Shown here one piece after another: positions 1 through 59,016 of a stretch of 59,016 bases of DNA. Source of the DNA: Nostoc sp. NMS4 (GTDB taxonomy: Bacteria > Cyanobacteriota > Cyanobacteriia > Cyanobacteriales > Nostocaceae); NCBI RefSeq assembly GCF_017115095.1, contig NZ_JABXKI010000113.1, positions 1-59,016 of the forward strand, written 5' to 3'. Within the stretch, counting starts at the first letter, position 1. Each line of letters starts with the position of its first letter. The translations under genes were made by a program, and so were the position numbers. The notes beneath the pieces were generated by a model. It was not told where the DNA came from. It did not search any database and saw only the letters and a program-made list of their open reading frames with translations.

Positions 1-1046
1 GCTTCAACTTCTACTTCTTGTGCTACCTTCACTGGTGCAAATTGACGGCTAGAACCTGCTATAGGAGTTGCTTCTACCTCGATTTTGTGGGGTGAACCAT
101 CAAAAAATTGTTCAAGCCATGTTAACTTACCTTGTTCGTCGGGAATACCTTTGTAGTCAAAAACTGTTAAATTATGTTCTGTGGCGATCGCTTTTACTTG
201 TAAAGCTACATCTGTGATAGGTTGTCCGGTTCCAGCATCTTTCACCTGTAACCCTAAATTCGCAAGTTTTCCGACAGTTGCGTTTTTATCTCCCTCAATA
301 TTAATTTCCAATCCCTGAGATTTTTGAGATGATGGTGCAATGGCTTCGCTACTAATTGAGTGATGTTCGCTGCCATGAGCTTCTGCAACTTCTGCACTAA
401 TGTTGATAACTATTAGAGTTATTATAGCCACTACAGTTAATGCACTTAATAAAAGCCGGACTGACTGTGGTGCAATTTCTCCTTGTTGTAGTTCTTCTTG
501 TCCGCCAATAACCCAACCACCTAACAATCCAAGTGATAGTAGAATAGCTGCGATCGCAACAAAATATTTATATTTTATGGGATTTTCCCGAACTTTCAGA
601 TTTAAGGTTTGTTCATAAGCAGCAAAACTATTTACTACCAAAGGTGACACTTTAAGTAATAGTTTGTAAGTACCGCGTATAGGTAACATCTGCTGAATTT
701 CTAGCTTACCATCAGGTGCAGTGGCATTCATTTGTAACAAAGTTGTTCCCTCAACAATGGGAAAATCTGTTGTTAACCAAGGATTACGTGGCGGTGTCAA
801 AATTTGTAAATTAATTTTGGCATTTGTTAAAGATTTCCCCGCAGCATCAACAGCTTGTAAAGTTAAAGTAACAGGAGATTGTGCTTTTTCTGCTTCTGCT
901 TCAAAAGGAAGAATACGTTCTAAAGGTGGGTTGGTAGAAAGTAGAACTCTGGATGTAGGAATTTGGGAACTTACCACAAAGGAATAAAGAACTGACAAAG
1001 CAATGCAAACAGCACTGATAACTCCAAAAACTCGATATCTTTTCAT
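1..1046 (-). CDS. Membrane-anchored protein with Ig-like/beta-rich segments, C-terminus outside the window
   Basis: The reading frame stays open to the left edge, so at least 348 codons are present and the C-terminus is missing. It starts with an ATG and a hydrophobic N-terminal segment (about residues 5-25) that looks like a signal anchor. A beta-rich stretch follows, with phrases such as PVTLTLQAVDAAGKSL that resemble Ig-like or macroglobulin-type repeats. Two further hydrophobic helices lie near residues 160-182 and 198-216. After a short His-containing linker (EAHGSEHHS) there is a second beta-rich segment (GLQVKDAGTGQPITDV). The topology suggests two extracytoplasmic beta domains around a hairpin of membrane helices. 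I do not recognise the family. It lies in the same orientation downstream of cbtB, with a transposon between them, so a metal-related role is possible but is only inference. Confidence 0.75.
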   Translation of the reverse strand, partial: MKRYRVFGVISAVCIALSVLYSFVVSSQIPTSRVLLSTNPPLERILPFEAEAEKAQSPVTLTLQAVDAAGKSLTNAKINLQILTPPRNPWLTTDFPIVEGTTLLQMNATAPDGKLEIQQMLPIRGTYKLLLKVSPLVVNSFAAYEQTLNLKVRENPIKYKYFVAIAAILLSLGLLGGWVIGGQEELQQGEIAPQSVRLLLSALTVVAIITLIVINISAEVAEAHGSEHHSISSEAIAPSSQKSQGLEINIEGDKNATVGKLANLGLQVKDAGTGQPITDVALQVKAIATEHNLTVFDYKGIPDEQGKLTWLEQFFDGSPHKIEVEATPIAGSSRQFAPVKVAQEVEVE

Positions 1047-1143
1047 AAAAACTGACGGTAAATGTAAAAATTATGTAATTTTTGCAACTGAAACTTTAGA
1101 GGTTGTTTGAAAAGTGGTTAGTTGTTATTTTTAGCACCTCTTT

Positions 1144-1220
1144 ATCCCCCCTAACCCCCCCCTTTTTAAGGGGGGGGAACTTCTTAAATTCCCCCTTAAA
1201 AAGGGTGATTTAGGGGGATC
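1144..1220. repeat. Palindromic intergenic repeat of C-rich/G-rich arms
   Basis: The outer arms ATCCCCCCTAA and TTAGGGGGAT are inverted. Inside them are a C7/G8 inverted pair and a further CCCCCTTAAAAAGGG palindrome. Similar C-rich/G-rich pieces recur near 50890-51170. This looks like one copy of a dispersed Nostoc intergenic repeat able to fold into stacked hairpins. Confidence 0.7.
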
Positions 1221-1327
1221 TCATTAATAGTAGTGGATAAAAGCTATTCTAGATTCTTATTACTAAGTCAAATAATTAGTCATAAATTAGACATTATCTT
1301 AAATTAAGTTCAGGTGATGTAGAGATG

Positions 1328-1360
1328 TTGACACTCCCCGCACTAAAGTGACGGGGATTC
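1328..1360 (-). ncRNA. Right end of the TnpB element: 3' end of the probable omega/re-RNA scaffold
   Basis: Read on the minus strand, the arms CCCCG and CGGGG, extended by CAC/GTG with a TTTA loop, form a compact hairpin followed by GTGTCAA. The tnpB stop codon lies in the loop. This is the usual arrangement for IS200/IS605-type right ends, where the guide RNA overlaps the end of tnpB. Bases just beyond GTGTCAA (below 1328) would then be the guide. The 5' limit of the RNA cannot be read from sequence. Confidence 0.55.
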
Positions 1361-2599
1361 TACATTCATAGACTCGCCGTTAGACGACAGGCTTGCGCCA
1401 ATCGCCCAAGAGGGCAAATCTCCTGTAGCGTAAATTCCGGTATGCCCTACCGTACTCAATCCTAATTTCAAAATATTGATGCTAGCGTTCAAGTCTCTAT
1501 CAGCCACATAGCCACAATAGGGGCATAAATGGGTTCTTGTAGATAGAGACTTTTTCACTTTCTCGCCACAGTTAGAACAATTTTGGCTTGTATTGTGGGG
1601 AGGAACAGCAATAGTTACTTTCCCATATTTGTGTCCAAAATACTCTAACCACAGTCGGAAAGTGTACCATCCAGCATCACTGATAGATTTAGCTAAATGT
1701 CGGTTACGAACCAACCCTTTCACATTTAAATCTTCATAGGCTACCAAATCATTAGATTGGATGACGGAGTATGCTAATCTCTTGCAGTACTCTTTTCGTT
1801 GCCTACTTACCCTTAAATGTTTACGGGCATACCTAACTCTAGCTTTGTGGTAATTGTTGGATTGTCTAACCTTGGCTTTTTTCTTTATCGGGCTGAACTT
1901 CTTCGACTTTTTACGATTGGCACGGTTCAAGGCTTTCTCGGACTTGCGGTAAAACTTAGGTGCAGGTTCTACATTACCTTTACTATCGGCAATGAAATAT
2001 TTCAAACCTAAGTCAATACCAACCAGTTGTTGAGTCGGCCGTGTCTCAACTTTAATCTCAACATCAATCGCAAATTGAACATAGTAGCCATCAGCACGAC
2101 GTACTAACCGGACACGCTTAATTTGCTTAATGTCGTAGTAATTAAGGTCGTAGGTTCCCTTTAGTTTTAAAGTTCCAATGCCTTTCTTATCAGAGAAAGT
2201 AATCGCTTTCCGGTTAGTGGAAAGTTTAAACCCAGTAGTTTTGTATTCAACTGATCGGCAATGTTTTTTAAACTTAGGGAATCCCCTTTTACCCAAAACT
2301 TTCTTTTTGCAGTTAGACGCTCGCGGACTCGCTACCGCTACGCTATCGTAAAACCGTGCTATGGCTGACCACGCACGTTCAGCAGCAGACTGTCTAGCCA
2401 TTGAATTAAGTTCATCAGCAAAGGGAAATTCAGCAGCAAGTACAGCGCAATATTTATTCAGATCGTACTTAGTGATATTTTTATTGTCCATCCAATATCT
2501 CAAAGATTTATTCTGGATGAACTGACTAGTACGAATAGCGTCATCTATTGCACGATACTGCCTGTCTTTCCCTTTGACTTTGAACTCGTAAATTATCAT
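1343..2599 (-). CDS. tnpB: TnpB, RNA-guided nuclease of an IS200/IS605-type element
   Basis: TnpB proteins are RuvC-type nucleases guided by an RNA from the element's own right end. The three catalytic acidic motifs are visible: GIDLGLKYF, AYEDLNVKG and ADRDLNASINI. The zinc ribbon CSNCG...CPYCG sits between the last two. The N-terminus (IIYEFKVKGK...YRAIDDAIRTSQF) is typical. I chose the ATG giving MIIYEF because this matches the family start; the frame also runs four codons upstream to a TTG. No tnpA is nearby, so this is a solo TnpB element. Around residue 85 an 11-residue stretch, SVAVASPRASN, interrupts the usual RFYDNCKKKV sequence. It is encoded by a dispersed Nostoc repeat inserted in frame. 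The catalytic motifs look intact. Confidence 0.93.
   Translation of the reverse strand: MIIYEFKVKGKDRQYRAIDDAIRTSQFIQNKSLRYWMDNKNITKYDLNKYCAVLAAEFPFADELNSMARQSAAERAWSAIARFYDSVAVASPRASNCKKKVLGKRGFPKFKKHCRSVEYKTTGFKLSTNRKAITFSDKKGIGTLKLKGTYDLNYYDIKQIKRVRLVRRADGYYVQFAIDVEIKVETRPTQQLVGIDLGLKYFIADSKGNVEPAPKFYRKSEKALNRANRKKSKKFSPIKKKAKVRQSNNYHKARVRYARKHLRVSRQRKEYCKRLAYSVIQSNDLVAYEDLNVKGLVRNRHLAKSISDAGWYTFRLWLEYFGHKYGKVTIAVPPHNTSQNCSNCGEKVKKSLSTRTHLCPYCGYVADRDLNASINILKLGLSTVGHTGIYATGDLPSWAIGASLSSNGESMNVESPSL
2312..2344 (-). repeat. Short dispersed repeat inserted in frame in tnpB
   Basis: On the minus strand this reads GTAGCGGTAGCGAGTCCGCG and flanking bases. This GCG-rich vocabulary is shared with intergenic repeats at about 17710, 20475 and 48940. 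It encodes SVAVASPRASN between conserved TnpB residues and keeps the frame. Confidence 0.65.
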
Positions 2600-2916
2600 C
2601 GGCTCGACCAACCAACTACATACTTATGCTATTGTGCTTTGCATAAACTAACAATCAATGCAAAACAAAGCTTCACGGAGTCCTTTAGGACTCAGTTAGC
2701 TTTCATCCCCAGCAATCAAGTACGAAATACGCAACTGCGTTGCTGTTTCTCAGGGGTTTTCAGCATTTCCCTTATAAACAAAACATCTCTACAAAACCTA
2801 AAAGTCATTTCCCAGCCAAAATACTGGCGCTAAATTTGCGCTATTTTAGCGTCGTAACTTTGTTATGTTACCTAGCAAAGCTTCATGTACATAAAAAATC
2901 TTGGGATTATGATAAT
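2600..2916. other. Gap between tnpB and cbtB, probable left end of the TnpB element
   Basis: No convincing gene is present. The segment holds small hairpins (GAGTCCTTTAGGACTC near 2680; CGCAACTGCGTTGC near 2732) that may belong to the element's left end. The exact left boundary and target-adjacent motif cannot be fixed without an empty site from a relative. Confidence 0.4.
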
Positions 2917-3108
2917 TTAGTGACATGCAACGCCTAATGTGTGGTGACGTGCTGAGTGTGTTGTGTTATGAGCCGCAGGATAGGTGGAGAACAAAACAGT
3001 CCAGATAACTAAAGAAGATAGCATCATATAAAGCGTTACCTGCACAGGTTTGGATAAGGTAATACCTGCGGTCTTCTGGAATAGGGAAATATGAGAAAAA
3101 GTAGTCAT
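2917..3108 (-). CDS. cbtB: CbtB-type small membrane protein, proposed cobalt transporter subunit
   Basis: The start is decided by a perfect Shine-Dalgarno AGGAGG a few bases before ATG, giving MTTFSHISLFQKT. The protein has about 63 residues. A single hydrophobic helix (LYMMLSSLVIWTVLFSTYP) is followed by a His-rich tail, HNTTHSARHHTLGVACH, which is the signature of CbtB. CbtB is usually encoded with the multi-pass CbtA and is linked to cobalt uptake and B12 synthesis. No CbtA is seen here, although cobQ lies elsewhere in the window. The next gene in this direction is a TnpB element, so an operon partner may have been separated or lost. I looked for a cobalamin riboswitch upstream and did not find its conserved boxes. 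Confidence 0.85.
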   Translation of the reverse strand: MTTFSHISLFQKTAGITLSKPVQVTLYMMLSSLVIWTVLFSTYPAAHNTTHSARHHTLGVACH

Positions 3109-3815
3109 TTTTGACCTCCTAATAATAAATTTGGGTAATTCATCAATCAAAGGGCATAACGCCACTTGATTGCAAAAAGATATACCATCAACTTTGTATT
3201 TGACAAGTGTGTATCAAATGTATTGTGTAATTCGACTTTAGTGAATACTATACTATTCTTTGACATCGACCGATCGCAATGCAGTAATCTACACATAAAG
3301 TCCATACAAATAACAAAAGAATGACATACGGTTTTGAGTGATGGCATTTTCAGCGATGCTAACACGAAGGTAACAGATAAAAATTAAAAATACTCATGTT
3401 GCCAAATATCCAAAATTATTTGCAGAAACGTGATTTATGTTATCTCTAAACCAATTAAATACGCTACAGATTAGGAATAGTTTCTTGCTTGCGTCCATAT
3501 CCAAGGTGTTATTATACCCATTCTTTGTACTTTAAGTACTGCTGAAGCAATCAGCATATCAGGAATATGCATGAAACAGTTAATTTTATCCGAATATTAT
3601 TTATACATAACTAAGCGTATAAATACAGTTAAAACCCAGAAAATTTTGGCGAGAGTTTTTCGGGACTGATTCTTGCTCGCACTAGATTTAACAACTTAAC
3701 TGGCAGTTTAGAAGCATTTAAAAATTATTGACAATAATTATTAATTCCTCTAATATCTAAAAGCAATTGCAAATCTTTTGCAATTCTTTTTGAGCGCTAA
3801 CCGTAATTAAATGTC
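3109..3815. other. Divergent intergenic region between cbtB and the multicopper oxidase
   Basis: No supportable gene. It holds an interrupted dyad ATTTGA-10-TCAAAT at 3198-3219, about 90 bp before cbtB, and a perfect 17 bp dyad near the oxidase gene (listed separately). The remainder is A+T-rich. Confidence 0.5.
3723..3739. promoter_or_regulatory. Perfect 17 bp dyad, candidate metalloregulator (Fur-like) operator
   Basis: AATTATTG-A-CAATAATT is a perfect inverted repeat 77 bp before the oxidase ATG. Fur boxes in cyanobacteria are A+T-rich dyads of similar size, and the downstream genes concern iron. The regulator assignment is inference. Confidence 0.35.
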
Positions 3816-4841
3816 ATGCCCAACAACTTCGCTCTGGGTAACACAAAACCTTTGAGCCGCCGTCAATTACTGAAGCTCGGCCTAGCAGGTGCTGGAGTAA
3901 CTGGTGCAGCTGGACTTTGGCAGATGTTAAATCTACAAAGTAAGTCAATCGTCAAAGTGCCGCCACTCAATATAGAAGCACCAGACGACGCTACTAACCC
4001 AATGAAGATGTTAAGGGATTTTGATTATGGGACGGTAAAGCGAGAAAATGGGCGGACTATCCGGGAATTTCAGTTAACTGCTGGTACTTCCATCATTAAA
4101 CTGAATAGTGCTGTCTCTTACAACATTTGGGATTTAAACGGTCGCATCCCAGGGCCAACGCTACGGGCAAAAGAGGGCGATCGCATCCGGGTACTATTTC
4201 TCAATAATGCGGGACATTCTCACTCTTTACATTTTCATGGCATTCATCCAGCAGAAATGGATGGTGTTCGCCCAATCAGCAATGGTAGCGCCACAATTTA
4301 CGAATTTGATGCTGAACCTTATGGCGTTCACTTATACCACTGCCATATTGAACCAGTCACCCGTCACATTGCCAAGGGACTGTACGGAATGTTTATCATC
4401 GATCCGCCTACTCCCCGTCCCCCGGCTGATGAAATCGTACTAGTGATGGGTGGATATGACGTGAATGATGATAGCCATAACGATTATTACGCCTTCAACG
4501 GTCTGCCCCACTATTACATGCATCATCCCATTGGCATTTACAAAGATCAGTTGATTCGGCTATATGTTCTCAACATCATTGAATACGATCCGGCAGTAAC
4601 ATTTCATCTCCACGCCAACTTCTTTGATGTCTATCGCTATGGCATGACTATGACTCCTAGCGAGAAAGCAGATGTGATTACGATGGGTGTCGCAGAAAGG
4701 CACATCTTAGAATTCGCTTTTCGCTATCCAGGTAAGTATATGTTCCATCCCCATCAGGATGCGATCGCCGAAAACGGTTGCATGGGTCAATTTGAAGTAC
4801 TTGCCCAAAGCAACTCTCAAAATAATGTTAAGCATTCCTGA
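3816..4841 (+). CDS. Tat-exported two-domain multicopper oxidase (putative ferroxidase)
   Basis: The N-terminus LSRRQLLKLGLAGAG is a twin-arginine signal, so the enzyme should fold in the cytoplasm and act in the periplasm. At 341 residues it has two cupredoxin domains rather than three. Domain 1 has H139/H141 (LHFHG) and HCH at 175-177 with H184. Domain 2 has H264/H266 (FHLHA) and H311/H313 (FHPHQD). The type 1 cysteine is present only in domain 1, because domain 2 has FHPHQD where an HCH would be expected. This is the pattern of the 'type C' two-domain oxidases, which assemble the trinuclear site between subunits. Its neighbours (ferritin-like protein, FTR1) make oxidation of Fe(II) before FTR1 uptake the likely job. 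Substrate is inferred from context. Confidence 0.88.
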   Translation: MPNNFALGNTKPLSRRQLLKLGLAGAGVTGAAGLWQMLNLQSKSIVKVPPLNIEAPDDATNPMKMLRDFDYGTVKRENGRTIREFQLTAGTSIIKLNSAVSYNIWDLNGRIPGPTLRAKEGDRIRVLFLNNAGHSHSLHFHGIHPAEMDGVRPISNGSATIYEFDAEPYGVHLYHCHIEPVTRHIAKGLYGMFIIDPPTPRPPADEIVLVMGGYDVNDDSHNDYYAFNGLPHYYMHHPIGIYKDQLIRLYVLNIIEYDPAVTFHLHANFFDVYRYGMTMTPSEKADVITMGVAERHILEFAFRYPGKYMFHPHQDAIAENGCMGQFEVLAQSNSQNNVKHS

Positions 4842-5011
4842 CAATATTATTAGTAATTTGTAATTAATTTATTAAAGTTTTGGCAAGTAGTTGATAAAAA
4901 ATCTCATTATATGCAACAGTAAAATCTATGACAATCTGTCAAACAAACTACTTTCTAGTAGTAGTTTGAAATGTTTCAATTAATACCTTTTAATTTGTGT
5001 GAGGATCAAAA

Positions 5012-6049
5012 ATGATAAAACTTCGTTATATATGTTTAGCAGCAGCAGCAGCCGTAATAGTTACCTTGAGTTCCTGTAGTAATACCCCAACCGCAGAAAA
5101 TCCATCAGCACCAGTTGCTAGCCCTCCAGCTACAGAGGCAGTCAGTAATAACAGCCATAGCGGTCATAGTAGTAAAGAAAAAATTAACATTAACACTGCT
5201 ATTTTGTCAGAACTAGATAAATTTGAAGGAAAGCTAGGTGTTCCGGCATTATCGAACAAAATCCAGGCAAATCGCCCTTATGGTAGCCCAGAAGATTTAG
5301 TTACTAAAAAAGTAATTACTCAAGAGCAGTTTGACCAAATTAAAGACCAGGTTGGTGTTCAAGAAGTTGTACTCACAGGCGAGGCAAAAGATGTTGATTA
5401 TATGTCTAAATTAGGCTTAATGAAAGGGCATCTTTTGGTAGCAAAAGAACTGCTCGATCAAAATCAGCCGAAACAGGCAGAACCTCATATTGGGCATCCA
5501 GTTGAGGAGATTTATGTTGATGTCGAAGATCAATTGAATGAACGCAAAGTCAAAGAATTTAAGACAACATTGGTAAGTTTGCAAGATTTAGTTAAATCTA
5601 ATCCGAAGGATAGCAAAGTTAAAACTAATTTTACTTCTTCAGTGCAAGCAGTTGACGGAGCGATCGCAGCTTTGCCAGAAGCTCAACGTTCAAAACCAGG
5701 ATTTGCGCTACAGGTAATTAACGAACTACTAGATTCAGCCAACTCCGAATATCGCGCTGCGATCGCAAATGGTAAAATAACCGCACCAATTGAGTATCAA
5801 GACTCCCGTGGTTTTGTCGTTTACGCCAATGAATTATACAAAGGAATTTCTAGTCAAGTAGCTCAAGCAGATCCCGAAGCACACAAAGCGATCGATGCTA
5901 GTTTTACTGAACTAATAAAAGTTTGGCCTAGTGCTATTCCACCAGCAAAAGCAGTCAAAACACCTAATGATGTTACCAAGTTGATCAAAACCATTGAGGA
6001 AAACTCTCAAAAAGTGGTTGACAAATCTAATACCCAAGCACAGCGATAA
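5012..6049 (+). CDS. Lipoprotein with helix-hairpin-helix and long helical domain (FTR1-associated)
   Basis: A lipobox (TLSSC) follows a hydrophobic N-terminus, so this is probably a lipid-anchored periplasmic protein. Residues about 50-115 form a ComEA-like helix-hairpin-helix repeat (ININTAILSELDKFEGKLG... EDLVTKKVITQEQFDQI). The rest, to residue 345, is helical and includes HIGHPVEEIYVDVEDQL and EYQDSRGFVVYANELY. It loosely recalls imelysin/EfeO-type domains that accompany FTR1 permeases. I do not see the classic imelysin GxHxxE motif; GHPVEE is the nearest. A His-rich patch (NNSHSGHSS) precedes the HhH region. ATG follows GAGGATCAAAA, a good ribosome-binding site. It probably binds iron or helps hand it to the permease, which is inferred from location. 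Confidence 0.75.
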   Translation: MIKLRYICLAAAAAVIVTLSSCSNTPTAENPSAPVASPPATEAVSNNSHSGHSSKEKININTAILSELDKFEGKLGVPALSNKIQANRPYGSPEDLVTKKVITQEQFDQIKDQVGVQEVVLTGEAKDVDYMSKLGLMKGHLLVAKELLDQNQPKQAEPHIGHPVEEIYVDVEDQLNERKVKEFKTTLVSLQDLVKSNPKDSKVKTNFTSSVQAVDGAIAALPEAQRSKPGFALQVINELLDSANSEYRAAIANGKITAPIEYQDSRGFVVYANELYKGISSQVAQADPEAHKAIDASFTELIKVWPSAIPPAKAVKTPNDVTKLIKTIEENSQKVVDKSNTQAQR

Positions 6050-6166
6050 AACTTTGATTTAATGGGAAGTATAGGTTAAGAAGTTTAAAATGAGGAAATC
6101 ATTAGGAATTACGAATTACGAACTCCTAACTAATTACACTCCCTTCGTTACTTTAACTAACAACTG

Positions 6167-6601
6167 ATGCAAGAACTTGACCATAAAAAGACTATTGACC
6201 TGCTGAACGCCATCATGGAATTTGAACTAGCAGGGGTAGTGCGCTACACACATTATTCTTTGATGGTAACTGGCCCTAACCGTATTCCAATTGTGGCTTT
6301 TTTCAAAGCACAGGCAAGTGAATCTTTACTTCATGCCGAACAAGTAGGAGAAATTCTCACCGGTTTAGATGGGCATCCCTCCCTGAAAATTGCCCCAATG
6401 GAAGAAACCTACCAGCATAAAGTCAAGGATATCTTGGAAGAAAGCTTATCCCATGAAAAAAAGGCATTGGAACTGTATAAAAAATTGCTTGATACTGTCA
6501 CCAATGCCAGCATTTATCTTGAAGAATTCGCTCGCGGTATGATTGGACAAGAAGAGATGCATAATCTTGAACTGAAAAAAATGCTACGCGATTTTAGTTA
6601 A
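6167..6601 (+). CDS. Bacterioferritin-family ferritin-like protein
   Basis: This 144-residue four-helix protein has the expected diiron ligands: E18/E20 in IMEFELAGVVRY, E52 and H56 in SESLLHAEQ, E91/E92 with H96 in EESLSHEKK, and E129/E130 with H132 in GQEEMHNLE. It resembles bacterioferritin-like proteins and may oxidise or buffer iron in the cytoplasm. No haem-ligand methionine can be assigned with confidence. It sits between the iron lipoprotein and FTR1 on the same strand, with gaps of 117 and 127 bases, so the four genes may be co-transcribed, though STRR DNA fills the second gap. Confidence 0.85.
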   Translation: MQELDHKKTIDLLNAIMEFELAGVVRYTHYSLMVTGPNRIPIVAFFKAQASESLLHAEQVGEILTGLDGHPSLKIAPMEETYQHKVKDILEESLSHEKKALELYKKLLDTVTNASIYLEEFARGMIGQEEMHNLELKKMLRDFS

Positions 6602-6603
6602 TA

Positions 6604-6727
6604 GTTATTAGTCATTAGTCATTAGTCATTGGTCATTAGTCAAAAAGAAATTCAAAGGACAGATGACAAAGGACAAAGGACAAAGGACGAAGGACTAATG
6701 ACTAATGATAAAAGATAAAGGACAAAA
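6604..6727. repeat. STRR array (ATTAGTC / GACAAAG heptamers) ahead of FTR1
   Basis: Heptamers of the type AGTCATT/GGTCATT give way to GACAAAG-type units and end two bases before the FTR1 ATG. Such short tandem repeats are typical of heterocystous cyanobacteria. The last unit supplies AAGGACAAAAG directly before the start codon. Confidence 0.85.
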
Positions 6728-6728
6728 G

Positions 6729-7697
6729 ATGAATTTTAGTACTGCTCTACCTACTTTTGTAATCACACTCCGAGAAGGAGTAGAAGCTGCCCTTGTTGTT
6801 GGTATTGTGCTGGCTTTGCTGAAAAAAGCTAAACAATCCCGACTCAACTCTTGGGTATATGCTGGTGTCGGTGTTGGCATTGTCGTCAGTGCCTTAATAG
6901 GTGTGCTATTCAGTTGGGTAATTCAAATATTAGGAGCCGCAAATCCGCAATACACCACCGTAGTTGAGCCAGCGTTGGAGGGTGTGTTTAGTGTATTAGC
7001 GATCGCAATGCTCAGTTGGATGCTAATCTGGATGACTAAACAAGCCAGATTCATGAAAGCTACAGTTGAGGGAGCAGTAACAGAAGCGCTGACACAAAAC
7101 TCAAATTCTGGCTGGGGTGTTTTTAGCTTAATTTTAATTGCCGTTGTCCGCGAAGGCTTTGAAACTGTTCTGTTTGTTGCAGCTAATTTTCAACAGGGAT
7201 TAATGCCAGCATTGGGCGCTATTGGTGGTTTAGTAGCCGCATCTGCCATTGGAGTGCTGTTATTTAAATGGGGTGTCAACATTAACATCCGCCAATTTTT
7301 CCAGGTAATGGGCGTTTTATTAGTGTTGATTGTCGCTGGATTAGTAGTTTCAGGTTTGAAACATTTTGACGAAGCCGTGGCTAACCTTGCCCTTAGCAGT
7401 CGTGCTACAGAAGGCCTTTGTTTCTATTACGAACGTTTTACAAAAATCCACTCCTGTATTTTGGGGCCAATGGTTTCCAATACTTCCACAATCTTGCCTG
7501 ACGAACAGTTTCCTGGCATTATTCTCAAATCTTTATTTGGTTATAGAGACAATCTCTATCTTGTGCAAGCAGTAGGATATGTGACATTTTTACTCACCGT
7601 TGGAGGACTGTATTTCCGCAGCCTTGGAGGTGCTTCTCCTAAAGCTAAAAAGAATATTCCCTTTCCTCAAAAACCGATTAGTTCTGCAAAAGATTAA
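6729..7697 (+). CDS. FTR1-family high-affinity iron permease
   Basis: FTR1/EfeU permeases carry ferric iron through the inner membrane using paired REXXE motifs. Both are present: REGVE at residues 15-19 in the first helix and REGFE near residue 141. Multiple hydrophobic helices span the 322-residue protein, which ends with GGLYFRSLGG and a short charged tail. I start at MNFSTALPTF, the family-like N-terminus. An ATG eight codons upstream lies inside the STRR array and encodes only repeat-derived residues. A multicopper oxidase, an iron lipoprotein and a ferritin-like protein precede it, recalling the Fet3-Ftr1 and EfeUOB pairings. Confidence 0.92.
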   Translation: MNFSTALPTFVITLREGVEAALVVGIVLALLKKAKQSRLNSWVYAGVGVGIVVSALIGVLFSWVIQILGAANPQYTTVVEPALEGVFSVLAIAMLSWMLIWMTKQARFMKATVEGAVTEALTQNSNSGWGVFSLILIAVVREGFETVLFVAANFQQGLMPALGAIGGLVAASAIGVLLFKWGVNINIRQFFQVMGVLLVLIVAGLVVSGLKHFDEAVANLALSSRATEGLCFYYERFTKIHSCILGPMVSNTSTILPDEQFPGIILKSLFGYRDNLYLVQAVGYVTFLLTVGGLYFRSLGGASPKAKKNIPFPQKPISSAKD

Positions 7698-7721
7698 AAT
7701 TTTTTTGTCTCGTTGCCTCTT

Positions 7722-7766
7722 TCCCAGTCTCCGACTGGGAATGCCTATTGGGAGGCTCCGCCTCCC
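7722..7766. terminator. Twin hairpins between convergent FTR1 and binding-protein genes
   Basis: Two perfect stem-loops lie side by side: TCCCAGTCTCCGACTGGGA and GGGAGGCTCCGCCTCCC. They sit between convergent genes and could end transcription on both strands, but neither has a long T tract. They also match a known style of Nostoc dispersed repeat. Confidence 0.5.
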
Positions 7767-7815
7767 CTATTCATCATCAAAGTAGAAGCTCAATCCTTAC
7801 GATTTTAAATTACAC

Positions 7816-8745
7816 TTATTGTGTTACAAACAACGCTTTCTTAAGTTGCTGACAAGCCTTTTCAATTGCATCTATACTTCCTGGATTCACCAGACCAAAA
7901 TAATCAAACACATAAACTCGGTTATTTTTAGTTGCTTGCAATTGCTGCCAAAAAGCTTCCTTTTTCAAAGAATCTAAAAGCCCTACTTCTGAATTTCCCT
8001 GTGGAGGATTAACTAAAATTATTACCTCTGGATTTGCTTCTAAAACTTTCTCAGCCGAAAGCGTCACATAGCCGCCAACTGGACTTTTACCCTGTAAATC
8101 TGCGGCTATATTTTTCGCCTGAAATTTCGCTAGCAAATCTCCTGCCCAACTGTTTTTATTCGGCGCTAAAATTGGTTGACGACTAACCAGCGCAAGAGTA
8201 GAAAAACCCTGAGTTGGCTTTTCTGGCAAGAAAGTTTTATAACGGTTTAACAAAGGCTGAGGATCGGCATTAATTAACACAGCCAGTTTTTTAGTAAGTT
8301 CTTCTAGAGATTTCCAGCTATTCACCTTAGTGAGCAAAGTTTGAATTCCTAGCTGCTGAAGTTTTTGAATTGGGATGTTAGAAAAACCTTCAGCACCAAT
8401 AACTAAATCTGGCTTCAGTGCTACCACTTTCTCTAAATTTGGTGGACTTTGCCCTTCACTAACGCGGGGAATATCCTTGAATCTTGAGTCATTCTTAAAT
8501 AATTTACTACCAGTAATACCAACAACTTTTGTTTGATCAAGTCGAGAGATAATATCAGCAGAAAGAGAAGAAAGAGCAACAACTCTTTTTGCCGATCCTT
8601 TTGATAATTGCTGAGAATTCGTGTTAGTCGCCTCAGTAGTATTTTCCACTTTGGTTTGTGGTTGCTGAGTATTTGCAGTGGTGCAAGCAACTAAAACTAT
8701 ACTCAACAAAATTGCGAAAGCAGATAATAACCAACGACGATGCAT
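7816..8745 (-). CDS. Fe(III)-siderophore/cobalamin-type ABC substrate-binding lipoprotein
   Basis: A hydrophobic signal ending in the lipobox VLVAC is followed by a TroA/BtuF-like fold. RVVALSSLSADIISRL opens the first lobe, LKPDLVIGAEGF and LQQLGIQTLL mark the next elements, and VLEANPEVIILVNPP marks the second lobe. Length (309 residues) is normal. These proteins deliver ferric siderophores, haem or B12 to an ABC importer, but no permease or ATPase is adjacent. Being convergent to FTR1 in an iron locus, a ferric-chelate ligand is likelier than B12. This is inference. Confidence 0.85.
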   Translation of the reverse strand: MHRRWLLSAFAILLSIVLVACTTANTQQPQTKVENTTEATNTNSQQLSKGSAKRVVALSSLSADIISRLDQTKVVGITGSKLFKNDSRFKDIPRVSEGQSPPNLEKVVALKPDLVIGAEGFSNIPIQKLQQLGIQTLLTKVNSWKSLEELTKKLAVLINADPQPLLNRYKTFLPEKPTQGFSTLALVSRQPILAPNKNSWAGDLLAKFQAKNIAADLQGKSPVGGYVTLSAEKVLEANPEVIILVNPPQGNSEVGLLDSLKKEAFWQQLQATKNNRVYVFDYFGLVNPGSIDAIEKACQQLKKALFVTQ

Positions 8746-8798
8746 ATTAAAATTCCTTATATAACTAAGAATGTATAACAGAATGTTTGTAAAGCCCT

Positions 8799-8915
8799 GG
8801 CGACTAAAAGTCGCGGCTACACAGACAAAACCTGCCTCCGCAGGTTAAAGACGCTTAATTTTTTCTTAGTCCACGGAGGTGGACTTTGTTTGTGTAGCTG
8901 CGATTTCCAATCGCC
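8799..8915. repeat. Long imperfect inverted repeat (MITE-like hairpin)
   Basis: The left arm (GGCGACTAAAAGTCGCGGCTAC...) and the reverse complement of the right arm (GGCGATTGGAAATCGCAGCTAC...) align over about 50 bases, with inner CCTGCCTCCGCAGG and CCACCTCCGTGG hairpins. Many differences leave both inner stems paired. The element lies between the binding-protein gene and polA and encodes nothing. Confidence 0.75.
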
Positions 8916-9022
8916 CAATACTTTTAAAGCATCCTTTAAAATTGATATCGATTAGGTCTGTTGTAGCTGCTAAGACCAATGTACGCCCATCTCAATGTAA
9001 TTCTCCCAATCTCCAGTTAAAC

Positions 9023-11968
9023 TTACTTCGTCTCCATCCAATTTTCACCAACACGCGCCTCTACCAGCAACGGGACACTCAACTGGACTGCATTTTCCAT
9101 CACCGACTTAATTTGCAGTTGTAATTCTCCCCACTCATCAGGGGGAATTTCAAATACTAATTCATCATGAACTTGCAACAACAAACGTGCCTGATAGTTC
9201 TTCAAAACCTCATGCAATCTCACCATTGCAATTTTGATAATATCAGCGTTAGAACCTTGAATTGGTGCATTAGCCGCAGAGCGTAATAAACCTGCATCAT
9301 AAGCACCCAAATTTTTCAATTTACTCAGGTTGATATCTTCAGGATTACTGCCTTTTAATTTGCGTAAACTGTTATTAGTAAAGTCAAAGTAACGACGACG
9401 ACCGAAAATAGTTTCTACATAACCAAGAGCGATCGCTTCTTTTTTCACTCGTTCCAAATATGCAAATACTTTCGGATATCGTTCATTAAATCGCTTAATG
9501 AACTCGTTGGCAATAGTCTTATCTATCCCAGTTGAACGCGAAAACCTCAGAGAACCCATTCCATAAATCACACCAAAGTTGATAGTTTTCGCCATTCCTC
9601 GTTCTTCGGAGGTGATATTTTCTTTTTCAAATACTAACCGCGCCGTAACAGTGTGAACATCTTCATTTTGCTGATATGCTTGTACTAATATCGGCTCTTG
9701 ACTTAAATGAGCCAATATTCGTAACTCAATTTGTGAGTAATCAGCAGCCACCATTAACCAACCAGATTCCGGTAAAAACGCCTTACGAATTTGGCGACTA
9801 AAAGCTGTACGAATGGGAATGTTTTGTAAATTCGGATTAGAAGACGATAACCTACCAGTTGATGTTGCTGCTTGATTAAAATCAGTATGCACTCGCTGGG
9901 TATCTCGACGCACCAACGCAGGTAATGCATCAACATAAGTAGACTTTAATTTAGATAGGGTGCGATACTCAATAATCGCTTCAACAAATCCAGTTTTATC
10001 ATCTTCTTGAAGTCTTTCCAGTGTTGCCGCATCTGTAGAGTAGCCAGTTTGAATTTTACGAGAATGTCTAGTACTTAGTCCCAATTTTTCAAACAAAATT
10101 TGGCTCAGTTGCTTGGGAGAACCCAAGTTAAAATTTTCCCCAGCTATTTCAGTTGCTTCCTCTTTTAACCTGGCTAACTCTGTTTCTAAATGCTGCGAAA
10201 GTTCTTGTAAATAAGCTGAATTAATCCGAACGCCTGTATATTCCATTTCGGCTAAAACTGATTCTAGCGGCTGTTCGACTTCCACAAATAGTTTAGATAA
10301 AGCTGGAAATTGCTCCAGATCCTCACGCAATTTCGACACTAAACCAAAGGTAGAATAAGCATCCATCCCGCAGTAATCTGCAACGGCGGGAATATCTATA
10401 TCAGCGATAGTTTTGCCTTTAGGAACTAAATCTAAGTAACTTTTAGCTATCAATCCCAAATATCGTTGCGATAAATCCGTCAAATTATGACTGGAATCGG
10501 GATTTAGAATGTAACTTGCCAGCATGGGATCAAATATCACTCCCGCCAAATTAATTCCTTGACACCTGAGAACTAAGCGGTCAAATTTGGCATTTTGTAA
10601 AGCTTTGGGATAATCAGCACTTTCGAGAATTGGGCGTAATGCTTCTAGCACCAAATCTTTATGCAAATTTTCCCCAGTTTTATGCCCGACAGGAATATAG
10701 GCTACTTCATCTGGTTGCATTCCCCAGCAGCAACCAATTCCTACTAAGTCAGCATCTCTAGGTTCTAAATCGGTGGTTTCAGTATCCCAAGCAACGGGAG
10801 TTTCTGGATTAGTGAATTTTTGCAAAATTTTCACTAACTCGGTTAATTTTGCTTCGGTATTGATGATGTGTGGTGTAATTGGAGAAGTAGATTTTTGTGG
10901 AACTGCGGCTGTATCACTAGCACTGAAAAACCACAAATCATTATCTTCATTAGCGCTGAATTCTGAGTTAGTAAAATTAGGCTTACTTGCGTCTGTTTTG
11001 GCTTCTTGCTTCTCTTCAATTTTGCCACCAAAACGCTGCTGAAGGTCATTTATCCTGCCTAAAAAAGACTTAAATTCTAACTTTTCTAAAATTGGTGATA
11101 AGACGCTTGTATCAAAGCCTTTTAATTTGCAATCTTCTAAATCAAATTCTATAGGAACATCTAAAACTATGGTTGCCAAATAGCGAGACTTCTCGGCATC
11201 TTCTTTACCTGCTGCCAGTTTCTTCTGAGTTGCGCCTTTAATTTCATCTAACGCAGCATAAACACGATCGAGTGAACCATAGGTATTCAGCAGTTGCACT
11301 GCTGTTTTTTCCCCAATTCCCTTGACACCAGGAATATTATCTGATTTATCACCACAAAGAGCTTTGAAATCAACAATTTGTGAAGGCAAAACGCCCATCT
11401 TCTCTTTGACTTGTTCTGCTTCAAATTCTGTGATGCTATTTGTAGAGCGCTTGAGGGCATCTGGACTAAAATTTAAAACAGTGATTTCTTTGTCAGAGTC
11501 GATTAGTTGAAATAAATCGCGATCGCCAGTGAGAATCTTCACCCTATAACCAGCCGCAGTGACTCGCTGTGCTAAGGTTCCCAAAATATCATCAGCCTCA
11601 AAACCAGGGGCAGTGAAAAAGGGTAGATTGAAGCCATTCAACAACTCATGCAGGTTTTCTAAGTCGGGAATGAAGTCTTCCGGCGTTTCCGGGCGATCGG
11701 CTTTATAAGTATCGTCAGCTTCGTGGCGAAAAGTTGCCTCACCCAAATCAAAAGCGATCGCCATTGCTTGAGGCTGTTGTGTTGCCATTACTTCCAACAG
11801 GCACTTCACAAAACCAAAACATATACTGGTAGGAATCCCTGCTTTAGTACGCAGTCCTCCATCTCGCCCTTTGGCGAAAGCAAAGTAGGAACGATAAGCC
11901 AGCGAGTGTCCATCTACGAGGATGAACGTGGGGCGTGTTGCAGTTGCAGAAGTGAAAGTTTCAGACAT
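9023..11968 (-). CDS. polA: DNA polymerase I
   Basis: All three PolI domains are present in 981 residues. The 5'-3' exonuclease domain opens with FILVDGHSLAYRSYFAF and contains GDKSDNIPGVKGIGEKTA. A 3'-5' exonuclease-like domain starts around residue 365 with AWDTETTDLEP, retaining the DxE pair. The polymerase domain shows DYSQIELRILAHLS (motif A), RGMAKTINFGVIYGMG (motif B) and QVHDELVFEIP (motif C). The enzyme removes RNA primers and fills repair gaps. No neighbour appears to be in an operon with it. Confidence 0.97.
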   Translation of the reverse strand: MSETFTSATATRPTFILVDGHSLAYRSYFAFAKGRDGGLRTKAGIPTSICFGFVKCLLEVMATQQPQAMAIAFDLGEATFRHEADDTYKADRPETPEDFIPDLENLHELLNGFNLPFFTAPGFEADDILGTLAQRVTAAGYRVKILTGDRDLFQLIDSDKEITVLNFSPDALKRSTNSITEFEAEQVKEKMGVLPSQIVDFKALCGDKSDNIPGVKGIGEKTAVQLLNTYGSLDRVYAALDEIKGATQKKLAAGKEDAEKSRYLATIVLDVPIEFDLEDCKLKGFDTSVLSPILEKLEFKSFLGRINDLQQRFGGKIEEKQEAKTDASKPNFTNSEFSANEDNDLWFFSASDTAAVPQKSTSPITPHIINTEAKLTELVKILQKFTNPETPVAWDTETTDLEPRDADLVGIGCCWGMQPDEVAYIPVGHKTGENLHKDLVLEALRPILESADYPKALQNAKFDRLVLRCQGINLAGVIFDPMLASYILNPDSSHNLTDLSQRYLGLIAKSYLDLVPKGKTIADIDIPAVADYCGMDAYSTFGLVSKLREDLEQFPALSKLFVEVEQPLESVLAEMEYTGVRINSAYLQELSQHLETELARLKEEATEIAGENFNLGSPKQLSQILFEKLGLSTRHSRKIQTGYSTDAATLERLQEDDKTGFVEAIIEYRTLSKLKSTYVDALPALVRRDTQRVHTDFNQAATSTGRLSSSNPNLQNIPIRTAFSRQIRKAFLPESGWLMVAADYSQIELRILAHLSQEPILVQAYQQNEDVHTVTARLVFEKENITSEERGMAKTINFGVIYGMGSLRFSRSTGIDKTIANEFIKRFNERYPKVFAYLERVKKEAIALGYVETIFGRRRYFDFTNNSLRKLKGSNPEDINLSKLKNLGAYDAGLLRSAANAPIQGSNADIIKIAMVRLHEVLKNYQARLLLQVHDELVFEIPPDEWGELQLQIKSVMENAVQLSVPLLVEARVGENWMETK

Positions 11969-12522
11969 AGCCCTATTTTAGCCAGAAGCTTTGTCACATA
12001 GTTAGCAATTTCAGATGCTCGTTCAACCAGAAGCTTTGGTGATAATAGCCCCGTTTTGACATACAAGTTAATATTACGTATAATTTTAGACAAGATTATC
12101 TCTACGCATTTACAGCTTTAGTACGGAAGCCAAGTAGAACCACCTTTTGGCAGGGATGCCAGCCCAATTAAGTACGTGAGTATAAGCATATTAACCACAT
12201 AGTAACTAGATCCCCAATTTATCATCAGAAGTCGGGGATCTATGTCCTGAGCCTTTTATGTTTAATTATGTTGACCTAGCTTACTTCTCAGAAACAAACA
12301 AAAACTAGCTTAATATTTCGACATAAGATTACCACTATCAAACCTTTTACACTTAACAAAACTTTATGTATACCAATCAAAAAGTCTATTTGTCGAAGGA
12401 ATTTAAACATAATAACTTTACATAAAGTTACGTGTATTTATCAAGACTACAAACAAAGTTTCAGAGTTAGAAATAGGTTAGTAATTCCGTAATGATTCGT
12501 TTGAGAAAGGCATCTCTTATCC
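11969..12522. other. Intergenic region upstream of a PEP-CTERM gene
   Basis: No gene is seen. A stem-loop AGATCCCC...GGGGATCT lies at 12208-12241 and resembles a dispersed repeat or terminator. The remainder is A+T-rich and presumably holds the divergent promoters. Confidence 0.5.
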
Positions 12523-13227
12523 ATGACAACAAAACTATTCAATACTCTAGCTGCTGCCACAACCTTGGCAGGAATTGTTGCAACATCTGGAGCAGCTAAT
12601 GCAGCTTCTCTCTCCTACACCAGTTCCACTAATTACGATTTCACAAATATCATTGATGCACCTCTGAGCGTCCAAAAATTTAACTCATCTCTGGGTACGC
12701 TCAAGGGTGTAACCATAAGTTTTACTGGCGACATACTTGGAAATGCAGGTTTTGAAAACAGGAGTCCAACAGCGACTCAGGTAACAGTAAATCTTGCTAG
12801 TCAACTCAGCTTACAACTAAATAATCAGTCTCTGTTTGCGCTCAATCCCCAAGATGTATCGAGTTATCAAGCTGGTAAATATGACAAGATCACTGATTAT
12901 AGTGGCACTTCTGGAAAGACTATTTCTAACTTAACTGCCACACAATCTGCTACTCAGTCTTTCACCAATACTCAATTCTTGCAGTCTTTGACTGGTAATG
13001 GTGACGTGGATTTTTTGTTCTCAGCTTTAGCCAACTCAGTAGTTACGGGTTCAGGCAACATGAGATCCTATATTGATACTTATGCTAAAGCAGGTATCCA
13101 AGTAACTTATGACTACGATGTTAAAGCAGTACCTGAATCCTCTACAACACTTGGAATTGGTTTAATTGCTGGGCTTTGTTTGTTGTCACAACGCAAAAAA
13201 AGCTGGCTAAAAATGCCCAATTCATAG
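12523..13227 (+). CDS. PEP-CTERM sorted secreted protein
   Basis: A signal peptide (ends near GAANAASLSY) precedes a Ser/Thr/Asn-rich beta-type domain. The C-terminus has the tripartite sorting signal: VPESST, then a hydrophobic helix (LGIGLIAGLCLL), then basic residues (RKKSW). PEP-CTERM proteins are processed by exosortase and exported to the surface or matrix. The central domain is not recognised. A strong terminator follows. Confidence 0.85.
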   Translation: MTTKLFNTLAAATTLAGIVATSGAANAASLSYTSSTNYDFTNIIDAPLSVQKFNSSLGTLKGVTISFTGDILGNAGFENRSPTATQVTVNLASQLSLQLNNQSLFALNPQDVSSYQAGKYDKITDYSGTSGKTISNLTATQSATQSFTNTQFLQSLTGNGDVDFLFSALANSVVTGSGNMRSYIDTYAKAGIQVTYDYDVKAVPESSTTLGIGLIAGLCLLSQRKKSWLKMPNS

Positions 13228-13290
13228 ACTTTATTAAATAGGTAGGTTTTTTCCACCCTATTTATCGATCGGGCAATCTAATTTAAATAA

Positions 13291-13324
13291 AAAAACCCGA
13301 TTTTTTCGAGAATCGGGTTTTTTA
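13291..13324 (+). terminator. Intrinsic terminator after the PEP-CTERM gene
   Basis: AAAACCCGATT and AATCGGGTTTT pair around a TTTTCGAG loop, followed by more T residues. It is nearly symmetric, so it could act on both strands. Confidence 0.85.
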
Positions 13325-13432
13325 TTGCGCCTATTAGCCATAATTTTTAAGACTTACCTAATTTTTTCTACTACTCCCCACTGGTCGCTAGAGCCTGTTA
13401 ACCTCTTACTGGAACTTAAAATCTAGGAAATT

Positions 13433-14287
13433 ATGCAGAAAGCATCTACTGACAATCAGGCTGCTGCAAAAGAAATTAAACTACTAGTTTTGGATATAGA
13501 TGGCACGATCGCAGGAGACTCTAACACGATCAGCGAACCTGTAAAGCAAGCAATCTTTGCAGCCCAAGCACGAGGAATTCAAGTGGCGATCGCTACAGGT
13601 CGGATGTATCGTTCAGCCTTGCGCTTCCACCAAGAAATCGGCTCTACCCTACCATTAATGGCCTATCAGGGAGCCTGGATTCAAGACCCGATCGCTGAAA
13701 AAATTCATCGCCATTGGGTTGTTCCCAAAGAAATCGCCCACCAGTTACTCGACTATTTTGAACAGCCAGAGTTGCGATCGCTTCTATCTGTTCACTTTTA
13801 CATCAACGATCAACTCTACGTCCGTGAGTTAACCAGAGAAACCCAAATTTATGCAGAACGTTCTGGTGTTATCCCGATTCCTGTGGGTGATTTGCGTCAA
13901 GCCTTAACGAATGAACCGACAAAAATTCTTGCTTTGTCAGATGACATAGATATAATCGACAAGCTATTGGGAAATTTACGCCGCCAATACACACCTGCTG
14001 AACTTTATCTGACAACCTCTGTTGCTACCTTTTTTGAAGCCACTAACGCCTCTGTAAATAAAGGGACTGCTATACGTTACCTAGCCGAAGAATTGCTGGG
14101 ATTACAATTAGCCAACGTTATGGCGATTGGCGATAACTTCAATGATCTGGAAATGCTGGAGTATGCCGGACTTGGTGTAGCTATGGGCAATGCACCAGCA
14201 GGAGTAAAAGCGATCGCTAACTGGGTAGCTCCTAGCGTAGAGTCAGATGGGGCAGCAGTAGCAATTGAAAAGTTTTTGCTATGGTGA
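13433..14287 (+). CDS. Cof-type HAD-IIB phosphatase
   Basis: HAD motif I is LVLDIDGTIAGD near residue 20. Motif II threonine is in VAIATGRMYRSA. Motif IV is GDNFNDLEMLEYAGLGVAMGNA near residue 232. The large C2 cap between them places it in the HAD-IIB/Cof subfamily, which hydrolyses sugar phosphates, flavin nucleotides or similar small phosphoesters. Length (284 residues) is typical. The substrate cannot be read from the sequence. Confidence 0.92.
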   Translation: MQKASTDNQAAAKEIKLLVLDIDGTIAGDSNTISEPVKQAIFAAQARGIQVAIATGRMYRSALRFHQEIGSTLPLMAYQGAWIQDPIAEKIHRHWVVPKEIAHQLLDYFEQPELRSLLSVHFYINDQLYVRELTRETQIYAERSGVIPIPVGDLRQALTNEPTKILALSDDIDIIDKLLGNLRRQYTPAELYLTTSVATFFEATNASVNKGTAIRYLAEELLGLQLANVMAIGDNFNDLEMLEYAGLGVAMGNAPAGVKAIANWVAPSVESDGAAVAIEKFLLW

Positions 14288-14465
14288 AGGCATTTTTTCA
14301 AATCTAAACCCATAGAAATCAGAAAGGACACCGACGACTTGCCGTGTTTCGTCTCGGTGCCCCTGCTGGTTCGCTCCTCACACACCTGCTAATTTAGCCG
14401 AGGTGGTGCATTGAGTCAATAGCTATATAAAAAGTTTTTATTTTTGTCTAAGCGACATTACCGAT

Positions 14466-15371
14466 TTATAGCTCCAAAGGCGCAAAAACCCCCAGACTTT
14501 CTTCTAGGACAAATCTTAATACTGACTGAGTAGCCATGAGCAATCCGAGTCTAGCTTGGGCCAGTTCTGGCGAGGTAATTTTCACCTCACCCCAAATCCG
14601 GCAATTAGACCAAAACTTTTCAAAAGCTTGGCTCAAATTCAGCGCTACTTTCTCCCATTTCACAGAACCGCTAACATCAGGACACTCTATGTTGTCTACC
14701 ACTTGTATTAATTCGCCAATTAGACGACGCTCATCTGGATGATTTAGCCGTGGTGTTCCATCCCAATTAAGCCAAGGTAGAGGGTTAGGAGAGATAACAT
14801 CCCAAAAAGCTGGACTACTATTTGCAACTGGTTCTCTAAGTTTTATCAATCCCTCTCGATGAGCCAGAAGCACTAACGAACAGCAGCGTGCATGAGCATA
14901 TTGAATAGCGAATTGGGCATGGGGCATTGGGCATTGGGAAAGAGAAGGCAGGAGGCAGAAGTTCTTTAATTTTGAATTTTGAATTTTGAATTTTGAATTG
15001 ATTGCTCCCCCACTGCCGACTACGAGACTTTGTAACCAAGTCGCCAAGGTTGAGTGAGTTAATTCAAAATTTATCCAACCAGGGGGAACTATTTGGATGC
15101 TAAAAACGTCCTCACAAATCCCTGATAAATCAGAGGCGATCGCACTGGCAAGCTCCATCGCTTTTCGATTCTGAGATTTTGATAGTCGCAGAGACACACT
15201 TGAGGTATAGAAAACTCTATTATCATCTCTACCTTTATATAGATGTATTATTTCATCTTCTATGCATCTGTTTTCTGATTTATAAGTATCAATGCTTAGT
15301 GATTTTATTAAATAACTATACAATAGCTGCTTGATTGACGTATATTTGCTAACTGGTAATCTATAATGCAC
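14466..15371 (-). CDS. DALR anticodon-binding-domain protein (ArgRS C-terminus-like) with repeat-derived insertion
   Basis: The C-terminal half, from FAIQYAHARCCSLVLLA to ARLGLLMATQSVLRFVLEE, matches the helical DALR domain that binds the anticodon in arginyl-tRNA synthetase. No catalytic HIGH/KMSKS core is present, so it is a stand-alone paralogue widespread in cyanobacteria, function unknown. The N-terminal part (GICEDVFSIQIVPPGWINFELT) recalls the ArgRS N-terminal region. Around residues 124-152 there is an odd insert, NSKFKIQNSKLKNF...QCPMPHAQ, encoded by TTTTGAATTT and GGGCATT repeats of the kind normally seen between genes. The frame is kept through it. Confidence 0.8.
   Translation of the reverse strand: MHYRLPVSKYTSIKQLLYSYLIKSLSIDTYKSENRCIEDEIIHLYKGRDDNRVFYTSSVSLRLSKSQNRKAMELASAIASDLSGICEDVFSIQIVPPGWINFELTHSTLATWLQSLVVGSGGAINSKFKIQNSKLKNFCLLPSLSQCPMPHAQFAIQYAHARCCSLVLLAHREGLIKLREPVANSSPAFWDVISPNPLPWLNWDGTPRLNHPDERRLIGELIQVVDNIECPDVSGSVKWEKVALNLSQAFEKFWSNCRIWGEVKITSPELAQARLGLLMATQSVLRFVLEESLGVFAPLEL
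14925..14999. repeat. STRR-type repeats within the DALR-domain gene
   Basis: GGGGCATTGGGCATTGGGA and a run of TTTTGAA heptamers lie inside the coding frame. The same units occur between genes near 23765 and 58391. Read on the minus strand they encode NSKFKIQNSK and QCPMPHAQ. Confidence 0.75.
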
Positions 15372-15683
15372 GTAATACTATTTAAACAGTCATGTAAGAT
15401 ATATTTGTTACTTTTCTGTCATCTCTCTTACGGTATAAATTTAATTTAGATGAAGAAAAATGAGAAGAGGATAAAATTTGATGAATAATCGATGAATAGT
15501 AAGTAAACTTTACTACCATCATTGTACAGTAGGAAGTATAACAAAAGAGTAGAGAGTAATTTGCTTTCTATTCTTTGGATTGGCTGGCGCTGTTAGGCGT
15601 TAGGCCTGCCTCGTCAACACAAAGACACTCCTTGCACCCTTTTATTTACGTCTTTGTCTTCAGCCGAACGCTCTTTGTTACCT
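15372..15683. other. Divergent intergenic region before the Crp-family gene
   Basis: No gene is seen. It holds a GTTAGGCGTTAGGC direct repeat near 15593 and presumably promoters for both flanking genes. Confidence 0.45.
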
Positions 15684-16403
15684 ATGCAATCTCCATCCTC
15701 CTTTTCTGAGGCATCACGGCCTTTTTTGACTTGGCAACGCATTCTTGACTGGGCTCAAGAACACTACCGTTGCCGCACCTTTAGCAAAGATGAGCGCATT
15801 CCAGCCCGGCCTGGATTGCTGTATTTGGTGCAAAGGGGTGCGATCCGCATGGTAGGAACCGCCCAAGTTAGTGCGACTGCTAGTCAGTTAACGTCTCGAC
15901 GAATCAACAGAACTCCAGAAGAAGCGTTCTTGGGTTTTGTGGGAGCGGGACAGCCATTTGAAATTGTTGCTCAATCACCATTCACACTCCAGGCTTACGC
16001 CCATGTTGACCAAACTGCGGTGTTGTGGATGTACTGGCACGATTTAGACAATTGGCCTCACTTCCGTCGGGAAGTTATGGATGCCTTTAGGTATCAGCAC
16101 CAGCGTAAGCTGCTGTGGCTGAGTGCCTTGGGACAACGCCGCACAATTGACCGACTCTTAGGATTTCTCACATTGTTAATTGAGGAATATGGAGAGCCAG
16201 CAATGAGCGACACCGACCCTGATGTGATTCGCGGTTATTGTCTGCCCTTTCCCCTCACTCATGCCCAAATTGGTAGCGCGATTGGTTCCACTCGTGTCAC
16301 CGTCACCCGCTTGATGGGTAAGCTGCGTCAACGTGGTTTAATCCTGACTCAAGGGGATAATCTCATTTGCTTGCCAGCAGAGTCGATTAATAGAGCTGGT
16401 TAA
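15684..16403 (+). CDS. Crp/Fnr-family transcriptional regulator
   Basis: The N-terminal half is a cNMP-binding-like beta barrel (GLLYLVQRGAIRMVG...FLGFVGAGQPFEIVAQSPFTLQAYAH). A dimer helix follows, then a winged helix-turn-helix (LPFPLTHAQIGSAIGSTRVTVTRLMGKLRQRG). The HTH resembles NtcA-type proteins, but the sequence is not NtcA itself. The effector is not known. I start at the ATG giving MQSPSSF; the frame extends ten codons further to a TTG. No partner gene is adjacent in the same direction. Confidence 0.87.
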   Translation: MQSPSSFSEASRPFLTWQRILDWAQEHYRCRTFSKDERIPARPGLLYLVQRGAIRMVGTAQVSATASQLTSRRINRTPEEAFLGFVGAGQPFEIVAQSPFTLQAYAHVDQTAVLWMYWHDLDNWPHFRREVMDAFRYQHQRKLLWLSALGQRRTIDRLLGFLTLLIEEYGEPAMSDTDPDVIRGYCLPFPLTHAQIGSAIGSTRVTVTRLMGKLRQRGLILTQGDNLICLPAESINRAG

Positions 16404-16481
16404 GGTACAGTTCAGAGCGGCGATTTCCGCCACTCTGTCTGAGTGCGATGAGCTAGACTCCGCTAGAAGCGATCGCTATTG

Positions 16482-17528
16482 TCAGCGAATTTTGACAAAT
16501 CCCGCTTGGGTAATCAATTCCTGTCCCTGCTCAGTCAGCAGTAAATTGGCGTAAGCGACACCTGCTTGCTGCTCAGTCTGACCATTCTGTTTGACCACCA
16601 CAAACAGACTGCGGGTAATCGGGTATTTCCCTGATTGGAAAGCCTCAATGTTCAACTTGTTCCGCTTACCAGGACATTCAGACGGGAGGACAGAAGGTTC
16701 TTGGTATGGTGCAATGTATTGCCCTTGCGTGCGCCCCAACGGTAAGGCTTTGATTGAGCATTGAGGAATCACCTCTGGGGCAGAAGCGTAGTAGATGCTA
16801 CCAGGACTACCAGCCAATTTTTGCAAGGCTTGGGTGGTTGTGGAGATAAATTCCACATTGGAGCTGAAAGCTTGACCACCCAAGATGTCTTGGACAAAAA
16901 GTTCGACTGTACCGCCATCAGTAAGGCGGCGGGAATAGGGCTTTATCGGGATATTGGGGCCGCCCACCTGACTCCAATTATTGATTTTGCCTATGTAAAT
17001 TGACTTTAACTGTTCTAGCGTTAGTCCTGGGATATTCAGGCTGGGATTAACTGCGACAGCTAAACCATCAATTGCCACAGGAATTTGTTTCAAACTGAAT
17101 CCACGTTGCTGGGCGCGGCTTAATTCCGGGTCTAGAATTGGTCGGGACGACTGAGCAAAAGCTAATTGACCATCTATCAGGGAATTAATGCCAGTACCAG
17201 AACCAGGAGATGCATTACTGGGTTCTACATAGCGCAGCCGTAACTCTGGCCGTGCGGCTTGAATTGCTGGATCAACTATTAGTCGAATCGGTGCCCAAGA
17301 TGTACTACCTCCGTAATTAAATAATCCTGTAGGAACATCCTTTACTGAAGTGAAAGTATTGCCACTAGGTTGTTCTGATACGGCTTCGGGCGTTTTGGTG
17401 CTACTAGGATTAATTTTATTTAGCTCCAGACCAGACTTTCTGCTGAACCACCAAAAACCGCCAGCTATTAACCCAACTGTAATCAGAATTGATAATACAA
17501 GAATAGGTGTTTCATTTTTTTGGGACAT
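16482..17528 (-). CDS. PstS-like membrane-anchored substrate-binding protein (copy 1)
   Basis: A single N-terminal membrane helix (LVLSILITVGLIAGGFWWF) anchors a PBP-like domain. The domain has the PstS hallmarks GSTSWAPI, GSGTGINSLIDGQLAFAQSSR and PVAIDGLAVAVN, and ends with a GQELITQAGFVKIR-type C-terminus. PstS proteins bind phosphate for an ABC importer, but no pstCAB genes are nearby. With a paralogue and a Ser/Thr kinase beside it, a sensing rather than transport role is plausible. That is inference. Confidence 0.85.
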   Translation of the reverse strand: MSQKNETPILVLSILITVGLIAGGFWWFSRKSGLELNKINPSSTKTPEAVSEQPSGNTFTSVKDVPTGLFNYGGSTSWAPIRLIVDPAIQAARPELRLRYVEPSNASPGSGTGINSLIDGQLAFAQSSRPILDPELSRAQQRGFSLKQIPVAIDGLAVAVNPSLNIPGLTLEQLKSIYIGKINNWSQVGGPNIPIKPYSRRLTDGGTVELFVQDILGGQAFSSNVEFISTTTQALQKLAGSPGSIYYASAPEVIPQCSIKALPLGRTQGQYIAPYQEPSVLPSECPGKRNKLNIEAFQSGKYPITRSLFVVVKQNGQTEQQAGVAYANLLLTEQGQELITQAGFVKIR

Positions 17529-17960
17529 AGAAAATTACCCCCGCGTCCATTCAATATAAGTGCTTGCTTGATTCTTGCTACTTGAGATTGTATTTGGAGG
17601 ATGGGTGTTTTATTAGCAAATAATGACAAATCCTAACTTCTGATTCCTTTAGAAGCCAAGGGATAATAAATCAGGACTTACGCAACTGGCATATTATTTT
17701 CAGTTTGTAGTGTTCGCGTAGCGTCTCGCAGAGAGGACTTTAGTCCTCAAAATAAGGGCTAAAGCCCTTACTAAAAACTAAAAATCTGATTTTTTTGTGA
17801 CACTTACGTAAGTCCTATAAATTTCACCTGGATTATTCGTCTCTATATCTCAAGGTTTGAGTACTGTTAAGAATAAATTGCGAGTTGATACTAAGATTTT
17901 TCCCTATAAACCTCAACTTCTCATCTTGAGGGTTTTTCCAGGTTAAGTATTGGTTAATTT
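17529..17960. other. Gap between the two PstS-like genes
   Basis: No gene is present. About a third of the gap is one MITE-like element, listed separately. The remainder holds no clear signal. Confidence 0.5.
17673..17816. mobile_element. MITE-like element with AGGACTTACG/CGTAAGTCCT termini
   Basis: Perfect 10 bp terminal inverted repeats bound a 144 bp segment. Inside are two palindromes, GAGGACTTTAGTCCTC and AAGGGCTAAAGCCCTT, and a GTTCGCGTAGCGTCTCGC motif shared with other Nostoc repeats. The terminal motif also occurs near 20572, 35983 and 56484. No coding capacity. Confidence 0.6.
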
Positions 17961-19010
17961 TTATTTAATTCTGACAAATCCAGCTTTTTCGATCAGTTCT
18001 TGACCTTGAGGTGTCAGCAGCCAATTTGCATAAGCTTCGCCAGCTTGCTGATCTGTTTGACCATTCTGTTTAACGATTACAAATAAATTGCGGGTAATTG
18101 CATAATCTCCACTACGAAATGCTTGAGTATTCAACTGGTTACGTTTACTCGGACATTCAGATGGAGATACGATAGGTTCTTGGTAAGGAGGCACAAATTG
18201 ACCGCTTATTCGCCCTAATGGTACGGACTTAATCGTACATTGGGGTACAATCTCTGGGGCAGAAGCATAATAAATTGCGCCAGGATTTGCCGCTACTTTT
18301 CGTACTGCTTCTGTGGTTGTGCCAACATAACTAACGTTAGTACCAAAATTCTCTTTATTTAAAATGTTTTCGATAAAGAATTCCACTGTACCCGCAGCTT
18401 CTTTACTGCGAGAGTAGACTGTAATTGGTAAATTTGGCCCACCCACTTGTTGCCAATTAGTAATCTTGTCCGTGTAGATATCTTTAAGTTGGGCAACAGT
18501 TAAACCAGGTATATTGAGATTTTGGTTAACTGCGATCGCAATACCATCAATTGCCACCGGAATTTCTTTCAAACTAAATTCTTTTTGTTTAGCTTCGGTA
18601 TTTTCTTCAGGTTTAACTGAACGAGAAGATTGAGAAAAAGCTAGTTGATTATCTATCAACATCCGAATCCCAGTTCCAGATCCTGGTTGACCTGATGGAG
18701 GTTGAGTGTAGCGTAAAATAAAGCGAGGGCACAGCTTTTGCAGTACGGAGTCTGCCTCTTTACGGATGGGTGCCCAGGTTGTACTACCACCATAGTTGAA
18801 TGTCCCTTCTGGGAGATTTGGCACGTTACATTTATTGTTGTTTACAAACTGGTTTATGGGATTACTTGTGTTGCCACTCTCCGAAGATTTAGAAACAGTT
18901 CCGTTTAATTGCGCCCACCGTTCCATAAGAAACCATAGACCACCAAAGATTAGACCAATAGTGATGACAACGGCTAAAAAAAGACTAAGTGTTTCGTTTT
19001 TCTGAGACAT
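17961..19010 (-). CDS. PstS-like membrane-anchored substrate-binding protein (copy 2)
   Basis: It is a clear paralogue of the preceding binding protein. Shared features are MSQKNET at the N-terminus, one membrane helix, FNYGGSTTWAPIR, GSGTGIRMLIDNQLAFSQSSR and IPVAIDGIAIAVNQ, with near-identical C-terminal phrases such as QEPIVSPSECP. An extra NNKCNVPNLPEG segment precedes the binding domain. It lies 27 bases downstream of the kinase gene in the same direction, so the two are probably co-transcribed. Confidence 0.85.
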   Translation of the reverse strand: MSQKNETLSLFLAVVITIGLIFGGLWFLMERWAQLNGTVSKSSESGNTSNPINQFVNNNKCNVPNLPEGTFNYGGSTTWAPIRKEADSVLQKLCPRFILRYTQPPSGQPGSGTGIRMLIDNQLAFSQSSRSVKPEENTEAKQKEFSLKEIPVAIDGIAIAVNQNLNIPGLTVAQLKDIYTDKITNWQQVGGPNLPITVYSRSKEAAGTVEFFIENILNKENFGTNVSYVGTTTEAVRKVAANPGAIYYASAPEIVPQCTIKSVPLGRISGQFVPPYQEPIVSPSECPSKRNQLNTQAFRSGDYAITRNLFVIVKQNGQTDQQAGEAYANWLLTPQGQELIEKAGFVRIK

Positions 19011-19037
19011 TATACAGCTGTTAGCACCAGAAGTTTT

Positions 19038-20438
19038 TTAAAGTAAGAGAGATAATAATTTATAAATAAGTCGAAATACGGCTGTCAAGGAAATAGCTAC
19101 TAAACCTGCCCCAACTGCTAAAAAAACTACTCCCTCAATGCCAATCCCCCCTTGTAAAAAGCGGAGAAAAAAAATAATCGCAAAAGTAATTGTAGGAATA
19201 ATTAATAAATCGAACTTTTCAATCCACCGCCTGGTTTGAGCAAATATCAATATCCCCAAAATTACAGATGCAATAACGAAAGTAACTATTGGTTCTTTTA
19301 CTATACTGAAGAGAGCGATCGCTATCAATGCCCCTTCAAATCCACTAAATGCTGCCCCACCTAATAATTCCAATGTCGAAAATGCTGGTTGAGTTGGTGG
19401 ACGACGGGGGACGACGGGACTAGAATTGGGTGGTTGTGGCGGAAGTTTTACAGAGGGCGAATTAATTTGTATAGGGGCTTGATCTGCCTGTGAGTTAAGT
19501 GCATCTAAAACATCTTGAGCTGACTGTAAACGCTGATTAGCAGCAGGTAGCAGCATCTTATCTAAGATGTCAGCAAGGTGAGGGTTGACACTCACTTGCG
19601 ATCGCCATTTCCACTGGTTGCTATAGGCATCAAGTAGTTGAACTGCTTCTTGATTTGTCAACAAAATAATAATAGTTACAGCCAAAGCGTATAAATCCGT
19701 AGATGGGAAGACTTGACCCCCAGCCATCTGCTCAGGCGGTGCAAATCCCATAGAATAAATTCCTGTGGAAGAAGCCGCAGAACCAAGTGCAACATTTGTT
19801 ACCTGTTTAACTGCGCCAAAATCTAGTAAAAAAAGTCTACCATCACGACGGCGCATGATATTTGAAGGTTTAATGTCTCTGTGGATAATCCCTCTATGAT
19901 GGACAAACTTTAGCACCTTCAGGATTTCTTGCAGCACCTCCAACACTTGCTGCTCAGAAAATTTGCCTTGTTGAGCTAATTCTTCCTCTAAGTTTTGCCC
20001 ATCAATGTATTCTTGCACCAAGTAAAAAAACTGGTCTTGTTGTCCTGGTTGCAAACCATTAACTATTACTGGAAAGAAAGCAAACAAGTCTGGGATTTGC
20101 TCATGATCGTTACCCAGTTGTGATAAAACCTCTGCCTCTCTCTCAAACATCAACTGTGCTTGTTGCAGTTGATTTAAGCTTAAATTTCCCGCAGGTTGAA
20201 ACTGCTTAACTACGCATTGACGCATTCCTGGTATTCGGCGATCGCGTGCCAAAAATGCTGCTCCAAACCCGCCCCTTCCCAGCAACTTCGTTGTGACGTA
20301 TCGACCATCTAGCAACAGTGGCATACCACAGGTAGTGCAATACTTTTGCTCGGTTGTTTTCAGTGTCGTAATATCATCTAAATCGGCAAAATAGTTTTGT
20401 GGGCGTGGACAACGCGGACGAGTGCAGTAAACTTCCAT
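19038..20438 (-). CDS. Serine/threonine protein kinase with N-terminal zinc-ribbon-like cysteines and C-terminal membrane helices
   Basis: The N-terminus has four cysteines (C5, C10, C34, C37; YCTTCG), typical of cyanobacterial 4-Cys kinases. The kinase core follows: glycine loop LLGRGGFGAAFLA, catalytic loop HRDIKPSNIM, DFGAVKQV and an APPEQ motif. After a Pro-rich linker (about residues 325-350), three or four hydrophobic helices end the 466-residue protein. It should be a membrane kinase with its catalytic domain in the cytoplasm. The linked PstS-like proteins may provide its sensory input, an inference from context. Confidence 0.93.
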   Translation of the reverse strand: MEVYCTRPRCPRPQNYFADLDDITTLKTTEQKYCTTCGMPLLLDGRYVTTKLLGRGGFGAAFLARDRRIPGMRQCVVKQFQPAGNLSLNQLQQAQLMFEREAEVLSQLGNDHEQIPDLFAFFPVIVNGLQPGQQDQFFYLVQEYIDGQNLEEELAQQGKFSEQQVLEVLQEILKVLKFVHHRGIIHRDIKPSNIMRRRDGRLFLLDFGAVKQVTNVALGSAASSTGIYSMGFAPPEQMAGGQVFPSTDLYALAVTIIILLTNQEAVQLLDAYSNQWKWRSQVSVNPHLADILDKMLLPAANQRLQSAQDVLDALNSQADQAPIQINSPSVKLPPQPPNSSPVVPRRPPTQPAFSTLELLGGAAFSGFEGALIAIALFSIVKEPIVTFVIASVILGILIFAQTRRWIEKFDLLIIPTITFAIIFFLRFLQGGIGIEGVVFLAVGAGLVAISLTAVFRLIYKLLSLLL

Positions 20439-20819
20439 TTTTGTGATTAGTCAAAATAATTCGTAATTCGTAATGATGCGACGCTCCTGCGTCGCTAACG
20501 CAACTCTTAGAGACGCTGCACGAACGCTATCGATGACTCACTAACGTAATTCGTAATTAATTCAGATTAGGACTTACACACAGTCTACGGAAAAAGTAGA
20601 TGCAAAGCGGCTTGCCGTAGGCTATAAAAGAGGATGCAGAGGACACCAAGAAATGAGAGTTTGAAATGTTTTTTGCGTAAGTTTTGCAGATTACAGAGAA
20701 ACTAAATTTCTTTTTTTACGAAGAATAGAACAGGAAAATTTTTCTTGGTGTCAATCCCTAGCTGGCTTACAGTAAATAGGGTAATAATTACGAACTACTA
20801 GTTACGAATTACGAATTAT
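20439..20819. other. Repeat-rich gap upstream of the kinase
   Basis: No gene is present. It holds ATTCGTAATTCGTAAT STRR units at both ends, a GACGCTCCTGCGTCGCTAACG dispersed repeat near 20480, and a diverged AGGACTTACACA...TGCGTAAGT element at about 20572-20686. Confidence 0.55.
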
Positions 20820-21833
20820 TTAGTCTTCGCCAGATGAGGCGGGTGTCGCTACCTCCAATGTAGTTAGCACTATGTTTTTTTGTGATGATTTTAACACATC
20901 TTGATTCCATCCTGGGTTAGCAAACTGGGGCAAAATTTCTTGACTAAAGGCTTCTGCGGCTTTGGATCTATAGCGATTGGGATTACAAATCAGCCACAGC
21001 GTCCGTTTGACGACAACGCCTTCAATGGGAGTACGGTGCAGAACGCCCATTTGTAACTCTTTAGCGATCGCACTAGTTGAAACAAAGGCAGCCCCTAAAC
21101 CAGATTGCACAGCATTTTTAATCGCTTCAATGGAATTCAATTCCATTTCAACTTTAAAACGTCTGGTATCAATTTCACAGCGTCCTAGCACTTGGTCAAT
21201 TACTTTGCGGATAGTCGATTGAGAATCTAGGGCAATGAATTGTAATTTATATAGGTCTTCTTTCTGGATTTTTTCAAGTTTGGTAAAAGGATGAAAGACA
21301 GGTAAAATCAGCGCTAGCTCGTCCTCAGCGTAAGGAATCACGTCTAAAGATTCTGATAGTTCACCAGGAATTTCACCGCCGATAATTGCCAGATCGACTT
21401 GTCCGTTAGCGACACTCCAAGCAGTTCGCCGGGTAGAGTGGACGTGTAATTGCACCGCCACATCTGGATATTTTTGTCGGAACATACCGATCATTCTGGG
21501 CAAAAGATAAGTGCCGGTGGTTTGAGAAGCACCGACAATCAAAGTACCGCCTTGGAGATTTTGTAAATCCTCAATGGCGCGGCAGGTTTCTTGACAGAGA
21601 CTGAGGATTTTTTCACCGTAGTTTAAGAGTAGATGCCCGGCTTCGGTTAATTGGGCGCGTCGCCCTCCACGATCGAATAAGGGGACATCGAGCTGCCGTT
21701 CGAGATTTTGGACTTGCAAACTGACGGCGGGCTGGGAAACGTAAAGACTATCAGCGGCACGCTTGAAGCTTCCTTCTTGAGCGATCGCTTTCAGGATACG
21801 TAACTGATCTAAAGTGAAAGGAAGGTCAGACAT
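20820..21833 (-). CDS. rbcR: RbcR-type LysR regulator
   Basis: The N-terminal LysR helix-turn-helix is typical ([22 protein letters not shown]...[15 protein letters not shown]). The effector domain follows ([20 protein letters not shown]). Sequence and length match RbcR/Ycf30, a CO2- and redox-linked regulator of RuBisCO and Ndh genes. ATG giving [11 protein letters not shown] is the family start; the frame runs three codons upstream to a TTG. It is divergent from nnrU and lies close to ndhF1, consistent with control of carbon-uptake and NDH-1 genes. Confidence 0.9.
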
Positions 21834-22045
21834 AAGGCTCAACCCACAAACTTTTAAAGGAGCAGATGCACGTAATAAATCCGGTTTGGCAGCAATCAGC
21901 CGGACATGATTTGTTGCATATTAAACTTGAAGGCTTGACTCGAAAAAGACAGTAGCACAACATCTTGACTAAAGTCCCCTTTTGAATACTTTGTGGTATT
22001 GGTTGTACTGAATTCAGTTTTCTTTAAATTACTTCACCTGTGTAT

Positions 22046-22762
22046 ATGCTGCTGATTTCTTGGTTGACACCCAGTCATTTTGTCATACTGGGGTTACAAA
22101 TAGTTTTTGCGATCGCTCACAGTGGAGGCGCTGCTTTGCGTCCAAGGGCAGAAAAGTACATTGGCCCAAGGTTTTATCGCATTCTCTTTGCATTAGTCAG
22201 CCTACCGTTGGCTGTGATATTAATTATTTACTTTTTTGGGCACCGCTATGATGGTTTGCAAATTTGGCAGGTACAAGGTGTGCCAGGAGTGCGAGAATTT
22301 GTTTGGCTGCTGTCAGCAATCTCGTTTTTGTTTTTATATCCTGCTACCTTCAATCTACTAGAAATTGCTGCTATTCAAAAGCCCCAAGTTAATCTCTACG
22401 AAACAGGAATTATTCGGATTACCCGCCACCCCCAGATGGTAGGACAAATAATTTGGTGTGTTGCCCATACTCTCTGGCTCGGCACTACCTTTACCCTTGT
22501 GACTTCCATTGGATTGATATTGCATCACTTGTTTGGGGTTTGGCACGGGGATCGCCGTTTGAGCGATCGTTATGGGGAAGCTTTTGAAATTGCCAAACAG
22601 CGAACTTCGATTATTCCCTGTAAAGCAATTATTGACGGTCGTCAATCTCTCAAATGGCAGGAATTTATCCGCCCTGCCTATTTGGGAGTTGCCATTTTTA
22701 TCGCTTTGCTTTGGTGGTCGCACCCTCTGTTACTGGAAGCAACTAGTAGGATAGCATGGTAA
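22046..22762 (+). CDS. NnrU-family membrane protein (15-cis-zeta-carotene isomerase-like fold)
   Basis: Six or so hydrophobic helices and the motifs FAIAHSGGAALRP, YETGIIRITRHPQM and HHLFGVWHGDRRL place this in the NnrU family. Plant Z-ISO, a haem enzyme isomerising 15-cis-zeta-carotene, belongs to the same family and uses conserved histidines. Candidates here are the His in IAHSGG and the HH in LHHLFG. The zeta-carotene desaturase gene crtQ is also in this window but not adjacent. An upstream in-frame GTG two codons earlier is possible. Confidence 0.87.
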   Translation: MLLISWLTPSHFVILGLQIVFAIAHSGGAALRPRAEKYIGPRFYRILFALVSLPLAVILIIYFFGHRYDGLQIWQVQGVPGVREFVWLLSAISFLFLYPATFNLLEIAAIQKPQVNLYETGIIRITRHPQMVGQIIWCVAHTLWLGTTFTLVTSIGLILHHLFGVWHGDRRLSDRYGEAFEIAKQRTSIIPCKAIIDGRQSLKWQEFIRPAYLGVAIFIALLWWSHPLLLEATSRIAW

Positions 22763-23370
22763 CTTTCGACGATCCCCAGTATCAGCAGAAAATCCGAAAT
22801 AGATGGAAATTTCAGCTTATCAATTACGCCAAATCAATGTAGGATAAATTCAAACATCTATTCCGTGGGGGGTGCATTTAGTCAGCTTGAGATTTTATAA
22901 TTGATAGTCCTTGGTCAATTACCTTTCCTTGAAAAAAAGTGGTAGATTCAGTCATATCCCCAGGCGGCCACGGCAATCAGGAGTTTAACATCCGAAAAAG
23001 CCAACGCGATTTCTAAGGTGGCTTTTCTATCAGAGGCACATTAACGCCCTCATTTTTTGCCAATTATTTTGTGTCCTGAAATTTTTGTCCTGAAAGCATC
23101 TATCGGCAGTTACTGACTTGCCAATCCTCCACTGAAGCAGTGCTGAGTCCTGAGTCCTGAGTAAAAGCAAGCAACTTAAGTATTCATTGCTTGGCAATTA
23201 GTCCAAATCTCTCGCTTTAACTCTAAAAGCAAAATAAACGAGTTCCTCACTCAATCCCCTAACTTTTAGTTATGGACTTCTATTTACCAACCAGAACTCG
23301 GAACTCAGCACTACTCAATTCAGTACTGATAGCTAGTTTGATATAAAAACCTTATAATCCAAGAGGTATC
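22763..23370. other. Gap between nnrU and the thioredoxin gene
   Basis: No gene is seen. A terminator-like hairpin lies at 22995-23027. Short GAGTCCTGA and CAGTACTGA-like repeats occur near 23147 and 23305. Confidence 0.5.
22995..23027 (+). terminator. Hairpin downstream of nnrU
   Basis: AAAAAGCCA and TGGCTTTT pair around a 15-base loop, followed by TCT. It lies about 230 bases after the nnrU stop and could end its transcript. Confidence 0.5.
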
Positions 23371-23757
23371 ATGGTGTTGTCGGTTAGTGAGCGGACATTT
23401 ACTCAAGAAGTTTTAGAATCTCCTATTCCTGTTTTAGTTAACTTTGAAGCACCTTGGTGTGGCTTGTGTCGAGTTATCCATCCACTGTTGTTGCAATTTC
23501 AAGCCCAGTGCGGGGATGAAATTAAATTAGTCGGGGTTAACGCCGATCAAAATTTTAAATTGTCTAATACTTATAGGCTAAAATCACTACCCACTTTACT
23601 ATTGATTGAAAATGGCACCATTCGCCATCGCTTGGAATGCTTTCGCGGCAGAGAAGATTTACGTCTAGCCTTAGAAGAGATTAAAGCCAGCTACAGCAAT
23701 TACCCCAAAATCTACAAAAGTTCAAAAACAGTGGACTTAGAGTATCGGTCAGCTTGA
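23371..23757 (+). CDS. Thioredoxin-like protein with WCGLC active site
   Basis: The thioredoxin fold is recognisable: PVLVNFEAPWCGLCRVIHPLL, then VNADQNFKLSNTYRLKSLPTLLLIENG with the cis-proline. The active site is WCGLC rather than the usual WCGPC, so redox potential may differ. A C-terminal extension of about 20 residues (NYPKIYKSSKTVDLEY) goes beyond typical thioredoxin. The gene lies upstream of ndhF1, separated by STRR repeats. Confidence 0.88.
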   Translation: MVLSVSERTFTQEVLESPIPVLVNFEAPWCGLCRVIHPLLLQFQAQCGDEIKLVGVNADQNFKLSNTYRLKSLPTLLLIENGTIRHRLECFRGREDLRLALEEIKASYSNYPKIYKSSKTVDLEYRSA

Positions 23758-23762
23758 TATGT

Positions 23763-23845
23763 ATTAGGGATTGGGCATGGGGCATGGGGCATTGGGCATG
23801 GGGCAAATGACCAATGACTAATGACCAATGACTAATGACCAAATC
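23763..23845. repeat. STRR array between thioredoxin and ndhF1
   Basis: GGGCATGGGGCATTGGGCAT units are followed by TGACCAATGACTAATGACC units. Both families occur elsewhere in the window. Confidence 0.85.
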
Positions 23846-23970
23846 TAAAACCATGCTTAATACCCCACCCAATCAGCCTTGGGTGGGTTATTTTATCCTA
23901 AAGGGTGTGTGTCACAATTATTAACAGTTTCGACACGCTAAATCAAGAATTCTAAAAGTAGGCGTCAGTG

Positions 23971-26067
<2,097 letters not shown>

Positions 26068-26076
26068 TTTTAATCG

Positions 26077-26109
26077 GGGTGGGCGGATGTCCGCCCCTAA
26101 GTTTTTTTT
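26077..26109 (+). terminator. First terminator after ndhF1
   Basis: The perfect stem GGGCGGATGTCCGCCC is followed by CTAAG and T8. Confidence 0.9.
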
Positions 26110-26110
26110 A

Positions 26111-26135
26111 AGAGTCTAATTTAGACTCTTTTTTT
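26111..26135 (+). terminator. Second terminator after ndhF1
   Basis: AAGAGTCTAA and TTAGACTCTT pair directly and run into T7. Confidence 0.88.
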
Positions 26136-26186
26136 GGCGGATAGTTCAGTAATTCGATAGTTTAGAAAAAGGTGGTGAATAGGCAC

Positions 26187-26378
26187 ATGACAAAGAAGAA
26201 ATACATTTACTGGCAAGATGATGATATGTGGTTAGGTTATCTCGAAGAATATCCCGACTATTGGACTCAAGGTGAAGCTGAAGAGGAGTTAAGAGAAAAT
26301 CTACTCGATATTTACAATGAATTAACAAGTGGAACTATCCAAAATATTCGTAGAGTTGCAGAACTTGAAGTTTCATGA
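26187..26378 (+). CDS. hicB: HicB-type antitoxin
   Basis: This is a short acidic partial RNase-H-like HicB fold (YIYWQDDDMWLGYLEEYPDYWTQGEAEEELRENLLDIYNEL). It overlaps the HicA gene by four bases (ATGA), which fixes the pair. I start at ATG giving MTKKKYIYW; GTG codons lie four and five codons upstream. It should neutralise HicA and repress its own promoter. The antitoxin-first order is the reverse of the textbook hicAB order. Confidence 0.87.
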   Translation: MTKKKYIYWQDDDMWLGYLEEYPDYWTQGEAEEELRENLLDIYNELTSGTIQNIRRVAELEVS

Positions 26379-26560
26379 AACGAAGAGACTTAATCAGTAA
26401 ACTTGAAGAAATGGGTTGTATCTTCGTTCGTCATGGTAGCAAACATGATTGGTATCAGAATCCAATAACAAAAATATCTCAAGCTGTTCCTAGACATAGG
26501 GAAATTAAGGAGCAACTTGCAAAACATATTATTAAGATGCTTAACGATGAAGCAGGCTAA
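26375..26560 (+). CDS. hicA: HicA-type mRNA interferase toxin
   Basis: A compact dsRBD-like HicA/YcfA protein of 61 residues. The catalytic histidine region is intact (GCIFVRHGSKHDWYQNP), as is the C-terminal helix (PRHREIKEQLAKHIIKML). It appears complete, unlike the second hicA in this window. Translational coupling to hicB through ATGA would keep toxin and antitoxin in balance. Confidence 0.88.
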   Translation: MKRRDLISKLEEMGCIFVRHGSKHDWYQNPITKISQAVPRHREIKEQLAKHIIKMLNDEAG

Positions 26561-26584
26561 TGCTTAGAATAAAAGGTACTCACT

Positions 26585-26827
26585 ATGACCCTTGAACAGC
26601 TTGAAGCCGAAGTTTTTGCACTTCCAAAAGATTCTCAAGTGATTTTATTAGCAAGATTACTGGAAAGATTGGGTCAAGAAAGTGGAATAGATCAAGAAAT
26701 TGCGGCTAGTTGGGCTGAAGAAGCCCAGAAGCGTGATGAAGATATGAACACCAATCAAATTACTGGTATTCCGGCTGAAGAAGTGTTTCAACGTAGTAGG
26801 GGATTTAAACCCCCTAAATTTTGTTAA
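26585..26827 (+). CDS. Addiction-module antitoxin (RHH-like component), apparently without partner
   Basis: The sequence MTLEQLEAEVFALPKDSQVILLARLLERLG...EIAASWAEEAQKR matches the small 'putative addiction module component' family. These normally precede a RelE/ParE-type toxin. No toxin gene follows here. The last residues (RGFKPPKFC) are encoded by GGGGATTTAAACCCCC, a palindromic repeat, which suggests a repeat insertion or deletion that removed the natural C-terminus and toxin. Confidence 0.75.
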   Translation: MTLEQLEAEVFALPKDSQVILLARLLERLGQESGIDQEIAASWAEEAQKRDEDMNTNQITGIPAEEVFQRSRGFKPPKFC

Positions 26828-27027
26828 ATATTCAAGTCTTCTTTTACATCATCTGGCGGTTCAAACATAATCTCAAAACCTCCATTGGGAATAGTTCGAC
26901 GCAAAAATCTTAAATGGTCTTCTGCATCTTGGCGGTTAGCAAAACGGGCGACGATCTGAGATTGGGTAATCACTACAGTTCTTGCGATCGCCCAAGGCTG
27001 ATTTTGGGCGCTAACTGGTTTTATCAT
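26824..27027 (-). CDS. Small conserved hypothetical protein
   Basis: 67 residues with a good AGGAG ribosome-binding site eight bases before ATG. The central part, SQIVARFANRQDAEDHLRFLRRTIPNGGFEIMFEP, looks like a small alpha/beta fold. I do not know its function. Its stop codon overlaps the convergent antitoxin gene end by four bases. Confidence 0.65.
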   Translation of the reverse strand: MIKPVSAQNQPWAIARTVVITQSQIVARFANRQDAEDHLRFLRRTIPNGGFEIMFEPPDDVKEDLNI

Positions 27028-27171
27028 GGTGAATGTCTCCTTTTGTTAGGGAGCCAAGAGCCAGCAGGAAGCCTCGGAAACTTATTTGCTGGCTTTTGAC
27101 AAGATTTATAATTTTGTTGGCGGGTTGCTGTAAGTGTGAGTGTGTTTTCATCGCTTCTAAACACTCTCATC

Positions 27172-27561
27172 TCATACATTTTGGGGTAAAAGCTGGGTTG
27201 CATCATAGTCGTGCAATCCTGGGACAACTAGCCATAGCCACATCCGGCACTTGAACAACCGCAGCGATCGCAGCTCTTCTGGGAATATTTGATTTCTGTG
27301 ACCTTGCCAGTGTCCAAGGTGTGCAAGTTGTTGTTTGGCGCAGGTTGGGCAGAGGTCGCCTGGTTTTCCTTTGTCGATGGTGTAGTTTGAGTCTTCAGGA
27401 TTAAGGGGTTTTATGCCAGGAAAGCGCCCTGCTTCGGAATGGGGGCAGGGTTTGCCGTCGAGTTCTGCGGGGATGATGCCAGTGCAAATTAGGTTGTCGG
27501 GGTATACGTTGCCGTCGGGGGAGAGGAAAAGGGCTTTGGGTTCAGTGTTTTGAATATTCAT
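27172..27561 (-). CDS. Hypothetical Cys-containing protein, C-terminus uncertain
   Basis: The N-terminal 100 residues read like a real protein: ALFLSPDGNVYPDNLICTG, KPCPHSEAGRFPGIKPLN, GDLCPTCAKQQL. The cysteines might bind metal. After PEELRS the present frame gives a Trp/Leu-rich tail, while the next frame gives KSCDRCGCSSAGCGYG and stops at 27228. A one-base shift near the GCGATCGC octamer would switch between them. The family is not recognised. Confidence 0.55.
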   Translation of the reverse strand: MNIQNTEPKALFLSPDGNVYPDNLICTGIIPAELDGKPCPHSEAGRFPGIKPLNPEDSNYTIDKGKPGDLCPTCAKQQLAHLGHWQGHRNQIFPEELRSLRLFKCRMWLWLVVPGLHDYDATQLLPQNV

Positions 27562-27641
27562 GCTTGACTACTGCCAGAAGCAAATGCTATCCTGACAATA
27601 TACGTTAACCGAATAAATGTCAAACACGAAAATTAGAAACT

Positions 27642-28127
27642 TTAGCTTTCTTCCTGATGTGTAAATCCAACCATCTGAGCAACTAATTCCAAATGTTTCG
27701 ACTTTGAGCGAGTTGGTTCATAGATTCCGTTTTCCCATTCACTAACTGTTGCTTGACGCACACCCAGTTGTGTTGCAAATTCTGCCTGTGTTAAACCCAT
27801 TTGGAGACGTAATGCCTTGATTGATTTGCTATTCCACACCACTTTTCCATCTACAAGCTGCACTTGTTCGCTAGTAGTAAATTGGCAAAAAGTAACGCAT
27901 TGCTTATCAAAATCAACATCTCCAACGCGATATCCTGCTTCTATCCAGGACAAAGCCTGTAATGCGCCTTTGCTGCGATTACTCCACCACGCCCGTTTAC
28001 TTTTTGCTGAATTGGGTAAAGTATCATTTATTAAAGTCTCAATTTCAGCAAATGATAAAGTTATTTCATTTTGATCACCGCCACGTAAAAATTCAAGGAG
28101 TGGCTGGTACTTGCTGCCCTCCTTCAT
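27642..28127 (-). CDS. DUF7662-like domain fused to an XRE-type helix-turn-helix
   Basis: Residues 1-90 match a DUF7662-type domain (YQPLLEFLRGG...ITLSFAEIETLINDTLPNSA...AWWSNRSKG). Residues about 105-150 are an XRE helix-turn-helix (LRLQMGLTQAEFATQLGVRQATVSEWENG). The gene overlaps the specificity-subunit gene by four bases, so it is the third gene of the methylase operon. By context it may control expression of the system or act with it at DNA, both inferred. Confidence 0.75.
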   Translation of the reverse strand: MKEGSKYQPLLEFLRGGDQNEITLSFAEIETLINDTLPNSAKSKRAWWSNRSKGALQALSWIEAGYRVGDVDFDKQCVTFCQFTTSEQVQLVDGKVVWNSKSIKALRLQMGLTQAEFATQLGVRQATVSEWENGIYEPTRSKSKHLELVAQMVGFTHQEES

Positions 28128-29500
28128 GTCACATCTTCCTCTCCCAATATCATGCGCTCAACACGGGCTTTTGCTTCATTTACTAAGTTTTCAGCCTTAA
28201 TGCGTAGACTTTTAGCTTTATTGCAGCGTTGGGTAACTTCCGTAGCTATTTCGTTTTGAACTTCTTTATCAGGAACAGGAATAAGCGTTTCTTGAATATC
28301 ACTTTCTAAGATAGCTGGATATGATGAACCCGCAGATCGTCGTTTAAATTGTTCAAGGGTAGTGCTTAATCGTAAAGCCAAGTGTAGATATGCAGAACTT
28401 ACTTTTTTTGTTGGATGAATAATAGTAAATCCTGTAGAACAAATAAACCCTTCCATTTCATTTTGAATCAGTGCAATTGCTCCTCTAGTAGGACGTACTG
28501 TAGATACAATAATATCTCCAGTATGAACAACTTGCCTTGCACGACTAGGCGCACTTGCTTCAGTAATTTCTATAGCTCTCTCAATTTCTCCTAACTGAAT
28601 ATCAATACTGGAGATATCAATATACTGAAATATAGCTTCTGCTTCATTTGACAGCTTTCGTATTCTTTTAGGAAATTTAGCAACAGCCTTCACGGGTAAA
28701 ACTTGATTTATATATGGGTCAAATTTATGAAAGCCCATATTGAAATCTACATCAAACCGAGATTTATATATTTCTGCTATTGGCCTTAGAAAACGCCTTT
28801 TCTCTTCAACATCCTCAAGAGTTATCCCTAATCTACTAAACACATAACTATCAATTGTTTGATATAATCTTTCTGCTTCAGATAACTTATTCTGTCGTTT
28901 AGCATAAGCATTTTGCATTATTTGAGCAATGCGGTCTTGAATAGGTCTAGGAGGAAGAACAATTTGCACATTTTGAAGTCCATTAACGTTAATGTGTGCA
29001 TATATACTTCCGATTGAATATTCATTAAGTAACTGTTTTCCAAAGTTTGAATTTAGGTATGCTGCTAGATAGTAGGGATTGACCTTATTAGCGTGAACTT
29101 TTACACGAGCAACATGGGCACTAAGATTTGCAGGTTTTTCAGATGTATAAACTAATGCAGTTCCTAACCTTCCTGTGATAGTAACTAGCAAATCTTCTGG
29201 CTGTACTTGTGACCGTTTAAAATGCTCATGTTCTGCTTGAGTTATCATTTTTTTGTTAGATAAATCTAAGCCAAATTCAGTTATATTCCTAACTGCTAAC
29301 ACTGTTATGCCATCATCTACATAATGACGAGTAGAATGTAAACCATCAGAAATTTCTGCAACTAATTTTCCTAGTTTTAGAATTTGAAATCTAGTATTTT
29401 TTAAGTATTCTTCAGTTTGAAGAGATAATTCCGAATGAAATGAATAAGCCCACTTTTTTTTATTTCTTAATCGACTAATTGCAATGGTAGTATCTTCCAT
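28124..29500 (-). CDS. HsdS-like specificity subunit with two target-recognition domains
   Basis: The 458 residues hold two repeats, each with a variable region followed by a conserved helix. Repeat 1 contains LVAEISDGLHSTRHYV and PPRPIQDRIAQIMQNAYAKRQNKLSEAERL. Repeat 2 contains YIDISSIDIQLGEIE, GDIIVSTVRPTRGAIAL and PDKEVQNEIATEVTQRCNKAKSLRIKAENL. This is the usual architecture of a bipartite-target specificity subunit. It starts four bases after the methylase stop codon, so the genes are coupled. Confidence 0.88.
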   Translation of the reverse strand: MEDTTIAISRLRNKKKWAYSFHSELSLQTEEYLKNTRFQILKLGKLVAEISDGLHSTRHYVDDGITVLAVRNITEFGLDLSNKKMITQAEHEHFKRSQVQPEDLLVTITGRLGTALVYTSEKPANLSAHVARVKVHANKVNPYYLAAYLNSNFGKQLLNEYSIGSIYAHINVNGLQNVQIVLPPRPIQDRIAQIMQNAYAKRQNKLSEAERLYQTIDSYVFSRLGITLEDVEEKRRFLRPIAEIYKSRFDVDFNMGFHKFDPYINQVLPVKAVAKFPKRIRKLSNEAEAIFQYIDISSIDIQLGEIERAIEITEASAPSRARQVVHTGDIIVSTVRPTRGAIALIQNEMEGFICSTGFTIIHPTKKVSSAYLHLALRLSTTLEQFKRRSAGSSYPAILESDIQETLIPVPDKEVQNEIATEVTQRCNKAKSLRIKAENLVNEAKARVERMILGEEDVT

Positions 29501-29503
29501 TTA

Positions 29504-31546
29504 TTAAATACACCATCCTAATTTTTCATGGAAGTTATTTATAGTTGATTCTAATTCAGAGGGCAATGAAGCCTCTTCTTCTTTTACTTTTGAACGCCCA
29601 GAAGCGTCATAACCAATATCATCAATTCTTGCCATATAAACTTTATAGTCTTCTTCCTCTACAACTATCTGATTAATTTCAATTTGTTCTCCTATAGCAA
29701 GAGCAATAGCTCGTTTTTCTAAAACTAAGATACTAGATTTAACACCAGCACCATAAGGTGCAAATGTTTCTTGCGGTAAACTAAGAACTGCTTTCAATCT
29801 AGCCCAGCGTAAAATCCAGTCGCGTACATCTTGAGTTGAACTATTCGCTAATAACCCATCAGGTAAAACAATAGCTAACTTCCCGTTTGGTGCAAGATAT
29901 TCCAAGCAACGATTTAAAAAAGCTACTTCTTGAAGAATACTTTTAACAACCTTGCCCTTTTTTTTTGTCACCCCATCCCGTCCAGCAAAGTCCTTTAAAA
30001 CATTTTCATTTGTTAATTTAGAACCAAATGGAGGATTAGTTAAAATCATCGTTAACCCTCCCAGATAAAACCCTGGACGTTCTGGGAGTCCCTCTGTAAT
30101 TCCTCCTGTAATGCTACCCAATCGCTCCAGCGAATCCATTACCTTTAAATCGGCATATTGTGCGCCATTCATTAAAGTATTAACTCGCGCTATATGCATC
30201 ACATTTCGAGAATATTCAGCACCAAAGAAATGATTATCTCGAAACTTGATAAACTCTTCCGTTGGTTCTTCAAGATTAATCCCTTCAGTATTACCATCAT
30301 TATTTGCTATTGCTTTTGCATACTCCTGCTTACGCACATAATCCAAAACGTGCGTCAACATCCGCGCTGAACCGCAAGCAGGATCACCAACATAATCATT
30401 TACTGTAGGTTGCAAAATTCCCACCATTAAATTAATTACTGGTGTAGGTGTGAAATATTGCCCCAAATCATCACGGAAAGTCTTACTCAAAAAATCCTCA
30501 AACACCCCACCTTTCACATCTGCTGAAGATTTTCGCAAACTCCAAGGCTGTAAACGCTTGACGATTTCCATTGTGGTGTGAGGCTTGAATTGCAGCACAT
30601 CACCCTCATTAAAAGCCAACCGTGCCGAAAGGTCGTCGCCAAACTTTTTTGCTAAAGTCTCTCGTTCCCACTGCTTCGCTTTTTCAAAAGTGTCTCTTAC
30701 TTGAACTAATAAACGTTCTGGGTCAGTTTCATTACTAACACTAAATACATAAGCCCGTGATTCTCCTGTTTGCTTTACCAAGTCAATTGTTGCCTGTTCG
30801 TCATACCACTTAGCAAACAAGAATTTAACCATTGCATCAACGGCTTCTTGTGGCTGCAAACCCTCGTTATCTCTCAGAATAGAGTGACAACCAGAACGCG
30901 TATCTCCCAAAACCTCCCGAAACTTATCACGGGTTAGTGGCGTTAGTCCGGTTTTAATCCCATCTGGTTGACTGGGATTAAGGATTACAGTGTAGTCACT
31001 GTGCTTTGCGGCTTCACCGGCGCTTTCATACTTCTCTAAATCACCAATTATTTCTAACTTGCGTGGGTAGTCAAGGTCACGACGATAAATTACTGTATGT
31101 TTACCACTGGTTAAAATAGCATAACGGGCAGATGGTGAAGCACTCATGTAAGCATTGAGTCGGTTAAGATGATCAACCCAACCATCCGCCTCAGTCCCGC
31201 CAAATTTTTTACTTGGTTCCATAGCCTCCACCATAATAAAGGCTACATCCAAATTACCTACAGAATCAGCATAACGGTCATCGTAAACTACAAGGTCTAC
31301 CCGCCCAAGATAGCGTCGCCCGCCTTGATAAGTTCCCTCGGCAAAATCTGAATTTAGTTCTAGTTCCATCGCCTCTAGTGGAACACCGTACTCTTCTACT
31401 AAAATCTGAAGCGCCCACATCGTCACAGGGTCTTCTGCTGGACGCACATAAGAACCATCAGCTTTAAATAACTTTTGTAGATTTCGATAGTTCTGTGGTA
31501 TGTTAGCGGGATTTTGGTAAGGATTAGTGAAATCGGAGAAAGGCAT
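29504..31546 (-). CDS. N6-adenine DNA methylase with an N-terminal HSDR_N-like domain
   Basis: The C-terminal half (from about residue 330) is an HsdM-type methylase: GQYFTPTPVINLMV, motif I DPACGSARML, motif IV LTNPPFGSKL. The N-terminal 200 residues resemble the nuclease-type domain of type I R proteins (VRPAEDPVTMWALQILVEEYGVP...RVDLVVYDD...AFIMVEAMEPSKK...YAILTSG). In that domain the expected ExK is E-A-M, so nuclease activity is doubtful. Fused R-M proteins with a separate S subunit are known in type IIB/IIG systems such as BcgI. No separate hsdR gene is nearby, so the operon may only methylate, or may restrict by another route. Confidence 0.87.
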   Translation of the reverse strand: MPFSDFTNPYQNPANIPQNYRNLQKLFKADGSYVRPAEDPVTMWALQILVEEYGVPLEAMELELNSDFAEGTYQGGRRYLGRVDLVVYDDRYADSVGNLDVAFIMVEAMEPSKKFGGTEADGWVDHLNRLNAYMSASPSARYAILTSGKHTVIYRRDLDYPRKLEIIGDLEKYESAGEAAKHSDYTVILNPSQPDGIKTGLTPLTRDKFREVLGDTRSGCHSILRDNEGLQPQEAVDAMVKFLFAKWYDEQATIDLVKQTGESRAYVFSVSNETDPERLLVQVRDTFEKAKQWERETLAKKFGDDLSARLAFNEGDVLQFKPHTTMEIVKRLQPWSLRKSSADVKGGVFEDFLSKTFRDDLGQYFTPTPVINLMVGILQPTVNDYVGDPACGSARMLTHVLDYVRKQEYAKAIANNDGNTEGINLEEPTEEFIKFRDNHFFGAEYSRNVMHIARVNTLMNGAQYADLKVMDSLERLGSITGGITEGLPERPGFYLGGLTMILTNPPFGSKLTNENVLKDFAGRDGVTKKKGKVVKSILQEVAFLNRCLEYLAPNGKLAIVLPDGLLANSSTQDVRDWILRWARLKAVLSLPQETFAPYGAGVKSSILVLEKRAIALAIGEQIEINQIVVEEEDYKVYMARIDDIGYDASGRSKVKEEEASLPSELESTINNFHEKLGWCI

Positions 31547-31687
31547 GAAGTTATTGCTATGGGAGACAGACTACACAGTAGATAAATGATATGGTATTCT
31601 GGGCGATCGCTTAAGATAAAAATTAATATAAGCCCAAGATTCAGCAAAATAATAAGTTTATCACTAATTATAATTTAAAAATAATTC

Positions 31688-31974
31688 ATGTATTGTCAAA
31701 ATCTAGTTTTCTCCCGTCATGCTCCCAACAAATGTTTTATCGTCGTATCGCTCAAAAAGATGTAAAAACTGTGATTTCTTATGGAGAAGTGATAGAAGAA
31801 AATCCTGATGATACACCCTACCCTAGTTATCTAATATTGGATTTTATAGAAGGTAAGCCAATTCATGTTGTATTTTCCTACGATGAAGCTACAGATATAG
31901 GATATGTAGTAACAGCTTATATTCCTGACACTAATATTTGGTTAGATGGTTTTACAGCTAGGAGACAAAGATGA
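31688..31974 (+). pseudogene. DUF4258 (RelE-like) toxin gene with probable one-base frameshift
   Basis: DUF4258 proteins begin with a conserved (F/Y)SRHA...R motif. Here that motif is in one frame (ATG at 31688: MYCQNLVFSRHAP), while the rest (QMFYRRIAQKDVKTVISYGEVIEE...IHVVFSYDEATDIGYVVTAYIP) is in the -1 frame. Adding one C to the CCC run at 31724-31726 restores HAPQQMFYRR. As it stands, translation would need a frameshift or a start at the internal ATG (31732), which loses the conserved His. The downstream antitoxin overlaps by four bases. Confidence 0.7.
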
Positions 31975-32198
31975 TGAAATGCGTAATTTGTAAGCATGGA
32001 GAAACTAAACCAGGTTTAGTAACTGTGACATTAGAAAGAGATGAATGTATTATTGTTTTAAAAAAAGTTCCAGCAGAAATTTGTGATAACTGTGGTGAAT
32101 ATTATTTAAGTGATGCAGTTACCGAACAGGTTTTAGAAAAAGCAGAGTCAGCTATTAATAATGGAGCAGAATTAGAGATTATTCGATATGCAGCTTAG
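31971..32198 (+). CDS. MqsA/YgiT-type zinc-finger antitoxin
   Basis: The N-terminus has the two CxxC pairs of YgiT-type zinc fingers (CVICKHGETKPG and CDNCGEYYL), followed by a short helical tail (VTEQVLEKAESAINNGAELEI). The full MqsA HTH domain is absent, as in many short antitoxins paired with DUF4258 proteins. It should bind and neutralise the upstream toxin. The ATGA overlap supports an operon. Confidence 0.83.
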   Translation: MMKCVICKHGETKPGLVTVTLERDECIIVLKKVPAEICDNCGEYYLSDAVTEQVLEKAESAINNGAELEIIRYAA

Positions 32199-32203
32199 TT
32201 TTC

Positions 32204-32640
32204 TTATTGGCGTTTCTGCGTATTTTCAACTGTCTTATTAACTTCTTCACTTTTACCCGACATGCAAAGTAATTCTTCTTGCGGTGACACAACTTGAAGG
32301 ATAAGAAAACATTTCTCTCGAATAATAGTTCCTAAAGATGGAATTTTGCCTGACTGAGAAATGCGGTCGCGCACATATTCAAAAAAGCTAATTCCTAATT
32401 TACGAGTAGTAGCGACAAGAGACATGAAAATATCCCAAGCCTTAGTACCTTCACTTGTTTGAGTGGCATAACTAATGTTACGTCGCTGCACCATAGTTCT
32501 AGCAGCCAGTTCAGCAGGGTTATTATGCAACGGTAGTTCAGGATTCTCTAAAACCAATAACAACTCAGATACTTTTGCTACGGTTAATCTTTTTCGCTCT
32601 TCCTATCCCCTATTTATTGAGCGGATACAAATTATTGCTC
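32204..32640 (-). pseudogene. C-terminal remnant of an IS66-like transposase
   Basis: LPLHNNPAELAARTMVQRRNI...GTKAWDIFMSLVATTRKLGISFFEYVRDRI matches the end of IS66-type transposases. The upstream coding region is lost. Residues EERKRLTVAKVSELL can still be read just before, behind a TAG stop. The C-terminal tail runs into unrelated sequence. No matching ends are seen, so this is a decayed fragment beside the toxin-antitoxin pair. Confidence 0.75.
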
Positions 32641-32650
32641 TTCTCCTGCG

Positions 32651-32896
32651 CTATTGACTAGAGAGAAATTTTTTGGAAACCCAACTGATAATACCACTGA
32701 GAATGGCACCGCCCATGAGGATGCCGATCGCTGGATTAAAAACGGGTTGCCACAGTTTATGCCACAAATCCAAACCCAAGTTTAATCCTACAGAATCACC
32801 GATCGCAGCGATCGCTAACCAGCCAAAGCCAAACAAAACCAAAAAAACATCTGCGACTAAAACCATGTTTAGCCAATTTAACAATTTATCTTTCAT
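32651..32896 (-). CDS. Small two-helix membrane protein
   Basis: 81 residues with two hydrophobic helices (VLVADVFLVLFGFGWLAIAAIG and PAIGILMGGAILSGIISWV) separated by a short loop (LDLWHKLWQP). I recognise it only as a small conserved-looking cyanobacterial membrane protein. Function is not known. Its 5' side abuts an STRR array. Confidence 0.7.
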   Translation of the reverse strand: MKDKLLNWLNMVLVADVFLVLFGFGWLAIAAIGDSVGLNLGLDLWHKLWQPVFNPAIGILMGGAILSGIISWVSKKFLSSQ

Positions 32897-32923
32897 GATT
32901 GGAATGGATACTGGGCGTTAGGA

Positions 32924-33095
32924 GTGCTGAGTGCTGAGTGCTGAGTTAAGAGTTAAGAGTTAAGAGTTAGGAGTTAGGAGTTAAGAGTTAGGAGTTAGGA
33001 GTTTTGTTTATCTCCTTCTCCCCCTGCCTCCCCTGCCTCCCCTGCCTCCCCTGCTTCCTTGTCTCCCTTGTCTCCCTTATCCCCAGTCCCCAGTC
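32924..33095. repeat. Compound STRR array
   Basis: Three unit types are stacked: GAGTGCTGA nonamers, GTTAAGA/GTTAGGA heptamers, and CTGCCTCCC/TTGTCTCCC nonamers, ending in CAGTCCCCAGTCCCC. The same order of units recurs at 46800-46916, which indicates a composite repeat rather than independent arrays. Confidence 0.88.
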
Positions 33096-33103
33096 CCCAT
33101 CTT

Positions 33104-33526
33104 TTACTTTTCAAACAGCCAATTTTTGACTTTTGTTAAACTTTGCCAATCTGGTTTTCTACTTAAACCATCCTCAATACTATTTTTTATTTCATCACTC
33201 CATTCTTCATTGACAAAAATCAACTGCTGTGCTATTTCAATATGTTCCCGCAAACCTTTTTGCTTTGTTTCGAGCATGGCTAAGGCGAGATTGACTCTAG
33301 CTTGGGGATCTTGTGGATTTAACTTGACTGCCTTCTGTGCAGCTTTGTAAGCCAAGTTGGGTTTGTTATCGAGTAGATACAACCACGCTAAACAAACCCA
33401 AGCAGCACTAGTTTTAGGAGCGCGATCGCACACTTCTTTAAACACAGGGATTAAAGATTCTGCTGATTCTCCTGCTTTATAGCGTTCTAAACCTGTATCA
33501 AACAGGGATTCAACTGTATTAGTCAT
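33104..33526 (-). CDS. TPR-repeat protein
   Basis: At least two tetratricopeptide motifs are visible (SAAWVCLAWLYLLDNKPNLAYKAAQKAVKLNP and DPQARVNLALAMLETKQKG). The protein has 140 residues and no signal peptide, so it is probably a cytoplasmic scaffold. It lies upstream of sufA with an STRR array between them. No specific partner is evident. Confidence 0.82.
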   Translation of the reverse strand: MTNTVESLFDTGLERYKAGESAESLIPVFKEVCDRAPKTSAAWVCLAWLYLLDNKPNLAYKAAQKAVKLNPQDPQARVNLALAMLETKQKGLREHIEIAQQLIFVNEEWSDEIKNSIEDGLSRKPDWQSLTKVKNWLFEK

Positions 33527-33612
33527 TGGTCATTAGTCATTGGTCATTGGTCATTAGTCATTCGCCATTGGTCATTTGCAAAGGACAAATGACAAAGGAC
33601 AAATGACAACTG
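33523..33612. repeat. STRR array between sufA and the TPR gene
   Basis: AGTCATT/GGTCATT heptamers are followed by GACAAAT/GACAAAG units, the same pairing found ahead of FTR1. Confidence 0.85.
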
Positions 33613-33618
33613 ACAATA

Positions 33619-33975
33619 TTACACCCCAAATGACTTGCCGCAACCACAAGTTTGATTAGCATTGGGGTTAGTAAACTGGAAACCACCGCCAATCATGGCA
33701 TCGCTGTAATCGAGCATTAATCCGTAGAGATATAACAGACTCTTGCGATCGCTGACAATTTTGAAGCCATCATAGTCAAAAACTTCATCCTGGGGGGTGA
33801 TCTTGCTAGTGTCTTCAAAGTCCATCATGTAAGACATCCCAGAACAGCCACCCTGACGTACTCCTACCCGTAAGCAGAAGTCTGTGCCTTGCTTGTCGCG
33901 GAGGGATTTTACCTGGTGCAATGCGGACTCGCTCAACAGAATTCCGCGTTGTTGAGCCTCAATTGCTTGTGTCAT
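33619..33975 (-). CDS. sufA: SufA/IscA-type iron-sulfur assembly protein
   Basis: 118 residues with the three conserved cysteines of A-type carriers: GGCSGMSY and the C-terminal CGCGKSFGV. The phrase [41 protein letters not shown] is split by no gap and is typical of cyanobacterial SufA. It carries or delivers Fe-S clusters. It fits the iron theme of the window but has no suf operon partner here. Confidence 0.93.
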
Positions 33976-34296
33976 CTGCTTTTCAACTCCTTAATTAGTA
34001 TAAGCTTTACCCTATATCGGCTTGTTAATGCTTCTGGGTTGCTCGCTTGAGTGTTTTTATTTTCATTCTAGCGACTTAGATGTTGCTAGATGCCAAATTG
34101 TAAACACTCCGTCAAAAGCAGCCAAATATTTTTATTCTAGAATTGAGAGACTCAATGTGTTTATACATTCGGTATTCTTGAAATTCAAGCCTTGCGGCAG
34201 CAACAGAAGCAACCACCCTTCAGGTGCAGCCGTAAAAATTTAATTCGAGGCTAGCTATTCCCAAAGTTTACTTCCAAATTGCTTCTTTTGATCTCT

Positions 34297-35928
34297 ATGA
34301 CAAGTTTTAATCGCTCTACCAGTCGTCGGTTGAAGAAATTAACTCAAATTCCTTCTGTATGGGAGGGCGATCGCCGTCCGTTGTCATCACCAAACCATCT
34401 GTCAGACTCAGAGGCAAAGGGAGAATGCATTCTTTGGGTAGATTACTCCCAAGGTGTTGTTCGAGGAATGGACGTGGTAGCTCCCGATATCGGACCAGAA
34501 GCAATAGTTCGCACCTTAATGCAAGCAATGGAGCATCCCCAGAGTCCGGCAAGACCTGCCAGACCCCAAAGAATTGTAGTCAAAGACCGCGAGATCCAAT
34601 TTTACCTGCGGGGGGTGCTGCAAGATTTGGATATCGCCATTGACTACGCACCAGAACTACCTTTAATTGACGAGCTATTTCGTGGATTCGCCGATCTCCT
34701 CGATAGTCAAACCCCCGACTTACCGCCACAGTACGCACAAATCTTGCGAGAGAAAGCATTTGCAATTTGGCAAGCAGCACCTTGGGAATTTTTGGAAGAA
34801 CAGCAAATTTTGGCTATTGAGATTAATAAATGGGATGTTGGGACACTCTACGCCTCAGTTATGGGAATGCTGGGAATGGAGTATGGGATTTTGTTTTATC
34901 GCTCAGAAGAGTCTTTAAAACAGTTTCGCGCCGCAGTTCTCACAGATGAAGAATCAACAGAGCATCTAGAAGAAGCGTTTCTCAAGCAAGATTGCTTGTT
35001 TCTCACTTTTGAGAGCGTTGAGGAAACCGATGAAGATGAGGATGAAGAAGACGATTTGGCGGATCTGCCATTATCAGAAATTGACCCTACTTTTGGTAAC
35101 ATCCATCCTTTAGAGGGGCTACGGTCTGTTTTGTATGACGAAGAAGCATTGGTAATGTTGGTTGCGCTCGAAAGCCTGAGCCGCTTTATTCGCGATCATC
35201 GTCGCCAACTTCATGAAGACATCTTCCCTACTCTCAACCGTCGCTATCGCATTTCTCTACCGCAGTCGGAAGAATCAACTAAATCTCTGCCTGTAACAGT
35301 CTCTACCATGCCGCAGTTAGCAGCAGAATTAGAGGAAATGACAGACTTTGATATTGATGACGAGGAGATTGACAACCAAGGTTTCCAATCATTGCGAGAT
35401 GACTTGATACCAGAAGATTCCTTCCTCAGCTTAGGTGTCGTGTCGTGGGAAATGTTGGAATCCCTGCGAAAGGGGGTTAGTTATCACCAGGCTAGTGAAA
35501 TTAAACAAGTGGGCGATGGTTTGCCGGTGATTTTAATTCAAACCTCCCGCCCCAAGGCGAAGACTGTAATTGAAAGAATTGAAGTAGCAGGTGGATTGAA
35601 GGCAATTTGCTTTAATCCAGGTGCCGATCCCTTTGATGGCGATCGCTACGACTTGGGTTTATTGCAAACTCAAAATGACGAATTGTTCCTATTCGGTGAA
35701 TTTTTAGATGAAGATCCGATTCATGTCGAAGCTCGGAAAAAATGGAATCAACGGTGTAAAAATACTCAGGGCTACTGTGGCTTGATCATTGCCAAAGGTC
35801 TAACAGGAGCCTCCCGTGGCAATCCTCAGTTACGAGATATGATGGCTTTGTTTGAAGGGCGATCGCTTTCACCTAAAAATTTAGGTATTGGCACTCTCCA
35901 ACTTATGCCCGAACTTCAATTTGAGTAA
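34297..35928 (+). CDS. Large acidic conserved cyanobacterial protein (DUF6930-like)
   Basis: 543 residues, no signal peptide or membrane helix. The N-terminal part has CILWVDYSQGVVRGMDVVAPDIGPEA, then RIVVKDREIQFYLRGVLQDLDI. A highly acidic segment (EETDEDEDEEDDLADLP) sits near residue 255. The C-terminal third (AGGLKAICFNPGADPFDGDRYDLGLLQTQND) looks like a second globular domain. It recalls DUF6930-type cyanobacterial proteins but I cannot give a function. ATG giving MTSFNRST is chosen over a TTG six codons upstream. Confidence 0.78.
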   Translation: MTSFNRSTSRRLKKLTQIPSVWEGDRRPLSSPNHLSDSEAKGECILWVDYSQGVVRGMDVVAPDIGPEAIVRTLMQAMEHPQSPARPARPQRIVVKDREIQFYLRGVLQDLDIAIDYAPELPLIDELFRGFADLLDSQTPDLPPQYAQILREKAFAIWQAAPWEFLEEQQILAIEINKWDVGTLYASVMGMLGMEYGILFYRSEESLKQFRAAVLTDEESTEHLEEAFLKQDCLFLTFESVEETDEDEDEEDDLADLPLSEIDPTFGNIHPLEGLRSVLYDEEALVMLVALESLSRFIRDHRRQLHEDIFPTLNRRYRISLPQSEESTKSLPVTVSTMPQLAAELEEMTDFDIDDEEIDNQGFQSLRDDLIPEDSFLSLGVVSWEMLESLRKGVSYHQASEIKQVGDGLPVILIQTSRPKAKTVIERIEVAGGLKAICFNPGADPFDGDRYDLGLLQTQNDELFLFGEFLDEDPIHVEARKKWNQRCKNTQGYCGLIIAKGLTGASRGNPQLRDMMALFEGRSLSPKNLGIGTLQLMPELQFE

Positions 35929-37682
35929 TTGCATGAATTGCTGCAATCTTGAGTCTCAATTTATCGATATCAGAAATTAACAGGACTTACGCACAGACTA
36001 CGATTTTGTGTCATTACTAGCGATCGCAACTGCGCCTATTGACTTATAGCCCAATACGCTTGGGTTAAGGGCTACTGGCAACAATTTTGGGTTTTCGAGA
36101 CGCGATAAATCGCCGTCTCTACAATTGTTTTGGGCTTATCTGAACTGTATTGACTTGTAGCCAGTCTTTTAGCCAGGAGGCAGAGCATTTCCGGTTCCGT
36201 CATCCACGTACCTATCAAGGCGCGGCATTTTGTAATGAATATTCATGTATGTGTCAAAACTAATAGGTGACTAATCATGAGAAGCTAACTTTACCTAAAT
36301 TTCATGAAGTACCTGTATTTTCATAGTTTTCAGTTATTTTAGGGAAATAATTCTCAGTATAAATAACTACAAAAACCTAAAAAATTATCTACAAAGACTG
36401 CTTGAATCAAACCTAACTGATGTACTTAGATATTGAAATCTTTTTTTTTAACAAGTTTTTGAGTTTAGCATCCTGTTATATATCAATATCATTAAGCAAA
36501 AGTTCAGATAGATATCTTTTTCTTTGTAATTTTTTTATAAAGAATAAAAAATAGTTTAGTTATTGCGTAAATGAAGATTATTTAAAGTGCGTAAATAATA
36601 GCTATAATAAACACACTGCCGAAGAAACTAAAAGATACGATTCTTTTTGTAGGTATACTTACCGAATAGAAAATAGTTGTAAATAGAAATTTATTGGCAG
36701 CAATTAATATTTTGGTTTAGAGATGAGGGAAAGATTTTATGTCAAAATTATAGCGCAGGACTTGGCTAAAAATGATTTATATAACCTCCAGATAGATTAG
36801 TACTAAATAATCGTAAAAAATCGCTGATTTTAAAGAAAAATCTATCGCTAGAAGGAAGATGAAAATATGCAAGATTTCATTGCATAGTGATGAGAAACTA
36901 TTTTCAAAGTATGAAGCAAAACTAAAATATTATTATCGGCAACAGTCAAATAACATCACATCTATTCGGGATTAATTCGTCTGTGTGAAATTACAGATAC
37001 TTCTGTTAAAGTTTACCAGATTAGTTGGCTATCTATACTCAGTAGACTGATTTGTGTTCCCTTTTTCTGCCTACTATATTGGTACTGAAAAGCAATCAGC
37101 TTGATCGAGATAAGCCAAAATTTATAACCGTTCAAGCAGCTATTAACTCCTTAGTTACAGTCAGGCTACAGATGGGTATTTGTCGCTTATTTGCCTACTT
37201 TATAAGTGACTATTCACGCTCTATACACACCACTCCAACCCGCCTACAAGTCAGTATTTCAGCATGACAATGAATAGCAAAGCTTTATTTTTGGGGTTCT
37301 AGGGGATGTTCTCTCCAAGCGGGTTTGGCGAACTTAGTTAACAGAGAAGGTCAAATGCTTTTAATGGAGAATAACTTTGGCAATCTTCATTGAGTCAACA
37401 GTAGATGTCTCGAATTCATTTATAAAATTTTATGGTCAGGCTTTAATGATGCTGTTAGTACGGTTATTATCTTCAAAAGCAACTATGCGCTATTTATGCT
37501 GTCACAATGGTAACAAATAAAGTCTAGTATTTTAATTTTTTTAGAAAATGATCGCTCGTTTGACAAAACTAACATTTTTAATATTAATGGTATTACTTGT
37601 TTCCTGAGACAAACTCTGATAACCTTATCGGTTCCCTCATTAATTTAGACTCTTTCGACCATCTAAATATACAGCAGATAGC
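35929..37682. other. 1.75 kb gene-poor A+T-rich region
   Basis: No supportable gene. It begins with an AGGACTTACGCACAG repeat end near 35983 and a GAGACGCGATAAATCGCCGTCTC hairpin repeat near 36099. From about 36240 to 37050 it is strongly A+T-rich with homopolymer runs. Around 37264-37390 short frames (MNSKALFLG, then GCSLQAGLANLVNREGQ in another frame) hint at a decayed gene that I cannot name. Confidence 0.5.
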
Positions 37683-37862
37683 ATGATAGCAATGACAAAT
37701 AAAAAATGGGCCGTTAAACGCATAACAGTTAATCTCGCAACGCAGGAAGCGGAAAAGCTAGAAAAATATTGTCAACAAACAGGTAGACCCGCAACTGACG
37801 TGATTCGTGAACTGATTAGAAGTTTGCCTTTCTCTGACGACAGCAAAGATGCAAACAACTAA
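37683..37862 (+). CDS. Tiny ribbon-helix-helix (CopG-like) protein
   Basis: 59 residues from ATG (an alternative ATG is three codons in). The sequence has an RHH pattern: a beta strand (VKRITVNL), helix A (TQEAEKLEKYCQQTG) and helix B (PATDVIRELIRSLP). Such proteins bind DNA as dimers and are often antitoxins or regulators. No toxin gene is adjacent. It is the only coding signal in the long gap upstream of crtQ. Confidence 0.7.
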   Translation: MIAMTNKKWAVKRITVNLATQEAEKLEKYCQQTGRPATDVIRELIRSLPFSDDSKDANN

Positions 37863-38138
37863 GAAGTTAGTTTCACGACTTATCCAGAAAACTGCTTTCT
37901 CACCAAAAAAATATCTATGATACTTTTGAGAGTCCGCTACTATGGACAAAAGTTTGTCTAGATGACACAGGCGCGTTTTTATCGCGTCTGGTCATTTGCC
38001 AAAACTAAAAGAAGTAATCAAAGATATTTTAGTATCAACATTGGCAAGCCTTAATATGCTGCTGGAGTTGATATTAAGTAGCAAATTCCGACACCAACCC
38101 AGTTACAATCTGTAAAGAAACTGAAAAGGAACGACGGA

Positions 38139-39578
38139 ATGCGCGTTGCAATCGTAGGTGCGGGACTGGCTGGACTAGCAACCGCAGTAGATCTAGCTGA
38201 TGCTGGTTGTGAAATAGAGATTTTTGAGTCTCGTCCGTTTGTCGGTGGTAAAGTTGGCAGTTGGGTTGATGGAGATGGCAACCATCTAGAAATGGGGTTG
38301 CATGTATTTTTCGGGTGCTACTACCAACTATTTGACTTAATGAAAAAAGTGGGGGTGTTAGAAAACTTACGCCTCAAGGAACATACCCACACTTTTATTA
38401 ATAAAGGGGGGCGCACTGGTGCTTTAGATTTTCGCTTTATTACAGGTGCGCCTTTCAATGGGTTAAAGGCATTTTTCACGACTTCCCAACTATCGTTGCA
38501 GGATAAATTGCAAAATGCGATCGCATTGGGTACTAGTCCGATAGTTCGCGGATTGGTAGACTTTAATGGGGCGATGAAAACTATCCGCAATTTAGATAAA
38601 GTTAGCTTTGCCGATTGGTTCCGCAGTCATGGTGGAAGTAACGGCAGCATCAAGCGCTTATGGAACCCCATTGCTTACGCATTGGGATTTATTGATTGCG
38701 AAAATATGTCTGCCCGTTGTATGTTAACCATATTCCAGCTATTTGCAGTTAGAACTGAAGCTTCAGTTTTGCGAATGCTAGAAGGTTCTCCATCTGAATA
38801 TTTACACAAGCCGATTCTGGAATATCTGGAAGCTAGAGGCACTAAAATTTACACGCGCCGACAAGTTCGGGAAATTCAGTTTACTGAGTCAGCTGAAAAA
38901 ACCCGTGTCACTGGTATAGTAGTTGCCCAAGGTGATGCAGTAGAAACGATCGCTGCTGATGCTTATGTTTTTGCCTGTGATGTTCCAGGAATTCAACGCA
39001 TATTACCCCAGGAGTGGCGTAAGTGGTCAGAATTTGACAATATTTACAAACTGGATGCAGTACCAGTGGCTACAGTGCAGTTACGCTTTGATGGTTGGGT
39101 GACAGAACTGAACGATGGAGAGGAACGTAAACAGCTAAATCATGCGGCTGGAATCGATAATTTACTTTACACAGCCGATGCTGACTTTTCTTGTTTTGCC
39201 GATTTAGCGTTGACTAGCCCCGCTGATTATTATCGCCCAGGACAGGGATCTTTGTTACAGCTAGTGCTGACACCGGGAGATCCGTTTATTGGACAAAGTA
39301 ATGAAGCGATCGCACAGAATGTCCTCAAGCAAGTTCATGAACTCTTTCCCTCATCGCGGGAGCTAAATATGACTTGGTACAGTGTTGTAAAGCTTGCTCA
39401 GTCTCTCTACCGGGAAGCGCCAGGGATGGATGCATACCGTCCCAACCAAAAAACACCAGTAGATAATTTCTTCCTTGCAGGGAGTTATACTCAGCAAGAT
39501 TACATCGACAGTATGGAAGGTGCTACTATTTCTGGACGGCGGGCGGCAAAAGTGATTTTGGAAAGTTTGAAGAAATAA
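38139..39578 (+). CDS. crtQ: Zeta-carotene desaturase
   Basis: The FAD-binding N-terminus ([21 protein letters not shown]) and [13 protein letters not shown] are typical of CrtP/CrtQ/ZDS-type desaturases. [20 protein letters not shown] and the C-terminal [27 protein letters not shown] match ZDS. The enzyme converts zeta-carotene to lycopene isomers in the carotenoid pathway. It has 479 residues, a normal length. AAGGAACGACGG precedes the ATG. An SRPBCC gene follows 42 bases later on the same strand. Confidence 0.95.
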
Positions 39579-39620
39579 CGAACCGCCAAGGACGCAAAGA
39601 GCGCAAAGGAAGAAGTAGAG

Positions 39621-40064
39621 ATGCCAGACTGGTTAGAGCATACTGTGCAGGTAGAAGTAGAGGCTCCCATAGATTTAGTATGGAGCCTCTGGTCTGATTT
39701 AGAGCAAATGCCTCGGTGGATGAAGTGGATTGATTCAGTGAAAATTCCGCCAGATAATCCAGATATATCTCTTTGGAAATTAAAGACTGGCAGTCTAGAA
39801 TTTAATTGGCAATCCCGAATTCTCAAAGTTATTCCTAACCAAATTATTCAATGGGAATCGGTTGATGGTTTGCCGAATCAGGGAGCGATTCGCTTTTACG
39901 ATCGCGGCAATAGTAGCATTGTGAAAATGACTATTTCCTACGCTATCCCCGGCATTATTGGCAAAATTATGGATAACTTGTTTTTGGGAAGGATAGTTGA
40001 ATCAACGATTCAAGCTGATTTGGAAAGGTTTAAAGAATACGCGCTGAATGTTAAAGCTAATTGA
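39621..40064 (+). CDS. SRPBCC-family (START/cyclase-like) protein
   Basis: The opening HTVQVEVEAPIDLVWSLWSDLEQMPRWMKWIDSV and the closing helix (ESTIQADLERFKEYA) give a helix-grip fold with a hydrophobic ligand cavity. GAGGAAGAAG-like purines precede the ATG. Its close position after crtQ suggests co-transcription. A role in handling carotenoids or lipids is inference. Confidence 0.87.
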   Translation: MPDWLEHTVQVEVEAPIDLVWSLWSDLEQMPRWMKWIDSVKIPPDNPDISLWKLKTGSLEFNWQSRILKVIPNQIIQWESVDGLPNQGAIRFYDRGNSSIVKMTISYAIPGIIGKIMDNLFLGRIVESTIQADLERFKEYALNVKAN

Positions 40065-40157
40065 TATAGATAGCAAAACCAGGCAGTAGGAAACAAACTG
40101 TAAAAGTTTCTTGCTGTCTGATAGGAAAAATATGGATTTTTTAATTGCGTGTCTTTA

Positions 40158-40529
40158 TTACGAAGTAGAAGTTAGAGAGTGCTTTATCTTTTCTATAGCT
40201 TGATTCAATCCTTTTGTGTGAATCCAACCTACATAACCACCAAAAAGCATTTTGTTATTGCTGTCAGCTAAAAAGATATGCTTGACGTGAGCCGGATTAA
40301 TAAAAATTTTAATTACAGTACCATCTTTAAGAGTAAAAATAGGTGTTGCTCTTCTGAAATCTCTACTGTGGGCTTGAGTCATACCTGGGACATTGACCAA
40401 TATTTCAACAACTTTTTGAGCGATTTGAGAAATACTGGTAGCTATTTCTGCTTCAGTATTCCATTCTTCCAGCCAATCTATTCCTTTTTGACTTAAGCGA
40501 AAACCCTCTTCAAATAATCCTAATGGCAC
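40158..40529 (-). CDS. Hypothetical protein, GTG start
   Basis: I choose GTG (giving PLGLFEEGFRLSQKG) because GAGGT lies eight bases upstream; the frame continues further 31 codons but encodes poor, Ile/Asn-rich sequence. The 123-residue product has FTLKDGTVIKIFINPAHVKHIFLADSNNKMLFGGYVGWI, suggesting a small beta-rich fold. I do not recognise it. An 80-base segment upstream is duplicated upstream of the neighbouring hypothetical gene. Confidence 0.6.
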   Translation of the reverse strand: MPLGLFEEGFRLSQKGIDWLEEWNTEAEIATSISQIAQKVVEILVNVPGMTQAHSRDFRRATPIFTLKDGTVIKIFINPAHVKHIFLADSNNKMLFGGYVGWIHTKGLNQAIEKIKHSLTSTS

Positions 40530-40620
40530 TTTTATTACCTCATTTAAATATATATTTACAACAATCTGATTATTCACTAAACTATACAAATTCTTAAAAA
40601 TATAAAATAACCGTGATAAC

Positions 40621-40701
40621 ACGGAAAAATACTATTTAAACCAAAATAACCTGCGATCGCACAAATTGTGGAGTATTAGTCACTAGCTAGTAGTAGGTGC
40701 G
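40621..40701 (-). repeat. Upstream element, copy 1 (imperfect direct repeat)
   Basis: It shares AAAAATACTATTTAAACC and CGATCGC-CAAATTGT blocks with the segment at 41195-41273. It lies about 90 bases before the GTG start of a hypothetical gene, so it may be a shared promoter or leader. Confidence 0.6.
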
Positions 40702-40774
40702 ATCAGCTTGGGTTATAGCGTGGTTGTACCTTTGCTCAGTAAATGCAAACTTTAATTCTGAATAGTTTTAATGG

Positions 40775-41113
40775 TTAACACTTGGCTGGAAAACAGTGTT
40801 TACATTTATTGAGTGTATAATTTTCAATAAACTCATTGGTTTGATGGCAGTAGAGCGGGATTTCTGTACCGTCCTGACAATCGTGAATTGGGCTATCATC
40901 GTCTAAATTATAAATACCCCAGAACTCTTCCAAATTAGCGAATCTAAGATTATCGTGAGAACCAAAGAAATCACTTAGATCAACACGATGTAATTCCTTG
41001 CTTACTGGATTGAGTATATAGTTGTAGCCATCATTTACAAACTCTTGGTAGTGTTCTATGTTTCTTGATACTCTAAATCTACGTATAATTTTTGCAACTC
41101 TTGGATTTGACAT
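40775..41113 (-). CDS. Hypothetical protein with C-terminal cysteine cluster
   Basis: 112 residues: an N-terminal basic stretch (VAKIIRRFRVSRN), a middle part (YNYILNPVSKELHRVDLSDFF...NLEEFWGIYNL) and a C-terminal NKCKHCFPAKC cluster. Together with CQDG and YCHQ upstream this could bind zinc. I do not recognise the family. It sits between a hypothetical gene and a HicB gene, all on the minus strand. Confidence 0.65.
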   Translation of the reverse strand: MSNPRVAKIIRRFRVSRNIEHYQEFVNDGYNYILNPVSKELHRVDLSDFFGSHDNLRFANLEEFWGIYNLDDDSPIHDCQDGTEIPLYCHQTNEFIENYTLNKCKHCFPAKC

Positions 41114-41194
41114 ATTAACTATTGCCTGTTGTGAGGATAAGATTCCTAGTCCTTAAATATAAAAATTCTTTAAATGTAAAAAATCAGTAATAAT

Positions 41195-41273
41195 ACGTAA
41201 AAATACTATTTAAACCAAAATAAGCCCCGATCGCGCAAATTGTTAAGCATTAGTTACAACCTAGTAAAGTGCG
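41195..41273 (-). repeat. Upstream element, copy 2 (imperfect direct repeat)
   Basis: This is the partner of the segment at 40621-40701. It ends directly at the hicB stop codon and begins 82 bases before the ATG of the Cys-cluster gene. Confidence 0.6.
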
Positions 41274-41492
41274 TTAACGCACCCTATTTACTGTTGGTTC
41301 TGGAAGTGGATCACCCGTAGCTTCGTAAGCAATAATTAGAGACTCTAAGGCTTCAATTCCATTTGCCACAGCCAACTCGTAAGTATCCCCATGAGTTCGC
41401 CAGCGTTGTCCTGAAAAATCAGGGAATCCTACCAAAAAACAATTATCTTCTTCAGACCATTGAATAATCATTTGGTACTTCAGTTTACTCAT
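41274..41492 (-). CDS. hicB: HicB-type antitoxin, second locus
   Basis: The sequence YQMIIQWSEEDNCFLVGFPDFSGQRWRTHGDTYELAVANGIEALESLI is a typical HicB antitoxin domain and is complete at 72 residues. GAAGGGAAAGAAG precedes the ATG. The ancestral hicA stop would have overlapped its start. The toxin partner appears frameshifted, so this antitoxin may persist alone or act on other HicA proteins. Confidence 0.87.
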   Translation of the reverse strand: MSKLKYQMIIQWSEEDNCFLVGFPDFSGQRWRTHGDTYELAVANGIEALESLIIAYEATGDPLPEPTVNRVR

Positions 41493-41696
41493 CTTCTTTC
41501 CCTTCTACTTCCTCAATTGCCTGTTTTACTTCCTCCTCTTGATAGCGTTTAAAGCATTTGCTCCGTCTTTGCCTGAAATGGTTATTTTTCCACTATAGAG
41601 GGGATGCACCCAGTTAGTATGACTTCCTTTTCCTGGGACTTCTGTAAAACCTACTTGGGAAAGCATTTGCTTCAGTTCCCGGATTTTCTTTGGCAT
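41485..41696 (-). pseudogene. hicA: HicA-type toxin gene with C-terminal frameshift
   Basis: The start MPKKIRELKQMLSQVGF and catalytic region VPGKGSHTNWVHP are normal. After SGKDGANAL the current frame gives NAIKRRK and stops at 41526. In the next frame the expected HicA ending can be read (KRYQEEEVKQAIEEVEGKEDE), with a stop inside the hicB start (ATGAGTAA). Adding one A in GCTTTAAACGC joins them into a 70-residue HicA. The lesion removes the C-terminal helix, so activity is doubtful. Confidence 0.75.
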
Positions 41697-41793
41697 TAAT
41701 TTTATTAAAAAATGCGATCGCCGCACCAAGAAACAATGGGTCAAAGTTTCTTGCTGTCTATCCCAAAAATCTAATGATTGATTAGATTTTTGT

Positions 41794-42105
41794 TTATGCA
41801 TTGACTTGCTTGTACTCAGATAATATCCGGGGCGAAATAGTTGCCTGAATTTCTTCACCCATTTTTTCTTCAGCTAGTCTAAGCTCATAATTCTTTTGTA
41901 AATTCATCCACAACTCGGCACCAGTGCCAAACCATTGGCCTAATCGTAATGCTGCGTCAGCAGTAATTGCCCGTTCACCATTAATTATTTCAGTAATACG
42001 ATTTGTTGCTACATGAAGAATACGTGCTAACTCACTTGCGCTCATCTGCAATTCATGAAGCTCATCAGCAAGAATTTTTCCAGGATGGATAGGTGGCCGT
42101 GCCAT
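41794..42105 (-). CDS. higA: HigA-type antitoxin
   Basis: The sequence PPIHPGKILADELHELQMSASELARILHVATNRITEIINGERAITADAALRLGQWFGTG is the classic HigA/VapI XRE helix-turn-helix. It is 103 residues and complete. It represses the operon and binds HigB. Its HigB gene is only a fragment directly upstream, so it is now an orphan antitoxin or regulator. Confidence 0.9.
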   Translation of the reverse strand: MARPPIHPGKILADELHELQMSASELARILHVATNRITEIINGERAITADAALRLGQWFGTGAELWMNLQKNYELRLAEEKMGEEIQATISPRILSEYKQVNA

Positions 42106-42231
42106 GTTGTTATTCTTTAAGAATGATAGTCTGTAATTTCGATGTTGAAAGGTTTAGATTCTTCGTCTGGCCAATTGAAACAAATTCGCCATTGCGTAGC
42201 ATACCAATCCTTATTCAATAACAGGAGGGAC
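42106..42231 (-). pseudogene. higB: 3' fragment of a HigB toxin gene
   Basis: Upstream of higA one frame reads DWYATQWRICFNWPDEESKPFNIEITDYH in two blocks typical of a HigB C-terminus (QWRICFxW...IEITDYH). The N-terminal two thirds are missing and the stop expected after DYH is lost. The ferredoxin gene follows directly at the other side, so a deletion probably removed the rest. Confidence 0.65.
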
Positions 42232-42232
42232 A

Positions 42233-42469
42233 TTACCAAGTTGGGTCGCTAAACAAATTAATCGTCAATTCTTCGCGTGGTGGTACTCCGGTGATACAAG
42301 CGCGAACGATCTCTCCATCCTCTAATTCGACAGTGCAAGCGTGACAAGACCCCATTAGACAACCGGTGGGAATAAATACCCCAGCCCGGTTTGCTACATC
42401 TAAGAGGGCTTCTCCCACTTCGGCATCTACTGTGACATCATCTGGTAAAAAGCGGACACGAACAATCAT
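42233..42469 (-). CDS. [2Fe-2S] ferredoxin-like protein
   Basis: 78 residues with the plant-type cluster motif GCLMGSCHACTVELEDGEIVRAC spread as Cx5Cx2C...C, here written in two parts: GCLMGSCHAC and EIVRAC. It is shorter than photosynthetic PetF. It should be a soluble electron carrier; its partner enzyme is not evident. It lies downstream of cobQ with a TAATTCG repeat between them. Confidence 0.85.
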   Translation of the reverse strand: MIVRVRFLPDDVTVDAEVGEALLDVANRAGVFIPTGCLMGSCHACTVELEDGEIVRACITGVPPREELTINLFSDPTW

Positions 42470-42475
42470 CAGATA

Positions 42476-42512
42476 ATAATTCGTAATTCGTAATTCGTAA
42501 TTCGTAATTAAG
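42476..42512. repeat. TAATTCG STRR array
   Basis: Four to five direct copies of TAATTCG lie between cobQ and the ferredoxin gene. Single units recur near 20458 and 6108. Confidence 0.85.
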
Positions 42513-42541
42513 AGAGTCTCAAAGTGAGATCAGAGCCTAGT

Positions 42542-44026
42542 TTAAGACAAAAATAGACTTAAATCTAAATGGCTATCAACTTCAATGGCTAAAGAGTCCA
42601 AAATCTGCTCTCGCTGTTCCCGATAGTTAGCAACACCGGTGGGCAAAGATTTTAAACCTCTCTGTTGACGAAGGCGATTTAACCAAGCGCGTCGCCAAGG
42701 CCCATTATCAAAAAGCCCGTGGAGATAACTACCCCACACCGATTGACAACTATCCACTAACCCTAAATTAATATCGTCAAATAGGGCATGGTAGGATTGG
42801 GGATCTATACCTTGCTGTTCAATGCGCGATCGCCCTTGGTGGATTTCAAAGCCATTAACTGGCAAACCTTGTTGTGGATAATTTGAGCTAACTTGGCGCT
42901 GGCGAGCGATTTTTTGGCCTGTAATTACAGTTCTAATTGGTAAAAGATTTAACCCTTGAAATCTGCCAGCTTGTCCCTCTATCCCTTCTGGGTCAGCGAT
43001 GATTTGCCCAAGCATTTGATAGCCACCGCAGATACCTAAAACCGTTCCCCCAGAAGCAGCATAGTGTTGGATAGCTTCTGCCATGCCGCTTTTTTGCAGC
43101 AGTAGCAAGTCAGCAATTGTGGTCTTTGTACCTGGGATAATTACGGCATCAGGATGTCCCAAATCTTGCTTCGGGCTTAAGTATTTAACGGAAACTGTAC
43201 TTTCTGATTCCAGTGGGTCAAAGTCGGTAAAATTGGCAATTCTTGGTAAGCGGATGACGGCAATGTTGAGGTCAGTTTGGGGTTTATTCGACGACGATTG
43301 ACGTTCTAGCAGGTCTAGGGAGTCTTCTGCTGGAAACATTTCTTGCAAGTAAGGTATAACACCGATAACGGGGATCTTTGTGCGTTCTTCTAACCATTTG
43401 ATCCCCGGATCTAAGAGCGATCGCTGCCCTCGGAATTTATTAATTACTATACCCTTAATTAAGGCGCGTTCATCTGGTTCCAATAACTCTAGAGTGCCTA
43501 CCACATGGGCAAAAGCACCACCGCGATCGATATCAACTACTAACATGGTTGGCGCATTCAAATATTTTGCCACCCGCATATTAGTTAAGTCGCGGTGCTT
43601 GAGGTTAATTTCTGCTGGACTACCAGCACCTTCACAAACCACCATGTCAAATTCTGTTCCTAAATGCTGAAGCGATTCTTCAATCGTCCGCCACCCCAAT
43701 TCAAAATATTGCTCGTAGTAATCTGAGGCACTCACTTTACCTACAGACCTACCTTTGATAATTACTTGAGAAGTCATATCCCCTTGAGGTTTGAGTAAAA
43801 TTGGGTTCATTTCTACCCAAGGCACGACTCCCGCCGCCCAAGCTTGCACTGCTTGAGCATAGCCAATTTCTCCACCACTGGCAGTGACATAAGCATTTAA
43901 AGCCATATTTTGACCTTTAAAGGGAGCCACTCGCCAACCACGCCGCGACAGAATGCGGCAAATAGCTGTAGTTAAAAGTGATTTCCCTGCATGAGATGTT
44001 GTCCCCACTACCATAATTGATTTCAT
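42542..44026 (-). CDS. cobQ: Cobyric acid synthase
   Basis: The N-terminal BioD-like ATPase domain has VVGTTSHAGKSLLTTAICR. The C-terminal class I glutaminase domain has GICGGYQMLG with the nucleophilic Cys, and YLHGLFDN with the His. CobQ amidates four side chains of the corrin ring in B12 synthesis. ATG giving MKSIMVVGTTS is the family-like start; the frame extends four codons more. With cbtB elsewhere in the window this is the second cobalt/B12-linked gene. Confidence 0.95.
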   Translation of the reverse strand: MKSIMVVGTTSHAGKSLLTTAICRILSRRGWRVAPFKGQNMALNAYVTASGGEIGYAQAVQAWAAGVVPWVEMNPILLKPQGDMTSQVIIKGRSVGKVSASDYYEQYFELGWRTIEESLQHLGTEFDMVVCEGAGSPAEINLKHRDLTNMRVAKYLNAPTMLVVDIDRGGAFAHVVGTLELLEPDERALIKGIVINKFRGQRSLLDPGIKWLEERTKIPVIGVIPYLQEMFPAEDSLDLLERQSSSNKPQTDLNIAVIRLPRIANFTDFDPLESESTVSVKYLSPKQDLGHPDAVIIPGTKTTIADLLLLQKSGMAEAIQHYAASGGTVLGICGGYQMLGQIIADPEGIEGQAGRFQGLNLLPIRTVITGQKIARQRQVSSNYPQQGLPVNGFEIHQGRSRIEQQGIDPQSYHALFDDINLGLVDSCQSVWGSYLHGLFDNGPWRRAWLNRLRQQRGLKSLPTGVANYREQREQILDSLAIEVDSHLDLSLFLS

Positions 44027-44330
44027 AGTTGCTATCACTTAGTTTTTCAAGATACAGGATTAATTTTTAGGAGCGAACAGTTATATGACAATCCATTCAT
44101 CAGTTAAAAGGCAGGAGGCAGGGAGATAAGGGAGACAAGGGAGAGGGGGGAGACAAGGGAGAAAGATTGCTACCTTGTCCCCCTTGTCCCCCTTGTCCCC
44201 TTTGTTCTCTTCCCAATGCCCAATTCCGCATCACATAGATGGTTATGGTAAAGACTTCATGAATAGATGTGATGTTTCCGTGTATATTGTTCCCTTTGAT
44301 TCCCTAATCCTAACTCTTGGATTTTTTATT
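44027..44330. other. Gap with an inverted STRR pair
   Basis: No gene is present. At 44108-44205, GGGAGACAA units on one side and TTGTCCCCC units on the other are inverted and could pair into a long hairpin. Confidence 0.6.
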
Positions 44331-44735
44331 CTAAAAAGGTATCCGTAACCAACGAATCACAGCATCATAAAAACGATCGCGCCATGAAGGAGTCCGCCAA
44401 TTTTTTCCCTGGTACTGTTCGACTAACTGGCGACCCAAGGGAGTGAGGCGAAAACCATCTGTAATCCCCTGTCCATCGACTTCCCGACGCAATACACCTA
44501 CTTGAATCAGCCAGCCCAAGGCGTTATCACAGGCTAATTCTGATAAAGGGCGCTTAGTATAGCCCTGCTTGAGTCCATTTTCTAGGGCGATCGCAGTTAA
44601 TGACACGCTCTGGTGTCCCATCACTTCAAATAAAGATACATTAAAAGGCGAACACACTAGCGATCGCTCGGCTCTTTCTACTGTGCTTTGAGGATAGACA
44701 AAAATATTTGGGTTTTGGGAATCAACAGCAGCCAT
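44331..44735 (-). CDS. Conserved cyanobacterial protein, Npun_F0494-like, winged-helix appearance
   Basis: 134 residues. The phrases TVERAERSLVCSPFNVSLFEVMGHQSV, YTKRPLSELACDNALGWLIQVGVLRREVDGQG and FRLTPLGRQLVEQ resemble a winged-helix fold and match my memory of the Npun_F0494 family. Function is unknown. It lies between cobQ and prxQ without operon evidence. Confidence 0.7.
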   Translation of the reverse strand: MAAVDSQNPNIFVYPQSTVERAERSLVCSPFNVSLFEVMGHQSVSLTAIALENGLKQGYTKRPLSELACDNALGWLIQVGVLRREVDGQGITDGFRLTPLGRQLVEQYQGKNWRTPSWRDRFYDAVIRWLRIPF

Positions 44736-44929
44736 TGTGTATTGGTAGAAATTTTTCTTCTAACAAAGGTTAATTTAAGAATATATTTTTTCTTGTACCA
44801 AATACCGCATTAAACCAAAATTAGTTACCGAAAGTATATTTATCCTATTTTTTAGTAATTATATTTAAACATTATAAATTAATGTAAAATTTCAAGTGCA
44901 TCAACAATCTGAAACAGGAAAGGTTAATT

Positions 44930-45370
44930 ATGCCTCTAGCAGTTGGTACGGATGCACCTGCATTTACCGCCAAAGATACAAACGGCAACACAGTATCATT
45001 ATCTGATTTTGCCGGGAAGACAGTTGTTTTGTATTTTTACCCCAAAGATGACACACCGGGCTGCACCAAACAAGCCTGTAGTTTTCGGGATGCCCAGTCT
45101 CAATATCAAGGTAAAGATATTGTCATCTTGGGAGTTAGTGCAGATGATGAAGTCTCCCATCAGGCATTCACCCAAAAATATAATTTGAATTTTCCTCTAC
45201 TGGCTGACAGCGACAAATCCCTAATCAAAGCTTTCGATGTGGATGGCGGCGGTTATGCCAAGCGCGTCACCTACGTAATTGACCCCAGCGGCAAAATTAC
45301 CCATGTTGACAGTGCTGTAAATACCACCACCCATGCTAGCGATGTTTTAGCTGCACTTGGGCTGATCTGA
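44930..45370 (+). CDS. prxQ: Peroxiredoxin Q / BCP
   Basis: DDTPGCTKQACSFRD carries the peroxidatic Cys and a second Cys five residues later, the PrxQ arrangement. The thioredoxin-like fold continues with ILGVSADDEVSHQAFTQKYNLNFPLLAD and a conserved Arg in KRVTYVIDPSG. It reduces hydrogen peroxide and alkyl peroxides with thioredoxin as donor. AGGAAAGG precedes the ATG and a terminator follows the stop. Confidence 0.93.
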   Translation: MPLAVGTDAPAFTAKDTNGNTVSLSDFAGKTVVLYFYPKDDTPGCTKQACSFRDAQSQYQGKDIVILGVSADDEVSHQAFTQKYNLNFPLLADSDKSLIKAFDVDGGGYAKRVTYVIDPSGKITHVDSAVNTTTHASDVLAALGLI

Positions 45371-45400
45371 TTAATTCAGGATTTTATTAAATAGTCTTAG

Positions 45401-45434
45401 CCCCAAGCCTCTAAAGGTTTGGGGTTCTTTGTTT
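45401..45434 (+). terminator. Terminator after prxQ
   Basis: CCCCAAGCCT and AGGTTTGGGG pair around a short loop, then a T-rich tail. It sits between convergent genes and may serve both. Confidence 0.85.
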
Positions 45435-45437
45435 GAT

Positions 45438-45836
45438 TCAGTTACCTGATGGTGGTGTCAGCAATGGCGGCGTAACTGATGGTTGTGTAACCGTTGGCAA
45501 ACTGAGGGTTGGTTGCTGTTGTTGACCTCGAATTAATTTTTGTTGCCTTGCTTTAAAGGCTGCTGCTGCTGAGTTTAGTTCTTCGTTTTGTTGGTTAGAA
45601 TCCCAGTTGAGAGTCCCGAAATTTGCCCGATGAATCAGATCGAACATATTGAAATTGTCTGAGTTGGAACGGGCGAAAGGATCGGTGTTTTGGTCTGTTG
45701 TACTATTACTGGGGAAAGCATCAGTTGGGCTGGTGACTTGAGCCGAACTTGGTTGAGCCATGAGCAAGGAGGCAAAGCTAATTCCTGCTGCCGTAGCTAC
45801 AAAGAGTCTAGTAATTTGTAAAAATGGTTTTTTCAT
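45438..45836 (-). CDS. Small secreted protein with Pro/Gln-rich tail
   Basis: A signal peptide (cleavage near PSSAQ) is followed by a Ser/Asn/Asp-rich region, a short helix (NEELNSAAAAFKARQQKLI) and a tail of Gln and Pro-Thr repeats (QPSVTPPLLTPPSGN). It has 132 residues, no cysteines and no recognised family. Probably periplasmic. Confidence 0.7.
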   Translation of the reverse strand: MKKPFLQITRLFVATAAGISFASLLMAQPSSAQVTSPTDAFPSNSTTDQNTDPFARSNSDNFNMFDLIHRANFGTLNWDSNQQNEELNSAAAAFKARQQKLIRGQQQQPTLSLPTVTQPSVTPPLLTPPSGN

Positions 45837-45875
45837 GGGTTTTGACCCTACCTAAAATTTATCTATTTTATCTTT

Positions 45876-46763
45876 TTAAGCCAGAGTTCGCCGCAGCTGG
45901 GGTTGAATACTCACTAAGGCGACTAGGGCAAAGCCAAACAATACCAGCAATGCTCCTCCAAAGGTAACATCACCCCAAGGGGCCTGCATTACTACACTAC
46001 CTAGTCCCCAGCTACTATGGAAATAGAGATAGCGTATTGGTTCGATCGCATAACTGAGAGGATTTAGGGTAGCTACAACCTGCAACCACTGAGGCATGAA
46101 GGATAGAGGTGCTAAAGCTGTACTTGCAAACAATAATGGTAGGTTAGTGACGAAAATCACTGCAATCAATTCAATGTGTCCGGGTAGAGCGAAAGCTAAA
46201 CCGAGAGAGATGGCTGTTACACCCAAAGCTAAGAGTAAAACAATTAGTGCGATCGCACTTAAACCCGCTATATCTGGAAGTCCAGCGCCCAAGAATGCCG
46301 CCGCCACTACAATTACGGCAGCTTGCAGCAAACTTTGGCTGATGATAAAGATTGCCGAAGCAAAAACAATAGAAAATCGTGATGCTAAGGGTGCTACGAG
46401 TAAACGATTCAAAAAGCCGAACTCGCGGTCAAACATGACTGGTAAACCAGCATTCAGCGCCCCAGCAAAGGCTGTAAACACAATGATGCCAGCCGCCAAA
46501 AATTGGCAGTAATTTGTTGTATTGCCAAATATACCTTTGGGAGCATTTTGGAACAAAGCGCCAAATAGCACTAACCACATTACTGGCTGAATAATTCCAG
46601 CAACCAAAGATGAGGGACGGCGTTGCAACTGAATAAACAAGCGACGAGTTAAAGCCAACGTCTCTTGTATTAATTCACCGAAAAAGTTAGGTGCAGTATT
46701 AACATCTGCTTGCGGCGATGCTAATGGCTGCCAATTGATATCAGATTTAGGAGTAACACTCAT
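45876..46763 (-). CDS. ABC-2 type exporter permease
   Basis: Six hydrophobic segments and the ABC-2 pattern (FLNRLLVAPLASRFSIVFASAIFI, then PLLFASTALAPLSFMPQWLQVVATLNPLSYAIEPIRYL) identify a DrrB-type permease of 295 residues. It lies downstream of an ATPase gene of the matching DrrA type on the same strand. An STRR array of about 115 bases lies between them. Substrate unknown. Confidence 0.92.
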   Translation of the reverse strand: MSVTPKSDINWQPLASPQADVNTAPNFFGELIQETLALTRRLFIQLQRRPSSLVAGIIQPVMWLVLFGALFQNAPKGIFGNTTNYCQFLAAGIIVFTAFAGALNAGLPVMFDREFGFLNRLLVAPLASRFSIVFASAIFIISQSLLQAAVIVVAAAFLGAGLPDIAGLSAIALIVLLLALGVTAISLGLAFALPGHIELIAVIFVTNLPLLFASTALAPLSFMPQWLQVVATLNPLSYAIEPIRYLYFHSSWGLGSVVMQAPWGDVTFGGALLVLFGFALVALVSIQPQLRRTLA

Positions 46764-46799
46764 AGCAATTTTGGATTTTGGATTTTGAAATTTTAGATT

Positions 46800-46916
46800 G
46801 GGCGTTAGGAGTGCTGAGTGGGGAGTGCTGAGTGCTGAATTAGGAGTTAGGAGTTTTGTTTATCCCCTTGTCTCCCTTGTCTCCCTTGTCTCCCTTGTCT
46901 CCCTCATCCCCCATTC
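46800..46916. repeat. Compound STRR array within the ABC exporter operon
   Basis: GAGTGCTGA, AGGAGTT and TTGTCTCCC units appear in the same order as at 32924-33095. It separates the ATPase and permease genes. Confidence 0.87.
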
Positions 46917-46917
46917 C

Positions 46918-47937
46918 CTATCTCATATTCTGCTTCTTCTCAGCTTTCGGATCGCGGGTGGCGACGGCTGCCAGTTCTGCATCTAATAAGGTGCGTCCTG
47001 TGGCGGCGAGATAAACGTCATCGAGGCTGGGGCGAGATTGGGCGATGCCAAATATGGGGAAACCGGCAGTGTTTAGCGCTTGCTGTATGTTAATGAGAAC
47101 ATCATTTTGTGGTGTCACTACCAAGTTGAGTGAATTACCTTGAGCGCTGTTGATGATGACTTCTTGGACAAAGGACAAAGGTTTTAGGAGGTTTTTCGCT
47201 TTTTCAGCTTCTTCAATGGGGGAAAACTCGCGGATTCGCAAGGTGATGCGATCGCCCCCTACTTGATCTTTCAATTGCGATGGTGTACCACTGGCAATTA
47301 CAACGCCCCGATCTATAATTGCCACGCGATCGGCTAGAGCGTCAATTTCTTCTAAGTAATGGCTGGTAATTACTACCGTCGTCCCAGAGGCGCGTAATTT
47401 TCTTAGGAAATCCCATACCACAAAACGTGTTTCTATGTCAAGTCCTACAGTTGGCTCATCCAACACCAAAACATCCGGTGCATGGAGCAATCCAGCAGCC
47501 AAGTCTAGGCGCTTGCGTAAACCGCCTGAGTATGTTCCTGTCTTTTTATTGGCGTATTCTTGCAAACCGAGTAAATCTAATACCGTCTCAATACGCTGTT
47601 TGGCTACTGCGCCTGGGAGGTGATAAAGTGCTGCTTGCAATTGCAGCAGTTCTTTTCCAGTTAACACCTTATCTATAGCGACTTCCTGGGCTACATAACC
47701 TAGTCGTTGTCTTGCCACTCTAGGATTATCTAACACAGAGATGCCAGATACTTCGATTTTGCCAGCATCCGGTGTGGTCAGCGTACACAAAGCACGCAAG
47801 GTAGTAGTTTTCCCAGCACCGTTGGGGCCTAGTAAACCAAAAATTTCTCCTGGTTCTACCTGAAAGGAAACATCTTGGACGGCAACCACTGTACCGTAAC
47901 GTTTTTGCAGATTTTGAATTAAAACGGCGGGAGCCAT
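46918..47937 (-). CDS. ABC exporter ATP-binding protein (DrrA type)
   Basis: Walker A is GPNGAGKTTTLRAL, the signature is YSGGLRKRLDLA, and Walker B with the catalytic Glu is VLVLDEPTVGLD, followed by the switch His (TSHYLEEID). The C-terminal 90 residues form the extra domain typical of DrrA-like proteins (PSLDDVYLAATGRTL). ATG giving MAPAVLIQNLQ is chosen; an in-frame ATG lies eight codons upstream. With the downstream permease it forms a two-component exporter. Confidence 0.93.
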   Translation of the reverse strand: MAPAVLIQNLQKRYGTVVAVQDVSFQVEPGEIFGLLGPNGAGKTTTLRALCTLTTPDAGKIEVSGISVLDNPRVARQRLGYVAQEVAIDKVLTGKELLQLQAALYHLPGAVAKQRIETVLDLLGLQEYANKKTGTYSGGLRKRLDLAAGLLHAPDVLVLDEPTVGLDIETRFVVWDFLRKLRASGTTVVITSHYLEEIDALADRVAIIDRGVVIASGTPSQLKDQVGGDRITLRIREFSPIEEAEKAKNLLKPLSFVQEVIINSAQGNSLNLVVTPQNDVLINIQQALNTAGFPIFGIAQSRPSLDDVYLAATGRTLLDAELAAVATRDPKAEKKQNMR

Positions 47938-48012
47938 GACAGCCGATCCCCAACTATACAAATCTCAATAAAGTCTATCTATCCCTATTGTAGAAGGTAG
48001 AGAGCAAGGAAA

Positions 48013-48061
48013 TAGCGCATGAGCGAAAATCTATAAACAATTTCGCTTCATGCGCTATGCT
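48013..48061 (-). terminator. Long hairpin downstream of the choice-of-anchor A gene
   Basis: AGCGCATGAGCGAAAA and TTTCGCTTCATGCGCT pair over about 15 bases around an A+T-rich loop. No strong T tract follows, so it could instead be an mRNA stability element. Confidence 0.55.
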
Positions 48062-48076
48062 GCCAAAAATTTTTAA

Positions 48077-48724
48077 CTATTCTAAACAAGTTACTTGATT
48101 GCGTTTGTAGCGAAACAAACCAAATACTACAGCAATTAATCCTAAACCTGGAAGATTTGCAGGTTCCGGAACCTGAATACGAGTGCGAGGCTTAGGAGGA
48201 TTGTAGTACCTCGTTGGGACATCTGGCAGATCGCCATTAAATAGATAGTTGTGAGACTCACCATTTCCGATCAAAGAAGCCACTACCACATTGCCGTTAA
48301 CTTGACCATTGTTGAAATTAAAATTCGCCAAAGGTGCAAGAATACTACCTTGAATGCCAATCCCACTGGCAGTTAGATTTGTCGCCTCATAGAAGTTGTA
48401 GATTACCTTTTGTTTATCTGCGCCAATGATATTAAACCCAAAGTTTTGCAGTGACACATCCTTACCGCTTATATTGACAACGATAGTTGAATTTGCGTCC
48501 CCCTTAATTTCAAAATAGTTTGTCTTGGAGACAGATGAGCCGACAAGATTAAAAACATTGAAAGCAGTACTACTACCACTAAGGTTAATAGCACCCCAAG
48601 GTTGAACTGTGTAATCAGAGGCAGCACCTAACTCAACTGCATTCGCTCTTGCCGAGAAACCCAGCGCCAGAGTGATTACAGTCGGAGCTGCTACTAGCCC
48701 TCTATAATAAGTTTTTGATTTCAT
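48077..48724 (-). CDS. Choice-of-anchor A family PEP-CTERM protein
   Basis: A signal peptide ends near ARANAVELG. The middle has choice-of-anchor A phrases (FNVFNLVGSSV, GIQGSILAPLANFNFNNGQVNGNVVVASL). The C-terminus has VPEPANLPG, a hydrophobic helix (LGLIAVVFGLF) and basic residues (RYKRNQ), the PEP-CTERM sorting signal. It should be exported and processed by exosortase. A second PEP-CTERM gene lies earlier in this window. Confidence 0.87.
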   Translation of the reverse strand: MKSKTYYRGLVAAPTVITLALGFSARANAVELGAASDYTVQPWGAINLSGSSTAFNVFNLVGSSVSKTNYFEIKGDANSTIVVNISGKDVSLQNFGFNIIGADKQKVIYNFYEATNLTASGIGIQGSILAPLANFNFNNGQVNGNVVVASLIGNGESHNYLFNGDLPDVPTRYYNPPKPRTRIQVPEPANLPGLGLIAVVFGLFRYKRNQVTCLE

Positions 48725-49044
48725 CTTCTAGTTTCGGAATCATCAAGATGATCCTATGGTTATAAATTAAAGATTGTACTAGTCTAGTAGCTATTTTATT
48801 GAAGTTTTACACTGGTATAAATACTATATATTTTTTTCTAAATTATTTGCAAAACCGTACATTCACCATTGACTTTATCAAAACAGAATTCAGGAGTCAG
48901 GAGTCAGAATTCAGAATGAATTCTGTACGAAAAAGCGGATAGCGCCGGCGGCAAGCGAGTCAGACACTCCTTCGTCGCTAACGCTCCGCTATCGAGCGTC
49001 GCGTCTTGATTCTGAATTCTGAATTCTGAATTCTGGATTCTTCT
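48725..49044. other. Repeat-rich gap upstream of the choice-of-anchor A gene
   Basis: No gene is seen. At 48887-49042, ATTCTGA/AGTCAGG STRR units flank a dispersed repeat of GCGAGTCAGACACTCCTTCG and GCTCCGCTATCGAGCGTCGC type, related to the piece inside tnpB. Confidence 0.6.
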
Positions 49045-50514
49045 TCAATTTACAACTTTCAAAGTTTTGAGGCTAATATCATTGCAACCACTGATAAATC
49101 CTCCCATAGCCTGAACTTGTTGTAGGTATTCAAGGACAGATTTGGTGATGGCTTCTCCCGGCATTAACACCGGAATTCCTGGGGGATAGGGACAGACGAT
49201 TTCAGCACAGATGCGTTTATTGGTTTGTGTCAAAGGTAGGATTTCAGTGACAGCAAAAAAAGCTTCACGGGGAGAAAGTTGTAAAGCATAATCTAGTGTT
49301 CTATCTAGATTTAGCCAAACCTGGTTTTTAACAGTTAAGTTGCTTCGGCTATATTCTTCGGCGAGGGTGGTGAAACCTTGCACTAATTGTTTAATATCGG
49401 CTGGGGTGTTGCCCAAACTAATGATAAAGGTGAGATGTTGTAGTGAGGCGAATTCAGCAGTCACACCTAATTTTTCATCGAGAATTTCATCTGCCGCAAA
49501 TCCGGTTAAACCTAAATCAGAAACAGTGACAGTTAGTCGCGTTTTATCTAAAGCTACAAAGCCGGGAGATTTCCCCAACTGAGGGATTTTTAAAACTGAT
49601 AATCCAGATATTTGATTGATTCTGGTTCTAGCTTCATTAGCAAGTTGCAAGGTGCGAGACATCAGCACTTTTCCGTGGAGTGCCATTTGCTGACGGGCTG
49701 CATCTAAAGAAGCTAAAAGTAAATAACTAGGACTGGTAGATTGTACGAGTTGCAAAGCTTTACTGATGCGATCGCAATCTATCCTATTACCTTGGATGTG
49801 CAGCATTGATGCTTGTGTCATTGCACCAAGTACCTTGTGGATAGATTGTACAGTTAAATCAGCACCTGCGGCTAAAGCTGGAGTGGGTAATTCGGGATGA
49901 AAGGCAAAGTGTGCGCCGTGTGCCTCGTCTACAAGTAGAGGGATATTATATTGATGGGTAATATTGGCGATCGCACTCAAATCTCCGCAAACACCGTAAT
50001 ATGTTGGATAAACTACTAACACTGCTTTGGCATCAGGATGCTGTTGGAGTGCTGATTGTACAGCTTTGGGCGTGATGCTGTGGGCAATATCTAAAACTGA
50101 ATCGTATTCAGGATTAAGAAAAATGGGTATAGCACCAGAGAGAATTAAACCTGCGATCGCCGAAGAATGTACATTTCGAGGCAAAATAATTTTATCGCCC
50201 GTACCACAGGTAGCGAGAATTGCTGCTTCAATCCCGCAGGTAGAACCATTGACAAGGAACCATGTTTGCGAAGCGCCAAATACCTCTGATGCAAGTTGTT
50301 GTGCTTCTTGAATCACGCCTTGGGGTGCAAAGAGATTATCTAAATCTGCTAATTCGGTTAAATCAGCACGAAAGACGGCTTTGCCAAGTAAGTCAGCCAA
50401 AGGTTGAGAAATTCCCTCACCTAATTTATGTCCTGGGGTGTAAAAAGGCGCATGAGGTCTTGCTGCATTAGCTTTTAAGGCATCTAATAGAGGTGTTTGG
50501 TTTTGATTGAGCAT
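49045..50514 (-). CDS. Orn/Lys/Arg decarboxylase family PLP enzyme
   Basis: The large PLP domain shows PFYTPGHKLGEGI at the start, FLVNGSTCGIEAAILA, LLVDEAHGAHFAFH with the cofactor-binding Asp and His, and SIHKVLGAMTQ with the Schiff-base lysine. The C-terminal domain ends with CPYPPGIPVLMPGE. At 489 residues it is the short cyanobacterial form. It probably makes agmatine, cadaverine or putrescine; the substrate cannot be assigned from sequence alone. Confidence 0.92.
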   Translation of the reverse strand: MLNQNQTPLLDALKANAARPHAPFYTPGHKLGEGISQPLADLLGKAVFRADLTELADLDNLFAPQGVIQEAQQLASEVFGASQTWFLVNGSTCGIEAAILATCGTGDKIILPRNVHSSAIAGLILSGAIPIFLNPEYDSVLDIAHSITPKAVQSALQQHPDAKAVLVVYPTYYGVCGDLSAIANITHQYNIPLLVDEAHGAHFAFHPELPTPALAAGADLTVQSIHKVLGAMTQASMLHIQGNRIDCDRISKALQLVQSTSPSYLLLASLDAARQQMALHGKVLMSRTLQLANEARTRINQISGLSVLKIPQLGKSPGFVALDKTRLTVTVSDLGLTGFAADEILDEKLGVTAEFASLQHLTFIISLGNTPADIKQLVQGFTTLAEEYSRSNLTVKNQVWLNLDRTLDYALQLSPREAFFAVTEILPLTQTNKRICAEIVCPYPPGIPVLMPGEAITKSVLEYLQQVQAMGGFISGCNDISLKTLKVVN

Positions 50515-50584
50515 TTATTGAAAAAACGAGCCGTTAACGCTAATAAACCCTATCCACGTTTGATTACTGCATTTTTGAAGTTAA

Positions 50585-50842
50585 ATGAACAAAATTAAAC
50601 TTTTGGATACTATTGCTACACTTAAGCCGATTTCCATTGAGAGATTACAACTACTGGAAGAAGATTATACTTCTATCAAAAGCTTACCAAGTGGACAAGT
50701 TGGAACAATTGTAGAAGTGTATGAGCAAGAAGAATATCATTATTTAGTCGAGTTTGCTAATACTCAAGGCTGTGAATATGCAATGGCGACTTTGAGATCG
50801 GACGAAATTTTAGTTTTACATTATGATTTGGCAATTGCCTAA
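50585..50842 (+). CDS. DUF4926 protein
   Basis: 85 residues. SLPSGQVGTIVEVYEQEEYHYLVEFANTQGCEYAMATLRSDEILVL is the typical DUF4926 beta-barrel-like domain. These small proteins are often found near toxin-antitoxin or other accessory genes and their function is unknown. No partner (such as DUF6883) is visible here. Confidence 0.83.
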   Translation: MNKIKLLDTIATLKPISIERLQLLEEDYTSIKSLPSGQVGTIVEVYEQEEYHYLVEFANTQGCEYAMATLRSDEILVLHYDLAIA

Positions 50843-51322
50843 ATTTTTACTTCATAGGATGTTTTAAAAGTCCTTTAGTCGGTAGCAAAACGTTTTAGAT
50901 CCCCCTAATCCCCCTCAGTTGGGGAACTTTGATTCGGGTTCTCCCCTTTTTTCAGCTACGGTGTATACACAAGTCTGAAATACCTGATGAATCTGGATTT
51001 TACCCCACCCTAACCCTCCCCGTATGTATTGGCTACGGTGTACACACAAGTCTGAAATAGCTGATTAATCAGGGTTTTACCCCACCCTAACCCTCCCCGT
51101 ATGTATTGGGGAGGGAACAAGATTTATTATTTCCCCCCTTTACAAGGGGGGATTAAGGGGGGTAATTCGAGTTGTGTATAGACCGAGCTTAAAAAAGAGG
51201 GGTTAGTGGGAGATCAACAAGTGCCTAAAATTACAGCCAACCACTTTTAAAACATCCTCTAACCGTTCTACGGGTTTAATAAGTAATCAAGCAGACATGA
51301 TCTAATTCCTTACTTTAAATAA
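50843..51322. other. Repeat-filled gap
   Basis: No gene. C-rich/G-rich inverted repeats (AGATCCCCCTAATCCCCCTC near 50899; CCCCCCTTTACAAGGGGGG near 51134) surround a tandem 77-base duplication listed separately. Confidence 0.65.
50956..51109. repeat. Tandem direct repeat, two 77-base units
   Basis: Each unit runs from CTACGGTGTA-ACACAAGTC to CCCTCCCCGTATGTATTGG. They differ at a few positions in the middle. The spacing of the two starts is 77 bases. Confidence 0.85.
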
Positions 51323-54304
51323 TTATCTTTTTACTGCACGGTCTCTCACCCATTGTTTTAACAGAGGAATTTCAAAATCATATCCTCCATTGATTTTGTG
51401 TAAAATATGATAACGCAACAAGCGGGTTAATACCTTTTCAGCAATTTCAGAATTTATAGGTGATAAAATATCTGTCTTGGCAACTTGTAATAATAATTCT
51501 TGACCAATTACCATTTCTTCTGGTGTAGTTCCTGTAAATTCTGTCCAAATATTTGTAAAATAAGGTTGACCGGAAATAAATGCGTCATTAATAGAAGCTT
51601 GCAAGAGTTCAGCAGTAATAAAATCAGTATGGTTAAAGTTAGCTTGATTCACCATTGATGCGCCCAATAATTGTAGGCAGTAAGGGTGACAACTGGTAAG
51701 CTTTAATACTTCTTTTACAATGCCTGGAGCGTAACGCAGTGCAAAATCTGGATCTGGCTCAAGGAGTAATTCCTTGGCTTCTTTAGGTTCAAGATAAAGC
51801 ATTTCTATTGGGACAACGCTGATAAAATAGCTACTCCAATTCGGACCTAATTCCTCTAAAGTTTGCACCCCAGAAAAGAGAATATTGAGTTGTTCATAAT
51901 GTTGAATTAAGTGGCGTAGTTGGTCAAATAAACGTAAAGTTATCTGTCCGTTTTGGATGGCGGTACCGATTTTTTCAAATTCATCAAGGTTGAGAAGGAT
52001 GCGCCGTTCTCCGATTTTGGCAAGTGCTTCATCCAACCAATCTTCTAAGGTGGTATAGGGACTAGCTTGAAAATCGGTGCGTTTAGGAATGTTTGGTAAT
52101 TGAAAGTGTTTACTTTTGCAGTCTTTATGAATTCTATAGACTAAGCCATAGCAAAAGTCAGATTCGCTGGTGGTAATGGCGGAACTTTGCATATCCACAA
52201 ATACGGGGAGGATATCACTGTTAAGCAGGCGGTGAAAGTTCCGCAAAAAGGAAGTTTTACCACAGCGACGGGGGCCATGTATCACAAGGGTAGGTCGGTC
52301 ACGGTCGAAAACTCGACGGAGAATTTGATTGGCAAATGCCTGACGACCTTTAAACAAGTTTTTTTGGTCAGGTCGCACCGGATTTCCATATTGGAACGGG
52401 TTGATTAGTTCGCCTTGAGAGAGTTTGCTTTGTTCATTTTGTTCTAATTCAATAACGCTTTGCCAATGTTCCAGTACGGGTGTCCAGCGTTTGATGGCTT
52501 CGTTTTTAAGTCCGAGAGAGGGTAATTGGCGTTTTAATTGATCAACATTTTCATTGATTCGTTTTAATCCTCGTTCTCGTAGGGGTATATTTTGATTTTC
52601 AAGTGCAGATTGAATATCTTGAATAATAGTTTGTAAGCGAGGAAGAAGGATAGAAAGTTCAGGTTTAACCTTTGGTAAAGGTGTTTCTGGAGTGGGGGTG
52701 TAGTTATCAAAATCGAGATTATAGAAGGGGGAAATCAGGAAGGGTAATATGGGATGGTCTGAGTTGGCAGTAAAGATTAGTTCTGGAATAGTTTGAATTT
52801 GCTTGAGTTGGTCGGCAACAATTTGTGGTAAAGCATTTTGTAGGGTTATTTGAAATCCTGGTAAGGAAAAAGTTTGGATATATTGAAAGATTTTTAAAGC
52901 TTGTTGAGGTCTTTTACGAAATTCAGAAACAAGAAGTTGAGCATGATTAGGTAAAGGTATCCATAGGAGTTCGCTAGTGTAAGGAGGTAATTGAAAAAGT
53001 ATTTTTGCTGTTTGGGGACGTAACCGCCTAATTGTTGAATCTGAAAATCTGAAAAGTTTTAGTAAAAAATTAGAGGATGTATAATAACCACCTAAAAAGA
53101 TAAAGCTATAATCAGGAAATATTCTGTAATAGCTGACTAAGGTTACAGGGATAATTAATGCTGAAAGCCATCCTAAATTTTGGGCAGAAAGAGCTATTAA
53201 AATCACTGTAGTGATGATAAAAACTCTGTTATCTTTTGCTGGTGCAAGAGCAAAAGCGATTAAACCTACAACAACCGAAAACCAAGTAAGCGATAAAAAA
53301 GTAGCAACTTGCGCCACTTTGAACGCCACTCCAAACGCCACAACGAACGCCACTCCGAACGCCACGACTCGCGCCACTCCAAACGCCACTCCGAACGCTA
53401 CTCCGAACGCCACTCCTAACGCTACTTCAAACACCATTTGGAATCGGTCTATGAACGGCTGGTCTCTTGGCATGACGGCCGCCACTCCGAAGGCCACGAC
53501 TAACGCCACAACGAATGCCACTCCGAACTCAACTTCGACCGCCATGAATCCTGAATCATCAATATTTTCTATACTTTCTCTTGCTGAAAATAGAAGAAAG
53601 CCTGTTATTCCACTTACTAACAACAGAAACAACCAGTTTTGAGTTGCTAACGACGCTCCTAACATCGCTCCTAACATCATACTGATTGTTCCTCCCACCA
53701 CCATCACATTGCGAGGAAGGTAAAGAAGCTTGTCTAACAGTTGCAATATTAACCAAACAATTAATGATATAAATACTGCAAAAACTATAAAAGCTATCCC
53801 TAAAACTATCCCTTCTTGAGCTAAAGGAGGTAAAACTTTAAAGGACTTTAACCATACAAGGATTTGCGTAGATACCTGATAGTGATAGTGATGAGTTGAC
53901 GATTGAGAATTCGTTTCAATTATAGCGACATGATCCCATGATTCATCAGGAACGCCTAATACAACTACCAACCACAACAAAGGGATAACTAGTCCTAAAG
54001 GTAAAAATAAAACTCCTGTCGTATAAGCAATTAACATTGCACAAGGTAACTGCAACCAATCTAATAATTGATTACGTTCAATCAGTCTTAAAATCAGAGG
54101 AATATGAAAAATAAATAATAATAATAAATACTGACTAAGAAATCGTAAGTTTCCGAAAACTAAAATATCAATAAAACTTGTGTCTCGTCTGCCTCCATCT
54201 TTTTTTTCTTTATATAACCATTCATTCATTCTTTGTTGAAGCCTTGAAGGACAAAACATTGCCCACCAAAATAGTTCCCAAGTTTCTCGCAAAAATAACA
54301 ACAT
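51323..54304 (-). CDS. Multi-pass membrane protein fused to a STAND/AAA-type ATPase
   Basis: The N-terminal 400 residues hold about eight or more hydrophobic segments. Between roughly residues 255 and 335 these are built from tandem FGVA/VVAF tetrapeptides. After a cytosolic linker comes NPFQYGNPVRPD, then a P-loop ATPase with Walker A GPRRCGKTSFL (near residue 678) and Walker B RILLNLDEFEKI (near 770). A winged-helix-like tail ends the 993-residue protein. The NPFxYGxPV entry and ATPase are paralogous to the upstream protease-ATPase. In such systems the ATPase is a switch and the membrane part a possible effector or pore. That function is inference. Confidence 0.85.
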   Translation of the reverse strand: MLLFLRETWELFWWAMFCPSRLQQRMNEWLYKEKKDGGRRDTSFIDILVFGNLRFLSQYLLLLFIFHIPLILRLIERNQLLDWLQLPCAMLIAYTTGVLFLPLGLVIPLLWLVVVLGVPDESWDHVAIIETNSQSSTHHYHYQVSTQILVWLKSFKVLPPLAQEGIVLGIAFIVFAVFISLIVWLILQLLDKLLYLPRNVMVVGGTISMMLGAMLGASLATQNWLFLLLVSGITGFLLFSARESIENIDDSGFMAVEVEFGVAFVVALVVAFGVAAVMPRDQPFIDRFQMVFEVALGVAFGVAFGVAFGVARVVAFGVAFVVAFGVAFKVAQVATFLSLTWFSVVVGLIAFALAPAKDNRVFIITTVILIALSAQNLGWLSALIIPVTLVSYYRIFPDYSFIFLGGYYTSSNFLLKLFRFSDSTIRRLRPQTAKILFQLPPYTSELLWIPLPNHAQLLVSEFRKRPQQALKIFQYIQTFSLPGFQITLQNALPQIVADQLKQIQTIPELIFTANSDHPILPFLISPFYNLDFDNYTPTPETPLPKVKPELSILLPRLQTIIQDIQSALENQNIPLRERGLKRINENVDQLKRQLPSLGLKNEAIKRWTPVLEHWQSVIELEQNEQSKLSQGELINPFQYGNPVRPDQKNLFKGRQAFANQILRRVFDRDRPTLVIHGPRRCGKTSFLRNFHRLLNSDILPVFVDMQSSAITTSESDFCYGLVYRIHKDCKSKHFQLPNIPKRTDFQASPYTTLEDWLDEALAKIGERRILLNLDEFEKIGTAIQNGQITLRLFDQLRHLIQHYEQLNILFSGVQTLEELGPNWSSYFISVVPIEMLYLEPKEAKELLLEPDPDFALRYAPGIVKEVLKLTSCHPYCLQLLGASMVNQANFNHTDFITAELLQASINDAFISGQPYFTNIWTEFTGTTPEEMVIGQELLLQVAKTDILSPINSEIAEKVLTRLLRYHILHKINGGYDFEIPLLKQWVRDRAVKR
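53316..53545 (-). repeat. 12-base tandem repeats encoding FGVA tetrapeptides
   Basis: On the minus strand GGAGTGGCGTTC-type dodecamers repeat with small variations. They are interrupted around 53430-53478 by a segment coding for a short charged loop (PRDQPFIDRFQ). They encode an unusually regular hydrophobic region. Confidence 0.85.
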
Positions 54305-54341
54305 TTTTTATATTTAATGTCTGATTTTTTGACTGATTACT

Positions 54342-55928
54342 TTATCTTTGACCTTTCACAAACTCTGCAAAAACACTGCTAAATAAACCCCTATTCTTCC
54401 GTAATAACCCATGACGCTGAAGCATATCTACAATTGCCCGATCGCTAATAGGTAAATTACCCCTTCCCAACTCATAACGCAATGCTAAACGTTCAACTTC
54501 CGTTAAATCTTTCCAAAGTTCTTCAAAACGGGGCTTTGCTTGAAAATTAAACTCATTTTTAGCTATTTCTTGATTACTATTTTGCCACAACATCGCCCCC
54601 GCCATCTGCACATAATAGGGCAACCCTCCTGCTAACTCATCCACCCATTGTAATACCGCAGAATTAGGCGAAAATCTTTTCTGGATGATGCTTTGCCAAG
54701 CTTCCTCCTCTAATGCCCCTAAAATAGTCATACTGAAAATATTGGCAAATGGAGAACCCAGACTCAAAGTTTCGTAAACTTCATTAAGAGGGCGTTTACT
54801 GGCAATTACCATTGTTAATAAACCCGCAGAAGCCTTAGAACGCCAATCTTCTCCCCAATCCTGAAACAATTCCAATCTATCTTTTTTACTAGCAATGGCT
54901 TCAAACTCATCCAATAAAATAATTAAACGATACCTTTCATTTACTAAATCCTGTAAGCCATCTTCTACTGCAAAGCCATCTTCATTATCTTCCTTTGACC
55001 AAGGAAAATTCCCTGTTAGTTTGTGAATCCCTCGCCTTAAGCCTTCAATAATCCCCTCTGGAGTATGAAACTTCCCATTCGTTAAATCTAAAAAAACAAC
55101 TAAAGGCTTTTGTTCTGGCGAACAAAATTCGCTGATTCTTTCTCTGATATATCGCAATAGAGAGGTTTTTCCATTGCGCCGCAAGCCTACCAAATTGACA
55201 CATTGAGGACTAATCGCACCAATGCGGTTTTTAATCTCTAATATCTCTCTTCTCCGTCCGTAAAAACGTTGTGGAGGAACAGGAAGACCATATTCAAATG
55301 GATTATCACCTTTGGGCTTTGGCTGATGAAATTGTTGATTAAGTAAAGCAATATCGGGAAAGTGTTGCACAATAACTTGAGCCGAAACTGCCCGCCCACC
55401 TAAATCGTTACCCTCATCACGGGAAAGATGCACAATTCCACAAACTTTACCTGTTAGTAAATTTAGCAAAGGCGATCCACTAAACCCTGAGATAACTTGC
55501 CCTTGCTTTAACTTATAGAGAATAATATCCTCTTTAATATGCTGTTTAAAACTTATTCCTTCATATTTAAAACTTGCCGAATCTCCCTGCGAATAATCAA
55601 CTTCGCTATTCTTGGGATAACCGAAAATATATAAATCATCGTTGACATTGGGTTCTGTGTTATCCAATTCAACACAGGGATGATGCAAACAATCCTCGTA
55701 CAGTTGTAAAAGGGCTAAATCAAGGGGATATTTGCATAATTGCGTAACTTTAGCGGTGTAATTCTGGTTTCCTGCTTTCCAGAATACTTGTACAGGGTTA
55801 TCTTTTGCAGATTCGACCACATGGGCGCAGGTGAGAATCCAATTCGGTGCAACAAAAAAACCTGTTCCCTGACTACTGGCAACATTTAAACGCACTGTAC
55901 AGCGTTGTAAATTGTCTTCGTTACCCAT
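54342..55928 (-). CDS. Trypsin-like serine protease fused to a STAND/AAA-type ATPase
   Basis: The N-terminal domain is a chymotrypsin-fold protease with the whole triad: His36 in ILTCAHVV, Asp70 in YPLDLALL, Ser150 in GFSGSPLL. No signal peptide is present, so it should act in the cytoplasm. After NPFEYGLPVPPQ the ATPase domain has Walker A GLRRNGKTSLL (248-258) and Walker B RLIILLDEFEAI (334-345). The tail (RAIVDMLQRHGLLRKN) looks like a winged helix. The pairing suggests an ATPase switch that unleashes a protease, as proposed for NTP-dependent conflict systems. It lies 37 bases before the membrane ATPase gene. Confidence 0.9.
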   Translation of the reverse strand: MGNEDNLQRCTVRLNVASSQGTGFFVAPNWILTCAHVVESAKDNPVQVFWKAGNQNYTAKVTQLCKYPLDLALLQLYEDCLHHPCVELDNTEPNVNDDLYIFGYPKNSEVDYSQGDSASFKYEGISFKQHIKEDIILYKLKQGQVISGFSGSPLLNLLTGKVCGIVHLSRDEGNDLGGRAVSAQVIVQHFPDIALLNQQFHQPKPKGDNPFEYGLPVPPQRFYGRRREILEIKNRIGAISPQCVNLVGLRRNGKTSLLRYIRERISEFCSPEQKPLVVFLDLTNGKFHTPEGIIEGLRRGIHKLTGNFPWSKEDNEDGFAVEDGLQDLVNERYRLIILLDEFEAIASKKDRLELFQDWGEDWRSKASAGLLTMVIASKRPLNEVYETLSLGSPFANIFSMTILGALEEEAWQSIIQKRFSPNSAVLQWVDELAGGLPYYVQMAGAMLWQNSNQEIAKNEFNFQAKPRFEELWKDLTEVERLALRYELGRGNLPISDRAIVDMLQRHGLLRKNRGLFSSVFAEFVKGQR

Positions 55929-55988
55929 TAATTGCTCTCACCTAGCATCTTTGTAAAAAGATTATCACAACTACAAAGCAATCAACTG

Positions 55989-56300
55989 TTATTTATTCCA
56001 TTCCATTGTAATTTCCAGGTTAGCTGTGCCTGTTCCTTTCACAATTAAAGCGGTTAGTTGTCCTGACTCAACTCCAATTTGTAAACCTAGTTTGACACTA
56101 AATTTATCTGGTTTGACTGTCTCGCTAATATCTTTTAATGTACCTGCGACATCTTCAGCAATGGATTTAATAATTTCTGTCGCTTGTTTAAAGACTCTGG
56201 TTTCAGCAGAAACAGGTTGTTCTCCTATAGGCGTAACCTCTACTTTAATTATTTTGCCGTCAGAAAGTTCAAAGGAAATAATTTTGGTTTTATCTGCCAT
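55989..56300 (-). CDS. CU044_2847-type trypsin-co-occurring domain protein
   Basis: 103 residues in two parts: a beta hairpin (IISFELSDGKIIKVEVTP), a central helix (RVFKQATEIIKSIAEDVAGTL), then KPDKFSVKLGLQIGVESGQLTALIVKGTGTANLEITMEW. The last segment is the hallmark of the CU044_2847/trypsin-co-occurring family, small proteins encoded beside trypsin-like proteases. It is the first gene of this operon and may be the sensor, adaptor or substrate of the protease. ATG is preceded by AAAAGAAAG. Confidence 0.83.
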   Translation of the reverse strand: MADKTKIISFELSDGKIIKVEVTPIGEQPVSAETRVFKQATEIIKSIAEDVAGTLKDISETVKPDKFSVKLGLQIGVESGQLTALIVKGTGTANLEITMEWNK

Positions 56301-56508
56301 ACTTTCTTTTTTATGTTAATTTTTAGTGCAAGGATCTTCCTGAAGAATGAGAGGAAGGTATATGGTATTGTTACATTTTTCGGACGCGATTAATTTGAGA
56401 AAAATTGGTATTGCACGCAGAGGCGCAAAGGACACAGAGGAAGAAGAGAATCGTTACGCACAATGCTATGCTTGCGTTAAAATGCGTAAGTCCTGTGTAG
56501 TTGACTAG

Positions 56509-57216
56509 ATGAGACCTTATCATCAAATCCCAATTTTCGAGTGTGGTGAACCGCTAATAAAGATTCCTTTAGAATTGTTTGCGGTGGAATCTCCCCACCC
56601 TTATGAAAAATTAGGTGCGCCTTATGGCGATCGCTCTCCTTATTATCTCCGTGAAAGCGCGATCGCAAATTTGCTGCAAGCCCAAAATTATCTTAATCTC
56701 CTCCATCCTCACTGGCATATCCAAATCTTTGATGCCTATCGCCCGATCGCAGTTCAGCAATTTATGGTAGATTACAGCTTCGCCCAAGCAGTTCAGGATA
56801 GGGGACTAACTAATGTGGAGTTATCACCAAACCAACGCCAAGAAATTTGGGAAGCGGTTTATGCAATTTGGGCTGCACCGAGTTTCGATGAAAAAACTCC
56901 ACCTCCTCACAGTACTGGTGGGGCGGTAGATGTAACACTAGTAGATGATACTGGGCAAATAGTAAATATGGGTTCGCCCATTGATGAAATGTCAGAGCGA
57001 TCGCACCCAGATTATTATGCCAATAGCGACGACTCAGAAGCACAAAAGTATCATGCTCATCGTCAGCTATTGCGAGATGTAATGTTAAAAGCTGGCTTTC
57101 AACGCAATCCTAGAGAGTGGTGGCATTTTTCTGTCGGCGATCAAATGTGGGCTTGGCTGAATAATCAATCTAATCCAGCCAATCCTGTTACAGCACGTTA
57201 TGGACGGCTTACATAG
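56509..57216 (+). CDS. M15-family D-alanyl-D-alanine dipeptidase (VanX-like)
   Basis: The VanX signature is clear: IQIFDAYRPIAVQQF, the zinc motif HSTGGAVDVTL (SxHxxGxAxD type), and EWWHFS with the catalytic Glu and the last zinc His. It has 235 residues and no signal peptide. It hydrolyses D-Ala-D-Ala, for peptidoglycan recycling rather than glycopeptide resistance, since no van genes are near. Confidence 0.9.
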   Translation: MRPYHQIPIFECGEPLIKIPLELFAVESPHPYEKLGAPYGDRSPYYLRESAIANLLQAQNYLNLLHPHWHIQIFDAYRPIAVQQFMVDYSFAQAVQDRGLTNVELSPNQRQEIWEAVYAIWAAPSFDEKTPPPHSTGGAVDVTLVDDTGQIVNMGSPIDEMSERSHPDYYANSDDSEAQKYHAHRQLLRDVMLKAGFQRNPREWWHFSVGDQMWAWLNNQSNPANPVTARYGRLT

Positions 57217-57221
57217 ATGCG

Positions 57222-57695
57222 TTATGCATCTTGAGGATTTAACTCTCTTAACTCGTCGGTGGTATAAGTACCAATGGGAGTCCAAACTAGATAGGGAAGG
57301 AGTAGCAACGCCGCCATTAGAGACATTGGCAAAACACAAATTGCTAAAATAACGCCTAAAATCAAACCCACTAGTCCAAGAATTTCTCCAGCTTTGAGAC
57401 TGCGAAACCTGAGCATTATAGGTATGTAGGCGACGGTGATAATTTCTACCAAAAGGTACAAAGCCATTAGCAGCCAAGTAATTAGGCTTCCGGGGTTTTT
57501 TTGCCAAACAATAGTCGCTGAAGCTGCACCACTGATAAAAATCACAGTCCAGATGAACGGAATTAGAGGTTCAAAAACTAGCCAGCGAGGGCGACTTAAA
57601 TGTGCAAACCATTTAACATCACGCGGCGTGATTAAGAAACTCCCAAGGGCGATGGAGAAAGTTACAGCCCCAATTATTATCCAAGATGGAATCAT
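57222..57695 (-). CDS. TspO/MBR-like membrane protein (copy 1)
   Basis: Five hydrophobic helices and the TspO-like phrase RPRWLVFEPLIPFIWTVIFI. The product ends with LLLPYLVWTPIGTYTTDELRELNPQDA, split here by the last helix. I start at ATG giving MIPSWIIIG; an in-frame ATG 13 codons earlier gives an unrelated hydrophilic prefix. TspO proteins bind tetrapyrroles and respond to stress. The neighbouring copy is a close paralogue. Confidence 0.85.
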   Translation of the reverse strand: MIPSWIIIGAVTFSIALGSFLITPRDVKWFAHLSRPRWLVFEPLIPFIWTVIFISGAASATIVWQKNPGSLITWLLMALYLLVEIITVAYIPIMLRFRSLKAGEILGLVGLILGVILAICVLPMSLMAALLLLPYLVWTPIGTYTTDELRELNPQDA

Positions 57696-57785
57696 AATGC
57701 ACTCAAGTTTTGTGTATTTTGTCAAGTCATACACTGCAAGTTTGACAATTTAGGCTAGATGTTTAATCATTCTCTGGGGCGATTC

Positions 57786-58259
57786 TTAGGCATCTTGAGG
57801 ATTGAGACGGATCATCTGCCAAGTGGTATAAGTACCAATGGGACTCCAGAGTAAATAAGGAACTAGTAATAGTGCTGCCCAACCAGAAAAACCTAAGACT
57901 GCAAGTATCAATAAAGCACAAATGACTAAACCCGTGCCACCGAGAATTGTGCCTACTTTCAGACTGCGAAGCTTAAACATTACAGGCGTATAGGCAATGG
58001 TAACAATTTCTAATAGCAGATATAAACCCATGATTAACCAAGTTGAGGTGCTTCCTGGGTCTTTTTCCCAGACAATATAAGCTGACCAAGCACCGCAAAT
58101 AAATATTACAGTCCAAATAATGGGAATTGCGCCCTCAAAAGTTAGCCATCTTGGTCGTTGTAAACGCTTGAACCATTGGCGATCGCTAGGCGTAATCACG
58201 TTCGCGGCTAAAGCAACCAAGAAAGCCACACCCCCAATCACCATCCAAGATTTAATCAT
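57786..58259 (-). CDS. TspO/MBR-like membrane protein (copy 2)
   Basis: It has the same length, helices and phrases as copy 1: QRPRWLTFEGAIPIIWTVIF, AYTPVMFKLRSLKVG, LLWSPIGTYTTWQMIRLNPQDA. It lies 90 bases upstream on the same strand, so the pair is a tandem duplication. The two have diverged by roughly half their residues, so the event is old. Confidence 0.87.
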   Translation of the reverse strand: MIKSWMVIGGVAFLVALAANVITPSDRQWFKRLQRPRWLTFEGAIPIIWTVIFICGAWSAYIVWEKDPGSTSTWLIMGLYLLLEIVTIAYTPVMFKLRSLKVGTILGGTGLVICALLILAVLGFSGWAALLLVPYLLWSPIGTYTTWQMIRLNPQDA

Positions 58260-58585
58260 GCCCGTTATTCCTTTACAAGCGCTATCTATCGCTTAATATC
58301 ACTCTTTATAGTGTGATTTTGTCAATTTAATTGCTAATTACTCATCATCCCTGAGTTTGAAACCTTCACATCGTTTGGCAGGATTTTAAATTATGGGCAT
58401 TGGGAATGGGGCAAAAAGTAAAAAGGACATGATTCGTGTGACTTTTTTAGTGACACGCGATTTAGATGCTATTTTTCCAGATGCGATCGCTATATCGCGT
58501 CCTGCTTGAGATAATGTTACCTTTGAAGCTATCTTTAGGCGATCGCGCCCAAAATCAAGATGTTGATTTGTAAAGGTAGTTTGCA
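58260..58585. other. Gap before the OGFr-like gene
   Basis: No convincing gene. It holds GGGCATTGGGAATGGGGC STRR units near 58395 and two HIP1 octamers. A 66-codon antisense frame here is not supported by any protein-like sequence. Confidence 0.5.
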
Positions 58586-58984
58586 ATGAATCATCAAAAA
58601 CAACTTACTGCAATGCTTATTCCATTCTACTTAGGGGAGCAACAAGATTCAGAAGGTCGAACAATTCAAGAAATGTGGGCTTGGGATTTTGAAGAATTAG
58701 AGTGCGTCCACAATTACATTCAATGGTTGTTCCCTTTGCCTGAGCAAAGTGCATTCAATCATAATGCACCCATCGTTAATGAGGAAGTAATTCAAGCATT
58801 TCAAGACAACCCACACCTACGTCAAAATTTGCTGCGTTCCTTCACCGTTATGCTGAAATTTTATGGGTTGCAACGCCACGAGAGTAATGATGGAAAAATA
58901 CTGGTTAGCCAATCAGAAGACTATCCGAATCGTAAACGCGAATGGGTGCATCCCAGTTTTTATTATTTCAAAACAAATAAATAA
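58586..58984 (+). CDS. Opioid growth factor receptor (OGFr) conserved-domain protein
   Basis: The segment WDFEELECVHNYIQWLFPLPEQSAFNHNAPIV is the core of the OGFr conserved region, followed by a helical FQDNPHLRQNLLRSFTVMLKFYGL. The bacterial members are small stand-alone proteins of unknown function; the name comes from the animal homologue. The 132-residue frame is complete, with a stop inside the window. Confidence 0.85.
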   Translation: MNHQKQLTAMLIPFYLGEQQDSEGRTIQEMWAWDFEELECVHNYIQWLFPLPEQSAFNHNAPIVNEEVIQAFQDNPHLRQNLLRSFTVMLKFYGLQRHESNDGKILVSQSEDYPNRKREWVHPSFYYFKTNK

Positions 58985-59016
58985 CAGGGAAGGATTGTTA
59001 CAGAAAACGGAAGTCA

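Follow-up and report, generated by a model that had tools for sequence, protein, structure and literature searches.

A protease-armed form of a conserved two-ATPase gene pair in Nostoc sp. NMS4: a candidate membrane-linked defence switch

Our analysis of a 59,016-nucleotide stretch of DNA from Nostoc sp. NMS4 (hereafter the window) indicates that two adjacent STAND-type ATPase genes, here termed B and C, form a conserved core in which the two ATPases stay together as distinct clades, as judged by sequence comparison. With middling confidence we interpret the three-gene cluster that contains them as the protease-armed form of this pair and as a membrane-linked defence switch, with C as the presumed unchanging sensor or anchor and B as the carrier of the exchangeable output.

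The cluster consists of three head-to-tail open reading frames on the minus strand in the order A, B, C, and the ORF check confirmed exactly the gaps of 60 bases (A-B) and 37 bases (B-C) given in an earlier note on this DNA. Gene A (55989..56300, minus strand; 103 aa) encodes a Trypco1 protein that is conserved across the alignment of relatives. Its assignment to Trypco1 rests on a Pfam match to PF19493 above the cut-off (E 2.1e-17; 63.9 bits versus 24.6) and on the adjoining trypsin-like peptidase gene, and it also matches NCBIfam CU044_2847 (NF041216). A PDB sequence search with gene A returned one chance-level match, and its AlphaFold model, lacking confidence (pLDDT 46), was set aside. Gene A lies directly upstream of B, and beyond A follows an M15 peptidase gene on the opposite strand.

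Gene B (54342..55928, minus strand; 528 aa) encodes a trypsin-like protease fused to a STAND-type ATPase (Pfam: Trypsin_2, PF13365, E 9.8e-20; AAA_22, E 3.4e-6). The trypsin-like domain, which is the exchangeable N-terminal part, occupies residues 5-181 (55386..55916, minus strand) according to profile and alignment. Its triad His36-Asp70-Ser150 is invariant in 12 of 12 aligned B sequences, and fold profile and triad together place B among the trypsin-like serine peptidases. The triad pattern is present in 23 of 25 trypsin-type B proteins, the two exceptions being a truncated protein (L177) and one in which the script's Asp pattern is not matched (L128). The protease matched the PADLOC models LmuA (E 1.3e-20) and Avs1b (E 4.3e-12), and a PDB sequence search with B led to HtrA/Spl-type proteases. 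The ATPase follows at residues 209-528 (54345..55304, minus strand), with Walker A Lys254, Walker B Asp340-Glu341, a conserved Arg363, a GLP motif and a C-terminal end that by eye resembles a winged helix.

Gene C (51323..54304, minus strand; 993 aa) encodes a predicted membrane module fused to a STAND-type ATPase. Predicted transmembrane helices cover residues 1-250 (53555..54304, minus strand), of which residues 1-116 are conserved and the remainder variable. Beyond them, 12-bp tandem arrays (53309..53544, minus strand; arrays at 53312-53426 and 53480-53544) code for a period-4 hydrophobic (GVAF)n repeat. We counted 11 tetrads at residues 285-332 (53309-53452), the residues seen at their V and A positions being partly a product of how the counting script was constructed; among relatives the (GVAx)n array is hypervariable. 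A region of predicted helices at residues 339-630 (52415..53290, minus strand) joins the array to the ATPase at residues 631-993 (51326..52414, minus strand; Walker A Lys683, Walker B Asp774-Glu775, Arg797), and the chain terminates at 993 with ATPase and winged helix. The model of this ATPase has a STAND/Orc fold, and in a fold search it matches STAND/Orc structures, among them Avs3, Avs5, CED-4 and plant resistosomes, the matches spanning residues 631-993 and a few starting from 570. Pfam returned AAA_22 (E 3.6e-8) and a weak match to nSTAND1 that stays under the cut-off of that profile; matches of C to PADLOC and NCBIfam were weak, and none was found in a PDB sequence search.

The ATPases qualify as STAND NTPases, a class recognised by an Orc/NLR-like fold with P-loop, Walker B, GxP motif and winged helix, and the predicted nucleotide-binding motifs of both are intact. 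Their paralogy, proposed in the earlier note, is supported, and common motifs are present (NPFEYGLPV and GLRRNGKTSLLR in B, NPFQYGNPV and GPRRCGKTSFLR in C). The motifs NPFxYGxPV and the P-loop are indeed common to both as claimed, but the third, LLxLDEFE, fits C (LLNLDEFE) and not exactly B (IILLDEFE).

In a contig scan of genomes, B and C were consecutive in 13 of 13 loci with A ahead in 12 of 13, and their linkage holds down to 42-50% identity (Pseudanabaena, L018); the adjacency is therefore not due to chance. Twenty-six genomes contain a B-type ATPase from the same clade as that of the window, as defined by E <= 1e-30. Whole trypsin-type B occurs in 21 of these 26, and a same-strand C follows in 21/21, although plain counts of this kind are inflated by closely related Nostoc strains and some loci of the separate scans are the same genomes. 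The spacing in those 21 ranges from an overlap of 4 to a gap of 2248 bases, and C is split in L056 and short in L178. The claimed linkage of Trypco1, protease-ATPase and membrane ATPase was thereby borne out, and the observation that was to refute it, relatives in which protease-ATPase and membrane ATPase are never linked, is the opposite of what we found. Damaged B genes exist in four genomes (L057, L129, L177, L181), where the following C is whole in L177, fragmented in L057 and L129, and reduced to its last 20 residues in L181. The trypsin domain is absent from L129 and from L130, whose B is HTH-like and stops at the contig end. Other genes intervene between B and C, with gaps of 1.3-2.2 kb, in three loci of one genus (L126, L127, L131), as might be expected if a Trypco1-protease-ATPase and a membrane ATPase were unrelated modules lying side by side with no common function; against the 21/21 linkage, the fusions and the clean clades, we regard this as highly improbable.

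The pair extends well beyond the trypsin version. A search of 386 genomes gave 53 C-type loci (5 of 58 were left out), and in 39 of them an intact gene for a B-type ATPase lies no more than 1.2 kb upstream. Two loci (L138, L154) encode both ATPases in one chain, in six one of the two genes, B or C, is damaged or short next to its partner (L057, L097, L104, L108, L151, L152), in five no B was seen, and one (L162) is another STAND type; L148 has a whole C without B. Since the fused chains contain no hydrophobic window whatever, the membrane module is not required in every version. When 118 ATPase domains were placed on a tree, those of B and those of C separated without error (support 1.0), and the fused chains contributed one domain to each clade. 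Distances among B and among C proteins were correlated (r 0.97; 0 of 2000 permutations as high), a correlation also expected from common descent with the species; L177, L178 and L162 were left out of the tree and matrix test, and C of L175 was located via a different anchor. Across the wide family, 59/59 C proteins retain the catalytic Glu versus 40/59 B proteins, and the Walker A Lys is present in 59/59, the latter partly by construction as the ATPases were located by their GK motif. The pairing with a membrane paralogue, which the note had considered unusual, is instead the conserved core and also occurs in 34 pairs that lack trypsin.

The N-termini found on the B ATPase family comprise trypsin, TIR, CHAT, caspase, EADs, HTH-like domains and others. 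We counted at least 35 changes of this domain on a 92-row tree, a quick tree with long branches, whose rows were hand-picked from about 240 listed matches plus loci (P0156 being cut short) and labelled from Pfam, with HTH assigned by eye for L089, L091, L094, L102 and L136. The ATPases of P0172 (trypsin) and P0221 (TIR) share 94.7% identity across 321 residues, the break coinciding with the domain border, and in L020 a TIR-type B with an ATPase 55% identical to that of the window is followed by C. The domain ahead of ATPase B is frequently exchanged, while the ATPase itself persists. In the loci compared, which covered part of the TIR-type B proteins and none of the CHAT or caspase type, a neighbouring C was seen beside trypsin, TIR, EAD4 and HTH-like N-termini as well as short ones. 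Given that C is retained as effectors are exchanged, the two effectors previously suggested are less likely than one exchangeable effector, the N-terminus of B, with a constant membrane partner C.

It could nevertheless be hypothesized that B's protease cuts C and that the membrane module freed from C forms pores and kills the cell, a gasdermin-like two-effector reading that comes nearest to the note's own. The hydrophobic module of C is large and contains GxxxG-type repeats, protease activation of a neighbouring pro-effector is known in HamMAB and Avs1 (described in PMC12799240), and bacterial gasdermins are activated by proteolysis as told in PMC13236601. However, C is retained in the 34 pairs without trypsin, including those with TIR, EAD4 and HTH-like B, and Pfam gave no gasdermin match in C, nor in A or B; we therefore consider this mechanism unlikely. 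Similarly, the HTH-like N-termini of some wide-family partners (a Pfam match in L139, others by eye) would, as DNA-binding domains, fit regulation, and the pair might sense envelope stress or membrane state rather than serve defence, with the B N-terminus answering by transcription where it is an HTH and here by regulated proteolysis. A settled locus of that sort might show what we see in seven Nostoc loci, where the ORFs on either side of the cluster match those of the window in size (234-235 and 489-494 aa; only lengths were compared). Nor was a clear defence island seen: the window flanks scanned with Pfam are metabolic (decarboxylase, DUF4926, M15 peptidase, TspO, OGFr_N), and PADLOC matches among 10 neighbours from six other loci (PD-T4-6 in L013, DpdF in L016, Cas12f-like in L125, TPR models in L018 and L013) stand in our reading for, respectively, kinase, RecQ-like helicase, TnpB-like protein and TPRs; on the strength of a scan covering these 10, the defence-island idea was set aside. 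Three observations speak against a stress regulator, which we also judge improbable: the patchy distribution (window-clade B in 17/217 family genomes, C-type in 44/386 genomes), the broken copies (L057, L129, L177, L181), and the exchange of TIR, caspase, trypsin and EAD domains, which is typical of conflict systems as these are described in PMC7159879 and PMC8195603. In a plasmid search B matched two records through its protease part and C none, and relatives of B or C were not found in the viral contigs searched.

Trypco1 was found in 25/25 trypsin-type B-C pairs (one truncated) versus 0/35 other pairs, and among the pairs examined it accompanies the trypsin version only. On the tree this link comprises only 4 independent contrasts (sign test, p 0.125), in a test that entered the Trypco1 trait as the trypsin trait, both sets being identical in the pairs examined. 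In L051 and L052, two loci that have no C, Trypco1 adjoins other proteins that bear a trypsin domain. Since it follows the protease, Trypco1 is more likely a protease partner than the adaptor common to both ATPases that the note envisaged.

The likeness to described protease-NTPase conflict systems, also pointed out in the note, is supported, and the closest layouts differ from the window in definable ways. The two-gene nSTAND2 system, for which Kaur et al. 2021 predicted a mixed ring (PMC8195603), likewise pairs two neighbouring genes that both encode a STAND core with a conserved arginine, and has a variable effector on one partner. As described there, however, one nSTAND2 partner has eroded NTP motifs and carries GT4 or HEPN, whereas the motifs of B and C in the window are both intact, neither GT4 nor HEPN was matched by Pfam in the three proteins, a membrane module is present in C, and B-family outputs are trypsin, TIR, CHAT, caspase and EADs. 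The nSTAND2 profile matched 6 of 16 B-type proteins at E <= 0.01 (best E 2.7e-6); it matched neither B nor C of the window, and none was listed for 12 C proteins. In the CARD-NLR system LypABC, as presented in PMC13236601, a trypsin-ATPase protein acts with a second Orc-like ATPase, and peptidase and ATPase residues are both necessary for lysis. In contrast, B has no CARD, its trypsin domain starting at about residue 5 with no space ahead, C has a membrane module and no TPR array or C-terminal repeats after the ATPase, and the cluster has no nuclease gene and no gasdermin match in Pfam; LypA, in the account given there, has an ATPase without the Walker residues that B possesses. The Trypco1-trypsin VMAP ternary systems share a Trypco1 gene beside one that encodes a trypsin-like peptidase joined to a protein of an NTPase system (as outlined by Kaur et al. 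2020, PMC7159879, and in PMC10907252), but the window ATPases form a STAND pair, and the neighbours scanned gave no match to the adjacent MoxR and vWA genes. Protease versions of Avs1, HamMAB and Lamassu likewise carry an N-terminal trypsin-like domain on a defence protein (described in PMC12799240); unlike in Avs1 and HamMAB, the place of the upstream MBL-fold nuclease gene is taken by Trypco1 and the partner is a membrane ATPase.

We infer a defence role for the cluster. According to the switch that we propose, C would hold B inactive at the membrane in the resting cell until a membrane disturbance or phage component is sensed via its repeat-bearing module. Nucleotide exchange would then allow B and C to assemble a mixed ATPase ring, in which the crowded B N-termini would switch on the protease, guarded or directed by Trypco1. 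Trypsin domains on defence enzymes work by cleavage (as reported in PMC12799240), and that of LypABC is required for lysis (as reported in PMC13236601); here the protease would cut a cell or phage protein and halt phage spread, probably at the expense of the cell. A bolder version, possible but doubtful, would make C an NLR-like receptor embedded in the membrane that senses by means of a coding minisatellite, (GVAx)n. Growth, shrinkage and drift of this array through 12-bp slippage would renew its sensing surface, and the constant ATPase would signal to a partner ATPase with any of a dozen interchangeable warheads. Among the papers searched, the array string occurs in none and Trypco in two, and pair and array are undescribed in the available text of two Aravind-group papers.

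In conclusion, if the proposed reading is right, the cluster would represent two-component STAND immunity, with membrane sensing and killing on separate, co-inherited ATPases, and with a killing domain that is swapped like a cartridge together with its keeper Trypco1. The natural matched pairs, in which the same ATPase carries trypsin or TIR, could be used to study how STAND switching operates unrelated effectors, and the fast-changing repeat array offers a testable sensor candidate.

The three genes that the earlier note had read on the minus strand are present as claimed: A (55989-56300, 103 aa), B (54342-55928, 528 aa) and C (51323-54304, 993 aa), with gaps of 60 and 37 bases between them. 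A matched the Trypco1/CU044_2847 domain profile, and B joins a trypsin-like domain, its triad intact, to a STAND-type ATPase. The N-terminal part of C displays many predicted membrane helices (9 hydrophobic windows; about a dozen helices ahead of residue 410 in a structure model), and the C-terminal part is again an ATPase. The nearest relatives found in our genome-contig scan were from Nostoc, with B proteins 90-93% identical. Elsewhere the window carries type I restriction-modification methylase and specificity genes (28124-31546), a TspO/MBR protein (57786-58259) adjoined by an ORF that looks alike by eye (57222-57734), and a bacterial ORF with an OGFr_N (opioid growth factor receptor region) domain (58586-58984, E 8.5e-22).

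The genome-contig scan yielded 13 loci, all with B followed by C and 12 with A. The sole locus without A, L020 (2286-6779, metagenome assembly), has a TIR domain in place of trypsin, the TIR part lying in two frames and C being split. At E <= 1e-30, profiles of B-type ATPases matched 5/386 genomes of the phylum, 15/388 of the order and 17/217 of the family, in total 26 genomes from these overlapping sets. The trypsin domain was whole in 21 of the 26, and in each of these 21 C lay after B on the same strand, at spacings from a 4-base overlap to a 2248-base gap. C is split into two ORFs in L056 and is a short ORF in L178. Four more of the 26 genomes hold a damaged B in decaying copies: the protease is mostly lost and C whole in L177 (6659-7795), both genes are in pieces in L057 (7626-9268) and L129 (4878-8784), and L181 (4392-5499) has the end of B and then no more of C than its final 20 residues. 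B of L130 is HTH-like, lacks trypsin and stops at a contig end. In a Crocosphaera locus, B and C are separated by HepT-like and nucleotidyltransferase genes (toxin-antitoxin-like; L016, 8886-9757) encoded on the opposite strand.

The pairing of the two ATPases extends beyond the trypsin-type clusters. A C profile matched 44/386 cyanobacterial genomes (E <= 1e-10), and among the 53 of 58 C-type loci that our counts cover, 39 had both genes intact and on one strand, the B-type ATPase gene lying upstream of C, six kept a damaged or short partner, and two encoded both ATPases in a single chain without a hydrophobic window (L138, 5223-8585, TIR-TIR-ATPase-ATPase, 1120 aa; L154, 6498-8879, 793 aa). 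No B was seen in five: three consist of C fragments 302-360 aa long, one (L156) begins 960 bases from a contig end, and one (L148) is a whole C. The last, L162, is of another STAND type; there (2769-8714) STAND proteins adjoin each other, and one of them has TPRs plus a domain resembling periplasmic binding proteins. When the 118 ATPase domains of 57 pairs and both fusions were placed on a tree, every B was separated from every C, with 0 errors and a support of 1.0; on average, B and C domains were 20% identical. In the same set the B and C distance matrices were correlated (r 0.97; 0/2000 permutations). Shared descent alone could produce this agreement, but could not produce the fusions. A 1011-aa protein with TLC transporter-like and HEAT matches (L050, 5858-8893) follows one distant A-B-C cluster.

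The domain ahead of the B ATPase is exchanged. Among the 120 matches listed of 719 to the B profile, most were trypsin-ATPases, followed by ATPases that share 51-68% identity with B and whose N-termini were TIR, CHAT, caspase, HTH or unassigned. A wider-family search, judged by its Pfam columns and by scanning 10 of the proteins, added, among 120 listed of 398 matches, EAD4, EAD7, EAD8, EAD10, phosphorylase, NNH2 and cyclase domains, besides TIR, trypsin, caspase and CHAT. A tree built from 92 hand-picked B ATPases requires at least 35 changes of N-terminal type (shuffled mean 58); trypsin alone requires 15, and 10 are forced by well-supported branches. At the sequence level, the B-type proteins P0172 (trypsin) and P0221 (TIR) show a recent output exchange, their ATPases being 94.7% identical over 321 residues with no aligned similarity ahead of the break. 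An adjoining C was seen for B with trypsin, TIR (L020), EAD4 (L134), HTH-like and short N-termini; CHAT and caspase neighbourhoods lay outside the sample.

Trypco1 follows the protease. B carried the trypsin profile in 25 of 60 pairs, one of them truncated (L177), and Trypco1 lay within 2.5 kb upstream (less at contig ends) in those same 25 and, over the same distance, in 0/35 non-trypsin pairs. The tree supplies 4 independent contrasts for this link, a number too small to reach significance (p 0.125). In L051 (7681-10751) and L052 (8076-11768) Trypco1 precedes a trypsin domain on another protein, with weak TPR matches and with NB-ARC and TPRs, respectively; a 197-aa ORF follows in each (that of L051 without a Pfam match), and no C occurs within the stretch examined. 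The earlier proposal of an adaptor serving both ATPases is therefore unsupported, and A is most likely a keeper or guide of the protease.

The membrane module of C contains a period-4 hydrophobic array (unit G-V-A-x) encoded by 12-bp repeats. By script count, at least 12 tetrads were present in C of 36/60 pairs (11 in the window), and most arrays showed an identity peak at lag 4. Across 36 comparisons of nine sequences from the Nostoc group, residues 1-116 of C had a median identity of 82%, the middle part including the array 52% (20% gaps), the linker 85%, the C ATPase 93% and B 92%. The array Val codon is mostly uniform per genome and varies between some (mostly GTG; GTT in L124, GTA in L106), as expected from slippage inside each lineage. 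The array, modelled as a long low-confidence helix (pLDDT about 40-50), is not essential, since it is small or missing in some C, e.g. in L103, L139, L143 and L173. A plus-strand ORF at 53211-53642 was rejected as a gene and read as the mirror of the array.

In the literature within reach of our search, which left out preprints, figures and most subscription papers, there are published accounts of Trypco1-trypsin pairs, of STAND proteins whose N-termini are exchangeable and of a two-gene STAND system; we found none there that combines a B-C pair of co-inherited ATPases, a membrane module bearing a hypervariable array and exchange of a Trypco1-protease cassette. The earlier note had regarded C as a possible second effector. 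Our results favor a different role: C stays while the output of B changes, and C is therefore more likely a sensor or anchor. Judging from the protein families, and with precedents in the portions seen of PMC12799240 and PMC13236601, membrane sensing would lead to a mixed ATPase ring, activation by proximity and protein cleavage, and phage spread may thereby be halted.
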